From positions 2,083,049 to 2,147,048 of the forward strand of contig NC_037253.1 of NCBI RefSeq assembly GCF_000002425.4: a stretch of DNA of 64,000 nt. Reading direction: 5' to 3'. The position numbers were made by a program, and so were the translations under genes. This document shows positions 1-64,000 of the stretch, piece after piece. The stretch's first letter is position 1. Every line of letters starts with the position of its first letter. This stretch comes from Physcomitrium patens. Its lineage: Eukaryota; Streptophyta; Bryopsida; Funariales; Funariaceae. The notes beneath the pieces are model-generated. The model had not been told where the DNA came from and ran no database searches. It saw only the letters and a program-made list of their open reading frames with translations.

Positions 1-1084
1 GCAGCGGAGGTCAACAGCGAGCACCCACTGGGAAAAGCGATCGTCGCGTACTCCAGGAAGATCAGCGGCGAGCATTCGTCCCATGGTCAGCAGCAACACG
101 AGGTGCGTGATTTCGAGGCCATTCCAGGGCAGGGAGTGCGCGCCGTGGTGGACGGCAAGGCGACCCTGGTGGGGAACATGCGACTGATGAAGGAGCACGG
201 GATCCACATATCGGAAGAAGCGGAGGAGCACTTGCGCGATGTGGAGACTTTGGCCAGGACGGGAGTGATGGTTGCCATCGAGAGGGAGTTGGTGGGGGTG
301 GTGTCCATCGCGGATCCAGTGAAGCCGGAAGCAGCCAGAGTAATCAGCATCCTCAAGTCAATGGGCGTGCGCAGCATGATGGTCACGGGGGACAACTGGG
401 GCACAGCCGTGGCGATTGCGAGGGAGTTGGGAATCGAGAGGCCATGCGTGCACGCAGAGTCGTTGCCAGAAGACAAGGCCAGGATCGTGGAAGAAATGCA
501 GGTTCGTGGTTTGCCTGGTGCACGAGCATGCGTGGGGGCTGCGGGGGGAGTTTGACCTGGGGAGGGAACGCGAGCGCCGGGGTGGGATTGGATTGCGTAA
601 TGGGGGAAGCAGAGGCGAGTGATGAGGACGCTTGGTGAACAAGCATGCTGACGCTGAGGTTTGTGGGATGCAGGCGGCAGGGACGTCGGTGGCCATGGTG
701 GGGGACGGCATCAACGATTCGCCAGCGTTGGTCGCAGCGGACGTGGGGATGGCGATAGGAGCGGGGACGGACATCGCGATCGAGGCGGCGGACATCGTGC
801 TGATGAAGAGCAACCTGGAGGACGTGATCACAGGGATAGACTTGTCACGGAAGTCGTTCTTCAGGATCTGGCTGAACTACGTGTGGGCGTTGGGGTACAA
901 TGTGCTGGGCATCCCCATAGCTGCGGGGGCGCTGTTCCCAAGCACGGGGTTCCGGTTGCCTCCGTGGGTGGCGGGTGCAGCCATGGCGGCGTCATCGGTG
1001 TCGGTAGTATGTTCGTCGCTGTGGCTGAAACGCTACAAAAGGCCGAAGGTGGTGGAGGAGATAGACACGAGTGTACAGCGGTAG
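1..1084 (+). CDS. P1B-type copper-transporting ATPase (HMA5/RAN1-like), 3' part
   Basis: The reading frame is open from base 1, so the 5' part lies outside the window. Two exons are seen (1-501 and 674-1084), joined in phase 0. The product is the C-terminal half of a heavy-metal P-type ATPase that pumps Cu(I) out of the cytosol using ATP. Visible landmarks in order: the nucleotide-binding-domain motif SEHPLGKA (from about base 19), MVTGDN, then [10 protein letters not shown] just after the splice junction. The last two membrane helices follow, with [16 protein letters not shown] and a final helix containing MAASS. The YN and MxxSS residues are the Cu(I)-site signature of subgroup P1B-1. Stop TAG at 1082. 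Codon use is GC-rich at third positions, unlike everything downstream. HMA5 and RAN1/HMA7 cannot be separated from this fragment. Confidence 0.93.
502..673 (+). other. Phase-0 GT-AG intron in the copper-ATPase gene
   Basis: The exon ends ...GAAATGCAG and the intron begins GTTCGT at 502. It ends GATGCAG at 673, and the next exon resumes at GCGGCAGGGACG. Removing these 172 bases restores the family-typical run from the helix ending EEMQ into [15 protein letters not shown] without changing frame. Confidence 0.9.
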
Positions 1085-1802
1085 TAGGCGCGGAGCACGT
1101 TCCAGTGCCTTCTCACAGTTTTGCGAAGCAGATCAGTTTTGCACAGCGTCTTCGGGGAGCTGTATTTCAGGCGGCGCCCGCTCGTGCCTGGGCTCAGGGG
1201 CGGGTGTCGCCTCAAACACAGCGCTCTGGGTGACATGTAAATAGATATATTTTTTTTTCATTTTATAGTATTTGTGTTCACCTTTGATAATTTTAGGGTA
1301 GGATTTTTTATTCATTCATTAGTTTATTTTGTTGTGGGCATTTTTATTGATGATTTTATTTTGAATATTTTATGTATCTTAAAATTCTAGTAATTGATAC
1401 TCAAATCATTATATAATTCGAATTAAATGGGATTCATCTACAGATACTTGTAATTTAATACAATTTTTCTTGTTCAATTTCGATTCTTTTGACTATGTGC
1501 ATTTACATTGTTATCGCCTAATTTTATGTTTTCTAAAGTGAACAAATCTTACTACATAAGCTACTTTGAAAAGGAAAACAGTTTAAAAATGGTATTGCTT
1601 GAGTAAAAATCCAGATATACTTAAAATGTTTCTCTTTATATAACTATTTCAAGAGTCCATTCCATATCACATCAAATCAATTTGAAAACAAATATCATCA
1701 AGCTCCACACTCTAAATCCTTAACAACGAAATGGCTTTTTAGCAAATTGTCATTTTAAAAAACATATAAAGAAAACATGTTTAATTTGTTTGTCATACAA
1801 TT

Positions 1803-1843
1803 CACACACACACACATACATACATACATACATACATACATGT
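1803..1843. repeat. Compound microsatellite (CA)n-(CATA)n
   Basis: A CA run of about 13 bases passes into seven CATA units and ends before TGTTTGTATG. It lies in noncoding AT-rich sequence. Confidence 0.9.
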
Positions 1844-2101
1844 TTGTATGTATCTACATATATATATGAGAAGAGTACACATTTTCTGTTTCCCTATGGA
1901 CAAGGTTACAGTATTACCTGTTAAGATTCAAAGTGTGAACACACTTGGTACAACCACCTGGCATCTTCTAGCAATGCCATACCATTCTAGGCAAAAATGT
2001 TAGCAATTTCAGCAATTTTTTAACACAACCCGCAATACTCGTAATGAAGCTTTAAATGGTGTAGCAAATAAAGAGATCAGAAGTAGGATTTAGAGCTCTT
2101 C

Positions 2102-2245
2102 TCAAAGAGGGCAAAGTTGGACATCCACTTTGAAAACCCCGTCGGCGGTGAACACGATGCTGTCGCAAGCAGTCAAGGTTCGAAGTAGTGTACACGGAGT
2201 AAGCTCCGTGTAGATCATCGGAGTTGCGGACAACACGAGCTCCAT
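2102..2245 (-). other. Orphan 47-codon ORF in a GC-richer island
   Basis: On the minus strand an ATG at 2245 opens a 47-codon frame that ends TGA at 2102-2104. The C-terminus reads DSIVFTADGVFKVDVQLCPL. Codon use has the C/G-ending preference of the ATPase gene, not of the transposons, so this could be a terminal exon or gene fragment. A second minus-strand frame (2052-2339) is also open across the island, so frame choice is uncertain. A perfect 9-bp inverted repeat with a 4-nt loop (2191-2212, TACACGGAG/CTCCGTGTA) lies inside. I do not recognise a family. Confidence 0.25.
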
Positions 2246-2804
2246 GGACTACGAGAGGAGTACCATCGGAGGTGGGGGGAGGGGGGGGGTTCCATGATGG
2301 AAAAAGCGGGGGATTAGGAAACTCATGATACAACTCCAATTATTACTAACAACAAAATAACTTACTTTCTTTGAATTACATAAGATATCTTCAATGTCTT
2401 ATAATTCCTTCATCTAGACTTAGAATTTATCAAACAGTATATGAACAGTATAGCTTAGAAAGTGCTCTCTCTAATCCTAATCGCTGCCCTTCGTTGTTCT
2501 TTGTAAGCATATGTTTTGCTTCAATGAATGACAATAGGTACTAAAGATGAAAATCTTTTTTCTTTGCCTTCATTTAACCATACTTTGCTTTCATCCTTTC
2601 CAATAAGCCTCCTTATAGTTTAGACTTTCATCTTTAGACTCCAACCTTTTCTTAAGCTTTATACTAAATATATAAATCTTACATAATATAAATACTATAA
2701 TAAAAATAGATAAACCTCTAAATAAATTGTTTTCTATCTTTTTGACCTTGCACAATTCATATGCCACATGTTAAAGGGTCATACCAAAGTCTTATTGAAG
2801 AACT

Positions 2805-3889
2805 GTGCCAATAGCAAAGTCGGAAGCATCAATGTCAAGTATACATGAAAGATTGGGATCATATGGTTGTAATATTGAAGCAGTACAATCTAATGAATTT
2901 ATATTAATTTTTAACTTTTATGTTGATGATTTAATCATCTTAACCAATATCTTAAAGATAATAGATTTGTTGAAAATAAAGTTAAAAAAGAAGTATAAGA
3001 TGATTGATTTGAAAGAGCTTCACTATTGTTTAGGAATGGAATTTGTGAAAGATTATGCTAAAAAGATGATAATAATAATCCAAAGCAAGTACATTGAAGA
3101 TGTGTTGAAACGATTTAACATGAAGAAATGTAAGCCTACATATAAACCTTTGGAGGCCAATTTGATGTTGATGAAGCTCATAGATGAAGAATTTGCTAAA
3201 GTTGAAGGTCAAATGCTAGATATTCCATATTAGATAGCAGTAGACTCACTTATGTATGCAATGGTTGGCACAAGGGTGGATCTTGCATATGTAGTGAGTA
3301 TTATGAGCCAATACATATCAAAGGCTAGAGCAATCCCTTTGGCAACCATTAAAAAGATTATGAAATACTTAAAAGGTATTTTATATTTTAAATTATATCT
3401 TGAAAGTAATAACATTACTTTGCATAGTTATTGTAATGCGGATTGGATTAGAGTTGCAAATGATAGAAGGTCAATAACGAGGTATGTTTTCTTTCTTGGA
3501 ATGAAAGCAGTTTTGTGAAATTGTAAGAAACAAGCAACAATTGCAAAATCAATAATGGAGGTAGAATACATAGTAGTAAATTATGATACAATGGAGATAA
3601 TATGGCTTAGACAACTTTTGGAGGGCATTGGAGTAGTACAAATAGAAACAACAATAGAATGTGACAATCAAGGATGTTTTGCACTTACAAAGAATCCAAA
3701 GCATCATCAAAGACCAAGTACATTGTCATTTAACATTACTTCATAAGTGAGAAGATTGAAATGAGAGTGATTAATATAAAGTATTATGCAACAAAAGACA
3801 TACTTGTTGATTTGTTGACAAAGACATTAGTAAAGGATAGGCATTGCATGTTAATAAAAGAATTAGGATTGAAAGCCTTTGACCAATAG
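2805..3889 (+). pseudogene. Ty1/copia reverse transcriptase-RNase H remnant
   Basis: This is the C-terminal part of a copia polyprotein. The frame shows FYVDDLI (the YVDD catalytic box of RVT_2), LKELHYCLGMEF, then the RNase H stretch HSYCNADW and KKQATIA..EVEYI. It ends ATKDILVDLLTKTL...ELGLKAFDQ and a stop at 3887-3889. In-frame stops at 3231-3233 (TAG) and 3516-3518 (TGA, where the family has Trp) and a frameshift near 3710 break it. gag, protease, integrase and the N-terminal RT are absent and no LTR pair was found, so this is an old truncated copy. Confidence 0.88.
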
Positions 3890-6380
3890 AAAAGTAAGAG
3901 TATTAAAATAAGTAAATAAAAATAAAAATAGAATAAGTTATAATACAACACCCTTGCTGCAACAAATCTCATTGCAATCTATAGATCCAGTCGTGAAAAT
4001 TGCTCCTTTGAAGTTGAGTGATCCAAACTACCGCGGCGACCAACCCCCTTCACTTAGAAATTTGCTAAAAATTCAAATTATCTTCAAATCCAGCGAAACT
4101 TATGCCCTTCAAAGCTTAGCTTATAAATCTTGATGCTTCCGAAATTTCAAATGAATCCAGCAATCAAGCACTGATAAATGTCTTCCTAAACTCGATTAAT
4201 CCAAACTGCGAAGGTTGTCAACCCCCTCACACTCAAAATTTCACCAAAAATTTAATTCAACTCTGAATGGAGCGAGACTTCTTTGTCAAAAAGCTAACAA
4301 CAAAAGCTAAAACCACAAAAAAAATCACATTAGAACTAAAATAATTGAATGACTGATGGAGGGAAATCTGAGGCTCTTGAAATCCTTGGAGTAATTGAGA
4401 GGCCAAAGGAGCTATTCACCACAATGAAACGTGTTTTAAGACCCAATGGCTATCATTCGCAACTCGAAATCCATCCACATCCACCCATAAAATTCATAAT
4501 GAGATTTAAAATCTAAATGAAATTAAAATTAGGATTTTTGGCCAAATTTTAGCATGGCTTCATCCTTCACCAAAAGAGAAGAGAGAGAGGGCTTGGAAAA
4601 CCAAGCCTCTCTTATACAATTGAGTGGAGGCTTGTAGAAGGGTGGCTACATCTCCACCCTTGATTTTTCAGATTCCTAATCTAGATCTATGGCCTTCATT
4701 CATCCAAGACCAAATCTCGTTACCAAGGCTGATAGCCCTTGTAAGTAGTTAAGAAGGCATTTTTTTTGCAAATCTAACTTCACTATTGTGTTCAAAACAC
4801 CTTTTTAAGCTAAGATCGACTACTCTTATGCCCCAATCCATGCTCAATTATAATTTCCATGGAAGTTTTTACTTATAAGGATCTTGGCAATTTTTTTGTG
4901 AAATTCTTCAAAATGAGAATTTCATTGCTTCTCTTGTATTTAGAAGGAGAGGTTGCTGATCTTGTTTTCTTCACTCCACGAAGTAAATCCGGTGCCACCA
5001 TTGCATTAAAGAGACTCCCATTAAGTAGAAGAACCACCATGCCGCTTAAATTTGCCGAATTTGGAGGAAAAATCCAAAATTACCATTGCTAACTTTCCTA
5101 AATCTTTTAGAGAATTATAATTCCAACCCCTAAATCATGTGAATTATTATAGACGAACTCATTGGCTTTTAGTCAACCCTTATAGTAATGACCAACAACC
5201 TTTAAATTATTAAACTAACTAAGTTGCTATTCTAATTTTCTAACTCTTGTCACTTTAGTCCTAATTAATCTAATTCAAAAAATTAGGCTATGATTTATAT
5301 CATGAGGGATTGTAATCCTAAAAATTCTATAAAATTGAATTCTACTTATATAAATCCTAATCTAACATGTTTAATTATTATAAAATAGGAAAATAACAAA
5401 AATTTAAATTTTAGAGTATAATTGAGAGCTAACATGTGGTGCACCATCTGTGGGCTATTTGCCATGCAAATAGAATGGACCCTTGAGTCTCTTACAAGTG
5501 AAGGTAGTGTCTTTTTCAAGGGCACATGGTCAATTGAAATTCGAAGAATAAGATTCTTAAAAATAATAAAATCATAATATAAAATCCGATATCAAATCCT
5601 CTCAACTCTAATATCCATTTATTAATATTATAAATTAAAATATTGGAACTCATCCTTCTTCCTCAAATAATGTCAATTTGGAGTACTATAGAAAAATAAT
5701 TAGAAGTTAAAAAGTTGAAAATAAAAATAACCATATCCTCCCTTCTTAGAGCAAATTCTAACCTATAAATAATAAATTAATTCAATTGGCCTCCCTCCTC
5801 CATCAAAGTGGATTTGGATTAAAAAAAAAGAAGTGAAAACGGAAGAAGAATAATAAAATAAGAAGTTGTTAATTACTACATGAGAAGCAATGTCTTTTTC
5901 TTAGCAATTTGGACCTAATCTATGTAAATCATCTAATACAAGTAAAGAAAGTGAAATAAGATTGAATAATAAGAGCAAAAGATGAAAATTACTCACTCAA
6001 TGCCGTCTACACTATATCTTGGGCCTAACACATGGAAGAATATTCATATTATATTTTAATTTTATGTATTTTTAATAAATGTGTGAATGCCCTATAAATC
6101 ATACTATCTCGCTTAACTTCATAATATTAACATCCTCTCTTGGAACTATAAAGAAATAAAAAAAGAATAAGAGAAGAAGAAAAATTTGAGATATAATAAG
6201 AATATTATAAAAAGAGGCACTTAGCTAGTATTTCACCTTTGTGGTTGCTAATAAATCCCCAATCAACCGTCTTTGAGGGTTGATTAATATTGATCTTTTA
6301 TAGCTTCTATTTTGCTCTCCAACATACTATTTGATATTAAAAAAATATAATCTATAAAAGAATTTTGTTCCTATCGTCAC
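3890..6380. other. AT-rich region without recognisable genes; probably E1 3' UTR/LTR in part
   Basis: No coding family is recognisable. About 4010-4080 and 4195-4265 are diverged copies of one sequence. Two short hairpins lie at 4584-4612 (AGAGAGG..CTTGG arms, AAAA loop) and about 4637-4660 (AAGGGTGG/CCACCCTT). The part next to 6380 follows the end of the minus-strand E1 pol, so E1's 3' untranslated region and 3' LTR should lie here. Pyrimidine tracts at 5746-5757 and 5790-5803 are candidate minus-strand polypurine tracts, but no LTR boundary could be proven. A 77-codon ORF at 4859-5092 has no recognisable content. Confidence 0.4.
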
Positions 6381-9080
6381 ACTTTGTATTCTTTAGACCG
6401 TTCTCCTATTGTTTGTGTAGGAAATAATGAGCCATCTAAGGTCTTCAATTGTATAGAGTTGTTGGTGGAGACATCCACCACAATATAAGGGCCAATCCAT
6501 ACAACATCATATTTTCTTGAGAATTCCATTTTTTGTGCATCTTGAAGTATGACTCACATACCAGGCTCCAATGCCCTCTTTTTAATCTTTTTATCAAAAG
6601 TTACCTTTCTTTGGCATTGAATGGCCTCAATATTTTGGATTTCCATTTTTCTAAACTCATGCAAAGCTTCTAATTATTCCATGTTATCTTTCAGTGATCT
6701 CAACCAGTCCAACCTTTCCTAGTTTGCAATCCGTAATGAAGGTATTTCAAGCTCAATGGGTAAAATGGCTTCTATTCCATACATCAATGCAAATGGTGTA
6801 GTACTTGTAGTTACCTTATATGTGAATCTATATGCTCAAAGAGCTGCTGTGAGCTTCACATCCCAATCCTTCTTGTTGTTTACTACAGTTTTGTGTAAAA
6901 TCATTACTAACGTTTGATTCATTCATTTTGCTCTTCCACTGGTTTGAGGGTGATAAGGTGTAGTTTTTCGATGTTGGATGGTAAAGATAGATGTGATTTC
7001 TTTGACATTCTCATTGAGGAAATGAGTTCCTCTATCACTTATTAAGATTTTTGGGCTTTCAAATCTTGCAATGATATTTTCATATAAAAAAATTATAGTT
7101 TGTTTACTATCTAAACACTTCACTCCCTTGGCTTTAGCCCATTTGGTCAAGTATTCTATGGCCACTATAATAAATTGGTTTCTCTTTGAAGAAGTGGATA
7201 CTATAGGTCCAACATAGTCAATTCTTCATTGTTCTAAAGGTGCTAATGGCAGTAGTGGATGCAAAGGCAATTGCATGTGTAGATCATTACGTGTATATCC
7301 ATGGCATGTATCACAACATCGAGCGTGGGCCTCTGCATCTGTAAAGAGAGTGGGCTAGAAATACCCTACTCTTAAGATTTTTTGTGAGGTGAGTCTTCCT
7401 GAAAAATGACCACCACAAGCACTATCATGGCAAGCTTCTAGGATAAAAGGGGCTTCTTCATATATCATGCATCTTCTTAGAATTCCATCAATGCCCCTCC
7501 TGTAGAGCTTTCCACCTAATAAGATGAAATGTGTACTGTTCACCCTAATCTTTCGCCTCTCTTCTTTGTCTAATCTTTTAGGATAAGTTTGAGATGATAA
7601 AAATTTTGTCAAGTGATTGTATCATGTAGGAATGGCCTTTATCATGAATAATTTACTATCTGAAAACTCATCATCTACATCCTTCATTCTCAATTTATTA
7701 GAAATTCTTGACAAATGATCTACTTGGAGATGCATCTTTCCTGGCTTGTAATGAACTGTATAATCTAACTCTGCCAGCAGTAGTACCCATCATGCAAGTC
7801 TTGCATTTAAGTCTGGCTTATTGACTAAATATTTGATAGCTATGTGGTCTACAAAAAAGACTACACGATTCATTAACAAGTAATGTCAAAATTTCTTTGT
7901 CGAAAATACCATTGTCAAACATTCTCGTTCTGTAGTAGTGTAATTTCTCTCTGCTGTTGATAATTACCTACTGGCAAATGCTATAGGATAGTATACCTTG
8001 CTTCCATTAGTTGGTTGATATAACGCGCTTCCTAATGCTACTACTCAAGCATCATAGTATATATGAAATGGTTTGGACCAATCTGGAGGTCTCAGAACTG
8101 AAAAACTAGTGAGTTTATCCTTCAACTCATCAAATCCTCTTTGACACTCCTCTCTCTATTAGAATTTAGTCCCCTTCTTCATTAGGTTAGTGATGGAGGC
8201 TATTGAAGTTGCATAGTCCTTTATGGTATCTCTATAACAACCTATATGACCTTAAACCTTCCGTACTCCATTCACATCTTTTGGTGGATGTAATTCTACT
8301 ATCACTTTAACCTTCTCAGTGTTTGGTTCTTTCCTTGCTTGAGATACAATATAACCAAGCAATGCATCTTGACGTACTACCAAATAAAATTTTTCAGGAT
8401 TAATGGCTATACCAATTTGATGACATCGAGTTAATGCCTCTTTTACCCAACTTAAGTGGTCTATAGCCTTAAATTGAATACTAAAGTCATCAATAAAAAC
8501 CATCATTGACTTGTATAAGAGGTCCGAGAATGCATATGTCATTGCTCGTTGAAATGCAGATGGTGCATTGCAAAGACTAAAAGGCACGACTACATAAATG
8601 AATGTTCCTCATAGTGTGATAAAGGCTATTTTATGCTAGTCTTTTGGTGCTATTGAAATTTGATTATAGCTTGAGTAACCATCCATAAAAGTATAGAGCT
8701 CGTGTCTAGCCACTTCATCTAGAATGGTATTCATGAATGGAAGAGGGAAGTGATCTTTACAAGTATACTTGTTCAAGGCTCTATAATCAATGCATATATG
8801 GAATTTTTCATTTTTCTTCTTTATCAATACCATTGGAGACATCCAACCTGTGATTTCTACTGGTTTAATGAATCCAACTTGAAAAGTCGCTCCAATTCTA
8901 CTTTTACTATATGTTACAATTTTGGATTCATCATGCGTTCTTTTTGTCTAATGGAAATAGTACTAGGAAGTAAAGGAATGTGATGTTCCACAATGTATGC
9001 TAGAATCCCTCTTAGATCTAAATAAGACCATGTAAAGACATTCCTAAATTCCATAATTAAATCTTTGTACTAAGACACCT
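6380..9080 (-). pseudogene. E1 pol 3' half: RT, RNase H and integrase of an Athila/Tat-like Ty3 element
   Basis: Reading the minus strand from 9080: an N-terminal RT spacer typed EHHIPLL, then IDYRALNKYTCKDHFPLPF and MDGYSSYNQI (8840-8636), PFSLCNAPSAFQRAM and the catalytic FIDD (8587-8252). RNase H remnants run to about 7700. The integrase zinc-binding part with ACGGHFSG (7612-7355) is followed by a core with SDRGTHF and PYHPQTSGRAK (7165-6923). Many stops and frameshifts interrupt it. Motifs match the non-chromodomain Athila/Tat branch. The gag-protease half lies at about 43861-47227 on the plus strand. The two halves meet at a 5-bp target duplication of E2 (AGGTG beside 9080, AGGTA at 47223-47227). 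Confidence 0.85.
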
Positions 9081-9748
9081 TGTGATTGCTTATTTTACTT
9101 ATTCCAAAAAAAAACTCCAAGAATAAACCTGTATAGGGGGATTCGAATACAAAAAATGACTAGTTGCTTAAGCGTTCACATTAGGGTCACACAATCAATT
9201 ACCTCCTGAATGTATCGTCTCTATTTTCAATATCTGAATACACAAGGAAACTATAATCTCCTCCTTCACCTTATCGGTCTCTTCCTTACAACAATGCAGT
9301 CATATCAATAACTGCTATTTCCACCAATATATTCACCTTCATAATCTTCAACTGTAATATTGCACCTTCACAGCTTTGAGCACACAATTACCTTCATTCC
9401 AATCACTGGAATTCTTCACACAGAACTGCCATTCACATTACAGTGTTTCACATAAATACAGACTCATTCTCTCTACTGAACTACAATCAGATTTCAGCAT
9501 TCAATCTTTCTTCTTCTCAAATAATACCAATCACATTTCCATTCCATAATTCACTTCACAATATTCAAAAACTCTCAATCTTCTTATTCAAAGAAAATAA
9601 CAAACAAAAGAAAAGAGGTAGCACGAAGCTTCCCCCGACTCACACTATCACAATGATGGCCCTCGGCTCATGACTATCACAGTCTGGCACCTTAATTAAC
9701 CTCTACAACTCCTATATACTTTTCCTTGATTCTCAAGATTTTAATCGT
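9081..9748 (-). repeat. E2 3' LTR, distal part (left arm)
   Basis: Matches, in reverse complement, the E2 5' LTR at 47340-47928 and 49216-49309. It ends in CA (TG on plus at 9081-9082) against E1 sequence. It is separated from the rest of this LTR (25243-25369) by the insertion of element A, with 4-bp target duplication TCGT/CCGT. The ORF that appears at 9443-9673 recurs antisense in the other copy only because the LTR is repeated, and is not a gene. Confidence 0.85.
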
Positions 9749-10762
9749 TGTTGTGTTGTAACACGAGTATACCGTGAAAATATAAAGAAAGAGGACTTTT
9801 ATTAATGTTTAGTTACCTCGAATATTGGGAGCAATGACCAATTCCGGTGCAAATACTGAGAGGCCAGGGTCAGTCACCCCGTTACAGTCAGTTGGGGCAT
9901 ACTGAAATGCTCCGTTCGATTCCAATAACAAGAGTGAGCTGAAAGAGAAAGGACCAATTCAATGACAGGTGAACTTGGTTCGAAGAGCCAATTGGATCCA
10001 ATTTCAAGACATCCAATCCAAATCTTACTACGGGCCTCTTAGCCAATATGAGACCTAAATTGGTCAGAGAAAGCGTTGACGGCGGGAGCCAATTCCGGAT
10101 CCAAGACGAAAGATTGAAGAAATTTAAAGGCTAGGGTTTGAAAAAGGAGAGAATTAGGATTAAAAGAGAGGATAGATTAAGAAATGAAGGGAGAGAGAAT
10201 AAGATTTTTTTAGAAGGATCGGAGAGCTAGCTTCATGCTTTGGGAGGGGAAAAAAGATAGAAAATTGAGGTTTTTTTCTTCGTAGGGTTTTGGGAAGTCT
10301 AAGGCAATCGTTGCTAAAGTCGGTATTGTATTGGTGAATCGGGATTTTTAATGAAGTGGGTGTGATTACTCTTGAATGTTTTGTAAAATCGAAGTTACGT
10401 CTATGATTGAAGAATTAAAAAGGTGTCTATAGGATTGAGTGTGCGGAGTGAATGAAATTTATTGGATTAATCTAATGAGACAGTCAGTGGATACAAGATC
10501 GTGAGTATAAAGCGGTATCAAAGATTAGCAGTTTGGGTTGTTCGGGGTTCTCTGTAATGTCTAGAGACCTACCGGCTAGGGCAAAAAGGACTTTGGCGAG
10601 CAGTCGAAGGACATTCGTATAGATTTACGATATATTCTTGTAATTGTTTATATTTCAACAGTAAAAAACTGATAGACTGCTTGAATATTAGCAAATCTCC
10701 ATACTACCTTCTACAACCAGACGCCCGGTGCGTTCTCGAGCAGGAAAGCATGTAATACGACA
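9749..10762 (+). repeat. Element A 5' LTR
   Basis: Begins TGTTGTGTTGTAACACG (a C-to-T change from the family TGTCGTG) and ends GTAATACGACA. It is about 120 bp shorter than its 3' partner because of a deletion near 10070. Confidence 0.88.
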
Positions 10763-10766
10763 TAAG

Positions 10767-10784
10767 TGGTGAACCCGACGTGAA
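10767..10784 (+). other. Element A primer-binding site
   Basis: TGGTGAACCCGACGTGAA begins 4 nt after the LTR end. The leading TGG matches the CCA end of a tRNA primer. The tRNA species was not assigned. Confidence 0.6.
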
Positions 10785-10833
10785 AGCTTGAGGTGGAAGG
10801 TATTGGATTTCGTTTGATTTTATTTTTATTTTT

Positions 10834-13800
10834 ATGGAAAATGAAAATAAAAATTTTGAAGGATCTTTGGGAAGAGTTTCTAGTGGGGGTTCTTCTAAAG
10901 GAGAAGGTATGCACATGGATCCGTCTATTACTAGTATGTTTCAAGCCTTCTCATTATCAATGCAGCAACAACAAAGCAATGATCGAAAGGAAGCTTTGGC
11001 AACCAAAGCATTGCAAGCAGTGGTCAATAAAATTGATCAATTTGATGGAAGGAATATTTCAAGATATTTAAGATGTTATGTTCGTGAAATGGAATTTAAT
11101 CAGGTTTCTGAGAAGAAAATGGTTGAATTATTTGGACTTGCTACGATACTAGAGATAAGAGACCATATTACATCGATTACGGATCATTATGGGAATTCAT
11201 GGGAGGTTTTCTCACATGCATTGAAAGTCAAATATTTCTTAGAAGATGTTGATTGCGTTACTAAGAAGCTATTTCTAGAATGGATTGAACGGCCTAATAA
11301 GAATTTGTAAGCAACATAGCTACTAAGGGAATTTGAGAGGCAGTACTCTCAATTATCGAAGGTAGAAAAATTGACATTGGAGCCGAACAAAGTTGATCTA
11401 TTTCTTCAAGCTGCTGATGGAGAATTGCAAGGGAAATTAGAACTCCTTATTGAAGACAAAGAAGAAGATGAAGGATTAACAACAAAGTCGAAGAACGTTG
11501 AAGATGTGGTGGGATTGCTTACAAAATGAGATAGGAGTAAGGATAGGAACAATATTCCAAAAACAATACAAGCACCCAAAGCTCCAGTTCATACAACACC
11601 ACTAATAATACCTACAGTTCAACCTTCGACATCCTTATCAAAGAAAGCAGATATGGGGATGGAAGAAATTATGCAAAGAATGCAAGATCTTCAAATCAAA
11701 TTAGCAAGACTTGAAGAGAATACTTCTAAAAATAATTCAAAGAATGTTTCAAACCAAAGATATATACGAAGATGCATTTGGTGTGATGACACTTCATACA
11801 CTAGGAAAGATTACAATGAATTTAATAATATGATACGGCAAGGAATTATTTGCTGGAAAGATGGAAAGATAGCATTAAAAGATAAGGAGGATCTTCTTCA
11901 AACCAATTTTGGTAAGGAAAGAATGAGAGCATTGGTTCAAAATTACCTAAAAGAGCGCAAAACAGCAACACGAGAAAGTGCAAGTTATGGTGCTAGAGTA
12001 GATGATGACCTTGGTGGAAGTACGAAAACTAGTGAATTTTGGGCTTTTGCCATTTCTACAATGAAAGAAGGGAAATTATCTCGAGAAGCGTTATTGAGGA
12101 CTGCAGCTACAATATGAGGTGCAATAGGTTGGAAGGATCCTGTTAAATCTCTTTCAGTTCATGCATATATTGCTAAGAGCCAACATGAAGCTTTGATGGA
12201 AGAAAAGAGACGAGGAAATTTTGATGATACGAGAGAAGGAAATTCTTCTAAGAGGCAAATTCGAGGAGACAAGGCTCGGGAGGCAGTTTCACAAGAATTG
12301 CCTGTAAAGGATACCTCAGCATCATTAGAAGAAAAAATAAGATAGACAAAAGATAAGGACAAATCAATTGCTTATAAGCTACTTTCTGACATTAAAGCGG
12401 CAACAAATTTGAAAAGAGTGTTGGAAGAACGTATATTAAATGCTAAGATGGAATTCATATTGAAAGAAGTTTTGGAAATTGGAAAGAAAGAGTTTCATGA
12501 TGTTATCATTGACAGCATTAAGCAAAAGAGGCAATTAATGGGTGAAATTGGAATGAGTCATGCTATTGATGCAAGAATATATAAAGATAAAGAAGAGGTT
12601 GATATTGGTTACAAGCAATCAACAAATGAAAAGAATGGGTATAATCAACGAGTACGTTTCGAAGATTATAGTGATAAAGAAATGAAAACTTAGAGCCATT
12701 ATACTCAAAAGTATTGGGCAAGGGCAACTACTGAGGTATTGGTGAAAGTAGGAGATATAGAAGAACCAATTGTTGCTTTAGTCGACCATGGTTCTGAAAT
12801 AAATCTTATGTCTAAAGATCTTTATAAGAAGCAAAAATAGCCAATTGATATGGAACATGGATGGGCAATACGAGTAACTAATAACACATGGGGCGAATTA
12901 TATGGAGCTTGTCCAAATGTCAAAATTCGGATTGGGGATGTTGCAATGGAGTAATATTTTTTTGTTCAAGATACAACATCTTATCCGTTGATTTTAAGAC
13001 AACCTTATATTACGGCAACACGGATGAAAACAAAAGTACTTGGCGATGGTTTTGCTTATGCAGGGTACGTAGCAAAGATGGGAAAGAAAGCTGTACAATT
13101 TCTAACAGTATCTTCTAACCATGAATGGAATCGAGATAGGTTGAGGGAGAAACCATTGCCAAAGATTGTTGAAGGATTTAAGGATTTTGGGGAGGTACCA
13201 CTATAAAGCGAGATTATGGAGGTACAAAAGAGGAGGTACTCTCGCAAGATAAAGGTGCCTTTGATGCGAGTTTTATTGGTATATTGAAGAATGGAAATAT
13301 TATGTATAAGAAAGTTGATGATTTTAAAAGAAAAGAAAGGAAAAGATTATATAATATTGAAGGAGAATTACGCAAATTAGGTACATTGCAAGATGATGAG
13401 AGGATTTTAGGTATTTATGAAGAAAATGGACTGGAAGATTCATTGGAATTGATTACATCTATTGGATTAGGAGATAATGATAAGATTGTTGAGATTCATT
13501 CAAGAGAGGTTTATACCATACTTGAATCTTTTCAAGCACCAAAAGTCACTGTAGAGACAAGATATAAAACAGTAGATAAGAAGGTAAAGCCTGTTGCCAA
13601 ACGATTACCAGAAGATTCTAAGGAACAAATGAGAGAAGCATCAAAAGAAGCAAGTTTAAGAGATCCAATGAGTATTGGACATCAGTTTACTAAAGAGAAT
13701 TTTGAAGAATTGAAGATTGGTTTTGATGGTTCTTTATTGCTGAAGGAAATTACTTGCTTCAAAAAGATGTTGGCTAAACAAAGTAGATCGTTTACCTTCG

Positions 13801-14050
13801 AATCTCATGAAATTGGGTGTGTAGATCCAAATATTATAACACCTATGGTTATCTTCACTGTACTGCATGTACCTTGGAATCTAAGACCGATTCCAGTATC
13901 GAAGACACATTTACCTAAATTGGTGGAACTATTAAGAAAAAAGATAAAGATGAAAAATATTGGAACCCTCATTTGCGTTGTATTCTAGTCGATGGTTTAC
14001 GGTACCTTAGAAGAATGGGTCACTACGGTTTATTCAAGATATGCTACCGG
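10834..14050 (+). pseudogene. Element A gag, protease and N-terminal pol
   Basis: The frame opens MENENKNFEGSLGR at 10834. A gag-like segment with a QFDGRNISRYLRCY stretch is followed by a degenerate CCHC knuckle (CIWCDDTSYTRKDY, with the expected His and last Cys both replaced by Tyr). A protease-like box VDHGSEINLM lies near 12780-12810, and ALVDHGSE-type context continues through GELYGACPNVKIRIGD. An acidic linker with VETRYKTVDKKVKPVAKRLP and an RT N-terminal region follow (13284-13988). More than ten stops or shifts are present. The sequence is interrupted at 14050 by an inverted solo LTR with target duplication CCGG. Confidence 0.8.
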
Positions 14051-15255
14051 TGTCGTATTACGTGCTTTCCTACTCGAGAACGTGCCGGGCATCTGGCTCT
14101 AGAAGGTAGTATGGAGATTCACCGATAGTCAAGCAGTCTATCAGTTTTTGAGTGCTGGAATATAAACGACTACAACAATGTACCGTAAATCTATACGGGT
14201 GCTCTTCGACTGCTTATCGAAGTCCTTTTTACCCCAGGCGGTAGGTCTCTAGACGTTACAGAGAACCCCGTACAGCCCAAACTGTTAACCTGTAATACTG
14301 CTTTGTACTTACGATCTTGTATCCACTGACTGTCTTGTTAGATTAACCCAATAAATTTCATTCACTCCGCATACTCAATCCTATAGACACCCTTTTAATC
14401 CTTCAATCACAGACGTAACTCGATTTCACAAAACAGTCAAGAGTATTCAAACCCACTTCATTTAAAAATCCCGATTCACCATTACAACACTGACTTCAGC
14501 AGCGATTGCCTCAGTCTTCCCCAAAACTCTACGAAGAAGAAAAATCCAAATTCTATGTCTTTCCTTCCCCGACCCGAAGCATGAAGCTCCTCTCTCTAAT
14601 TCCCCTGATCTTCAAAAACCTCCAATAAAAAACCCGAACTGGTAACCTTGCAGAAGCTTGAAAAACTCGCTTCCCCCCCCCCGATTTCCCCTTAAAAAAA
14701 ACCCACACCACTCCAAAACTATATCCCCCCTAACCTTATCCTCTGAATTTCTTCAATCTTCCGTCTTAGATCCGGAATTGGCTCCCACCTCAAGCTTGGA
14801 TCCGAAATTGGCTCTCACCTCAACTTGGATTCGAAATTGGCTCTTCCCGCCAAGCTTTCTCCTCCGTTTTTACCTTTAAGAAATCCATTTACCGAAAACA
14901 ACGTTCCCTGAGACGGCACACAGAACAGGACAGCCTGAAACAGAATCGAACCCCGTAATCGGGACTACATTGAGTCGCCCGACCAATTGAGGTCCTATAT
15001 TAGTAAAGATACCCGTAGTAACCTGGATGTTCCCCTAATTGGGTCAAATTGGTCCTCTCTTCCTACTGACTCCCGTTATTGGAATCGAATGGAGCATTTC
15101 AGTATGCCCCGGCTGACTGTAACGGAGTGACTGAACTTGACCACTCAGTATTTGTACTCGAGTTGATCGATGCTCTCAATATTCAAGGTAACTGAATATT
15201 AATAAAATTCCCCTTTCTTTTTATTTTCACTGTATACTCGTGTTACAACACGACA
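14051..15255 (-). repeat. Solo LTR of family A inserted inverted within element A pol
   Basis: Reads TGTCGTATTACGTGC...AACACGACA on plus, the reverse complement of the A LTR. It is flanked by the 4-bp duplication CCGG (14047-14050 and 15256-15259). No internal sequence accompanies it, so it is a solo LTR left by recombination of a second A-family insertion. ORFs called inside it (for example 14658-14879) are not genes. Confidence 0.92.
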
Positions 15256-17900
15256 CCGGTGAATGTAATAAGTGTCAGGAACACACGAATTGGACCTATT
15301 GTGGATGAATTTACTAAGGCATTTGCAGGAAGGGCGATCTATTTAATGGGTGACTTGTATTCAGGTTATGATCAATTTCAACTTGCCGAAGGAAGTAGAG
15401 ATATAACGACGATAAGGACACCACTTGGATTGATTAGAATGTGCACTCTTCCTCAAGGTGCAACCAACTCAATTGTGCATATAATGAATGGGATGAATAA
15501 GGTATTGAGAGATTTTATTCCGGAGAAGACTATACCTTTTTTGGATGATGTTTCTATAAAAAGGTGCTGAGAAGGAGACAAGGATGAAACTCTAGATAAG
15601 AGGGGGTGTCGCAAATATGTTGTTGATCATATACAAGATTATAAAAAGATTTTAACTCGGCTTCGAGAAGTTCATCTTACATTATCAGATATGAAGTCCA
15701 TATTTGGAGTATGAGAGATTGTGATTGTTGGATATTTATGTAGATCTTACGGAAGAAAACCAGATCCGACTAAAGTTGATGCAATTGGAAGGATGAAAGA
15801 GGATTGTGATTCTTTAATAGAGGTTTGCAGGTTTTTAGGTGCATGTGTATTTTATCGAATCTGGATCCCTCATTATGCTCACATAGCAGATCCATTATAT
15901 AAACTGTTACGCAGGGGCTACCGATTTAAATAGGAAGAAAGGCATATTCAAAAAATGCAAAGATTGAAAAAATTATTGATGTCACCTCCAATATTAAGGA
16001 AGGTTGATTATAAGTGTAATAGACCAGTGATTCTTACTGTGGTCACTAGTCCAATTGCCATTGGATGGACTGTGGGTCAAGATGATTCAAGTGAAAATAG
16101 ATTCGCAGTTCGATTTAGAGCTAAAGTTTTAAGTATTTGTCAGCGTGCATATTCGCAAGTCAAAAGAGAATTTTGAGGAGTTATTTCGGACTATTTGATT
16201 GAGACAGTGGTAGTAATTGAAACAGATTGCTTGCCATTGCTTGGAATGATTATTAACTGTTCAACGCCAGATATTACAATGTTGAGATGGATTGCTTATA
16301 TTAAGTCACTAAATCCAGAATTTAAGCATGTTACTGTGAAGGATAATTTAGTAGCAGACATGCTATCTCTAGTAAGATACGAGAGGGAGGACGAAATGGT
16401 TGAAGACATTGATGACATCGAATTGAAATTCTATTCAATATCAAATCTCAACAGAGAAGACAAGCTATTTCTTTGAAGAATCTTATGAAAGAGAATTATT
16501 AGATATTGGTCATTACTTGAATACCTTGACTAAGCACGGAAATTAGTCTAGAGAAAAATTCAAATAAATAAGAAAAAAAATATATGGATTTTTGCTTCGA
16601 GATGGATTCTTATGGAAGAGACTGAAGAAAAGAATTGGGATGCCACAACGAGTGATAGGCAAAAAGGAAGAAAAACTAAAATTATTAAAAGAGTTTCATG
16701 ATAGTTTATGGGTAGGGCATAAAGGAATTTGGGCTACTTTTGCTAAACTCAAGGAACGATATTGGTGGAAAAATATGTATCGAGATGTACTCTCATTTGT
16801 AGAGTCATGTGAAATCTGTCAATCGTATTCTAATATCCGACATCGAGATGGTCTTCATCCTACGTATTCTAATATCCGACATCGAGATGGTCTTCATCCT
16901 TCATTTTAAATGGATTGTTGATTTGGTTATTATGCCAGTTGGGTTATGGCAGATGAGATATTTGGTTTTAGCTCGTGAAGATTTATCAAATCAAGTAAAA
17001 GGAAGAGCATTGAGGACAAAATCTACAGAGGGGATTTGTAGGTTTTTGCTTGAAGATGTCATTTGCCGCTACGGATGTGTAGGAAAAATCACTGCAAATC
17101 TTGGAGAATTAAATGCACAAGAAGCTCATAAGTTCTTTGAAAGATGTGGAGTTAAACTATCACTGACTACTACTTATAATCTGGAAGGGAATGCAAAAAG
17201 CGAACGTGGTCACCCACTGATTGTGAAAGCATTAGTTAAAGCTTGTAATGGGAAAGTTAAAGAGTAGCCACGGCTTTTGTCATTTGCATTATGGACTCAT
17301 CGAACAACACATAGTTCGGTGGCAGGATATATGCCAAGAGAACTTATGACAGGTCAAAAACCAATTATGCCGATTGAAGAAAAGGTACTTACTTGGAGTA
17401 TGCCACCATGGGAAGATGGATTGACAAGAGAAGAACTTTTGGCTATTAGGATTCGACAATTGGAGCAAAGATCGGAAGATGTGCAGATAGCATTGGAAAG
17501 GTTAAAAAGAACAAGGTTACAAAATATGGCATGATTCGATAAGCAACATTGATCGAGACCTAATGCAATCAAGGAAGGTGACTAGGTACTTGTTTATGAC
17601 AATAGTCTGGATAATCAATATAGTACTTTGCGGAAATTTTCAGAACGTTGGTTTGGACCATATGTAGTAACAACTGTTCATGATAATACGACTTACTCAT
17701 TACGGGAGTTAGATGGTACAAAATTGAAAATACCAATTGCAGGGAAGCGAGTAAAAATATTTAAATGAAGACACGTGGAGATGAATATGGAAGACCTTAA
17801 TGAAGGTATAGAGATTTTGCAGCAAAAAGATGAAAGTGGTTTGGATAATAAAGGCGACGAAGACGAACTAGACAAAGACGTAGAGAATATATTTTAAATC
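15256..17900 (+). pseudogene. Element A RT, RNase H and integrase
   Basis: Resumes the reading frame left at 14050. RT motifs are GDLYSGYDQFQLAE, RTPLGLIRMCTLPQGATNS and the catalytic FLDD (15259-15570). The connection/RNase H part has GYLCRSYGRKPDPTKVDAIG and PILRKVDY. Integrase shows WVGHKGIWATFAKLKERYWW with C..C (SCEICQS, 16592-16830). A core follows in which the second acidic position reads TANLGEL, apparently degraded, and YNLEGNAKSERGHP. It ends in a charged tail near 17900. About eight stops interrupt it. A 39-bp in-frame tandem duplication lies after the zinc-binding part. Confidence 0.82.
16826..16903 (+). repeat. 39-bp in-frame tandem duplication in A integrase
   Basis: Two copies of a 39-bp unit (16826-16864 and 16865-16903) encode YSNIRHRDGLHPT twice with almost no divergence. 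The duplication is therefore younger than most other damage in this copy. Confidence 0.9.
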
Positions 17901-17947
17901 AAAGAGTAACTGGATAAATTGGTGCATACCGGAGGATGCACAGGTTC

Positions 17948-17959
17948 AGAGGGGGGAAA
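17948..17959 (+). other. Element A polypurine tract
   Basis: AGAGGGGGGAAA lies directly before the TGTCGTG start of the 3' LTR, the expected place for the plus-strand primer. Confidence 0.85.
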
Positions 17960-18898
17960 TGTCGTGTTGTAACACGAGTATACCATGAAAATATAAAGAA
18001 AGGGGACTTTTATTAATGTTCAGTTACTTCAAATATTGGAAGCAACGAACAATTCCTGTGCAAATACTGAGAGGCCAAGGTCAGTCACCTCGTTACAGTC
18101 AGCTAGGGATACTGAAATGCTCCGTTTGATTCCAATAACGGGAGTCAGCAGAAAAGAAAAGGACTACTTCGATGACAGGTGAACCTGGTTCGAAGAGCCA
18201 ATTGGATCCAATTTCAAGACATCGAATCTAAGTCTTACTACGGGCCTCTTAGTCAATAAGAGACTTAAATTGGTCGGGTGACTCAATGTGGTCCCGATTA
18301 CGGGGCTCCGATTCTGTTTCAGGCTGTTCCGTCCTTTGTGCTATTCCGCGAACGTCCTTTCAGTAAAAGAATCTCTTAAAGGTAAAAACGGAGGAGAAAG
18401 CTCTGATGGCGAGAGCCAATTCCGGATCCAAGACGAAAGATTGAAGAAATTCAGAGGCTAGGGTTTAAAAAAGGAGAGAATTAGGGTTAAAAGGGAGGAT
18501 AGGTTAAGAAATGAAGGGAGAGAGAATAAGATTTTTTTAGAAGGGTCGGAGAGCTAGCTTCATGCTTTGGAAGTGGAAAAAAGATAGAAAATTGAGGTTT
18601 TTTTTTTTTGTAGGGTTTTGGGAAGTCTAAGGCAATCGTTGCTGAAGTCGGTATTGTATTGGTGAAACAAGATTTTTAATGAAGTGGGTGTGATTACTCT
18701 TGAATATTTAGTGAAATCGAAGTTACATCTATGATTGAAGAATTAAAAGGGTGTCTACAGGATTAAGTATGCGGAGTGAATGAAATTTATTGGGTTAATC
18801 TAACGAGACAGTCAATGGATACAAGATCGTGAGTATAAAGCGGTATCGAAGATTAGCAGTTTGAATTATTGGGGGTTCTCTGTAACGTCTAGAGATCT
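17960..18898 (+). repeat. Element A 3' LTR, first part
   Basis: Starts TGTCGTGTTGTAACACG after the PPT. Retains about 120 bp missing from the 5' LTR. Cut at 18898 by element B; the target reads GATCT on this side and AACCT on the far side, where the uninterrupted family has GACCT. Confidence 0.9.
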
Positions 18899-18916
18899 TG
18901 TCATGGACATACATTG

Positions 18917-19076
18917 GAAAATTCTTCGAATATTCTTCTAGAATATTCTCTTAAGATTCTCTAAAGATTCCTTTAGAAGATTCTAGAAGATTCTTAGAAT
19001 ATTCCCTAAAGATTCTTTTAGAAGGTTCTAGAATATTCTTAGAAGGTTCTAGAATATTCTGATAGATTCTAGGAAG
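18917..19076 (+). promoter_or_regulatory. Heat-shock-element array in the B LTR
   Basis: Alternating GAA and TTC modules at 2-bp spacing form the HSF-binding consensus. Three uninterrupted four-module sites are seen: 18976-18993 (GAAGATTCTAGAAGATTC), 19021-19038 and 19042-19059 (both GAAGGTTCTAGAATATTC). Further two-module GAAnnTTC sites lie around them. The array sits about 80-220 bp upstream of the TATA box, with a GAGAAGCTTCC dimer nearer to it. HSF binding is inferred from sequence only. Confidence 0.75.
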
Positions 19077-19139
19077 TTGCTCGTGTTGGAGAAGCGTCCT
19101 AGTTAGCGGAAGTAGCTCGAGAAGCTTCCTATTCAGTAG

Positions 19140-19182
19140 TTTATATAGGAGTCGAGGCTGAAGGGTTCTTCAGTCTCGACAA
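19140..19182 (+). promoter_or_regulatory. B core promoter with U3/R dyad and predicted transcript 5' end
   Basis: A TATA box (TTTATATAGG, 19140-19149) is followed by a 13-bp inverted repeat with a 4-nt loop (19151-19163 / 19168-19180; one G.U if RNA). The predicted start, about 30 nt below the TATA box, is near 19171. From there CAGTCTCGACAA (19171-19182) is exactly complementary to 19310-19321 beyond the LTR. Element C keeps the same geometry with different bases. Confidence 0.7.
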
Positions 19183-19309
19183 CACATCTCTTGGAGTTCT
19201 AGCTCACCCTTCTGGTGTTGTTCTTGTGCTCATCTGTTTAATCTAGTTTTACCACTTCTTCTTGAACTTCTTGTTAGATTTCAAGTCTGTAGTTTGTGTC
19301 CGTGACAGT

Positions 19310-19321
19310 TTGTCGAGACTG
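19310..19321 (+). other. Self-complementary primer-binding site of B
   Basis: TTGTCGAGACTG starts 2 nt after the 5' LTR and pairs over all 12 nt with 19171-19182, the predicted first bases of the transcript. This is the arrangement used by the self-priming S. pombe element Tf1. A 2-nt gap fits integrase end-processing. Confidence 0.65.
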
Positions 19322-19330
19322 CATTTTCAC

Positions 19331-19342
19331 TGGTATCAGAGC
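19331..19342 (+). other. Initiator-Met-tRNA-like sequence downstream of the B LTR
   Basis: TGGTATCAGAGC matches the common plant tRNA-iMet primer-binding site but starts 24 nt after the LTR, too far to define the LTR end. In B' and C only TATCAGAGC remains and the TGG needed to pair with a tRNA CCA end is lost. It is probably not the functional primer site. Confidence 0.45.
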
Positions 19343-19360
19343 TAGTTCCTTCTTGTTAGA

Positions 19361-19545
19361 GAGTGGATTACCCCTCTTCTTGAAGGTGTGCTAGTGTTTT
19401 AGAGGTTGCGGATTACCCTCTTCTAAACTGATATCTCTTCTTTCTCAATATTGGAGCCTTATTCTTCTTGGAGAGAGTGGATTACCCCTCATCTTGGAGT
19501 CTTAAGGCATTTTAGAGGTTGCGGAGTACTCTTCTCTGAACCAAT
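19361..19545 (+). repeat. Tandem leader repeat with GGATTACC octamers (B)
   Basis: Two diverged units of about 110 bp in the untranslated leader each pair GAGTGGATTACCCCTC with GAGGTTGCGGATTACC or a derivative. The same motif pair occurs twice in the B' leader and once in the C leader (37166-37235). Function is unknown; packaging or translation control is possible. Confidence 0.6.
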
Positions 19546-19610
19546 ATTGTCCTCTTCTCAAAACTCTTTTTTCTTCTTTCTGAAGGTTAGCCAAAGGTTA
19601 AGACGTTAAA

Positions 19611-20612
19611 ATGGCTGAAAGTTTGGAATCCAAACTAGACGCCATCATAAATGCTCTTGCCTCGTTGTCACATAGGACAACAGAGATCGAAGGAGTCATG
19701 GTAGGACTCCATAACAATGGAGCATCTGGGATAGCGCCATCTAAAGCATATCAGCCTCAAACTTCTGCGCCAGAAGAAGCAGTTCTACCTCCATTTCAAC
19801 AAGATCGAGTAGTCCTAAAACGAAAGGAGCCTCGAGTTAGTCTTCCGGATAAGTTTGATGGAACTCGTTCCAAGTTTTGAGGTTTTGTCAACCAAATCAG
19901 GTTGATAACAATTTTACAGCCCGAACGTTATCCGACGGAGGAAGCGCGTGTTGGGCTTGTTGGAACCTTGCTTACAGCACAAGCTCTGTCTTGGTTTACT
20001 CTCTTGTTCGAGAAGCGATCGCCAATCTTGAGCAACTTTAAAACGTTCTTGGAGGCGTTTGCAGAAGCATTTGGCGAGCATGATAAAGTTCGATGGGCTA
20101 CAACAAAGATCCGATCGCTACGACAAGGAACACGCTCTGCATCAGTCTATGCCTCGGATTTCAGACAATTGGCAAGTGACATTAATTGGGGTGAAGAGGC
20201 GTTGGTGAGTCAGTTTTATTGGGGCTTGAAGGATGATGTAAAGGACTTGCTGTTATCTCTTCCTGATCCTCAAACGCTCAACGAAGCTATTAGCCAAGCT
20301 GTAAAGTGTGACAACCGCCTATTCCAGTGTCGCCAAGACCAACGTCCAAGATACCAAATGACTCGTTACGACGTGACTATGTCTGCAAATAACTTAAACT
20401 CACATTCGGAGGCAACAGACCTGCAAATCGATACGGCACGTGTCCGATCTCTTACTCCAACAGAGAAGAAACGACGTATGGAGGAAGGGTTATGTTTGTA
20501 CTGTGGAGAAGAAGGTCACAAGGTTGGAAATTGCCCAAAGAAGCAAAATTGGCACCCTGTCAAGACTAGAAGTGCGATGATTCCGGTAAACGACAACGCC
20601 CAGCCACAGTAG
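19611..20612 (+). pseudogene. Chromovirus B gag (one nonsense codon)
   Basis: 333 codons from ATG 19611 to TAG 20610-20612. An N-terminal helical segment is followed by a capsid-like region with PDKFDGTRSKF, ALSWF, ASVYASDFRQLA and LPDPQTLNEAI. A single CCHC knuckle CLYCGEEGHKVGNC sits near the C-terminus. The only defect is TGA at 19878-19880, where the B' copy reads CGA, a CpG-type C-to-T change. pol follows in the -1 frame. Confidence 0.9.
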
Positions 20613-20627
20613 GAACCGTGCGGCTGG
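20600..20627 (+). promoter_or_regulatory. Hairpin around the gag stop codon (B)
   Basis: CCAGCC (20600-20605) pairs with GGCTGG (20622-20627). The loop holds the gag TAG and ACCGTG. In C the same place has CCAGCT/GGCTGG (38331-38336 / 38353-38358). The block TAGGRACCGTGCRGCTGG is kept in all four chromovirus copies here. It is a candidate recoding or reinitiation signal for pol. Confidence 0.5.
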
Positions 20628-23600
20628 ACAATCTAATATCACGACAACAATCAGGTTCCTCCTTCTCTGTCCAACCTGCCCGTTGTTTTACAATTTCTTT
20701 GTTTTTAGGCCCTCAAAAACAAAAAACTTTAGCTTTATTGGATTCGGGGGCATCTACTTGTTTTTTAGATGAAGAGTTTGCTAAACGCCACAAGATCCGT
20801 TTAGTACAGAAGTCCAAACCTGTTCACGTAGAGGTGATAGATGGACGACCCTTATTGTCAAGCAACGTTACCCACGAATCAGAACCTATAGAAGTGGTGT
20901 TTAAGGACCATAGTAGTCACGTTATTTTTAATATTATTAGAATTCCATCAAGCCCTGTTATCCTTGGTCTTTCTTGGTTAGAAGATCATAATCCGTCCAT
21001 TGATTGGAGGCTACGAAGGATAACATTTCCTGAAAAAAATAATAATAAACCTGTTGGTAGAACCTACATGAAGAAATCCATGTTTATTGGAGCGAGAGCG
21101 TTCCTAAGATCGTCCAAGGAAGGCGCACCATTTGTCATTTATGCAGCTCCAACTAGCGGCGAGAATATCTCAACATCGAATATACCAGAGCAATATAGGG
21201 ATTTTGAAGACGTGTTTCAGAAGAAGAACGCCGATATACTGCCGGAACATCGACCATATGATTGCGCCATAGACTTAGAGGAAGGAGCGCAACCACCTTT
21301 TGGTCCAATATACAACCTATCGCAGACGGAGTTGGCAGAATTGCGGAAGTACATCGATGAGAATCTAGCCAAGAATTTTATTCGACATTCAAAGTCGCCA
21401 GCTGGAGCACCAATCTTATTCGTGAAGAAAAAAGATGGCTCACTGCAGATGTGCGTGGACTACCGAGGACTCAACAAGGTGACCAAGAAAAATCGCTATC
21501 CCTTACCTTTGATCTCCGGCCTCTTAGATCAACTTGGACGTGCAAGGATTTTTACAAAGATTGATTTAAGAGGAGCCTACAACCTTGTACAAATCAAAGA
21601 AGGAGATGAATGGAAGACAGCCTTTCGTACAAGGTATGGCCATTTTGAGTACAATGTCATGCCTTTTGGTCTTACCAATGCTCCAGCGGTCTTTCAGCAT
21701 ATGATGAACGACATCTTTTGGGAGTACCTCGATGACTTTGTTGTCATCTATCTGGATGATATTTTGATATTTTCCAAGAATGAAGAAGAACATGAGAAGC
21801 ACGTTTGTTTGGTTCTTAAAAAACTACGCGAACGAGGACTCTACGCCAAGTTGGAGAAGTGTCAATTTCACCAGAATGAGATGGAATTTTTGGGCTTCAT
21901 AGCGACTACAGAGGGCTTGAAGATGGATCCAAAAAAGGTAGAAGCAATTATATCTTGGGAAGTTCCGAAGATGGTTAGAGATGTTCAGTGTTTTCTTGGA
22001 TTTGCTAACTTCTATCGGATCTTCATCAAGAATTATTCTCAAGTTGCTGCACCACTCACGCGTCTAACAAGCAAAGACAAGCTCGAATGGGGATCACAAG
22101 CAGCAAAAGCATTTCAAGATCTCAAGACGGCATTCACTACGGCTCCAATCTTGGTACACCCTGACTTTGCAAAGGCTTTCTATTTAGAGATCGATGCTTC
22201 AGATTTTGCTTCGGGAGCTGTGCTTTCACAGATGGGCATAGACAAGAAGCTTCACCTAGTTGCGTTCTATTCACAAAAGTTCTCTGCTGCTGAGATCAAC
22301 TACGAGATCCACGACAAAGAGCTGCTTGCTATAGTGGATGCCTTCCAAGAGTGGCGTCACTTCCTCGAAGGAGCTGCACATCCAGTGACTGTTTATACGG
22401 ACCACAAGAATTTGGAGTACTTCATGACAGCTCGAATTTTGAATCGTCATCAAGCTCGATGGAATATGTCTCTATCACGATTTGACTTTATTATCACCTA
22501 CCGCCCTGGAACACAGCAAGGATTATCTGACGCATTATCGAGGAGATCGTATCTTGCGCCAAAGGCTGGAGAAAAAGCGTTTGATCAACAATGTACAACA
22601 TTGTTGAAACCAGAAAAATTCAGGATTTTTGCTACTGTTGCAACTATCAATGTCGGCTTCCTCAGCGAGGTACGTACTGCGACCATTGAGGATTCTATAG
22701 CTCTTGACATCAAACAACGTGTTGATAATGACAAATTTAAGGTGGAGGGAGATCTTCTGTATTTTGAGGAGCGGTTGTATATCCCGAAAGGACCAACTCG
22801 ACTCCGAGTACTTCAATCTCGCCACGACTTTCCAGCTGCGGGACATTTTGGATTCAACAAGACTTTGGAGCTCATTTCACGAGATTTTTGGTGGCCCCAA
22901 ATGTGGAAGGATGTGAAGGAATTTGTCCTTTCTTGTGATGTTTGTTCAAGATCCAAGATCCCTCGACATCGTCCGTATGGACTTCTCTAGCCATTGCCTA
23001 TTCCGCACCGACCATGGTCTTCAGTTTCTATGGACTTCATTACGGACCTACCGCCATCGAATTCATTTGACAGCATCTTTGTTGTGGTGGATCGATTTAC
23101 AAAGATGGCGCATTTCGTGCCTTGCAAGAAAACATCGTCAAGTGAAGACACCGCAAGACTCTTTCTTGATAACATATATTGTTATCATGGCCTACCAGAT
23201 GATATCGTGTCAGATCAAGGTACTCAGTTTGTATCCAAGTTTTGGAGGTCCCTCTTTGATATATTGAAGGTGGATATTAAGCTCTCTTCGGCTTTTCATC
23301 CTCAAATTGACGGTCAAACGGAGCGGGTGAATCAAGTTTTGGAGCAATATTTACGATGCAGCATCAACTATCAACAAGATGATTGGACTGCATATCTACA
23401 GCTTGCTGAGTTCGCATACAACAACACTCTTCATGCGTCAACTCAACAAACACCATTCTTCTCCAACTACGGATACCACTCCAAGCTCGATTTATTGAGT
23501 TCTTCAGCAAATAACAATCCAGCAGCTGAAGGATTTGTGAAGCAACTATCGGAGCTTCAAGCGACATTGAAGCTTCAATTGCAATCTGCCCAAGAGAGTT

Positions 23601-24088
23601 ACAAGGCATCTGCAGATAAATATCGAAATGAGGCGCCTACTTTTAAAGTTGGAAGTAAAGTATGGCTTCTTCGACGGAATATCAAGACCAAGCGGCCATG
23701 TGACAAATTGGACTATCGGAGATTAGGGCCATTTGTTATCGGGAAGCAGATCAATCCGGTGGCATATCGTTTGGAGTTACCAGCTACTATGAAGGTACAT
23801 CCAGTCTTTCATGTGTCTTTGTTGGAACCTTATCGAGAGTCAGCTTTTTCCCAAAGAGTACAAAGTCCGCCACCAAGTATCGAAATTGAAAACCAAGAGG
23901 AATACGAGGTGGAAAAGATACTAGATTCATGGCGTAATAGGAAAAAATTGGAGTATTTAGTGCATTGGAGTGGATACGACATCAATAAACGAACGTGGGA
24001 GCGTGCCAAAAATCTTGCCAATGCACCAAAAAAGGTACAAGAATTTCATCAACGATATCCTCATAAACCTAAGCCGATTCAACGATAG
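20618..24088 (+). pseudogene. Chromovirus B pol: PR-RT-RH-INT-chromodomain (one nonsense codon)
   Basis: About 1156 codons in the -1 frame relative to gag. The first in-frame codon after the gag stop region is GTG at 20618, so the true start (frameshift or reinitiation) is unknown. Protease has LALLDSGAST. RT has [20 protein letters not shown] and YLDDILIFSKN. RNase H has EIDASDFASGA and YTDHKNLEYF. The integrase zinc part ends CDVCSRSK and the core has MDFITDLP, SDQGTQF and HPQIDGQTERVN. The chromodomain is EYEVEKILDS...LEYLVHWSGYD..TWE. The only defect is TAG at 22988-22990, where C reads CAG. Confidence 0.92.
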
Positions 24089-24214
24089 CTTCTTGCTGAA
24101 GCTTGCTCATCAAGTAGCATAAAAAGGGGGGAGGGCACCTCCAAAACCCATAGTTCGATAGTGTAGAACTTTGTTAGCAACTATAGTTTGCTCTCATCAT
24201 TTTAGCCTTTGGAC

Positions 24215-24562
24215 ATGGATAGTCAAGATACTACACTTGTTATGTCATCTCAAGCCACTAGCTCATGAAGACGACCGCGAGATGAAGAACCGCCTGCACC
24301 ACGACGACGTCGGAGGATATCGAGCAACAGATCGCTAGTAATTGTATTTGAGGTGGAGCCTGCCTACGACGGTCAGCCAGAAGGTGTGTTTGGAGGACAG
24401 TTTCACAATGAAGACACAGAAGTCCACGCTTGGTCAGAGGTTGAAGGTGTTGGTCACTACCGTTGGCTCCAAGGGCCGATGAATCATTTGCCTCGCGAAC
24501 AACAATTGGAATTCATAGCGGATGTGATGCGACAGATTTTCATTTTCTTGCGTTGGTATTGA
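24215..24562 (+). pseudogene. Chromovirus B ORF3, conserved extra protein of unknown function
   Basis: 115 codons from ATG 24215 to TGA 24560-24562, starting 126 nt after pol. An Arg-rich N-terminal stretch (PRRRRRISSNRS) is followed by LVIVFEVEPAYDG, AWSEVEGVGHYRWLQGP and REQQLEFIADVMRQI. One TGA at 24266-24268 interrupts it, where B' has CGA. Homologues follow pol in C (140 codons, intact) and B' (117 codons). There is no signal peptide or membrane helix, so it is not env-like. The basic stretch may act in nuclear entry or RNA binding; that is a guess. Confidence 0.75.
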
Positions 24563-24612
24563 TTGATAACAACATTGCTTCTCGGAGACCTCGAAGTTAG
24601 AAGAGGAGGTGA

Positions 24613-25045
24613 TGTCATGGACATACATTGGAAGATTCTTCGAATATTCTTCTAGAATATTCTCTAAAGATTCTCTAAAGATTCCTTTAGAAGGTTCTAG
24701 AAGATTTTTAGAATATTCCCTAAAGATTCTTTTAGAAGGTTCTAGAATATTCTTAGAAGGTTCTAGAATATTCTGATAGATTTTAGGATGTTGCTCGAGA
24801 AGTTTCCTAATTAGTAGAAGTTGTTGGAGAAGCGTCCTAGTTAGCGGAAGTAGCTCGAGAAGCTTCCTATTCAGTAGTATATATAGGAGTCGAGGCTGAA
24901 AGGTTCTTCAGTCTCTACAACACATCTCTTGGAGTTCTAGCTCACCTTTCTGGTGTTGTTCTTATACTCATCTGTTTAATCTAGTTTTGCCACTTCTTCT
25001 TGAACTTCTTGTTAGATTTCAAGTCTGTATTTTGTGTCCGTGACA
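24613..25045 (+). repeat. Chromovirus B 3' LTR
   Basis: 433 bp, TGTCATGGACAT...GTCCGTGACA, after the purine tract ending at 24612. It keeps the heat-shock-element array. The R segment differs from the 5' copy by one base (CTCTAC for CTCGAC). Confidence 0.93.
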
Positions 25046-25242
25046 AACCTACCGGCTGGGGCAAAAAGGACTTCGACGAGCAGTCAAAGGACATCTATAT
25101 AGATTTACGATATATTTTTGTAGTTGTTTATATTCCAACAGTCAAAAATCGATGGACTGCTTGAATATTAGCGAATCTCCATACTACCTTCTATAACTAG
25201 ATACCCAACACGTTCTCGAGCAGGAAAGCACGTAATACGACA
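25046..25242 (+). repeat. Element A 3' LTR, second part
   Basis: Resumes AACCTACCGGCTGG and ends ATACGACA at 25242. The mirror copy is at 62176-62372, with two substitutions noticed by eye. Confidence 0.9.
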
Positions 25243-25369
25243 CCGTAATTCTATAATTAACCACTTTTAAGAATTAAATCACTTATCCATCCTCTTAAAT
25301 TCCCTATTATATGGACTATTAATATATTTTATTAATATTTTTCAAAAATGAATTAATATCTATTTTGTA
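25243..25369 (-). repeat. E2 3' LTR, proximal part (left arm)
   Basis: Matches 47228-47345 in reverse complement. Its first bases read TACAAAATAG where the 5' LTR has TGTAGAATAG. It is separated from the rest of the LTR by element A. Confidence 0.8.
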
Positions 25370-27295
25370 TAGCTCCACTCCTATCTGTGCAGCGTCCTCG
25401 CAAACACTCATTTGATACCTATTTAAAAATTATCTTACAAATCTCCACAAAACTTGCGATCCCTCTAGCCTATTTAATTAATCAATTGCCGCAGTATCTG
25501 TTATTGGTTCTACTGATTCCGGTTCCAACTACAAATCTTCTTCTTCTTTCGTGAGTCAATCGATTCTTTCCTCAATTGGTTTGAGAGATCTTCATTATAT
25601 TCACGTAGTACACGAACTTGAGCATCCAGTTTTAAGATCTGGACATCCCGAAGTTCCAATTATTATTGCTACTGACTCATCCATTCTAGAATATCTTCAA
25701 TCGACACTTGTGACTAGCTCCTCACTGTTATATCTCAACTGGAACTACTACTCTCAAAAATACAAGAAATACAAGAAAATGGTACTCTAGCCAACCCAAA
25801 ACAATACCACAGAATGACTTTAACTGGTGCCCCACTCCTATTTTTTTACTACTTGGTAATAATGACAACATGTTACCCATACTGTCCGTGAAAGGTAATG
25901 AAAAGTAATCTTTCTTGATGGCCGCATTAAACTTTCAAAAATCCTGACATATCCGAATTTTTCCATTCTTTTTTGGCACCATCACAATTGACAACACCTA
26001 TGCACTATGCGGAACAGGATAAATAAAACCCACATCAAGAAGTTTATCCAATTATTCTTTTACTAAAAGGAAATATTTTGGGATAAGCTGGTGTTGTCTT
26101 TGACGAACTGGCGTAACACCCTCCTCTAAAATAATCTGGTGCTCACACACATCGGCTGCAATCCCTTTCAAATCCGCATACAACCACGCAAAGGTAGATT
26201 TGTGATGGATGAAAAATCATTTCTAAGCATCCAAATCTATACCGATAATATCAGCATATATTTTAATTAGCTGTGGCATTTCGTTGGTGCTCAGGTTAAT
26301 AGATTGATACATATAGTCATCAACAACCTCTGATTTAATTATATTCTCTTGATCTGAATATCTTGTATTATCCAACATATGGGAACCACCCAAATCTGGT
26401 TCCAATGTGTTGATTCTATTGATTGCAAAATTATTCATCCATTCGGCAATAGCATGATCCGAATTAGTCGCATCCTCCTGATGCAGTAAATATTCATCAA
26501 GACCTCCACATTGGTAGACTCCTGCCTTTGTTGTTGAAGTGTTTTGTCCTACCCGAAATTGTGGTGAACCTATAACATCGGCATCTTCTTCAATCGATTG
26601 ACTCTTGTTGTCCAATATAAATTCAGATTTTGGCAATTGAGATTTTTCATGATATTATACCAGATACATCTATAGAATAATCAGGTCCCAGCCTTTTCCA
26701 ATTGTCAATGTGCCACAGCTCCAATCGTTCTTAGCTTTGGCTTGATAAAACCAAGGTCTGCTCAATAAAATAGGATACAATAACGTAGAACTCAATAATC
26801 GAAATATAATATAATCGATTTTGTATGTCAATCCCACGATTACAGTGGCAATATTTCATAAGATTTCCATTGGCTTTATCCGACTATGATCTGCCAAATA
26901 CAAGATCAATGTCGTAGATAGCAATTACATTAGATCCAAATCCTCCATTGTATCCGCATTCATTAAATTCACATAGGAACCGACATCGACTTGTATCCTT
27001 GGAATTACAATGCCATCGATTGATACATCGATTGTTGGTGCTCTCGGATCTGGGTTTAACCTAACTTCATGAATTTCTTTAGTGCGGAATCTTCATTGTA
27101 TTAGCACTGAATTCAATGTAGATCGACATTCCAGTGCTACAGCCAAAAGTTGCTTCATTGTAATTCAAGACTGAATAACATCCAAATCCTTCAGAATGTT
27201 GTAGGATTCCATATTGAGAGTAATTTCCAATGTTCTTTTGCGTTTCATTGCTTTTGATTTTACTTCGTGATGTAAGATAGTCTTCCGCCCTAGAA
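25370..27295 (-). pseudogene. E2 3' region: protease and truncated RT remnant (left arm)
   Basis: Minus strand from 27295: an Athila/Tat-type protease box (DGGSSVNLMNA), a linker open for 137 codons at 26636-26223 (SEFILDNKSQSIEE...), then the RT N-terminus (ILEEGVTPVRQRQ, VPKKNGKIR, DYFSLPFTDS). Sequence then jumps to 3' terminal noncoding sequence near 25860, so the RT catalytic core, RNase H and integrase are deleted. The 137-codon linker is identical at protein level to the right-arm copy at 60782-61195. Confidence 0.82.
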
Positions 27296-27711
27296 TGTCA
27301 ATGACACAAAAATACAGACTCAAGATCTAACAAGAAGTTTAAAAAGAATTAACAAGAATTAGATTAATTAGATGAGAACAACACCAGAGAGGTGAGCTAG
27401 AGCTCCAAGAAATGTATTGTCGAGACTGAAGAACTCTTCAGCCTCGATTCCAATATATACTTCTATTTAGGAAGCTTCTCAAGTAACTTCTACCAACTAG
27501 GAAGCTTCTAGAAGGTTCCAAAGACTTGTTTCTAGAAGGTTCTAGAAACTTATATCTAGAAGGTTCTAAGGACTATGTCTCTAATATCTTTTTCCAACTA
27601 AGAAGCTTCTAGAAGGTTCCAGAGACTTGCTTCTAGAAGGTTCTAGAAACTTGTTTGTAGAAGGTTCTAGAAACTTCTCTCTAGAAGATTCTAAAGATTA
27701 TGTCCCTAATA
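27296..27711 (-). repeat. B' 3' LTR (left arm)
   Basis: 416 bp, longer than the 5' LTR because about 110 bp holding several GAAnnTTC modules is duplicated inside it. Ends TTGACA on the element strand. Confidence 0.88.
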
Positions 27712-27761
27712 TCACCCCCTCCTTTAGCTTCGAGGTCTTTGAGAAGCAATGTTGTTGTTAA

Positions 27762-28115
27762 TCAGTACCAACGTAAGAAAATGAAGATCTGTCGCATAAC
27801 GTCTGCTATGAACTCCAACTGTTGTTCACGAGGCAAGGGGTTCATCGACCCTTGAAGCCCACGATAGCGGCCCACTCTTTCAACTTCTGACCAAGCATGA
27901 ACTTCCGTATCCTCATTATGAAATTGTCCAGCAAACACGCCTTTTGGCTGACCATCGTAAGCAGGCTTGGACTCAAATAAAATCACCAATGATTGGTTAC
28001 TCGATATCCTCCGTCGTCGTCATGGTGTAGGCAGTTCTTTATCTTGGGGTCGCCTTCGTGAGCTAGTCAGTTGAGATAATCTGACTAGCATAGTATCTAT
28101 CTCTTGGCTATCCAT
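27762..28115 (-). pseudogene. B' ORF3 (left arm)
   Basis: 117 codons from ATG 28115. Carries the ORF3 signature AWSEVE...GRYRGLQGS and REQQLEFIADVMRQI. One TGA replaces a CGA-type Arg codon in the basic stretch. The open part is 27762-27989. The right-arm copy has one further stop. Confidence 0.72.
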
Positions 28116-28246
28116 ATCAGAAGACCAAACTATGGCTATTGAAAAAATTCTATTTTATCTTGGAAAAAATAACTACATCAACTACGAATTTTGGTAGTGC
28201 TCTCTCCCTTTCTTATATTCTTGGATGAGCAAGCTTCAGAAGGAAG

Positions 28247-31200
28247 CTATCGTCGAACCGGCTTAGGTTTATGAGGATGTTGTTGATGAAACTCTTGTAC
28301 CTTTTGTGGCGCATTGGCGAGATTTTTAGCTGGCTTCCACGTTCGCTCATTAATGTCGTAGCCGCACCAATGAACAAGATACTCCAACTTGCCCCACCTT
28401 CGCCATGAATCCAGTACCTTTTCACCCTCGTATTTCTCATGGTTCTCAATCTCAATACTAGGTGGCGGACATTGCACTCTTCCAGGAATAGACGACTCTC
28501 GATAAGGCTCTAACAAAGAAACATGAAAGACGGGATGTACCTTCATAGAAGTTGGTAATTCCAGACGATACGCCACTGGATTGATTTGCTTCTGGATGAT
28601 AAATGGTCCCAATCTTCGATAGTCCAACTTATCACATGGTTGCTTGGTCTTGATATTCCATCGAAGAAGCTATGCTTTATCTCCAATTTTGAAAGTAGGT
28701 GCTTGATTTCAAAATCTATCTGCAAACGCCTTGTAGGATTCTTGAGCGGATTGTAATTGAAGCTTCAACATATTTTGAAGCTCTGATAGTTGTTTCACAA
28801 ATCCTTCAGCTGTTGGATTGTTATTTGTTGACGGACTCAATAAATCAAGCTTTAGATGATACCCATAGTTGAAAAAGAATGGTGTGTATTGAGTCGACGC
28901 ATGGAGGTTGTTGTTATGTGCCAACTCGCCTAGCAGCAGATATGTGGTCCAATCGTCTTGCTGATAGTTGATGCTGCATCGTAAGTATTGTTCCAAGACT
29001 TAGTTCACCCGTTCCATTTGACCGTCAGTTTGAGGATGAAAAGTCGAAGAAAGCTTGATATCCACCTTCAGTATCTCAAAGAGAGATCTCCAAAACTTTG
29101 ATATGAACTGGGTTCCTCGATCTCATACGATATCATCTAGTAGTCCATGATATCGATACACATTATCGAGAAAGAGCCTTGTTGTAACTTCACTGGACAA
29201 TGTCTTCTTGTAAGGAACAAAGTGCGCCATCTTTGTAAGCCGATCTACCACGACAAAGATGCTGTCAAATGAGGTCGATGATGGAAGGTCCATGATGAAG
29301 TCCATGGAAACTAAACACCATAGTCGACGTGGAATCGACAATGGCTGTAGAAGTCCATAAGCGCAATGCCGAGGATTCTTAGATCTTGAACAGATGTCGC
29401 AGGAGAGGAAAAAATCTTTCACATCCTTCTACATTTGGGGCCACCAAAAATCTCGAGAAATAAGCTCCAAAGTCTTGTTGAATCCAAAATGTCTCGCAGT
29501 TGGAAAATTGTGGTGAGATTGAAGAACTCGGAGTCGTGCTTGTCCTTTTGGGATATACAACTGCTCCTCAAAGTATAAAAGATCTTCCTCCACCTTGAAC
29601 TTGTTGTCATTGGTACGCTGCTTGATATCAATGGCTACTGAATCTTTAATGGTGGCGGCACGTACCTGATTCAAGAAGTCAGCATCAATTGGTACAATAG
29701 TAGTACAAAGTCAAAATTACTCTAGCTTCAACAACGTCGTACATTCTTGATCAAACAATGCTTCTCCAGTCTTTGGTACAAGATACGATCTCTTCGATAA
29801 GGCATCAGATAGTCCTTGCTACTTTCTAGGTTGATAAGTGATAATTAAATCGAATCTAGATAGCAACATACTCCACCAAGCTTGACATCAATTTAGAACT
29901 CGAGCAGACATGAAATACTCCAAATTCTTGTGATCAGTGCATACGGTCACTGGGTGTGTAGCTCCTTCAAGAAAATGATGCAATTCTCGGAAAGAATCAA
30001 CTACAGTAAGAAGTTCCTTATCGTGGATCTCATAATTGATTTCAACAGCAGAGAACTTTTGAGAATAGAATGCAACCGGATGGAGCTTCTTGTCTTCTCC
30101 CATTTGTGAAAGTACAGCTCCCAAAGCAAAATCCAAAGCATCAGTTTCTAAATAAAAGGCCTTTGTAAAGTCTGGGTGTATCAAGATTGGAGCCGTAATA
30201 AATGTAATTTTTAGGTCTTGAAACGCCTGCTCCGCTAGAGATTCTCATTCCAGCTTATTGTTGCATGTCAATCGAGTGAGAGGAGCAGCAACTTGAGAAT
30301 AATTCTTGATGAAGATTCGATAGAAGTTGGCAAAGCTAAAAAAGCATTGTACGTCTCTCACCGTCTTTGGAACCTCCCAAGACACGATTGCTTCCACCTT
30401 CTTGGGGTCCATCTTCAAGCCTTTGGTAGTCGCAACGAACCCCAAAAACTCCATCTCTATTTGGTGAAATAAATACTTCTCCAACTTGGCATATAGTCCT
30501 CGCTCTGGTAGTTTCTCCAAGGCCAAACGAACGTGCTTTTCATGCTCTTCCTTATTTTTGGAGAATATCAAAATATCATCCAAAAAGATGACAACAAAAT
30601 CGTCAAGGTACTCTCGAAAAATGTCATTCATCATATGTTGAGAGACCACTGGAGCATTGGTAAGACCAAAGGGTATGACATTATATTCAAAATGGCCATA
30701 CCTTGTACGGAACGCTGTCTTCCACTCATCTCCTTCCTTGATTCATACGAGGTTGTAAGCTCCCTTTAGATCAATTTTTGTAAAAATCCTTGCAAGTCCA
30801 AGTTCTTCTAAGAGACCACAAATCAAGGATAACGAATAAAAATTCTTCTTTATTACCTTGTTGAGGCCTCGATAGTCCAGGCACATCCGTAATGAGCCAT
30901 CTTTCTTCTTCACAAATAAGATGGATATTCTAGCCAATGATTTTGAATGACGGATGAAGTTCTTGGCTAGATTCTTGTCAATGTACTTCCGTAACTCCGC
31001 CAATTCCATCTGCGATAGATTGTAAATTGGGCCAAAAGGTAGTTGTGCTCTTTCCTATAAGTCTATGGCGCAATCATATGGTCTGTGTTTTGGTAGCATG
31101 TCGGCATTTTTCTTTTGAAACATGTCTTTAAAATCCTTATATTGCTCCGGTATACTTGTTGTCGAGATCTTCACCCCAGTAGTTGGAGCCGCATAAATGA

Positions 31201-32751
31201 CAAATGGTGTGCCTTTCTTGGATGATCTTATAAATGCTCATGCTCCAATAAATAAGGATTTCTCTATTCGGGGTTTTTTACTAGACTTGCTTTTGGGTGG
31301 TTTTGTGGGAAAGGTCATCTTCCACAACTTCCAATCTATGGATGGGTTATGCTTTTTCAACCAGGAAAGACCAAGAATAACAGGATTTGATGGAATTCTA
31401 ATAATATTGAAAATAATATGACTACTATGGCCCTTAAACGTCACTTCTATAGGTTCTGATTCATGGGTGACACTACCAGACAATAAAGGTCGCCCATCTA
31501 TGACCTCAACGTGAACAGATTTGGATTTTTATACTAAAGGAATCTTATGATGCTTTGCAAATTCTTCATCTAAGAAATAAGCAGATGCTCCTGAATCTAA
31601 TAATGCTAAAGTTCTTAGTTTCTGAGGGCCAATAAACAAAAGGATTCTAATACAAAGGGCAGGTTGAGCGGAAAGAAAAGAACCTGGTTGTTGTTGCAAT
31701 ATTTTACTGTCCAGCTGCACAGTTCCTATTGTGGCTAGGCATCCTCATTTTCTTGAGTAAACACACCTCTAGTCTTGACAATACGTCGATTTTGCTTCTT
31801 GGGACAGTTTCCAACTTTGTGGCCTTCTTCACCGCAATACAAGCATAGATCTTCCTCCATACGTCACTTTTTTTCTTCTAGAGTAAGAAATTTGACACGT
31901 ACCGCATCAATTTACATGTCTTCTACCTCTGAATGTGAATTCACATTGCTTGCTGACATAGTTGGGGTGTGGCGAACCGTATGTTGTCTTAAACGTTGGT
32001 CTTGGCAGCGTTAGAATAGGTAGTTATCGCACTTCACAGCTTGGCTAATAGCTTCGTTGAGCGTTTGTGGATCAGGAAGAGTTAACAGCAAATCCTTCAC
32101 ATTGTCCCTTAAATCCCAATAGAATTGACTCATCAACGCTTCTTCGTCCCAATTGATGTCGCATGTTAATTGCTTGAAGTCCGATGCATAGACTGATGTA
32201 GAGCGCATCCCTTGTCATAGTGACCGGATCTTTGTTATACCCCATCGAACCTTATCGTGTTCACCAAATGCTTCCGCAAATGCCTCCAAAAAGATTTCAA
32301 AGTTGTTTAGTATGGACGATCCTTTCTCAAACAAAGGAGCAAACCATGATAGAGCTTGTTCTGTAAATAAGGTTCCAACAAGCCCAACACGTGACTCTTC
32401 CGTTGGATAGCGCTCGGACTCTAAAACTGTTATCAACCTGATTTGATTGACAAATCTTCGAAACTTAGAATGCATACCATCGAACTTGTCTGGAAGGCTA
32501 ACTCGGGACTCTTTATGTTGTAGAATCAGCGGTGCTTGTCGAACCTGAGGCAAAGTTGCTTCTCCAAGTGCAGTAGTTTGAGGCTGGTGCAACTTAGATT
32601 GTACCATCCAAAATGCTCCATCATTATGAAGCCTTGCCACGACTCCTTCAATCTCTGCAATTCTTTGCGATGACGTAGAGAGGGCATTCATGATAGCATC
32701 TAACTTGAACTCCGAACTTTCCGTCATACTAATGTCTTGGCCCCCGGCCAT
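28247..32751 (-). pseudogene. B' gag-pol (left arm)
   Basis: gag from 32751 (MAGGQDISMTESSEFKLD) with PDKFDGMHSKF. The protease has LALLDSGASAYFLDEEFAKHH (31720-31529). RT has [10 protein letters not shown] and FLDDILIFSKN (30649-30245), and RNase H has ETDALDFALGA (30184-29888). Integrase has DICSRSK and MDFIMDLP (29674-28709). The chromodomain is KVLDS...LEYLVHWCGYD (28627-28247). At least ten stops break it. Relative to the right arm it differs by 0-2.5% per segment. Confidence 0.88.
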
Positions 32752-33030
32752 TCTAAGAGAAGGACAAAAATGACTCTACAAGAAGATAATATTGGTTTAG
32801 AGGACGGTACTCCGCAACCTCAAAAATGCCTTAAGAGCTTCAAGAGAAGGAGTAATCCACTCTTTCCAAGAAGAATAAGACTCCAATATTCTAACAAAAG
32901 AAGTATCAATTTAGAGGAGGGTAATCCGCAACCTCTAAAATGCTAGTACACTTCCAAACAGAGAGGTAATCCACACTCTAATAAAGAAAAACTAGCTCTG
33001 ATATCTGAGGTGAGTGTAGTCTCGACAAAC

Positions 33031-33321
33031 TGTCATGAACACAGAAATACAGACTCGAGAACTAACAAGAAGTTTAAAAAGAACTGACAAGAACTAAATT
33101 AATCAGATGAGAACAACACCAGAGAGATGAGCTAGAGCTCCAAGAGATGTATTGTCGAGACTGAAGAACTCTTCAGCCTCGATTCTAATATATACTCCTA
33201 TTTAGGAAGCTTCTCAACCAACTCCTATCAATTAGGAAGCTTCTAGAAGGTTCCAGAGACTTGTTTCTAGAAGGTTCTAGAAACTTGTCTCTAGAAGGTT
33301 CTAAGGATTATGTCCCTAACA
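33031..33321 (-). repeat. B' 5' LTR (left arm)
   Basis: 291 bp. It has one 24-bp unit (TTCTAGAACCTTCTAGAGACAAG type) fewer than the 315-bp right-arm copy, so heat-shock-element number has changed since the duplication. Confidence 0.87.
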
Positions 33322-33645
33322 TGAACTTGAAATTGGAACAACAGTCAGGCTTCTTTGGAATTTCCACCCTGTAGAGGATCTTTCAACGGATAGGACGTTT
33401 CTTGGAACTGCATAGTGATCAAAATTGCTTGGAACGAAACCGAAGCCTCCGTAATTAGGACCTCATTGGGTTGTGCCACTGAGTCAAGTCTCATACTAGG
33501 TACAAAGTCCATAGCAGGACCTGGATTGGATGGTCCCGACCAATTGGCACGTGGAACCAAATTAGGTTCCTTAGTCTGTTGAAGTCTCAATATTGATATT
33601 GGTTCATTAAGTCCATGGACGGCGTCATGATCTTGGTCGTCCCGT
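33322..33645 (-). pseudogene. E2 gag fragment between B' and LTR-F (left arm)
   Basis: Encodes EEPNLVPRANWSGPSNPGP-like sequence on the minus strand. Compared with 53338-54078, about 440 bp holding two CCHC knuckles is deleted near 33622. Confidence 0.75.
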
Positions 33646-34911
33646 TGTCGTACTGTAAATGCTTACAGTATATAAAAATTAATTAAAACATATTATATGT
33701 TAATAAATCTAAATGTGTGTTAAAGTGATTAATAGATTAAATTAAAAAGAGTTGGTAAAAAAAATAAATAAATAAATAACTTTATTTTGTTTTCTTTATT
33801 TAGTTTGATTATAGTATATAAAAGTTATAGAACCTTAATGTTAAGTATGAAGCCTTGAGAGAAGATAGGGGCCTAAAGATGAAGATTTAAACTAATAGGA
33901 GGTTAATTGGGAGGGATGAAACCAAGGCATGGTTGGATGAAGGTAGAAATAAGGATCTTCATCCCCATTAGTCGAAATCCATGCCCAATGGGCTTTTAGG
34001 AGGCTACCCGCGACCTTGATAAGGGTTTCGGCGACTTCAAAGAAGCCATTAGGAAATCAGAGGCAAGGATTGTAAATTTTAGGGTTCTGGATACAATTTT
34101 TGTGCAAATTTTATAGGGTTTGGAGTTAGGGTGAATAAGTTATAGCCGTTTGAAGTTAAGGTGTCAATTTGAGACCTACTGTTACTCTTTTGAGTTTAAG
34201 AGGAGTCTTACGGAAGCTTTTGGAGATCGGAAGGTGCGGCTGGAAGGGCAACTTCAAGACATACATCTTTTGCGAAGGAAATTTTGCATTTGGAGTTTGT
34301 GTAAAGGAGTTATAGGGAGTTAAAGACAGCGCATTTAAATCAATGGCAGTAAGTGAACGGTTTTGTTCAAAGTAGTGTTAGGAGCCATAACTTGAGTTTT
34401 CGAACGAAATTTTGGCTCAAACTTTGCGAGAATGTAAAAATTTGTGTTAAAAAGCTATTTATATAAGTTTCGTGGCATTTGGACTTATGGTTTGTGAGAT
34501 ATGAAGAAAATTGCGCGCGGGTATATAAAGATTAGGGTTTGAAGCGACTATTAGGGTTTTGAAGATATCTCAAGATCCGCGACGAATTTGCGGTTGAAAT
34601 TTGTTGTACAAATTAATAACAACATATCAGTACTTCATGTAAATTTTGATCTTGTTTGGACGGTTGGATCAAGAGTTATGAGGTGTTGAGTTTCGGGAGA
34701 ATTTCTACTCAAGGATATACAAGGTTTTAGAGTACTTCTACCATATTTTGGGTGTTGTTGGTTATTTAAGACTTAAGTATTTGGTGTAATTGTCCCAAAA
34801 AGAGAACTTATATATATAAAATTAGGGTTTCCTTATTTTAAGCTTGATTGAGTAATTAGAGACAGCCAGAAGCCCATCGCTTTTTTCAGGCAAAACCTCT
34901 CTACCCCAACA
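33646..34911 (-). repeat. Solo LTR F (left arm)
   Basis: 1266 bp, TGTCGTACTG...CTACCCCAACA on plus, flanked by a perfect 4-bp duplication CCGT (33642-33645 and 34912-34915). No internal sequence accompanies it. The orientation is arbitrary, as no element with coding sequence was found. Two more copies are at 47929-49215 and 52071-53337. Confidence 0.88.
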
Positions 34912-35460
34912 CCGTTGGTACTGAGAGAACTTGGTTTAATGACGTCGGTGGAGCATATTGCTGATACCTCTGCTGCTTCTTACCATAGTTCTGGGGGTTC
35001 GATACAGACCCTTGATTAAAACTGGAACTTTGAAAGTTATTGAATGCTCGATTTTGTCGATTGAATCGATTTCCATTCCATCCAAACGTATTTCTTATTT
35101 GTACTTGATTGATGTCTCACTGGGTTGGTGGGAACATGGTCTGATTACTAAATTATTGTTGTTGTCTTACCAATTCCAACAATTTGCTGTTAGGTGCTTT
35201 CCTTGATAAAATCTACATTGATCCATTATTTGTGAGGGTAAGGAGCATTCTTTTACAGAATGACCGTGGCCCTTACAATTACCGCACCATACATTGGACC
35301 TAGTATTGGTAGACTTTTGCCTCTTCTCTTTATCTTTGACCATATTGACCGCCATTTCGTCCATTTTCTTCGTCAAATTCAATAACAAGATTTCATTGGA
35401 ATCTTTTAGGCCTGACATTATTAGTATCTCTGCCGTAGTTAACGCTTGTTGTTGATACGG
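34912..35460 (-). pseudogene. E2 gag C-terminal part with CCHC knuckle (left arm)
   Basis: Minus-strand frame holds ALTTAEILIMSGLKDSNEIL and the knuckle CGNCKGHGHSVKEC, followed by CRFYQGKHLTANC. Cut by LTR-F below and LTR-A above. Confidence 0.82.
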
Positions 35461-36584
35461 TGTCGCTTTCTTGCTCGAGAACGCGCAGGGCATCTGGCTG
35501 TAGAAGGTAGTATGGAGATTCGCCAATAATCAAGCAGTCTATCAGTTTTTGACTGCTGGAATATAAACGATTGCAAGAATATACCATAAATCTATACGGA
35601 TGTCATTCGACTGCTTGTCAAAGTCCCTTTTGTCTCAGCCGGTAGGTCTCTAGACATAACAGAGAACCCCGAACAACCCAATCTGCTAATCTTCGATACC
35701 GCTTTGTACTTATAATCTTGTATCCACTGACTGTCTTGTTAGATTAACCCAATAAATTTCATTCACTCCACATACTCAATCCTATAGACACCCTTTTAAT
35801 CCTTCAATCACAGACGTAACTCGATTTCACAAACAGTCAAGAGTGATCACACCCACTTCATTAAAAATCCCGATTCACCATTATAACACTGACTTCAGCA
35901 ACGATTGCCTCAGTCTTCCCAAAACTCTATGAAGAAGAAAAATCCAATTCTCCGTCTTTTCTTCCCCGACCGGAGCATGAAGCTCCTCTCCAATCCCCTT
36001 AATCTTCAAAAACCTCCAATAAAAACCGAACTAGTAACCTTGAAAAAAACTTGAAGCTAGCTCTCCGATCCAAAAAACCCCCCCCCCTCGCCTCTGATAT
36101 GAAAAAAAAAACCCTCTCCAAAACTTATTCTCCTCCTAACCTTATCCTCTGAATTTCTTCAATCTTCCGTCTTGGATCCGGAATTGGCTCCCACCGTTAG
36201 AGCTTAGATCCAAAATTGGCTCTCGCCATCAAAGCTTTCTCCTCCATTTTTACCTTTAAGAGATCTATTTACCGAAAACAACGTTCCTTGAAATGGCACA
36301 GAGAATAGGACAGCCTGAAACAGAATCGAAACCCCGTACTCGGGTCCACATTGAGTCGCCCGACGAATTCAGGTCTCATATTGGGTAAGATGCCAGTAGT
36401 AATTTGGATGTTTGCGTAATTGGGTCCAATTGGTCTTCGCATCAGATTGGCTAAGGTCCGTAGTAAGACCTAGATTTTCCCGTAATTAGACTGCATTGGG
36501 TTACCCGGCCAATTCAGGTCTCATATTGGATAAGAGCCCAGTATTAAGACCCGGATTGGATTCTCAAAATTGGATCCAATTGGT
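35461..36584 (-). repeat. LTR of family A in E2 gag, first part (left arm)
   Basis: Target duplication ACGG (35457-35460 and 43182-43185). A 9-bp deletion near its start and about 5% divergence separate it from the right-arm copy at 50151-51521. It is interrupted by chromovirus C. No A internal sequence is present, so it is a solo LTR. Confidence 0.9.
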
Positions 36585-36891
36585 GTCACGGACATACATA
36601 TAATTACCTATATGAATAGATAAAAGTATGTAAAAGTAGATAAAAGTAGGTTAATTGTGTAATATCTTCTAGAGAAGCTTCTTAGAAGCTTCATAGATGC
36701 TGCTTTGACTTTATAGGAGTCTATAGTTGACTTTTAGGTTAGAAACTTGGTCAACAAGTTAGCCATGTGCCACACATGTTGGAAGCTTAAAGAACAAGCT
36801 AACTACGTGGTCCATCCATAGAAAACTTGCCTTGCAAGCAAAGGCATGTGGCCTAGAAAGTCAACATATTTTGGAGGTCTTATAGAACATC

Positions 36892-36923
36892 GCCACGTGG
36901 CTTCTAGTTAGATAGTATATATA
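36892..36923 (+). promoter_or_regulatory. G-box/ABRE and TATA box in the C LTR
   Basis: GCCACGTGGC (36892-36901) contains the CACGTG G-box and the CACGTGGC abscisic-acid-response consensus. It lies 14 bp before TATATATA (36916-36923). A weaker TACGTGGT occurs at about 36804. All are kept in the 3' LTR. bZIP/bHLH control is inferred. Confidence 0.6.
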
Positions 36924-36925
36924 GA

Positions 36926-36957
36926 GGCAAGAGTGAAGCCCTCTTCACTCTTGTCAA
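36926..36957 (+). promoter_or_regulatory. C U3/R dyad and predicted transcript 5' end
   Basis: 13-bp arms 36926-36938 and 36943-36955 with a 4-nt loop, the same architecture as in B but with different bases. CACTCTTGTCAA (36946-36957), 30 nt below the TATA box, is exactly complementary to 37126-37137. Confidence 0.68.
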
Positions 36958-37125
36958 CTCCTTTCTTGCTTCTAGTCTAGTTTCAAGGGTCTCTAGTTTT
37001 CTTGTATTTTGGCAATAGCCATTCCATTTTCTTTCTTAATATACATATTTCTATTTTGTCCTATTTCTTTTTGAGAAAAGTCTCACTTACTCTTTAGCTT
37101 TCATCGAGTTCTTGTCCTTGACAGA

Positions 37126-37137
37126 TTGACAAGAGTG
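37126..37137 (+). other. Self-complementary primer-binding site of C
   Basis: TTGACAAGAGTG begins 2 nt after the LTR, as in B. All 12 nt pair with 36946-36957. The degenerate TATCAGAGC at 37147-37155 lacks the TGG required by a tRNA primer. Confidence 0.66.
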
Positions 37138-37335
37138 CACTTACAATATCAGAGCTTTGTCTTTTCTTGATTAAGAGTGGATTACCCCTTTTTCTTGATA
37201 AGACATAAGCGCATTAGAAGTTGCGGATTACCGTCTTTTAAACTGATATTGTTCTTAGTATTTTCTTTGTTATCAATTCCTCTCTTCTATTTGTTTTGAG
37301 CATTATTAGACATCTTCTCTTTTCTAAGTGCTACT

Positions 37336-38343
37336 ATGGCAGAGCTTGTTGAAATGAAGAGTGCAATGGCACAGATACAAGAACAATTGAGGGAGTTAAT
37401 GCTTGCGATGCATCAACTCAATTTACCACCACAAGGAGCAACAAGAATGGTAGGAAGTGAAGATATAGAGATGATTGGGGCTGCTTCAACATCTGCACCA
37501 AACCATGTTCCTTCTCCCAGAATGGAACACCCTTCGAGTGTTAGAGAACCGAGAGTTGCCTTGCCCGAGAAGTTTGATGGTATCACATCCAAGTTTCGAG
37601 GATTCATCAATCAGGTCCAACTAGTGATTGAACTTCAACCCCAGAGCTATCCAACTCCAGGGTCACAAGTTAGATTCATTGGTACACTTCTTTCAGGTTC
37701 AGCATTGTCATGGTTTTCATCTTTTCTTGAACGACAAGATCTAATATTGGATAATCTCGAGGCTTTTTTGGCGGAGTTTCGATCCTTGTTTGGAGAACAT
37801 GATGTAATTCGTGTTGCAACCAACAAGATCCGTATTTTGTGACAAGGCAATCGATCAGTAACATTATATGCTTCGCAATTTCGACAACTTGCAACTGATA
37901 TCAAGTGGGATGATGCCGCACTTGTGAGTCAATTTCTCTACGGATTATAATATGAGGTAAAGAAATTGATGCTTAATTTACCTGATCCTCAAACATTGAG
38001 TCAAGCAATTGATTTTGCTGTGAAGTGCGACAATCGACTTTTTGAATTTCGATCCGAGAGTCGCACAAGTGGGCCTCAACGTTACTACAATTCAATGGCA
38101 ACACCGAAGTCTCCTCAACACATACCTTCAGAAGTAGAGGATATGCAAATTGATGCGGTACGTTTCAAACCTCTTACTGAGCAAGAAAAGTCTCGTCGTC
38201 GACAAGAAGGATTGTGCTTATATTGTGGAGAACCTAAGCACACTGCTCAACATTGTCCAAAGAAGCGACGTAACTACAAAATGAGGAGTACGGTTGTCAA
38301 AGAAGACAGTATGTCGAAAAACGAGTACGTCCAGCTACAATAG
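37336..38343 (+). pseudogene. Chromovirus C gag (two nonsense codons)
   Basis: 335 codons from ATG 37336 to TAG 38341-38343. Capsid-like PEKFDGITSKFRGF and ALSWF, then LPDPQTLSQAI and the knuckle CLYCGEPKHTAQHC. Stops at 37840-37842 (TGA; B reads CGA) and 37948-37950 (TAA). Confidence 0.9.
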
Positions 38344-38348
38344 GGACC

Positions 38349-41300
38349 GTGCGGCTGGAATCTTGTACAACTTCTAATAAAGGTCCTATCCTCTCCTCAA
38401 AACCATCTCCTTGTTTTATAATAGATGTGCGTTTAGGACCTAATAATTACAAAGCCTCTGCCTTGGTAGATTCAGGAGCCTCATCTTGTTTTTTAGATGA
38501 AGAATTTGCTAGATGTCATAGAATATCATTAATACAAAAAACTAAACCTGTACACGTAGAAGTCATAGATGGTCGTCCGTTGTCTTCTGGAGATGTAACT
38601 CACGAAACACTTCCTGTAGATGTAGTAATAAATGGTCATAGTAGTTGCGTAATTTTTAATATAATTAGATCTCCCTCTAATCCAGTAATTTTAGGCTTAT
38701 CATGGTTAGAAAAGTATAATCCTCGAATAGATTGGATTTCTCGTAAACTTGATTTTCCTCAGAGCATTAGTAACAGTTCTATTAATCAAGTAAAAAACCA
38801 TGAGTCTAGTATAGTAAAACTCGCACTTATAGGTGCAAAAGCATTTATACACGCAACAAAAGAAGGATCAACTTTTGCTATTTATGCTGCACCTATTTCT
38901 GAAAACATAAAGACTTCAAGTGGCATTCCAAGTCAATATCAGGATTATCAAGACGTTTTTGAGAAAAAGAATGCAGATATTCTTCGTGAGCATCGCCCAT
39001 ACGATTGTTCAATCGATCTCAAGGAAGGAACTCTGCCACCATTTGGACCAATTTACAGTTTATCGCAAGATGAGTTGGCTGAACTCAAGACATATATTGA
39101 TGAGAATTTAGCGAAGAATTTCATACGCCATTCAAAATCATCAGCAGGAGCTCCAATTTTATTTGTAAAGAAAAAAGATGGATCTTTACGAATGTGTGTT
39201 GACTATCGAGGACTCAACAAGATCACAATCAAGAACAGGTATCCATTACCTTTGATATCAAGACTCCTTGACCAGTTAAATCAAGCTAAGATCTATACAA
39301 AAATAGATCTAAGAGGAGCATATAATCTAGTACGGATCAAAGAAGGAGATGAATGGAAGACTGCGTTTCGAACCAGGTATGGACATTTCGAATATAATGT
39401 CATGCCTTTTGGACTCACGAATGCACCAGCTGCTTTTCAACATCTCATGAATGATGTATTTCGTGAATTCTTAGATAATTTTGTCGTCTGCTACCTAGAC
39501 GATATCCTGATTTATTCTAAGAATGTTGAAGAACATGAAATACATGTTCGTCAAGTATTACAAAAATTTAGAGATGTAGGATTGTACGCCAAGATGGAAA
39601 AGTGTGTATTTCACACTACTCAAGTTGACTTTTTAGGATACATCATTTCAAATGATGGTCTTATGATGGATTCTAAGAAAGTCCAAACAATCATGGATTG
39701 GAAGATTCCAAAGACTGTAAGAGATGTCCAATGTTTCTTGGGATTTGCCAATTACTATCGGATCTTCATCAAAGACTTCTCACGAGTTGCAGCTCCACTT
39801 ACACGCTTGACTAGTAAAGATAAATTCCAATGGAATCAAGAAGCGGAAGCAACATTTGAAGCCTTGAAGACATCATTTGTCTCTGCACCAGTCTTATATC
39901 GTGTTGACTTTTCCAAGGTATTTTTTATGGAAACAGACGCATCAGATTTTGCCTTGGGTGCAGTTTTATCACAGATGGAAACAGATGACAAACTTCATCC
40001 GATAGCTTTTCATTCAAGAAAATTCTCAGCAGCCGAGATCAATTATGAGATCCACGATAAAGAACTTCTTGCAATCGTGGATTCCTTTCAAGAATGGCGT
40101 CATTATCTAGAAGGTGCTTCTATTCCAGTCACTGTGTATACAGATCACAAGAACCTCGAGTATTTCATGTCAGCACGCGTGTTGAATCGTCGTCAAGCTC
40201 GTTGGAGTATGTCTTTGTCAAGATTCGACTTCATTATCACTTATCGGTTAGGAAAACAACAAGGTTTGTCCGATGCCCTGTCTAGACGTTCTTATTTTGC
40301 ACCAAAAGAGGGAGATGCAGCTTTTGAGCAACAAAGAACGGTCATCTTGAAACCGGAGCAATTTCATCTCCGAGCAGTGAAATCAACATTGACTGTTGAT
40401 TCAACTTTTCTCAAGCAAATCCAGTCCAGTATGTCCTCAGATCCTCTTGTTCATGATATCGAGAATAATTCTTCCAAGTCTCATGATTCTTCTAAGTTCG
40501 AGTTCAAGAATAATCTATTATATTTTGAAGGACGCCTATATGTTCCAGAAGGAAAAGCACGTTTGCGTGTTCTTCAAGCATGTCATGACTTTCCAGCAGC
40601 AGGGCACTTTGGATATAATAAGACTTTGGAACTCATATCAAGAGATTTTTGGTGGCCACAAATGTGGAAGTCAGTCAAAGACTTTGTACAATCATGTGAT
40701 ATTTGTTCAAGATCAAAAATTCCTCGACATCGAGCTTACGGACTTCTTCAGCCATTACCTATACCAGAACAACCATGGTCTTCTGTTTCTATGGATTTCA
40801 TCACAGATCTTCCAAACTCAAGATCTTATGATTCTATATTTGTGATAGTAGATCGTTTCACCAAGATGGCACATTTTATGCCATGTACAAAATCTATCAC
40901 AGGTGAAGAAACAACTAAGCTTTTCATTGATAATATCTATCGCTATCATGGATTACCTAAAGATATCATATCGGATAGGGGAACTTAATTTGTGTCGAGA
41001 TTCTGGAGGACTCTTTTCAAGATTTTAAAAGTGGACATAAAGCTATCTTCAGCTTTCCATCCTCAAACTGATGGACAAACAGAGCGCGTAAACCAAGTCT
41101 TGGAACAGTATTTAAGGTGTACCATCAACTACCAACAAGATGATTGGACAAACCTTCTGCCATTGGCAGAGTTTGCTTATAATAATACGGTACATTCCTC
41201 CACGCAACAAACACCTTTCTTTGCCAATTATGGCTATCATCCACGACTTGATACTTTTGATTTTTCAAAAGTTGATAATCCTGCAGCAGAAGATATGGCA

Positions 41301-41837
41301 AATCGGTTGTCAGAGTTACATACAATAATGAAGACACAATTGAAGGAAGCTCAAGAACGACAAAAGATAAACGCAGATCTATATCGTAAGGAGCAACCAC
41401 AAATCAACGTGGGTGATAAAGTATGGCTACTTCGTCGCAATATCAAGACCACTCGACCTTGTGACAAATTGGACTATCGTAGGCTTGGCCCCTTTTCTGT
41501 TTCTGAACAGATCAACCCAGTTGCATATCGGTTACATCTACCGGAGTCAATGAAGATCCATCCTGTATTCCACGTGTCTCTTCTTGAACCATATAAGACA
41601 GTGGATATACAAGGAAGAAGACAAATGCCACCGCCTCCTATAGAAGTAGATAATAATGAAGAATTTGAGGTGGAAGAGATATTAGACTCAAGGCGGTGCC
41701 GAAATAAGCTGGAATATCTTGTACATTGGTGCGGATATGATATTAGTGAGCGCACATGGGAGCCATCCAGGAATCTCGCAAATGCATCAGCTAAAGTCAA
41801 AGTTTTTCATCAACGACATCCATCAAAACCAAGATGA
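38349..41837 (+). pseudogene. Chromovirus C pol: PR-RT-RH-INT-chromodomain (one nonsense codon)
   Basis: About 1162 codons, in the -1 frame of gag with the same 8-nt offset as B. Protease has ALVDSGASSCFLDEEF. RT has VDYRGLNKIT, TKIDLRGAYN and YLDDILIYSKN. RNase H has ETDASDFALGA and YTDHKNLEYF. Integrase has CDICSRSK, MDFITDLP, SDRGT and HPQTDGQTERVN. The chromodomain has EEILDS...LEYLVHWCGYD. The single stop, TAA at 40986-40988, replaces the Gln that follows SDRGT in the integrase core. Confidence 0.93.
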
Positions 41838-41932
41838 AAACCTCTCTTATAAAAGAGACAAGATTGAGGCAAGATAACATTCAATTTCCTATCCTTGTTT
41901 GTAACTTCTTTGCATTTTGTGACGCTAATTAG

Positions 41933-42355
41933 ATGGAGAGCCAACAACCAGCGGATTCAACTCAAGAACCTTCGTTTACTGACTTACTGGATGAGACATT
42001 GCGATTGTCACAACCTTCAAGACGACGCAACCGAGATGAAGATCCTCAAGAACGACATGTTCTTCCTCGAATAGATGGTGAGATACAACGCGTTTGGTAT
42101 CACGATCTTGGAAGAGATTCTCGATGTTTGGTGATATTATTGGAGATAGGAACGAATCCTGATGGTGTTTCAAATGTATTATTTGAAGGAAGTTATGAAG
42201 GCCTCAACAATGACCAAATAACAGCGTGGTCTTCTCGCCCTGGAATGGGACACTATCGATGGCTAAGAGGACCCATCAACTATCTTCGAAGAGAACAAAG
42301 ATCAGAGTATGTAGCAAATATAATTCGCCGCATATTAGATTTTCTCAATATATAA
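41933..42355 (+). CDS. Chromovirus C ORF3, intact, unknown function
   Basis: 140 codons with no interruption, although gag and pol of the same copy carry stops. ATG follows TAG directly (TAGATGG), 95 nt after the pol stop. An acidic and polar N-terminus (SFTDLLDETLRLSQ) is followed by an Arg-rich patch SRRRNRDEDPQER, then LVILLEIGTNPDG, AWSSRPGMGHYRWLRGP and REQRSEYVANIIRRIL. The last two blocks align with B and B' ORF3. It has no similarity I recognise to env, movement or dUTPase proteins. Expression could use reinitiation, splicing or a subgenomic RNA. Confidence 0.78.
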   Translation: MESQQPADSTQEPSFTDLLDETLRLSQPSRRRNRDEDPQERHVLPRIDGEIQRVWYHDLGRDSRCLVILLEIGTNPDGVSNVLFEGSYEGLNNDQITAWSSRPGMGHYRWLRGPINYLRREQRSEYVANIIRRILDFLNI

Positions 42356-42396
42356 TCACCGCTCCTCGTGGAACTCGTTCCTAGAAGGAGGGATAA

Positions 42397-42936
42397 TGTC
42401 ATGGACATACATATAATTACCTATATGAATAGATAAAAGTATGTAAAAGTAGATAAAAGTAGGTTAATTATATAATATCTTCTAGAGAAGCTTCTTAGAA
42501 GCTTCATAGATGCTGCTTTGACTTTATAGGAGTCTATAGTTGACTTTTAGGTTAGAAACTTGGTCAACAAGTTAGCCATGTAACACACATGTTGGAAGCT
42601 TAAAGAACAAGCTAACTACGTGGTCCATCCATAGAAAACTTGCCTTGCAAGCAAAGGCATGTGGCCTAGAAAGTCAACATATATTGGAGGTCTTATAGAA
42701 CATCGCCACGTGGCTTCTAGTTAGATAGTATATATAGAGGTAAGAATGAAGCCCTCTTCACTCTTGTCAACTCCTTTCTTGCTTCTACTCTAGTTTCAAG
42801 GGTCTCTAGTTTTCTTGTATTTTGGCAATAGCCATTCCAGTTTCTTTCTTAATATACATATTTTTATTTTAACCTATTTCTTTTTGAGAAAAGTCTCACT
42901 TACTCTTTAGCTTTCATCGAGTTCTTGTCCTTGACA
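42397..42936 (+). repeat. Chromovirus C 3' LTR
   Basis: 540 bp, TGTCATGGACAT...GTCCTTGACA. Differs from the 5' LTR by 13 substitutions and a 1-bp indel, most of them transitions. Confidence 0.95.
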
Positions 42937-43181
42937 ATTGGCTCTTCGAACCAGGCTCACCCGTCGCGTGAATTGGTCCTTTCCCTTCCTGCTGACTCCC
43001 GTTATTGGAATCGAATGGAGCATTTCAGTATGCCCCGGCTGACTGTAACGGGGTGACTAAACCTAACCACTGAGTATTTGCACTGGAGTTGGTCGTTGCT
43101 CCCAATATTCGAGGTAACTGAACATTAATAAAAGTCCCGTTTCTTTATATTTTCACGGTATACTCGTGTTACAACACGACA
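42937..43181 (-). repeat. LTR of family A in E2 gag, second part (left arm)
   Basis: Starts with the ATTGG duplicate of the C target and ends AACACGACA, followed by ACGG. Confidence 0.9.
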
Positions 43182-43417
43182 ACGGAAAATATGGAGCATA
43201 TGCTGTTGTCACGTTCGGTGGTATAGCTTGCAATGGGGTGACATTAACTAGCCCCTAAATATTGGTATTGGAATTGGCCCATGTTTCTAACATCCATGGA
43301 TAACTACCCACTGATTCATTCCAAGTCAGATTTTGATATCTACCTTGAACTAAAATCATTGTGGCTCCCGGACTTAAAAACTGATCATAATGGCATTCCT
43401 CCCAAACCTTGGCTCTA
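43182..43417 (-). pseudogene. E2 gag fragment up to the duplication breakpoint
   Basis: Reverse complement of 49915-50150. Homology stops sharply after GGCTCTA at 43417, where the mirror copy continues into gag. Confidence 0.85.
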
Positions 43418-43860
43418 ATCAAGAAAGACCAAGAATAATAGGGTTTGATGGGATTCTAATAATATTGAAAATAATATAATTACTATGGTCTTTAAACGTC
43501 ACCTCTATAGGTTCTGATTCATGGATGATACTACTAGATAATAAAAGTCATCCATCTATTACTTCTATGTGAACGGGTTTATATTTTTATACTAGAAGTA
43601 TCTCATGATGCTTAGTAAATTCTTCATCTAAATAATAAGGAGATGCTCTTGAATCTAATAACGCTAAGGTTTTTAGTTTTTGAGGGCCAAAAGATAGAGG
43701 AATGGTAAAGCAATGAGTACGTTGAGCAAAAAGAAAGGAACTTTATTGTTGTTGTGGTAATGAATTGTCCAGCCGCACGGTCCCTATTATGACTGGGCAT
43801 CCTCATTTTTCTGAACAAATACACCTCTGGTCAAGTTGAGCCTTCTTTTTCTTCTAAAGT
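43418..43860 (-). pseudogene. Chromovirus gag-pol junction scrap at the arm breakpoint
   Basis: About 420 bp, minus strand, matching the gag end and protease start of B/B' (LDSRASPYYLDEEF-like protease, and the TAGGGACCGTGCGGCTGG block near 43775-43795). No LTR is attached. The left end abuts the duplication breakpoint with 4-bp microhomology TCTA. The right end is diffuse between 43834 and 43860. Confidence 0.75.
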
Positions 43861-46800
43861 GGTTTATTGCTAAAGATCAAGTAAGGCCTTAATCTTCACC
43901 ATCTTCTATTTAACCTCAATTTCATCAAAGTGCAACCTTGATGAACCGATAGGCCTCAAATGTCAAAGACAAATCCTGCTACTTTGGTAATTGAATCAAT
44001 AGGAAGGCTCACTAGATCAAGAGTAAGTTTACAACAAGAAATCAAGACTTAATGGAATTAGAACAAGGACTTGGAGTAGATTCATCGAGAATGGTAAATG
44101 GAGAAGTGCAGCCTCATATATCTACTCAACGACCTATGCCAAATTTTATACAATAAGCTGAACCATCACATATATCTATAATTCTACTTGTGGATGTGGT
44201 AAATAACTCGAGGCAAGCTCTAGCTTCTCTACCAACAGTGTCGACTATTATACTATCTCGACCTTCTCAACTAAGGATGCTACCATGAGGAATACCTATA
44301 GTAGTGCCTCGAGGACTTCTTGAGAGGACAATGCCTCTTAATTTTTCACAATTCATAGGCTCTAGACATGAAGATCCTATAGCCCTTGTTGAAAGATTTT
44401 TGGAATTAATGACCTCTTATATGGTGTCTAACGATGGTTATTATTTGATTTGGTTTTCTACCATATTAGTAGAAGGTCCATATGCATGGTATATGTCCTA
44501 CAATGCACAAACATTCAAGACATGGGATGAATTATTAATGGCATTTTTAGATCGATTCCAACCTTCAACGGGACAACAACAAGTAGTTGCTGCTTTAACA
44601 AGTATGTGCCAACATCCCATAGAGGAAATTTTGGCATATATAAGGCGTTTTAAAGAAGTTTGTAGTAGCTTTGTTAGTGATTTGCTCCATGATACTACTA
44701 TTAGAGATTACTTTCTTAAAGGACTAAATCGGTCCTTAGAATCTTGAGAAATTTGGACGCATAGGCCACAAATATTAGATCATACAATCGGTGTTGCTCT
44801 ATTCATTGAAGAGACTGAACAAGAAAATAAAAGAGCTAGGGGTCGAAGAAAAGATCTAATCCCTAGCTACCTTCCAATAAGATATGACCCTCATGCAAGC
44901 TATGCACAAAATCCTATGAAAGATTCAAGATATGGTCAATATGCATATCCATAGGTACCACAGCTTAATTTTGTGCAACCTTTGGCTTCAAAAGAACCTC
45001 CTCTTTTAGCACCTACTACTTATAATCTTGTAGTAACTTTGGAGAGATTAGATATTGACAAGGCTGGAAAAGCACGAGAAGATAGAATGCTTAAGGCCAT
45101 AGAAACTTTGGAAGAATAGATTTCATGCTTGATGAAGGATGGAGGAAGGCCTCTATCATTTCAATATGAATCAGGAGCTCATACAACATTATTATGGTAT
45201 CCAAGTTGTAGACAACAAGGTCATTCAATGCAAAATTGTCCCTATGCTCGAAAATTTCAAGATGTAAGGTAAGCTAGTCAATTACTACCACCTTATAGGC
45301 CTCTACATCTTCACCAAGGCAAAGAGGCTTCTCAACTACAAAAACAAAGATATCCACTATGTAGAATATGTGGAAAATTCTATATTCTTGATACATGGTA
45401 GATAGAAAATAGAATTAAGTATTCTACTTATAGAGGAATTCATCTATTAGACCGATGCAAAAGACTTAATAAAGTCATTCCATTGCAACCACCAACGGGA
45501 GATTATGTAAGACAAGCGGTAGAAAATTTGTAGGGTATAAGGCAATTGGGGCCTGAATTACAACCAAAAAGACCACCTAATCTATATTATGATAGAAAGA
45601 GTGATAAACAAACACATCATCTACCAATGGCTATGCAAACTTTACAAGGTGTGGTTCCTTTATCACATAGACAAAACTCTCAAGATAATTGTTGTATGGA
45701 GCCTCAAAAATTACCAATACAAGGTATCAATTTGATATCTGCAATACCAATTGAGAACTTATTATCCAAGTTGCACTTACCAACTTTAGTGGTTATACGA
45801 GGAGGTGCTAGAACTACTCTCTTAGGACCGAGGGAAGAAGAAGTGGAAGACGTGAAATCCCCATCTTCATCAGAAGAATCACTTCAGTTCCAAGAATTGA
45901 ATAAGACCGCTAAAGAAACAACAAAAGAGGTGCAATTTGAAGATACATATTAGATGGAGCTATCTGATCATGATGAATTTCAATTTGTAAATGACAATGA
46001 TTTCAAAGCATCCTTCTTATCAAAGACTAAAGGTAAGAAATCCAAGGTGAACAATCCAGCAGACCTTTATGATTTGTGGAAAGACCTAGCCTGTGTAAAG
46101 GTAAATATATCTTTTGGATAATTCATCTAACTAATGCCTTTATTACAAAAACAATTGAAGGAAGTTGCTACAATACCAAGGCAATCTAAGAAGTTTGGAG
46201 AATCTCGAAGGATTGAAGAAAAAGAGTTGAATTGGCTTAATTCAAAAGAAAATTATAATACAGTTGAAATAGAAGTGGAGATTGCAGATAAATTCATATC
46301 AAGTACTATTGTAGATGATGGTAGTAACGTCAATATTATGCTCCTATCCACAATGTTGAATTTGAGACTCCAAGTCACACACCGTTCTATTTTCAATTTG
46401 AAGACCGCAGACTAAGGAAGTTGCAAGCCACTGGGTATGATTAAAAACTTAAGGGTATGATTAAGAACTTAAGAATTAGGACCGGTGGAGTTGATTATAT
46501 CTTCAATTTTGAAGTAGTGAAGATGAAAGAAGAAGAAGGCAGTTATCTACTATTATTAGGCTAGAGGTTTTTGATAAAATATAGAGGCATTGTAAATTAG
46601 TTATCAAAAAGACCATACTTTATTTACGGAAGTCAAGAAAATAGAACAACCATATTAATTAAGCCTGTATTCTTCATAAAGAGAGGTGAAGAAATGGTAG
46701 TAAGACAAAAAGGCTCTGGATCTTTGTTGGTAGGATCTTCCACAGACCTAGGATCTATTAAGTGCATTGGACCGGATTTATATGATTATGAAGATGATGG

Positions 46801-47227
46801 AAGTTTTGCACAATAGTTGGCAGAGAATCCCTATTTGGAAGAGGAACAATCAGTACACTTTTTAGAAGCAATACCAATCATAGAAGAGTCCTCAGATTCT
46901 TTTTGTTGGAATATGGCTACGTTGGTTGAGGAGGTGGAAGAAAAAGAAGCCCTCCGATTTGAAATAGATGATACACAATTAGAAGAGTTTAAAGCTTTAA
47001 TGCAAGATGAAGACATTCAACTCCCTTTGAACTTCAAAAAGACTTCAAGTGGCATCCAAGTAGGCCATACTCTCTCAATCTATTCTTCGGTATCGAAGGA
47101 TTGGTACCATGGATCTACAAACCATGTGCATGTATGTTCTTCTGATTGGCAAGAGATAGATATGGCACTAAAGAGAAAAGAGCCCAAATTAATTAAGATT
47201 GGCTCTCATTTAACACATGAAGAGGTA
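43861..47227 (+). pseudogene. E1 gag and protease half (Athila/Tat-like Ty3)
   Basis: A gag start near MSKTNPATLVIESIGRLTRS (about 43958) is followed by a capsid domain MPLNFSQFIG..DPIALVERFLELM (44304-44747). A knuckle-like CRQQGHSMQNC lies near 45205. A proline-rich linker and DDGSNVNIM (46305-46345, protease) follow. Further on come GPDLYDYEDDGSFAQ, LEEFKALMQDEDI and LIKIGSHLTHEEV, which ends at the E2 insertion (AGGTA, 47223-47227). RT to integrase continue at 9080-6380 on the other strand. Stops are frequent. No 5' LTR was found; the left side is lost at the breakpoint scrap. Confidence 0.82.
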
Positions 47228-47928
47228 TGTAGAATAGATATTAATTCGTTTTTGAAAGATATTGATAAAATATATTAATAGTCCATATAATAGGAAATTC
47301 AAGAGGACGGATGAGTGATTTAATTCATAAAAGCAATTAATTACAGAATTACGATTAGAATCTGGAGAATCAAGGGAAAGTATATAGGAGTTGTAGAGGT
47401 TAATTAAGGTGCCAGATTGTAATAGTCATGAGCCAAAGGCCATCGTTGTGATAGTGTGAGCCGGGGTAAGCTTCGTGCTACCTCTTTTCTTTTGTTTGTT
47501 ATTTTCTTTGAATAAGAGGATTGAGAGTTTTTGAATATTGTGAAGTGAATTATGGAATGGAAATGTGATTGGTATTATTTGAGAAGAAGAAAGATTGAAT
47601 GCTGAAATTTGATTGTAGTTCAGTAGAGAGAATGAGTATGTGTTTGTGTGAAACACCATAATGTGAATGGCAGTTCTATGTGAAGAATTCCAGTGATTGG
47701 AATGAAGGTAACTGTGTGTTGAAACCTATGAGGGCACAGTATTATAGTTGGAGATTATGAAGGTGAATATATTAGTGGAAATAGTAGTTATTGGTATGAC
47801 TGAATTGCTGTAAGGAAGAGACCTGTAAGGTGAAGGAGGAGATTATAGTTTTCTTGTGTAATTAGATATTGGAAATAGAGACGATACATTCAAGAGGTAA
47901 TTGATTGTGTGACCCTAATGTGAACACT
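47228..47928 (+). repeat. E2 5' LTR, first part
   Basis: Begins TGTAGAATAG after E1 target AGGTA. Homologous to 9081-9748 and 25243-25369. Interrupted by LTR-F with target duplication ACAC/ACGC. Confidence 0.82.
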
Positions 47929-48080
47929 ATCGTACTGTAAATGCTTACAGTATGTAAAAATTAGTTAAAACATATTATATGTTGATAAATCTAAATGTAT
48001 GTTAGAGTGGCTAGTAGATTAAATTAAAAGGAGTTGGAATAAGAAACTTTACATTTTTCTTTATTTCTTTTGATTTTGAC

Positions 48081-48128
<48 letters not shown>

Positions 48129-49215
48129 AGGACCTTAATGTTTAGTATGAAACCTTAGGAAAAGGTAGAAACCTAAGGATGAAAATCTAAACTAGTAGGA
48201 AGCTAATTGGCAGGGATGAAAGCAAGGCATGGTCGCATGAAGGCAAGGAATGGGGGACTTCATTCCTATTGGTCGAATACCATGCCCAATGGACTTTAAG
48301 GAGGCTGCCTGTAATTTTAAGAAGGGTTTTGGCGACTTTAAAGGAGGCATTCGGAGATTAAAAGCTAGGTTTGTAAATTTTAGGATTTGAAGAACAATTT
48401 GTGTACAAAAATTAGAGGATTTGGATTAAAGATGAAAACGTTAATACTGTTTGAAGTTAAGGTGTTTATTTAAGACATACTGTTATTCTTTTGAAAGTAC
48501 GAGGAGTTTTACAGTAGTTTTTGAAGATCAGAAGGTGCGACTGGAACGGCGATTTCAAGGCCTACATCTTGCATATAAGAATTATTACTTTTGGAGTCCA
48601 TATCAAAGAATTATAAGGAGTTGAAAGCGACACTTCCAAATCAAAAGTAGTAAGTAAGCGGGTTTTTTTTGTAGTAATGGTTGGAGCCATAACTTGAGTT
48701 TTTGAACGAATTTTTGGCTCAAAATTTTTAGAAAATGTAAAACTTTGTGTTAAAAAGCTATAAATATAAATTTCGTAGCATTTGAGCTTATATTTTGTGA
48801 GATATGAAGAAAATTGCATGTGGATGTATAAAGACAAGGGTTTGAAGCGATTGTTAGGGATTTCAAGATATCTCAAGATCTACAATGAATTAGTGGTTGA
48901 AAACTGTTGTAAAAATTAATAAAAATACATCAGTACCTCATGTAAAATTTGAATTTGTTTCGACGGTCGGATTAAGAGATATGAGGTGTTGAAGTTTGAA
49001 AAAATTTCCACATAAGAATAAACAAGGATTTAGAAGATTTTATCATATTTTGGAAGTTGTGGATTACTTGAGGATTGTGTATCTAATGTAATTACTCAAA
49101 AAGAGAAAAATTATATATAAACTTAGGGCTTCCCTTATTTTTAAGCTTGATTGAATAATTAGTGACAGCCAGAAGCCAAACATTTTTTTGAAGCAAACTC
49201 TCTCTACCCCAACAA
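47929..49215 (+). repeat. Solo LTR F (centre)
   Basis: About 1287 bp, ATCGTACTGTAAATGC...CTACCCCAACA after a mutated first dinucleotide. It is more diverged from the arm copies than they are from each other. Includes the AT microsatellite 48084-48124. Confidence 0.83.
48084..48124. repeat. (AT)n microsatellite
   Basis: About 20 uninterrupted AT units inside LTR-F. Confidence 0.95.
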
Positions 49216-49309
49216 CGCTTAAGCAACTAGTTATTTCCCGTATTCGAATCCTCTTATACGGGTTTATTCTGGGAAGTTTCTTCCAAAATAAGTAAAACAA
49301 GCAATCACA
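49216..49309 (+). repeat. E2 5' LTR, second part
   Basis: Resumes ACGCTTAAGCAACTAG and ends GCAATCACA at 49309, matching the left-arm end at 9081. Confidence 0.82.
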
Positions 49310-49312
49310 TTT

Positions 49313-49331
49313 TGGCGCCACTGCCAAGGAG
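49313..49331 (+). other. E2 primer-binding site
   Basis: TGGCGCCACTGCCAAGGAG, 3 nt after the LTR. It resembles the TGGCGCCGTTGCC sites of plant Tat/Athila elements. Confidence 0.7.
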
Positions 49332-49486
49332 TGATAATAGCTTTGAGTGTTAGGAATTAATTACCAAATGTGTGTTAAAATTGGCAATGGAAGGCGATTT
49401 CAATAGTATTTGAAGCAAGATTATGGTTAATAAGAACGAGATGATCGTACGACTAGTATCACGCCACTACCTACTGTTCGGAGATT

Positions 49487-50150
49487 TTTGGATGTAAATC
49501 TTGATCAACATTTGTCTCAATTTCTTACAGCATGTATAGCTAATAATGGCAGAACTGAAGATATTTGGTTGCGATGGCTGCCAGCGACCTTAAAAGACAC
49601 GATGTTTGAATGGTACAACCGCCAACCAGTGGGTCAATTCTTGAATTGGGAAGCATTGAAGAATACATTTTTATCTCAATTTTGGCCAATTGGTTTTGAT
49701 GACCGCCTTCAAGAGAGGTTAATGAATAACAAAATGATCCTAGGGAGGCGATGGAATCGTACTATGGTCGAGTGGTTGATATACTCAGTAAGTGGCCGAA
49801 TCACCAAATGCTAGAGGTATTTATCTTACCCATATTAATCAATAGTTTGCACCCACAAGAGCTAAAATTTTTTGTAAAGGAAGCTCAAACTGTTATGGTG
49901 GCTGCATCCCTTAATAGAGCCAAGGTTTGGGAGGAATGCCATTATGATCAGTTTTTAAGTCCGGGAGCCACAATGATTTAAGTTCAAGGTAGATATCAAA
50001 ATCTGACTTGGAATGAATCAGTGGGTAGTTATCCATGGATGTTAGAAACATGGGCGAATTCCAATACCATTATTCAGGGGCTAGTTAATGTCACCCTATT
50101 GCAAGCTATACCACCGAACGTGACAACAACATATGCTCCATATTTTTCGT
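49487..50150 (+). pseudogene. E2 gag, N-terminal part
   Basis: From MDVNLDQHLSQFL: a Ty3 capsid-type stretch (WLRWLPATLKDTMFEWYNRQ and FLSQFWPIG), a frameshift near 49760, then HPQELKFFVKEAQTVMVAASLNRAK and a Thr/Asn-rich linker. It is interrupted by LTR-A at 50151. Mirror sequence covers only 49915 onward. Confidence 0.83.
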
Positions 50151-51521
50151 TGTCGTCTTGTAACACGAGTATACCGTGAAAATATAAAGAAAGGGGACTT
50201 TTATTAATGTTCAATTACCTAGAATATTAGGAGCAACGACCAACTCCAGTGCAAATACTGAGTGACCAGGTTCAGTCACCCCGTTACAGTTAGCCAAGAC
50301 ATACTGAAATGCTCCATTCGATTCCAATAACGGGAGTCAGCAAGAAGGGAAAGGACCAATTCACGCGACGGGTGAGCTTGGTTCGAAGAGCCAATTGGAT
50401 CCAATTTTGAGAATCTAATCCGGATCTTAATACTGGGCTCTTATCCAATATGAGACCTGAATTGGCCGGGCAACCCAATGCAGTCTAATTACGGGAAAAT
50501 CTTGGTCTTACTACGGACCTTAGCCAATCTGATGCGAAGACCAATTGGACCCAATTACGCAAACATCCAAATTACTACTGGCATCTTACCCAATATGAGA
50601 CCTGAATTGGTCGGGCGATTCAATGTGGACCCGAGTACGGGGTTTCGATTCTGTTTCAGGCTGTCCTATTCTCTGTGCCATTTCAAGGAACGTTGTTTTC
50701 GGTAAATAGATCTCTTAAAGGTAAAAATAGAGGAGAAAGCTTTGATGGCGAGAGCCAATTTCGGATCTAAGCTCTTACGGTGGGAGCCAATTCCGGATCC
50801 AAGACGGAAGATTGAAGAAATTCAGAGGATAAGGTTAGGAGGAGAATAAGTTTTGGAGAGGGTTTTTTTTTTCATATTAGAGGGGAGGGGGGGGGGTTTT
50901 GGATCGAAGAGCTAGCTTCAAGTTTTTTTCAAGGTTACTAGTTCGGTTTTTATTGGAGGTTTTTGAAGATTAAGGGGATTGGAGAGGAGCTTCATGCTTC
51001 GGGTCGGGGAAGAAAAGACGGAGAATTGGATTTTTCTTCTTCATAGAGTTTTGGGAAGACTGAGGCAATCGTTGCTGAAGTCAGTGTTGTAATGGTGAAT
51101 CGGGATTTTTAATGAAGTGGGTGTGATCACTCTTGACTGTTTGTGAAATCGAGTTACGTCTGTAATTGAAGGATTAAAAGGGTGTCTATAGGATTGAGTA
51201 TGTGGAGTGAATGAAATTTATTGGGTTAATCTAACAAGACAGTCAGTGGATACAAGATTATAAGTACAAAGCGATATCGGAGATTAGCAGATTGGGTTGT
51301 TCGGGGTTCTCTGTTATGTCTAGAGACCTACCGGCTGGGACAAAAGGGACTTTGAGAAGCAGTCGAAGGACATCCGTATAGATTTACGGTGTATTCTTGC
51401 AATCGTTTATATTTCAGCAGTCAAAAACTGATAGACTGCTTGATTATTGGCGAATCTCTATACTACATTCTACAGCCAGGTGCCCTGCGCATTCTCGAGC
51501 AGGAAAGCACGTAATACGACA
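50151..51521 (+). repeat. Solo LTR of family A in E2 gag (right arm)
   Basis: 1371 bp, TGTCGTCTTGTAACACG...GTAATACGACA, flanked by TCGT/CCGT. It contains the intact, unoccupied C target (CCAATTGGATCC at about 50391-50402). Confidence 0.92.
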
Positions 51522-52070
51522 CCGTATCAACAACAAGCGTTAACTACGGTAGAGATACTAATAATGTCAGGCCTAAAAGATTCCAATGAAATCTTGTTAT
51601 TAAATTTGACGAAGAAAATGGAGGAAATGGCCGTCAATATGGTCAAAGATAAGGAGAAGAGGCAAAAGTCTACCAATACTAGGACCAATGTATGGTGCGG
51701 TAATTGTAAGGGCCACGGTCATTCTGTAAAAGAATGCTCCTTACCCTCACAAATAATGGATCAATGTACATTTTATCAAGGAAAGCACCTAACAGCAAAT
51801 TGTTGGAATTGGTAAGACAACAACAATAATTTAGTAATCAGACCATGTTCCCACCAACCCAATGAGACATCAATCAAGTACAAATGAGAAAAACGTTTGG
51901 ATGGAATGAGAATCGATTCAATCGACAAAATCGAGCATTCAATAACTTTCAAAGTTCCAATTTTAATCAAGGGTCTATATCGAACCCCCAGAACTATGTT
52001 AAGAAGCAGCAGAGGTATCAGCAATATGCTCCACCGACGTCATTAAACCAAGTTCTCTCAGTACCAACAT
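51522..52070 (+). pseudogene. E2 gag middle part with CCHC knuckle (right arm)
   Basis: ALTTVEILIMSGLKDSNEIL, a Lys-rich helix, CGNCKGHGHSVKEC and CTFYQGKHLTANC, then a frameshifted Asn-rich tail to the LTR-F insertion. Confidence 0.83.
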
Positions 52071-53337
52071 TGTTGGGGTAGAGAGGTTTTGCCTGAAAAA
52101 AGCGCTGGGCTTCTAGATGTCTCTAATTTCTCAATCAAGCTTAAAATAAGGAAACCCTAATTTTATATATATAAGTTCTCTTTTTGGGACAATTACACCA
52201 AATACTTAAGTCTTAAATAACCAACAACACCCAAAATATGGTAGAAGTACTCTAAAACCTTGTATATCCTTGAGTAGAAATTCTCCCGAAACTCAACACC
52301 TCATAACTCTTGATCCAACCGTCCAAACAAGATCAAAATTTACATGAAGTACTGATATGTTGTTATTAATTTGTACAACAAATTTCAACCGCAAATTCGT
52401 CGCGGATCTTGAGATGTCTTCAAAACCCTAATAGTCGCTTCAAACCCTAATCTTTAAATACCCGCGCGCAATTTTCTTCATATCTCACAAACCATAAGTC
52501 CAAATGCCACGAAACTTATATAAATAGCTTTTTAACACAAATTTTTACATTCTCGCAAAGTTTGAGCCAAAATTTCGTTCGAAAACTCAAGTTATGGCTC
52601 CTAACACTACTTTGAACAAAACCGTTCACTTACTGCCATTGATTTGAATGCACTGTCTTTAACTCCCTATAACTCCTTTACACAAACTCCAAATGCAAAA
52701 TTTCCTTCGCAAAAGATGTATGTCTTGAAGTCGCCCTTTCAGCCGCTTCTTCCGATCTCCAAAAGCTTCCGTAAGACTCCTCTTAAACTCAAAAGAGTAA
52801 CAGTAGGTCTCAAATTGACACCTTAACTTCAAACGGCTATAACTTATTCACCCTAACTCCAAACCCTATAAAATTTGCACAAAAATTGTATCCAGAACCC
52901 TAAAATTTACAACCCTTGCCTCTGATTTCCTAATGGCTTCTTTGAAGTCGCTGAAACCCTTATCAAGGTCGCGGGCAGCCTCCTAAAAGCCCATTGGGCA
53001 TGGATTTCGACTAATGGGGATGAAGATCCTTATTTCTACCTTCATCCAACCATGCCTTGGTTTCATCCCTCCCAATTAACCTCCTATTAGTTTAAATCTT
53101 CATCTTTAGGCCCCTATCTTCTCTCAAGGCTTCATACTTAACATTAAGGTTCTATAACTTTTATATACTATAATCAAACTAAATAAGGAAAACAAAATAA
53201 AGTTTTTTTTTTTTTTTTTTTTTTTTATCAACTCTTTTTAATTTAATCTATTAATTACTTTAACACATATTTAGATTTATTAACATATAATGTGTTTTAA
53301 TTAATTTTTACATACTGTAAGCATTTACAGTATGTCA
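52071..53337 (+). repeat. Solo LTR F (right arm)
   Basis: Reverse-complementary to 33646-34911. The flanks ACAT/ACGG are a decayed form of the left-arm duplication. A 24-T run at 53203-53226 replaces an A-rich tract with TAAA units in the mirror copy. Confidence 0.88.
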
Positions 53338-54078
53338 ACGGGACAACCAAGATCATTTTCTAACCCTACATGGAACAAGCCTAGTAGATATATACCGATG
53401 GAGGCACCCAATATGCCTAATGGGGGTGGAAGAAGACCACTTCGTTGTTTCCATTGCAGATAGATTGGTCATTATGCCAATGAATGTCCTAATCCAAGGG
53501 CCAGTGATGACTTTGCTCCAATATGTAGAAATTGTAAGCAGTCTGGTCACACTTATCAATAATGTAATGCGCCCTTTAATTATAATAACCGAGACTAGCA
53601 AATGCAAACAAGCCAACCGGCGGAAGACAAAAGCCTTGTTCAACGAGACACCAGTACATCATATCGAGGTGGTGAACGCAGTGCTTATCAAAAGCCAACA
53701 AAAAGACAAGAATCCAATTCAAGACATAGATGAACAAATCGCAAGAGAGCAAGTAGCGCCGTCCATGGGACTAAATGAACCAATATCAGTATTGGAACGT
53801 ATCCCAATATTGAGACTTCAAGAGACTGAGGAACCTAATTTGGTTCCACGTGCCAATTGGTCGGGACCATCCAATCCAGGTCCTGTTCTGGGCTTCGTAC
53901 CTAGTATGAGACCTGACTTAGTGGCACAACTCAATGAGGTCCCAATTACGGAGGCTTCGATTCAGTTCCAAGCAATTTTGATCTCTATGCAGTTCCAAGA
54001 AACGTCCTATCCGTTGAAAGATCCTCTACGGGGTGGAAATTCCAAAGAAGCCCGACTGTTGTTCCAATTTCAAGTCCA
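53338..54078 (+). pseudogene. E2 gag C-terminal part with two further knuckles (right arm)
   Basis: Frame continues with CFHCR.IGHYANEC (one stop inside) and CRNCKQSGHTYQ.C, giving E2 gag at least three CCHC boxes. It ends EEPNLVPRANWSGPSNPGP near 53880 and is cut by B' at 54079. The knuckle region is missing from the left arm. Confidence 0.8.
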
Positions 54079-54393
54079 TGTTAGGGACATAATCCTTAGA
54101 ACCTTCTAGAGACAAGTTTCTAGAACCTTCTAGAGACAAGTTTCTAGAACCTTCTAGAAGCAAGTCTCTGGAACCTTCTAGAAGCTTCCTAGTTGATAGG
54201 AGTTGGTTGAGAAGCTTCCTAAATAGGAGTATATATTAGAATCGAGGCTGAAGAGTTCTTCAGTCTCGACAACACATCTCTTGGAGCTCTAGCTCATCTC
54301 TCTGGTGTTGTTCTCATCTGATTAATTTAGTTCTTGTCAGTTCTTTTTAAACTTCTTGTTAGTTCTCGAGTCTGTATTTCTGTGTCCATGACA
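54079..54393 (+). repeat. B' 5' LTR (right arm)
   Basis: TGTTAGGGACAT...GTCCATGACA. Four-module heat-shock sites at 54142-54159 (TTCTAGAACCTTCTAGAA) and 54171-54188 (GAACCTTCTAGAAGCTTC). TATA box at about 54230. The R segment CAGTCTCGACAA (54261-54272) pairs 11 of 12 with 54396-54407, again 2 nt after the LTR. Confidence 0.9.
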
Positions 54394-54672
54394 GTTTGTC
54401 GAGACTACACTCACCTCAGATATCAGAGCTAGTTTTTCTTTATTAGAGTGTGGATTACCCCTCTGTTTGGAAGTGTACTAGCATTTTAGAGGTTGCGGAT
54501 TATCCTCCTCTAAATTGATACTTCTTTTGTTAGAATATTGGAGTCTTATTCTTCTTGGAAAGAGTGGATTACTCCTTCTCTTGAAGCTCTTAAGGCATTT
54601 TTGAGGTTGCGGAGTACCGTCCTCTAAACCAATATTATCTTCTTGTAGAGTCATTTTTGTCCTTCTCTTAGA

Positions 54673-57600
54673 ATGGCCGGGGGCCAAGACATTAATATGA
54701 CGGAAAGTTCAGAGTTCAAGTTAGATGCTATCATGAATGCCCTCTCTACGTCATCGCAAAGAACTGCAGAGATTGAAGGAGTCGTGGCAAGGCTTCATAA
54801 TGATGGAGCATTTGGGATGGTGCAATCTAAGTTGCACCAGCCTCAAACTACTGCACTTGGAGAAGCAACTTTGCCTCAGGTTCGACAAGCACCGCTGATT
54901 CTACAACATAAAGAGCCCCGAGTTAGCCTTCCGGACAAGTTCGATGGTATGGATTCTAAGTTTCGAAGATGCGTCAATCAAATCAGGTTGATAATAGTTT
55001 TAGAGCCCGAACGCTATCCAACGGAGGAGTCACGTGTTGGGCTTGTTGGAACCTTATTTACAGAATAAGCTCTATCATGGTTTGCTCCTTTGTTTGAGAA
55101 ATGATCGTCCATACTAAACCACTTTGAAACCTTTTTGGAGGCATTTGCGGAAGCATTTGGTGAACACGACAAGGTTCGATGGGCTATAACAAAGATCTGG
55201 TCACTATGACAAGGGATGCGCTCTACATCAGTCTATGCATCGGACTTCACGCAATTAACATGCGACATCAATTGGGACGAAGAAGTGTTGATGAGTCAAT
55301 TCTATTGGGATTTAAGGGACGATGTGAAGGATTTGCTGTTAACTCTTCCTGATCCACAAACGCTCAACGAAGCTATTAGCCAAGCTGTGAAGTGCGATAA
55401 CTGCCTATTCTAACGCTGCGAAGATCAATGTTTAAGACAACATACGGTTTGCCACACCCCAACTATGTCAGCAAGCAATGTGAATTCACATTCAGAGGTA
55501 GAAGACATATAAATTGATGCGGTACGTGTCAAATTTCTTACTCTAGAAGAAAAAAAGCAACGTATGGAGGAAGATCTATGCTTGTATTGCGGTGAAGAAG
55601 GCCACAAAGTTGGAAACTGTCCCAAGAAGCAAAATCGACGTATTGTCAAGACTAGAGGTGTGTTTACTCAAGAAAATGAGGATGCCTAGCCACAATAGGA
55701 ACCGTGCAGCTGGACAGTAAAATATTGCAACAACAACCAGGTTCTTTTCTTTCCGCTCAACCTGCCCTTTGTTTTAGAATCCTTTTGTTTATTGGCCCTC
55801 AGAAACTAAGAACTTTAGCATTATTAGATTCAGGAGCATCTGCTTATTTCTTAGATGAAGAATTTGCAAAGCATCATAAGATTCCTTTAGTATAAAAATC
55901 CAAATCTGTTCACGTTGAGGTCATAGATGGGCGACCTTTATTGTCTGGTAGTGTCACCCATGAATCAGAACCTATAGAAGTGACGTTTAAGGGCCATAGT
56001 AGTCATATTATTTTCAATATTATTAGAATTCCATCAAATCCTGTTATTCTTGGTCTTTCCTGGTTGAAAAAGCATAACCCATCCATAGATTGGAAGTTGT
56101 GGAAGATGACCTTTCCCACAAAACCACCCAAAAGCAAGTCTAGTAAAAAACCCCGAATAGAGAAATCCTTATTTATTGGAGCATGAGCATTTATAAGATC
56201 ATCCAAGAAAGGCACACCGTTTGTCATTTATGCGGCTCCAACTACTGGGGTGAAGATCTCGACAATAAGTATACCGGAGCAATATAAGGATTTTAAAGAC
56301 ATGTTTCAAAAGAAAAATGCCGACATGCTACCAAAACACAGACCATATGATTGCGCCATAGACTTATAGGAAGGAGCACAACTATCTTTTGGCCCAATTT
56401 ATAATCTATCGCAGATGGAATTGGCGGAGTTACGGAAGTACATTGACAAGAATCTAGCCAAGAACTTCATCCGTCATTCAAAATCATTGGCTAGAATATC
56501 CATCTTATTTGTGAAGAAGAAAGATGGCTCATTACGGATGTGCCTGGACTATCGAGGCCTCAACAAGGTAATAAAGAAGAATTTTTATTCGTTATCCTTG
56601 ATTTGTGGTCTCTTAGAAGAACTTGGACTTGCAAGGATTTTTACAAAAATTGATCTAAAGGGAGCTTACAACCTCGTATGAATCAAGGAAGGAGATGAGT
56701 GGAAGACAGCGTTCCGTACAAGGTATGGCCATTTTGAATATAATGTCATACCCTTTGGTCTTACCAATGCTCCAGTGGTCTCTCAACATATGATGAATGA
56801 CATTTTTCGAGAGTACCTTGACGATTTTGTTGTCATCTTTTTGGATGATATTTTGATATTCTCCAAAAATAAGGAAGAGCATGAAAAGCACGTTCGTTTG
56901 GCCTTGGAGAAACTACCAGAGCGAGGACTATATGCCAAGTTGGAGAAGTATTTATTTCACCAAATAGAGATGGAGTTTTTAGGGTTCGTTTCGACTACCA
57001 AAGGCTTGAAGATGGACCCCAAGAAGGTGGAAGCAATCGTGTCTTGGGAGGTTCCAAAGACGGTGAGAGACGTACAATGCTTTTTTGGCTTTGCCAACTT
57101 CTATCGGATCTTCATCAAGAATTATTCTCAACTTGCTGCTCCTCTCACTCGATTGACATGCAAGGATAAGCTGAAATGGGAATTTCTAGAGGAGCAGGCA
57201 TTTCAAGACCTAAAAATTACATTTATTATGGCTCCAATCTTGATACACCCAGACTTTACAAAGGCCTTTTATTTAGAAACTGATGCTTTGGATTTTGCTT
57301 TGGGAGCTGTACTTTCACAAATGGGAGAAGACAAGAAGCTCCATCCGGTTGTATTCTATTCTCAAAAGTTCTCTGCTGCTGAAATCAATTATGAGATCCA
57401 CGATAAGGAACTTCTTACTGTAGTTGATTCTTTCCGAGAATTGCATCATTTTCTTGAAGGAGCTACACACCCAGTGACCGTATGCACTGATCACAAGAAT
57501 TTGGAGTATTTCATGTCTGCTCGAGTTCTAAATCGACGTCAAGCTCGGTGGAGTATGTTGCTATCTAGATTCGATTTTGTTATCACTTATCAACCTAGAA

Positions 57601-59171
57601 AGTAGCAAGGACTATCTGATGCCTTATCGAAGAGATCGTATCTTGTACCAAAGACTGGAGAAGCAGCGTTTGATCAACAATGTACGACGTTGTTGAAGCT
57701 AGAGCAATTTTGACTTTGTACTACTATTGTACCAATTGATGCTGACTTCTTGAATCAGGTACGTGCCGCCACCATTAAAGATTCAGTAGCCATTGATATC
57801 AAGCAGCGTGCCAATGACAACAAGTTCAAGGTAGAGGAAGATCTTTTATACTTTGAGGAGCAGTTGTATATCCCAAAAGGACAAGCACGACTCCGAGTTC
57901 TTCAATCTCGCCACAATTTTCCAACTGCGAGACATTTTGGATTCAACAAGACTTTGGAGCTTATTTCTCGAGATTTTTGGTGGCCCCAAATGTAGAAGGA
58001 TGTGAAAGATTTTGTCCTCTCCTGCGACATCTGTTCATGATCTAAGAATCCTCGGCATTGCGCTTATGGACTTCTACAGCCATTGTCGATTCCATGTCGA
58101 TTCCATGTTTCCATGGACTTCATCATGGACCTTCCATCATCGAACTCATTTGACAGCATCTTTGTCGTGGTAGATCGGCTTACAAAGATGGCGCACTTTG
58201 TTCCTTACAAGAAGACATTGTCCAGTGAAGTTACAACAAGGCTCTTTCTCGATAATGTGTATCGATATCATGGACTACTAGATGATATCGTATGAGATCG
58301 AGGAACCCAGTTCATATCAAAGTTTTGGAGATCTCTCTTTGAGATACTGAAGGTGGATATCAAGCTTTCTTCGACTTTTCATCCTCAAACTGACGGTCAA
58401 ATGGAACGGGTGAACTAAGTCTTGGAACAATACTTACGATGCAGCATCAACTATCAGCAAGACGATTGGACCACATATCTGCTGCTAGGCGAGTTGGCAC
58501 ATAACAACAACCTCCATGCGTCGACTCAATACACACCATTCTTTTTCAACTATGGGTATCATCTAAAGCTTGATTTATTGAGTCCGTCAACAAATAACAA
58601 TCCAACAGCTGAAGGATTTGTGAAACAACTATCAGAGCTTCAAAATATGTTGAAGCTTCAATTACAATCCGCTCAAGAATCCTACAAGGCGTTTGCAGAT
58701 AGATTTTGAAATCAACCACCTACTTTCAAAATTGGAGATAAAGTATGGCTTCTTCGATGGAATATCAAGACCAAGCAACCATGTGATAAGTTGGACTATC
58801 GAAGATTGGGACCATTTATCATCCAGAAGCAAATCAATCCAGTGGCGTATCGTCTGGAATTACCGGCTTCTATGAAGGTACATCCCGTCTTTCATGTTTC
58901 TTTGTTAGAGCCTTATCGAGAGTCGTCTATTCCTGGAAGAGTGCAATGTCCGCCACCTAGTATTGAGATTGAGAACCATGAGAAATACGAGGGTGAAAAG
59001 GTACTGGATTCATGGCGAAGGTGGGGCAAGTTGGAGTATCTTGTTCATTGGTGCGGCTACGACATTAATGAGCGAACGTGGAAGCCTGCTAAAAATCTCG
59101 CCAATGCGCCACAAAAGATACAGGAGTTTCATCAACAACATCCTCATAAACCTAAGCCGGTTCGACGATAG
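54673..59171 (+). pseudogene. B' gag-pol (right arm)
   Basis: gag from MAGGQDINMTESSEFKLD with PDKFDGMDSKF and the knuckle region CLYCGEEGHKVGNC (about 55580). The gag stop block is TAGGAACCGTGCAGCTGG (55696-55713). Protease LALLDSGASAYFLDEEF (55704-55895). RT YLDDFVVIFLDDILIFSKN and RNase H ETDALDFALGA lie in an open segment of 276 codons at 56775-57605. Integrase runs 57750-58709, and the chromodomain LEYLVHWCGYD ends at 59171. About ten stops remain, several of them TGA or TAG at CGA or CAG sites of B or C. Confidence 0.9.
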
Positions 59172-59302
59172 CTTCCTTCTGAAGCTTGCTCATCCAAGAA
59201 TATAAGAAAGGGAGAGAGCACTACCAAAATTCGTAGTTGATGTAGTTATTTTTTCCAAGATAAAATAGAATTTTTTCAATAGCCATAGTTTGGTCTTCTG
59301 AT

Positions 59303-59656
59303 ATGGATAGCCAAGAGATAGATACTATGCTAGTCAGATTATCTCAACTGACTAGCTCACGAAGGCGACCCCAAGATAAAGAACTGCCTACACCATGACG
59401 ACGACGGAGGATATCGAGTAACCAATCATTGGTGATTTTATTTGAGTCCAAGCCTGCTTACGATGGTCAGCCAAAAGGCGTGTTTGCTGGACAATTTCAT
59501 AATGAGGATACGGAAGTTCATGCTTGGTCAGAAGTTGAAAGAGTGGGCCGCTATCGTGGGCTTCAAGGGTCGATGAACCCCTTGCCTCGTGAACAATAGT
59601 TGGAGTTCATAGCAGACGTTATGCGACAGATCTTCATTTTCTTACGTTGGTACTGA
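59303..59656 (+). pseudogene. B' ORF3 (right arm)
   Basis: 117 codons from ATG 59303 with TGA in the basic patch. A second stop, TAG in REQ.LEF, is CAG in the left-arm copy, so it arose after the duplication. Confidence 0.72.
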
Positions 59657-59706
59657 TTAACAACAACATTGCTTCTCAAAGACCTCGAAGCTAAAGGAGG
59701 GGGTGA

Positions 59707-60122
59707 TATTAGGGACATAATCTTTAGAATCTTCTAGAGAGAAGTTTCTAGAACCTTCTACAAACAAGTTTCTAGAACCTTCTAGAAGCAAGTCTCTGGA
59801 ACCTTCTAGAAGCTTCTTAGTTGGCAAAAGATATTAGAGACATAGTCCTTAGAACCTTCTAGATATAAGTTTCTAGAACCTTCTAGAAACAAGTCTCTGG
59901 AACCTTCTAGAAGCTTCCTAGTTGGTAGAAGTTACTTGAGAAGCTTCCTAAATAGAAGTATATATTGGAATCGAGGCTGAAGAGTTCTTCAGTCTCGACA
60001 ATACATCTCTTGGAGCTCTAGCTCACCTCTCTGGTGTTGTTCTCATCTAATTAATCTAGTTCTTGCCAATTCTTTTTAAACTTCTTGTTAGATCTTGAGT
60101 CTGTATTTTTGTGTCATTGACA
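59707..60122 (+). repeat. B' 3' LTR (right arm) with internal duplication
   Basis: Bases about 59710-59820 and 59831-59930 are two copies of the GAAnnTTC-rich segment that is single in the 5' LTR. The heat-shock array is therefore roughly doubled. Confidence 0.88.
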
Positions 60123-62048
60123 TTCTAGGGCGGAAGACTATCTTACATCACGAAGTAAAATCAAAAGCAATGAAACGCAAAAGAACATTGGAAATTACTC
60201 TCAATATGGAATCCTACGACATTCTGAAGGATTTGGATGTTATTCAGCCTTGAATTACAATGAAGCAACTTTTGGCTGTAGCATTGGAATGTCGATCTAC
60301 ATTGAATTCAGTGCTAATACGATGAAGATTCCACACTAAAGAAATTCATAAAGTTAGCTTAAACCCAGATCCGAGAGCTCCAACAATCGATGTATCAATC
60401 GATGGCATTTTAATTCCAAAGATACAAGTCGATGGTGGTTCCAGTGTGAATTTAATGAACGCGGATACATTGGAGGATTTGGATCTAATGCAATTGCTAT
60501 CTACGACATTGATCTTGTATTTGGCAGATCATAGTCAGATAAAGCCAATGGAAATCTTATGAAATATTGCCACTGTAATCGTGGGATTGACATACAAAAT
60601 CGATTATATTATATTTCGATTATTGAGTTCTACGTTATTGTATCTTATTTTATTGGGCAGACCTTGGCTTTATCAAGCCAAAGCTAAGAACGATTGGAGC
60701 TGTGGCACATTGACAATTGGAAAAGGCTGGGACCTGATTATTCTATAGATGTATCTGGTATAATATCATGAAAAATCTCAATTGCCAAAATCTGAATTTA
60801 TATTGGACAACAAGAGTCAATCGATTGAAGAAGATGCCGATGTTATAGGTTCACCACAATTTCGGGTAGGACAAAACACTTCAACAACAAAGGCAGGAGT
60901 CTACCAATGTGGAGGTCTTGATGAATATTTACTGCATCAGGAGGATGCGACTAATTCGGATCATGCTATTGCCGAATGGATGAATAATTTTGCAATCAAT
61001 AGAATCAACACATTGGAACCAGATTTGGGTGGTTCCCATATGTTGGATAATACAAGATATTCAGATCAAGAGAATATAATTAAATCAGAGGTTGTTGATG
61101 ACTATATGTATCAATCTATTAACCTGAGCACCAACGAAATGCCACAGCTAATTAAAATATATGCTGATATTATCGGTATAGATTTGGATGCTTAGAAATG
61201 ATTTTTCATCCATCACAAATCTACCTTTGCGTGGTTGTATGCGGATTTGAAAGGGATTGCAGCCGATGTGTGTGAGCACCAGATTATTTTAGAGGAGGGT
61301 GTTACGCCAGTTCGTCAAAGACAACACCAGCTTATCCCAAAATATTTCCTTTTAGTAAAAGAATAATTGGATAAACTTCTTGATGTGGGTTTTATTTATC
61401 CTGTTCCGCATAGTGCATAGGTGTTGTCAATTGTGATGGTGCCAAAAAAGAATGGAAAAATTCGGATATGTCAGGATTTTTGAAAGTTTAATGCGGCCAT
61501 CAAGAAAGATTACTTTTCATTACCTTTCACGGACAGTATGGGTAACATGTTGTCATTATTACCAAGTAGTAAAAAAATAGGAGTGGGGCACCAGTTAAAG
61601 TCATTCTGTGGTATTGTTTTGGGTTGGCTAGAGTACCATTTTCTTGTATTTCTTGTATTTTTGAGAGTAGTAGTTCCAGTTGAGACATAACAGTGAGGAG
61701 CCAGTCACAAGTGTCGATTGAAGATATTCTAGAATGGATGAGTCAGTAGCAATAATAATTGGAACTTCGGGATGTCCAGATCTTAAAACTGGATGCTCAA
61801 GTCCGTGTACTACGTGAATATAATGAAGATCTCTCAAACCAATTGAGGAAAGAATCGATTGACTCACGAAAGAAGAAGAAGATTTGTAGTTGGAACCGGA
61901 ATCAGTAGAACCAATAACAGATACTGCGGCAATTGATTAATTAAATAGGCTAGAGGGATCGCAAGTTTTGTGGAGATTTGTAAGATAATTTTTAAATAGG
62001 TATCAAATGAGTGTTTGCGAGGACGCTGCACAGATAGGAGTGGAGCTA
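60123..62048 (+). pseudogene. E2 protease and truncated RT remnant (right arm)
   Basis: A protease-like VSIDGILIPKIQVDGGSSVN (about 60390-60450) is followed by a 137-codon open linker (60782-61195) and the RT N-terminus with EGVTPVRQRQ and VPKKNGKIRICQDF. It breaks near 61550 into 3' terminal noncoding sequence with a weak purine tract (about 62030-62046). The catalytic RT core, RNase H and integrase are absent, so E2 is non-autonomous. Confidence 0.82.
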
Positions 62049-62175
62049 TACAAAATAGATATTAATTCATTTTTGAAAAATATTAATAAAATATATTAAT
62101 AATCCATATAATAGGGAATTTAAGAGGATGGATAAGTGATTTAATTCTTAAAAGTGGTTAATTATAGAATTACGG
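62049..62175 (+). repeat. E2 3' LTR, proximal part (right arm)
   Basis: TACAAAATAGATATTAATTC... up to the element A insertion. The remainder would lie beyond the window. Confidence 0.8.
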
Positions 62176-62372
62176 TGTCGTATTACGTGCTTTCCTACTC
62201 GAGAACGTGTTGGGTATCTAGTTATAGAAGGTAGTATGGAGATTCGCTAATATTCAAGCAGTCCATCGATTTTTGACTGTTGGAATATAAACAACTACAA
62301 AAATATATCGTAAATCTATATGGATGTCCTTTGACTGCTCGTCGAAGTCCTTTTTGCCCCAGCCGGTAGGTT
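62176..62372 (-). repeat. Element A LTR end (right arm)
   Basis: TGTCGTATTACGTGC... to CCTACCGG. Mirror of 25046-25242. Confidence 0.9.
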
Positions 62373-64000
62373 TGTCACGGACACAAAATACAGACTTGAA
62401 ATCTAACAAGAAGTTCAAGAAGAAGTGGCAAAACTAGATTAAACAGATGAGTATAAGAACAACACCAGAAAGGTGAGCTAGAACTCCAAGAGATGTGTTG
62501 TAGAGACTGAAGAACCTTTCAGCCTCGACTCCTATATATACTACTGAATAGGAAGCTTCTCGAGCTACTTCCGCTAACTAGGACGCTTCTCCAACAACTT
62601 CTACTAATTAGGAAACTTCTCGAGCAACATCCTAAAATCTATCAGAATATTCTAGAACCTTCTAAGAATATTCTAGAACCTTCTAAAAGAATCTTTAGGG
62701 AATATTCTAAAAATCTTCTAGAACCTTCTAAAGGAATCTTTAGAGAATCTTTAGAGAATATTCTAGAAGAATATTCGAAGAATCTTCCAATGTATGTCCA
62801 TGACATCACCTCCTCTTCTAACTTCGAGGTCTCCGAGAAGCAATGTTGTTATCAATCAATACCAACGCAAGAAAATGAAAATCTGTCGCATCACATCCGC
62901 TATGAATTCCAATTGTTGTTCGCGAGGCAAATGATTCATCGGCCCTTGGAGCCAACGGTAGTGACCAACACCTTCAACCTCTGACCAAGCGTGGACTTCT
63001 GTGTCTTCATTGTGAAACTGTCCTCCAAACACACCTTCTGGCTGACCGTCGTAGGCAGGCTCCACCTCAAATACAATTACTAGCGATCTGTTGCTCGATA
63101 TCCTCCGACGTCGTCGTGGTGCAGGCGGTTCTTCATCTCGCGGTCGTCTTCATGAGCTAGTGGCTTGAGATGACATAACAAGTGTAGTATCTTGACTATC
63201 CATGTCCAAAGGCTAAAATGATGAGAGCAAACTATAGTTGCTAACAAAGTTCTACACTATCGAACTATGGGTTTTGGAGGTGCCCTCCCCCCTTTTTATG
63301 CTACTTGATGAGCAAGCTTCAGCAAGAAGCTATCGTTGAATCGGCTTAGGTTTATGAGGATATCGTTGATGAAATTCTTGTACCTTTTTTGGTGCATTGG
63401 CAAGATTTTTGGCACGCTCCCACGTTCGTTTATTGATGTCGTATCCACTCCAATGCACTAAATACTCCAATTTTTTCCTATTACGCCGTGAATCTAGTAT
63501 CTTTTCCACCTCGTATTCCTCTTGGTTTTCAATTTCGATACTTGGTGGCGGACTTTGTACTCTTTGGGAAAAAGCTGACTCTCGATAAGGTTCCAACAAA
63601 GACACATGAAAGACTGGATGTACCTTCATAGTAGCTGGTAACTCCAAACGATATGCCACCGGATTGATCTGCTTCCCGATAACAAATGGCCCTAATCTCC
63701 GATAGTCCAATTTGTCACATGGCCGCTTGGTCTTGATATTCCGTCGAAGAAGCCATACTTTACTTCCAACTTTAAAAGTAGGCGCCTCATTTCGATATTT
63801 ATCTGCAGATGCCTTGTAACTCTCTTGGGCAGATTGCAATTGAAGCTTCAATGTCGCTTGAAGCTCCGATAGTTGCTTCACAAATCCTTCAGCTGCTGGG
63901 TTGTTATTTGCTGAAGAACTCAATAAATCGAGCTTGGAGTGGTATCCGTAGTTGGAGAAGAATGGTGTTTGTTGAGTTGACGCATGAAGAGTGTTGTTGT
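62373..64000 (-). mobile_element. Chromovirus B, 3' part (right arm, cut by window end)
   Basis: Mirror of 23418-25045: 3' LTR 62373-62805, ORF3 63203-62856 and the pol C-terminus (integrase tail and chromodomain, 64000-63330). The 430-bp LTR shows no difference from the left arm by eye; the pol tail shows one residue change (DSWRN versus DSRRN). Confidence 0.93.

Follow-up and report, generated by a model that had tools for sequence, protein, structure and literature searches.

Results

Retrotransposons at the locus

The window, by which we mean the whole 64,000-nucleotide stretch of Physcomitrium patens DNA under analysis, carries the LTR retrotransposons B, C and B' as well as B'', an inverted duplicate of B' (Table 1). 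Pfam profiles recover the Ty3/gypsy order of gag, protease, reverse transcriptase (RT), RNase H, integrase and chromodomain in B and, behind a gag-like piece, the same order in C; for B' the Pfam scan covered the RT/RNase H piece only. Relative to the gag frame of B and the gag-like frame of C, pol lies at -1, with overlap; stops interrupt the gag-like frame at 37840 and 37948, its last stop being at 38341. The frames of B' are too broken for this comparison. No -1 slippery heptamer was detected in the gag-pol stretches scanned. Read by eye from the translations, the residues at what we take to be the aromatic cage positions of the chromodomain are Y, W and Y in B and F, W and Y in C. A search of viral contigs with the RT piece of B gave one stretch that matched a pattern and encoded no relative.

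The surroundings have a duplication history of their own. Window positions 23418-36583 form an inverted duplication with 50391-64000 (pieces 97-99% alike, one 93%), and C was inserted into the left arm after that event, with its empty site intact near 50384 of the right arm. Among matches to the B' leader, the top 11 (96-100%) cluster on C1 at about 1.97-2.38 Mb and on C79, on both strands, which suggests local segmental amplification including the window (C1:2083049-2147048). Direct repeats at 9749-10567 and 17960-18895, about 8.2-8.3 kb apart and 90-93% alike, possibly represent a further LTR element or a tandem duplication.

Table 1. Features of elements B, C, B' and B'' (window coordinates; PBS, primer binding site; TSD, target site duplication)
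Feature	Position	Strand	Basis or remark
5' LTR of B	18899-19307	+	direct repeat with 24613-25045, 91%; ends TGTCA...TGACA
TATATA box of B	19142-19147	+	30 nt before predicted +1
U3-R hairpin of B	19151-19180	+	arms 19151-19163 and 19168-19180, 13 pairs (one G-U), loop 19164-19167; -22.8 kcal/mol
Putative self-primer of B, first 11 nt of RNA, +1 = A19172	19172-19182	+	11/11 complement of 19310-19320; copy boundary
Putative self-PBS of B	19310-19320	+	2 nt past LTR
PBS position 12 of B	19321	+	G27 A2 C1 in 30 copies; neighbouring columns invariant
Leader Y unit 1 of B	19329-19449	+	model match; also one of five training rows; covariation
TGGTATCAGAGC, tRNA-iMet PBS lookalike	19331-19342	+	5' strand of B leader unit 1
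Leader Y unit 2 of B (as cut for alignment)	19438-19560	+	alignment; not a separate model match
gag piece of B	19902-20612	+	PF03732, E 7.6e-13; Ty3_capsid
pol piece of B: protease, RT, RNase H, integrase zinc finger	20618-22990	+	-1 frame relative to gag; stop at end
Integrase core and chromodomain piece of B	22994-24088	+	rve, SH3_Tf2-1, Chromo E 1.2e-14
3' LTR of B	24613-25045	+	direct repeat of 5' LTR
Putative PBS of B'' (inverted duplicate of B')	33018-33028	-	primer 33152-33162 on - strand; not independent of B'
5' LTR of C	36584-37123	+	97% with 3' LTR; TSD ATTGG 36579-36583
TATATA box of C	36916-36921	+	31 nt before predicted +1
U3-R hairpin of C	36926-36955	+	13 pairs (one G-U), loop 36939-36942; -19.7 kcal/mol
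Putative self-primer of C	36947-36957	+	copy alignment
Putative self-PBS of C	37126-37136	+	copy alignment
PBS position 12 of C	37137	+	A21 G9 in 30 copies
Leader Y unit of C	37142-37270	+	model match; also training row; covariation
gag-like piece of C	37336-37842	+	DUF4939 E 2.1e-11, above cut-off; Ty3_capsid below cut-off
pol piece of C: protease, RT, RNase H, part of integrase	38349-40988	+	Pfam
Integrase C-terminal and chromodomain piece of C	40992-41837	+	Chromo E 7.8e-15
3' LTR of C	42397-42936	+	followed by TSD ATTGG 42937-42941
5' LTR of B'	54079-54393	+	start set by eye; LTR repeat analysis
U3-R hairpin of B'	54241-54270	+	12/13 pairs, one of them G-U
Putative self-primer of B'	54262-54272	+	pairing with PBS
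Putative self-PBS of B'	54396-54406	+	11/11; position 12 = 54407
Leader unit 1 of B'	54416-54542	+	model match; unit 2 follows, aligned as 54530-54650, not a separate match

The start of the predicted RNA is complementary to sequence behind the LTR

The original prediction held that each element carries, below its TATA box, a 12-nt segment complementary to another just behind the 5' LTR. In letters and coordinates this is correct for 19171-19182 with 19310-19321 in B (12/12), 36946-36957 with 37126-37137 in C (12/12) and 54261-54272 with 54396-54407 in B' (11/12, the mismatch being a base outside the conserved block defined below). Constancy of position was likewise borne out, as the 5' LTRs end in TGACA at 19307 (B), 37123 (C) and 54393 (B') and are followed by 2-nt spacers (GT, GA and GT, respectively) before the putative PBS, and as the predicted +1 lies 30-32 nt downstream of TATATA in all three. 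Between B and C bases differ and pairing is retained, as had been claimed, with three compensated positions inside an 11-mer. In a scan of the whole window, 12-mers with a 12/12 reverse complement 110-190 nt upstream occur at 2 of 63,988 positions, which are 19310 and 37126, and 62 further positions have an 11/12 match at that distance.

Genomic copies, whose alignment had been proposed as a check, retain the pairing in 90 loci of the B, C and B' families. For each query the sample takes in 30 of 40 scored candidates, those ranked first, out of 2442, 1956 and 4855 first-look candidates for B, C and B', and since only top-scored candidates entered it, the loci are young and resemble one another. 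Four (L001, L031, L061, L068) lie in the window itself; all 90 could be anchored for the primer-PBS comparison, L090 weakly, and 51 (16, 6 and 29 for B, C and B') are distinct in sequence around primer and PBS. Among these 51, positions 2-12 of the segment as originally drawn are Watson-Crick paired in 548 of 561 cells (3 G-U, 10 unpaired), position 1 is paired in just 29 copies, and pairing stops past position 12, so that the block is bounded at both ends of an 11-mer. These boundaries make 11 nt, from A19172 in B, the best estimate of the primer; this revises the 12-nt length and the start at 19171 first put forward and excludes C19171. As the mismatch of B' sits exactly on the excluded position, primer and PBS match 11/11 in B, C and B' alike. 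The predicted start then has C at -1, A at +1 and a TATA box 30-32 nt upstream, except in L067, which is without TATATA.

Two primer sequences, AGTCTCGACAA and ACTCTTGTCAA, occur in the material examined, and each of the three positions at which they differ is compensated in the PBS. With just two primer groups, the covariation amounts to one B-to-C divergence plus conservation. The further claim that selection acted on pairing thus stands in part: pairing is kept, yet selection is not forced, since plus-strand copying of the primer into the PBS would itself restore the match.

Diverged relatives came from a covariance model of the leader unit (see below), which returned 99 matches, nearly all of them the query families again; we used five diverged C-type leaders, present among the loci already collected, and left out a sixth candidate (L045; 15.1 bits, E 0.35), in which no primer or PBS was seen. 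From primer to PBS (R-U5) the five are 78-87% identical to C. L069 and L046 show full primer-PBS pairing (11/11), L088 has 10 Watson-Crick pairs and one G-U, L065 10/11 and L067 9/11. Four relatives have the primer of C unchanged (11/11; one change in L067) and all five keep 10-11 of its 11 PBS bases, which is also why just two primer sequences were found. These data bear on the view that the pair is a product of chance or of shared ancestry, inherited by B and C without any role. B, B' and C are indeed related and copies within a family are nearly identical, but this view does not account for the three compensated differences between B and C or for a primer and PBS kept in the diverged C-type leaders; we have rejected it and regard it as the most improbable of the alternatives.

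Structured leader units and rival roles for the complementarity

Downstream of the PBS, B and B' each have two Y-shaped RNA units of about 105 nt, arranged in tandem, and C has one. Across these five units double-sided changes occur in 12 of 37 leader pairs, and 94.0% of paired cells are kept compared with 86.9% in shuffles (0/500 reach the observed value) and 44-59% in slid controls. The percentage is partly circular, as the structure was predicted from the same five rows, and the double-sided changes are the stronger evidence. No Rfam family reaches its threshold with either leader (B, one match of 16.4 bits against a gathering score of 81; C, none). GTGGATTAC and GTTGCGGA are invariant in the five aligned units (19329-19560, 37142-37270, 54416-54650). 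We see in the units a candidate packaging or Gag-binding signal.

With so much structure nearby, the complementarity might serve as a structural stem only, in a long-range leader fold for packaging or translation, with another primer in use. In the RNAfold predictions for B and C the 12 bp do form the outermost stem, and the downstream leader resembles structured RNA. Such a stem, however, predicts neither the exact placement at LTR+2, nor a start defined by the TATA box, nor one variable base past the primer end (see below). Nor is a conventional primer site at hand: tRNA 3' ends require a PBS starting TGG, the putative PBS of B, C and B' starts TTG at LTR+2, and no TGG starts at LTR+0 to +5 in any of the three, so that a tRNA-type PBS is absent from this interval. 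We therefore rejected pairing for structure alone, which we think improbable.

A specific tRNA candidate lies further inside B, where TGGTATCAGAGC, a lookalike of the usual plant tRNA-iMet PBS, stands 23 nt past the LTR. Its 12-nt match to that sequence would favour priming by tRNA-iMet at 19331, but C and B' keep only TATCAGAGCT, and the motif makes up the 5' side of a stem that covaries, with unit 2 reading TATTGGAG opposite a compensating partner. Moreover, priming there would leave 23 extra nt past the LTR end. Being inside a covarying stem and too far from the LTR, this site was rejected, and we consider its use very unlikely. What follows the LTR matches the start of the elements' own RNA, so self-priming, rather than priming by a cellular tRNA, is to our minds the most likely mode.

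A hairpin across the predicted RNA start

A hairpin of 13 pairs with a 4-nt loop can form across the predicted +1 in 8/8 elements (B, B', C and the five relatives), with complete pairing (G-U allowed) in B, C, L069, L046 and L065 and one mismatch in B', L088 and L067. For B, C and B' each, 0/500 mononucleotide shuffles fold as well. Between B and C, hairpin arm, primer and PBS change in step. Of the primer, nt 1-9 take part in the hairpin (L067 has one mismatch there); nt 10 is without a partner in 8/8 elements. The 3' LTR of C has the hairpin with one mismatch and two G-U pairs; the 3' LTR of B gave no match to the motif scanned. At the DNA level the core promoter is palindromic (19142-19180 and homologues), the hairpin spanning the predicted transcription start in all eight.

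As its 5' arm lies in U3, the whole hairpin would be present only at the 3' end of genomic RNA if the RNA starts at +1. There it could mask the primer copy in the 3' R so that this copy does not compete for the PBS; coverage of primer nt 1-9, though not of nt 10, is what would keep it away. A promoter function of the DNA palindrome may be an alternative role.

A variable base next to the primer end

PBS position 12 adjoins the primer 5' end, its partner being position 1 of the original segment (C19171 in B). In 30 copies of B' it is A14 G10 T6, and its non-major frequency is 0.10 in B, 0.30 in C and 0.53 in B', ranking 13th of 688, 2nd of 729 and 3rd of 656 columns, respectively. Position 11 and positions 13-19 are invariant in all three families (0.00 for 13-19); a B' column 8 nt before the PBS is likewise highly variable (0.43). 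When parsimony steps are counted on a tree from which the PBS was left out, position 12 comes second (tied) in B and first in C and B'; such a tree favours this position, and the fairer leave-one-out tree gives a weaker signal, with position 12 third (five tied) of 30 informative columns in B, 2nd of 13 in C and 1st of 160 in B'. Four-gamete conflicts do not mark it out (rank 16/30 in B, 4/13 in C, 48/160 in B').

Possibly, position 12 marks where RT ran past the primer 5' end while copying it. The variation of this base might instead stem from cytosine deamination, variable start sites or ordinary polymorphism, an account that we regard as possible if somewhat doubtful. That G and A are its commonest states speaks for this account, as do leave-one-out ranks that are not extreme in B and C. 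Against it, T (six B' copies) and C (one B copy) are present too, C10 of the same CTG site takes 0 steps in B and B' (element C is without CTG there), and the flanking columns are invariant in all three families.

Discussion

Taken from sequence, our findings make it highly probable that B, C and B' belong to the Tf1/sushi (Tcn1) type of chromodomain Ty3/gypsy retrotransposons and use the 5' end of the element RNA itself to begin the minus strand. In the mechanism we envisage, TATA box and pairing boundary would set the RNA start at A19172, A36947 and A54262, and the first 11 nt would loop round to pair with the PBS, which lies 2 nt behind the LTR. By analogy with Tf1, RNase H would then cut after nt 11 and the 11-mer would prime DNA synthesis. 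Later plus-strand synthesis would copy the primer and so rewrite the PBS to match it. If RT adds or misplaces a single base as it leaves the primer 5' end, variation at PBS position 12 could result. Only tentatively do we go one step further and propose, jointly, that position 12 is a replication scar, left by an untemplated or cap-derived base in some cycles, and that the U3-R hairpin keeps the 3' primer copy out of reach, so that priming falls to the 5' copy alone.

The layout of an 11-nt primer 30-32 nt below TATATA and a PBS at LTR+2 is Tf1-like, as the original prediction had it. In the parts of the literature that we draw on here, the first 11 bases of Tf1 RNA are described as complementary to the PBS, with a cut between bases 11 and 12 (PMC7175516), and self-priming together with a 'pretzel' fold is described for the Tf1/sushi group (PMC10085805). 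Tf1/Tf2 of Schizosaccharomyces pombe thus share with our elements the primer length (PMC7175516) and, in the portion of PMC10085805 concerned, the chromodomain integrase. Differences exist nonetheless. Gag and pol are in different frames here, unlike the single ORF of Tf1 (PMC10085805, same portion), and the -1 frame of B and C is as given there for Tf1/sushi members outside fission yeast. Of the Tf1-type 'pretzel' the central duplex is present and the side duplexes only partly so, and, in distinction to Tf1, not consistently in B, B' and C: the 3'-side duplex is reached or exceeded by a fraction of shuffles of 0.006 in B, 0.03 in B' and 0.36 in C, and the 5'-side duplex is not clearly above shuffles (0.91, 0.85 and 0.06, respectively).

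Among plant elements, the closest likeness is to the Tcn1 clade (PpatensLTR, SM-Tcn1), for which a chromodomain with aromatic cage and predicted self-priming, both as here, appear in the sections of PMC6317226, PMC3350952 and PMC2864245 that we cite. Accordingly, the notion that such priming was undescribed in plants has to be given up: in the relevant part of Neumann et al. 2019 self-priming is already predicted for most Tcn1-clade chromoviruses, that is for the majority of moss and club-moss Tcn1 elements, unlike other plant chromoviruses, and likewise for TAR copia elements (PMC6317226). In Novikova et al. 2010, P. patens elements are placed in Tcn1 (PMC2864245) and, differing from what we find here, Selaginella SM-Tcn1 is reported without evidence of self-priming. 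The aromatic-cage type of chromodomain is reported for moss and lycophyte Tcn1-like elements in the portion cited of PMC3350952, and the chromovirus tree of PMC10085805 includes P. patens PpatensLTR2. RLG1 (of the RLG1/RLG2/RLG3 gypsy families), the most abundant transposable element of P. patens according to PMC7466625, has a chromodomain integrase as well. Plant chromoviruses primed by tRNA-iMet, e.g. the Beta vulgaris families, have the chromodomain integrase and LTR layout in common with ours, but where an iMet PBS lies within 3 nt of their LTR (PMC3605345, as far as its cited part goes), our elements have the putative self-PBS. Tekay, Reina, CRM and Galadriel are likewise set apart by a tRNA PBS that lies within a few nt of the LTR, compared with TTG at LTR+2 here, which matches the elements' own RNA.

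Tf1-like self-priming of B, C and B' is hence very likely as judged from their sequences, and as far as the cited portions of the literature go it was already predicted for the clade that they resemble. What we did not meet in the literature searched is the exact 11-nt boundary in these families, the adjoining variable base, the hairpin and the leader RNA; for position-12 variability, U3-R hairpin and leader units the search, by title and start of abstract, found no description, which does not prove absence. For the self-priming predicted in the Tcn1-like clade, our genomic copies provide sharper evidence. If our interpretation holds, there are abundant retrotransposon families in plants that replicate by the mechanism known from fission yeast, with no need of a tRNA. 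Should the scar be real, too, primer length and RNA start would be readable from genomic copies alone, and position 12 would provide a sequence-only test of self-priming for other Tf1/sushi, Tcn1 and TAR elements.
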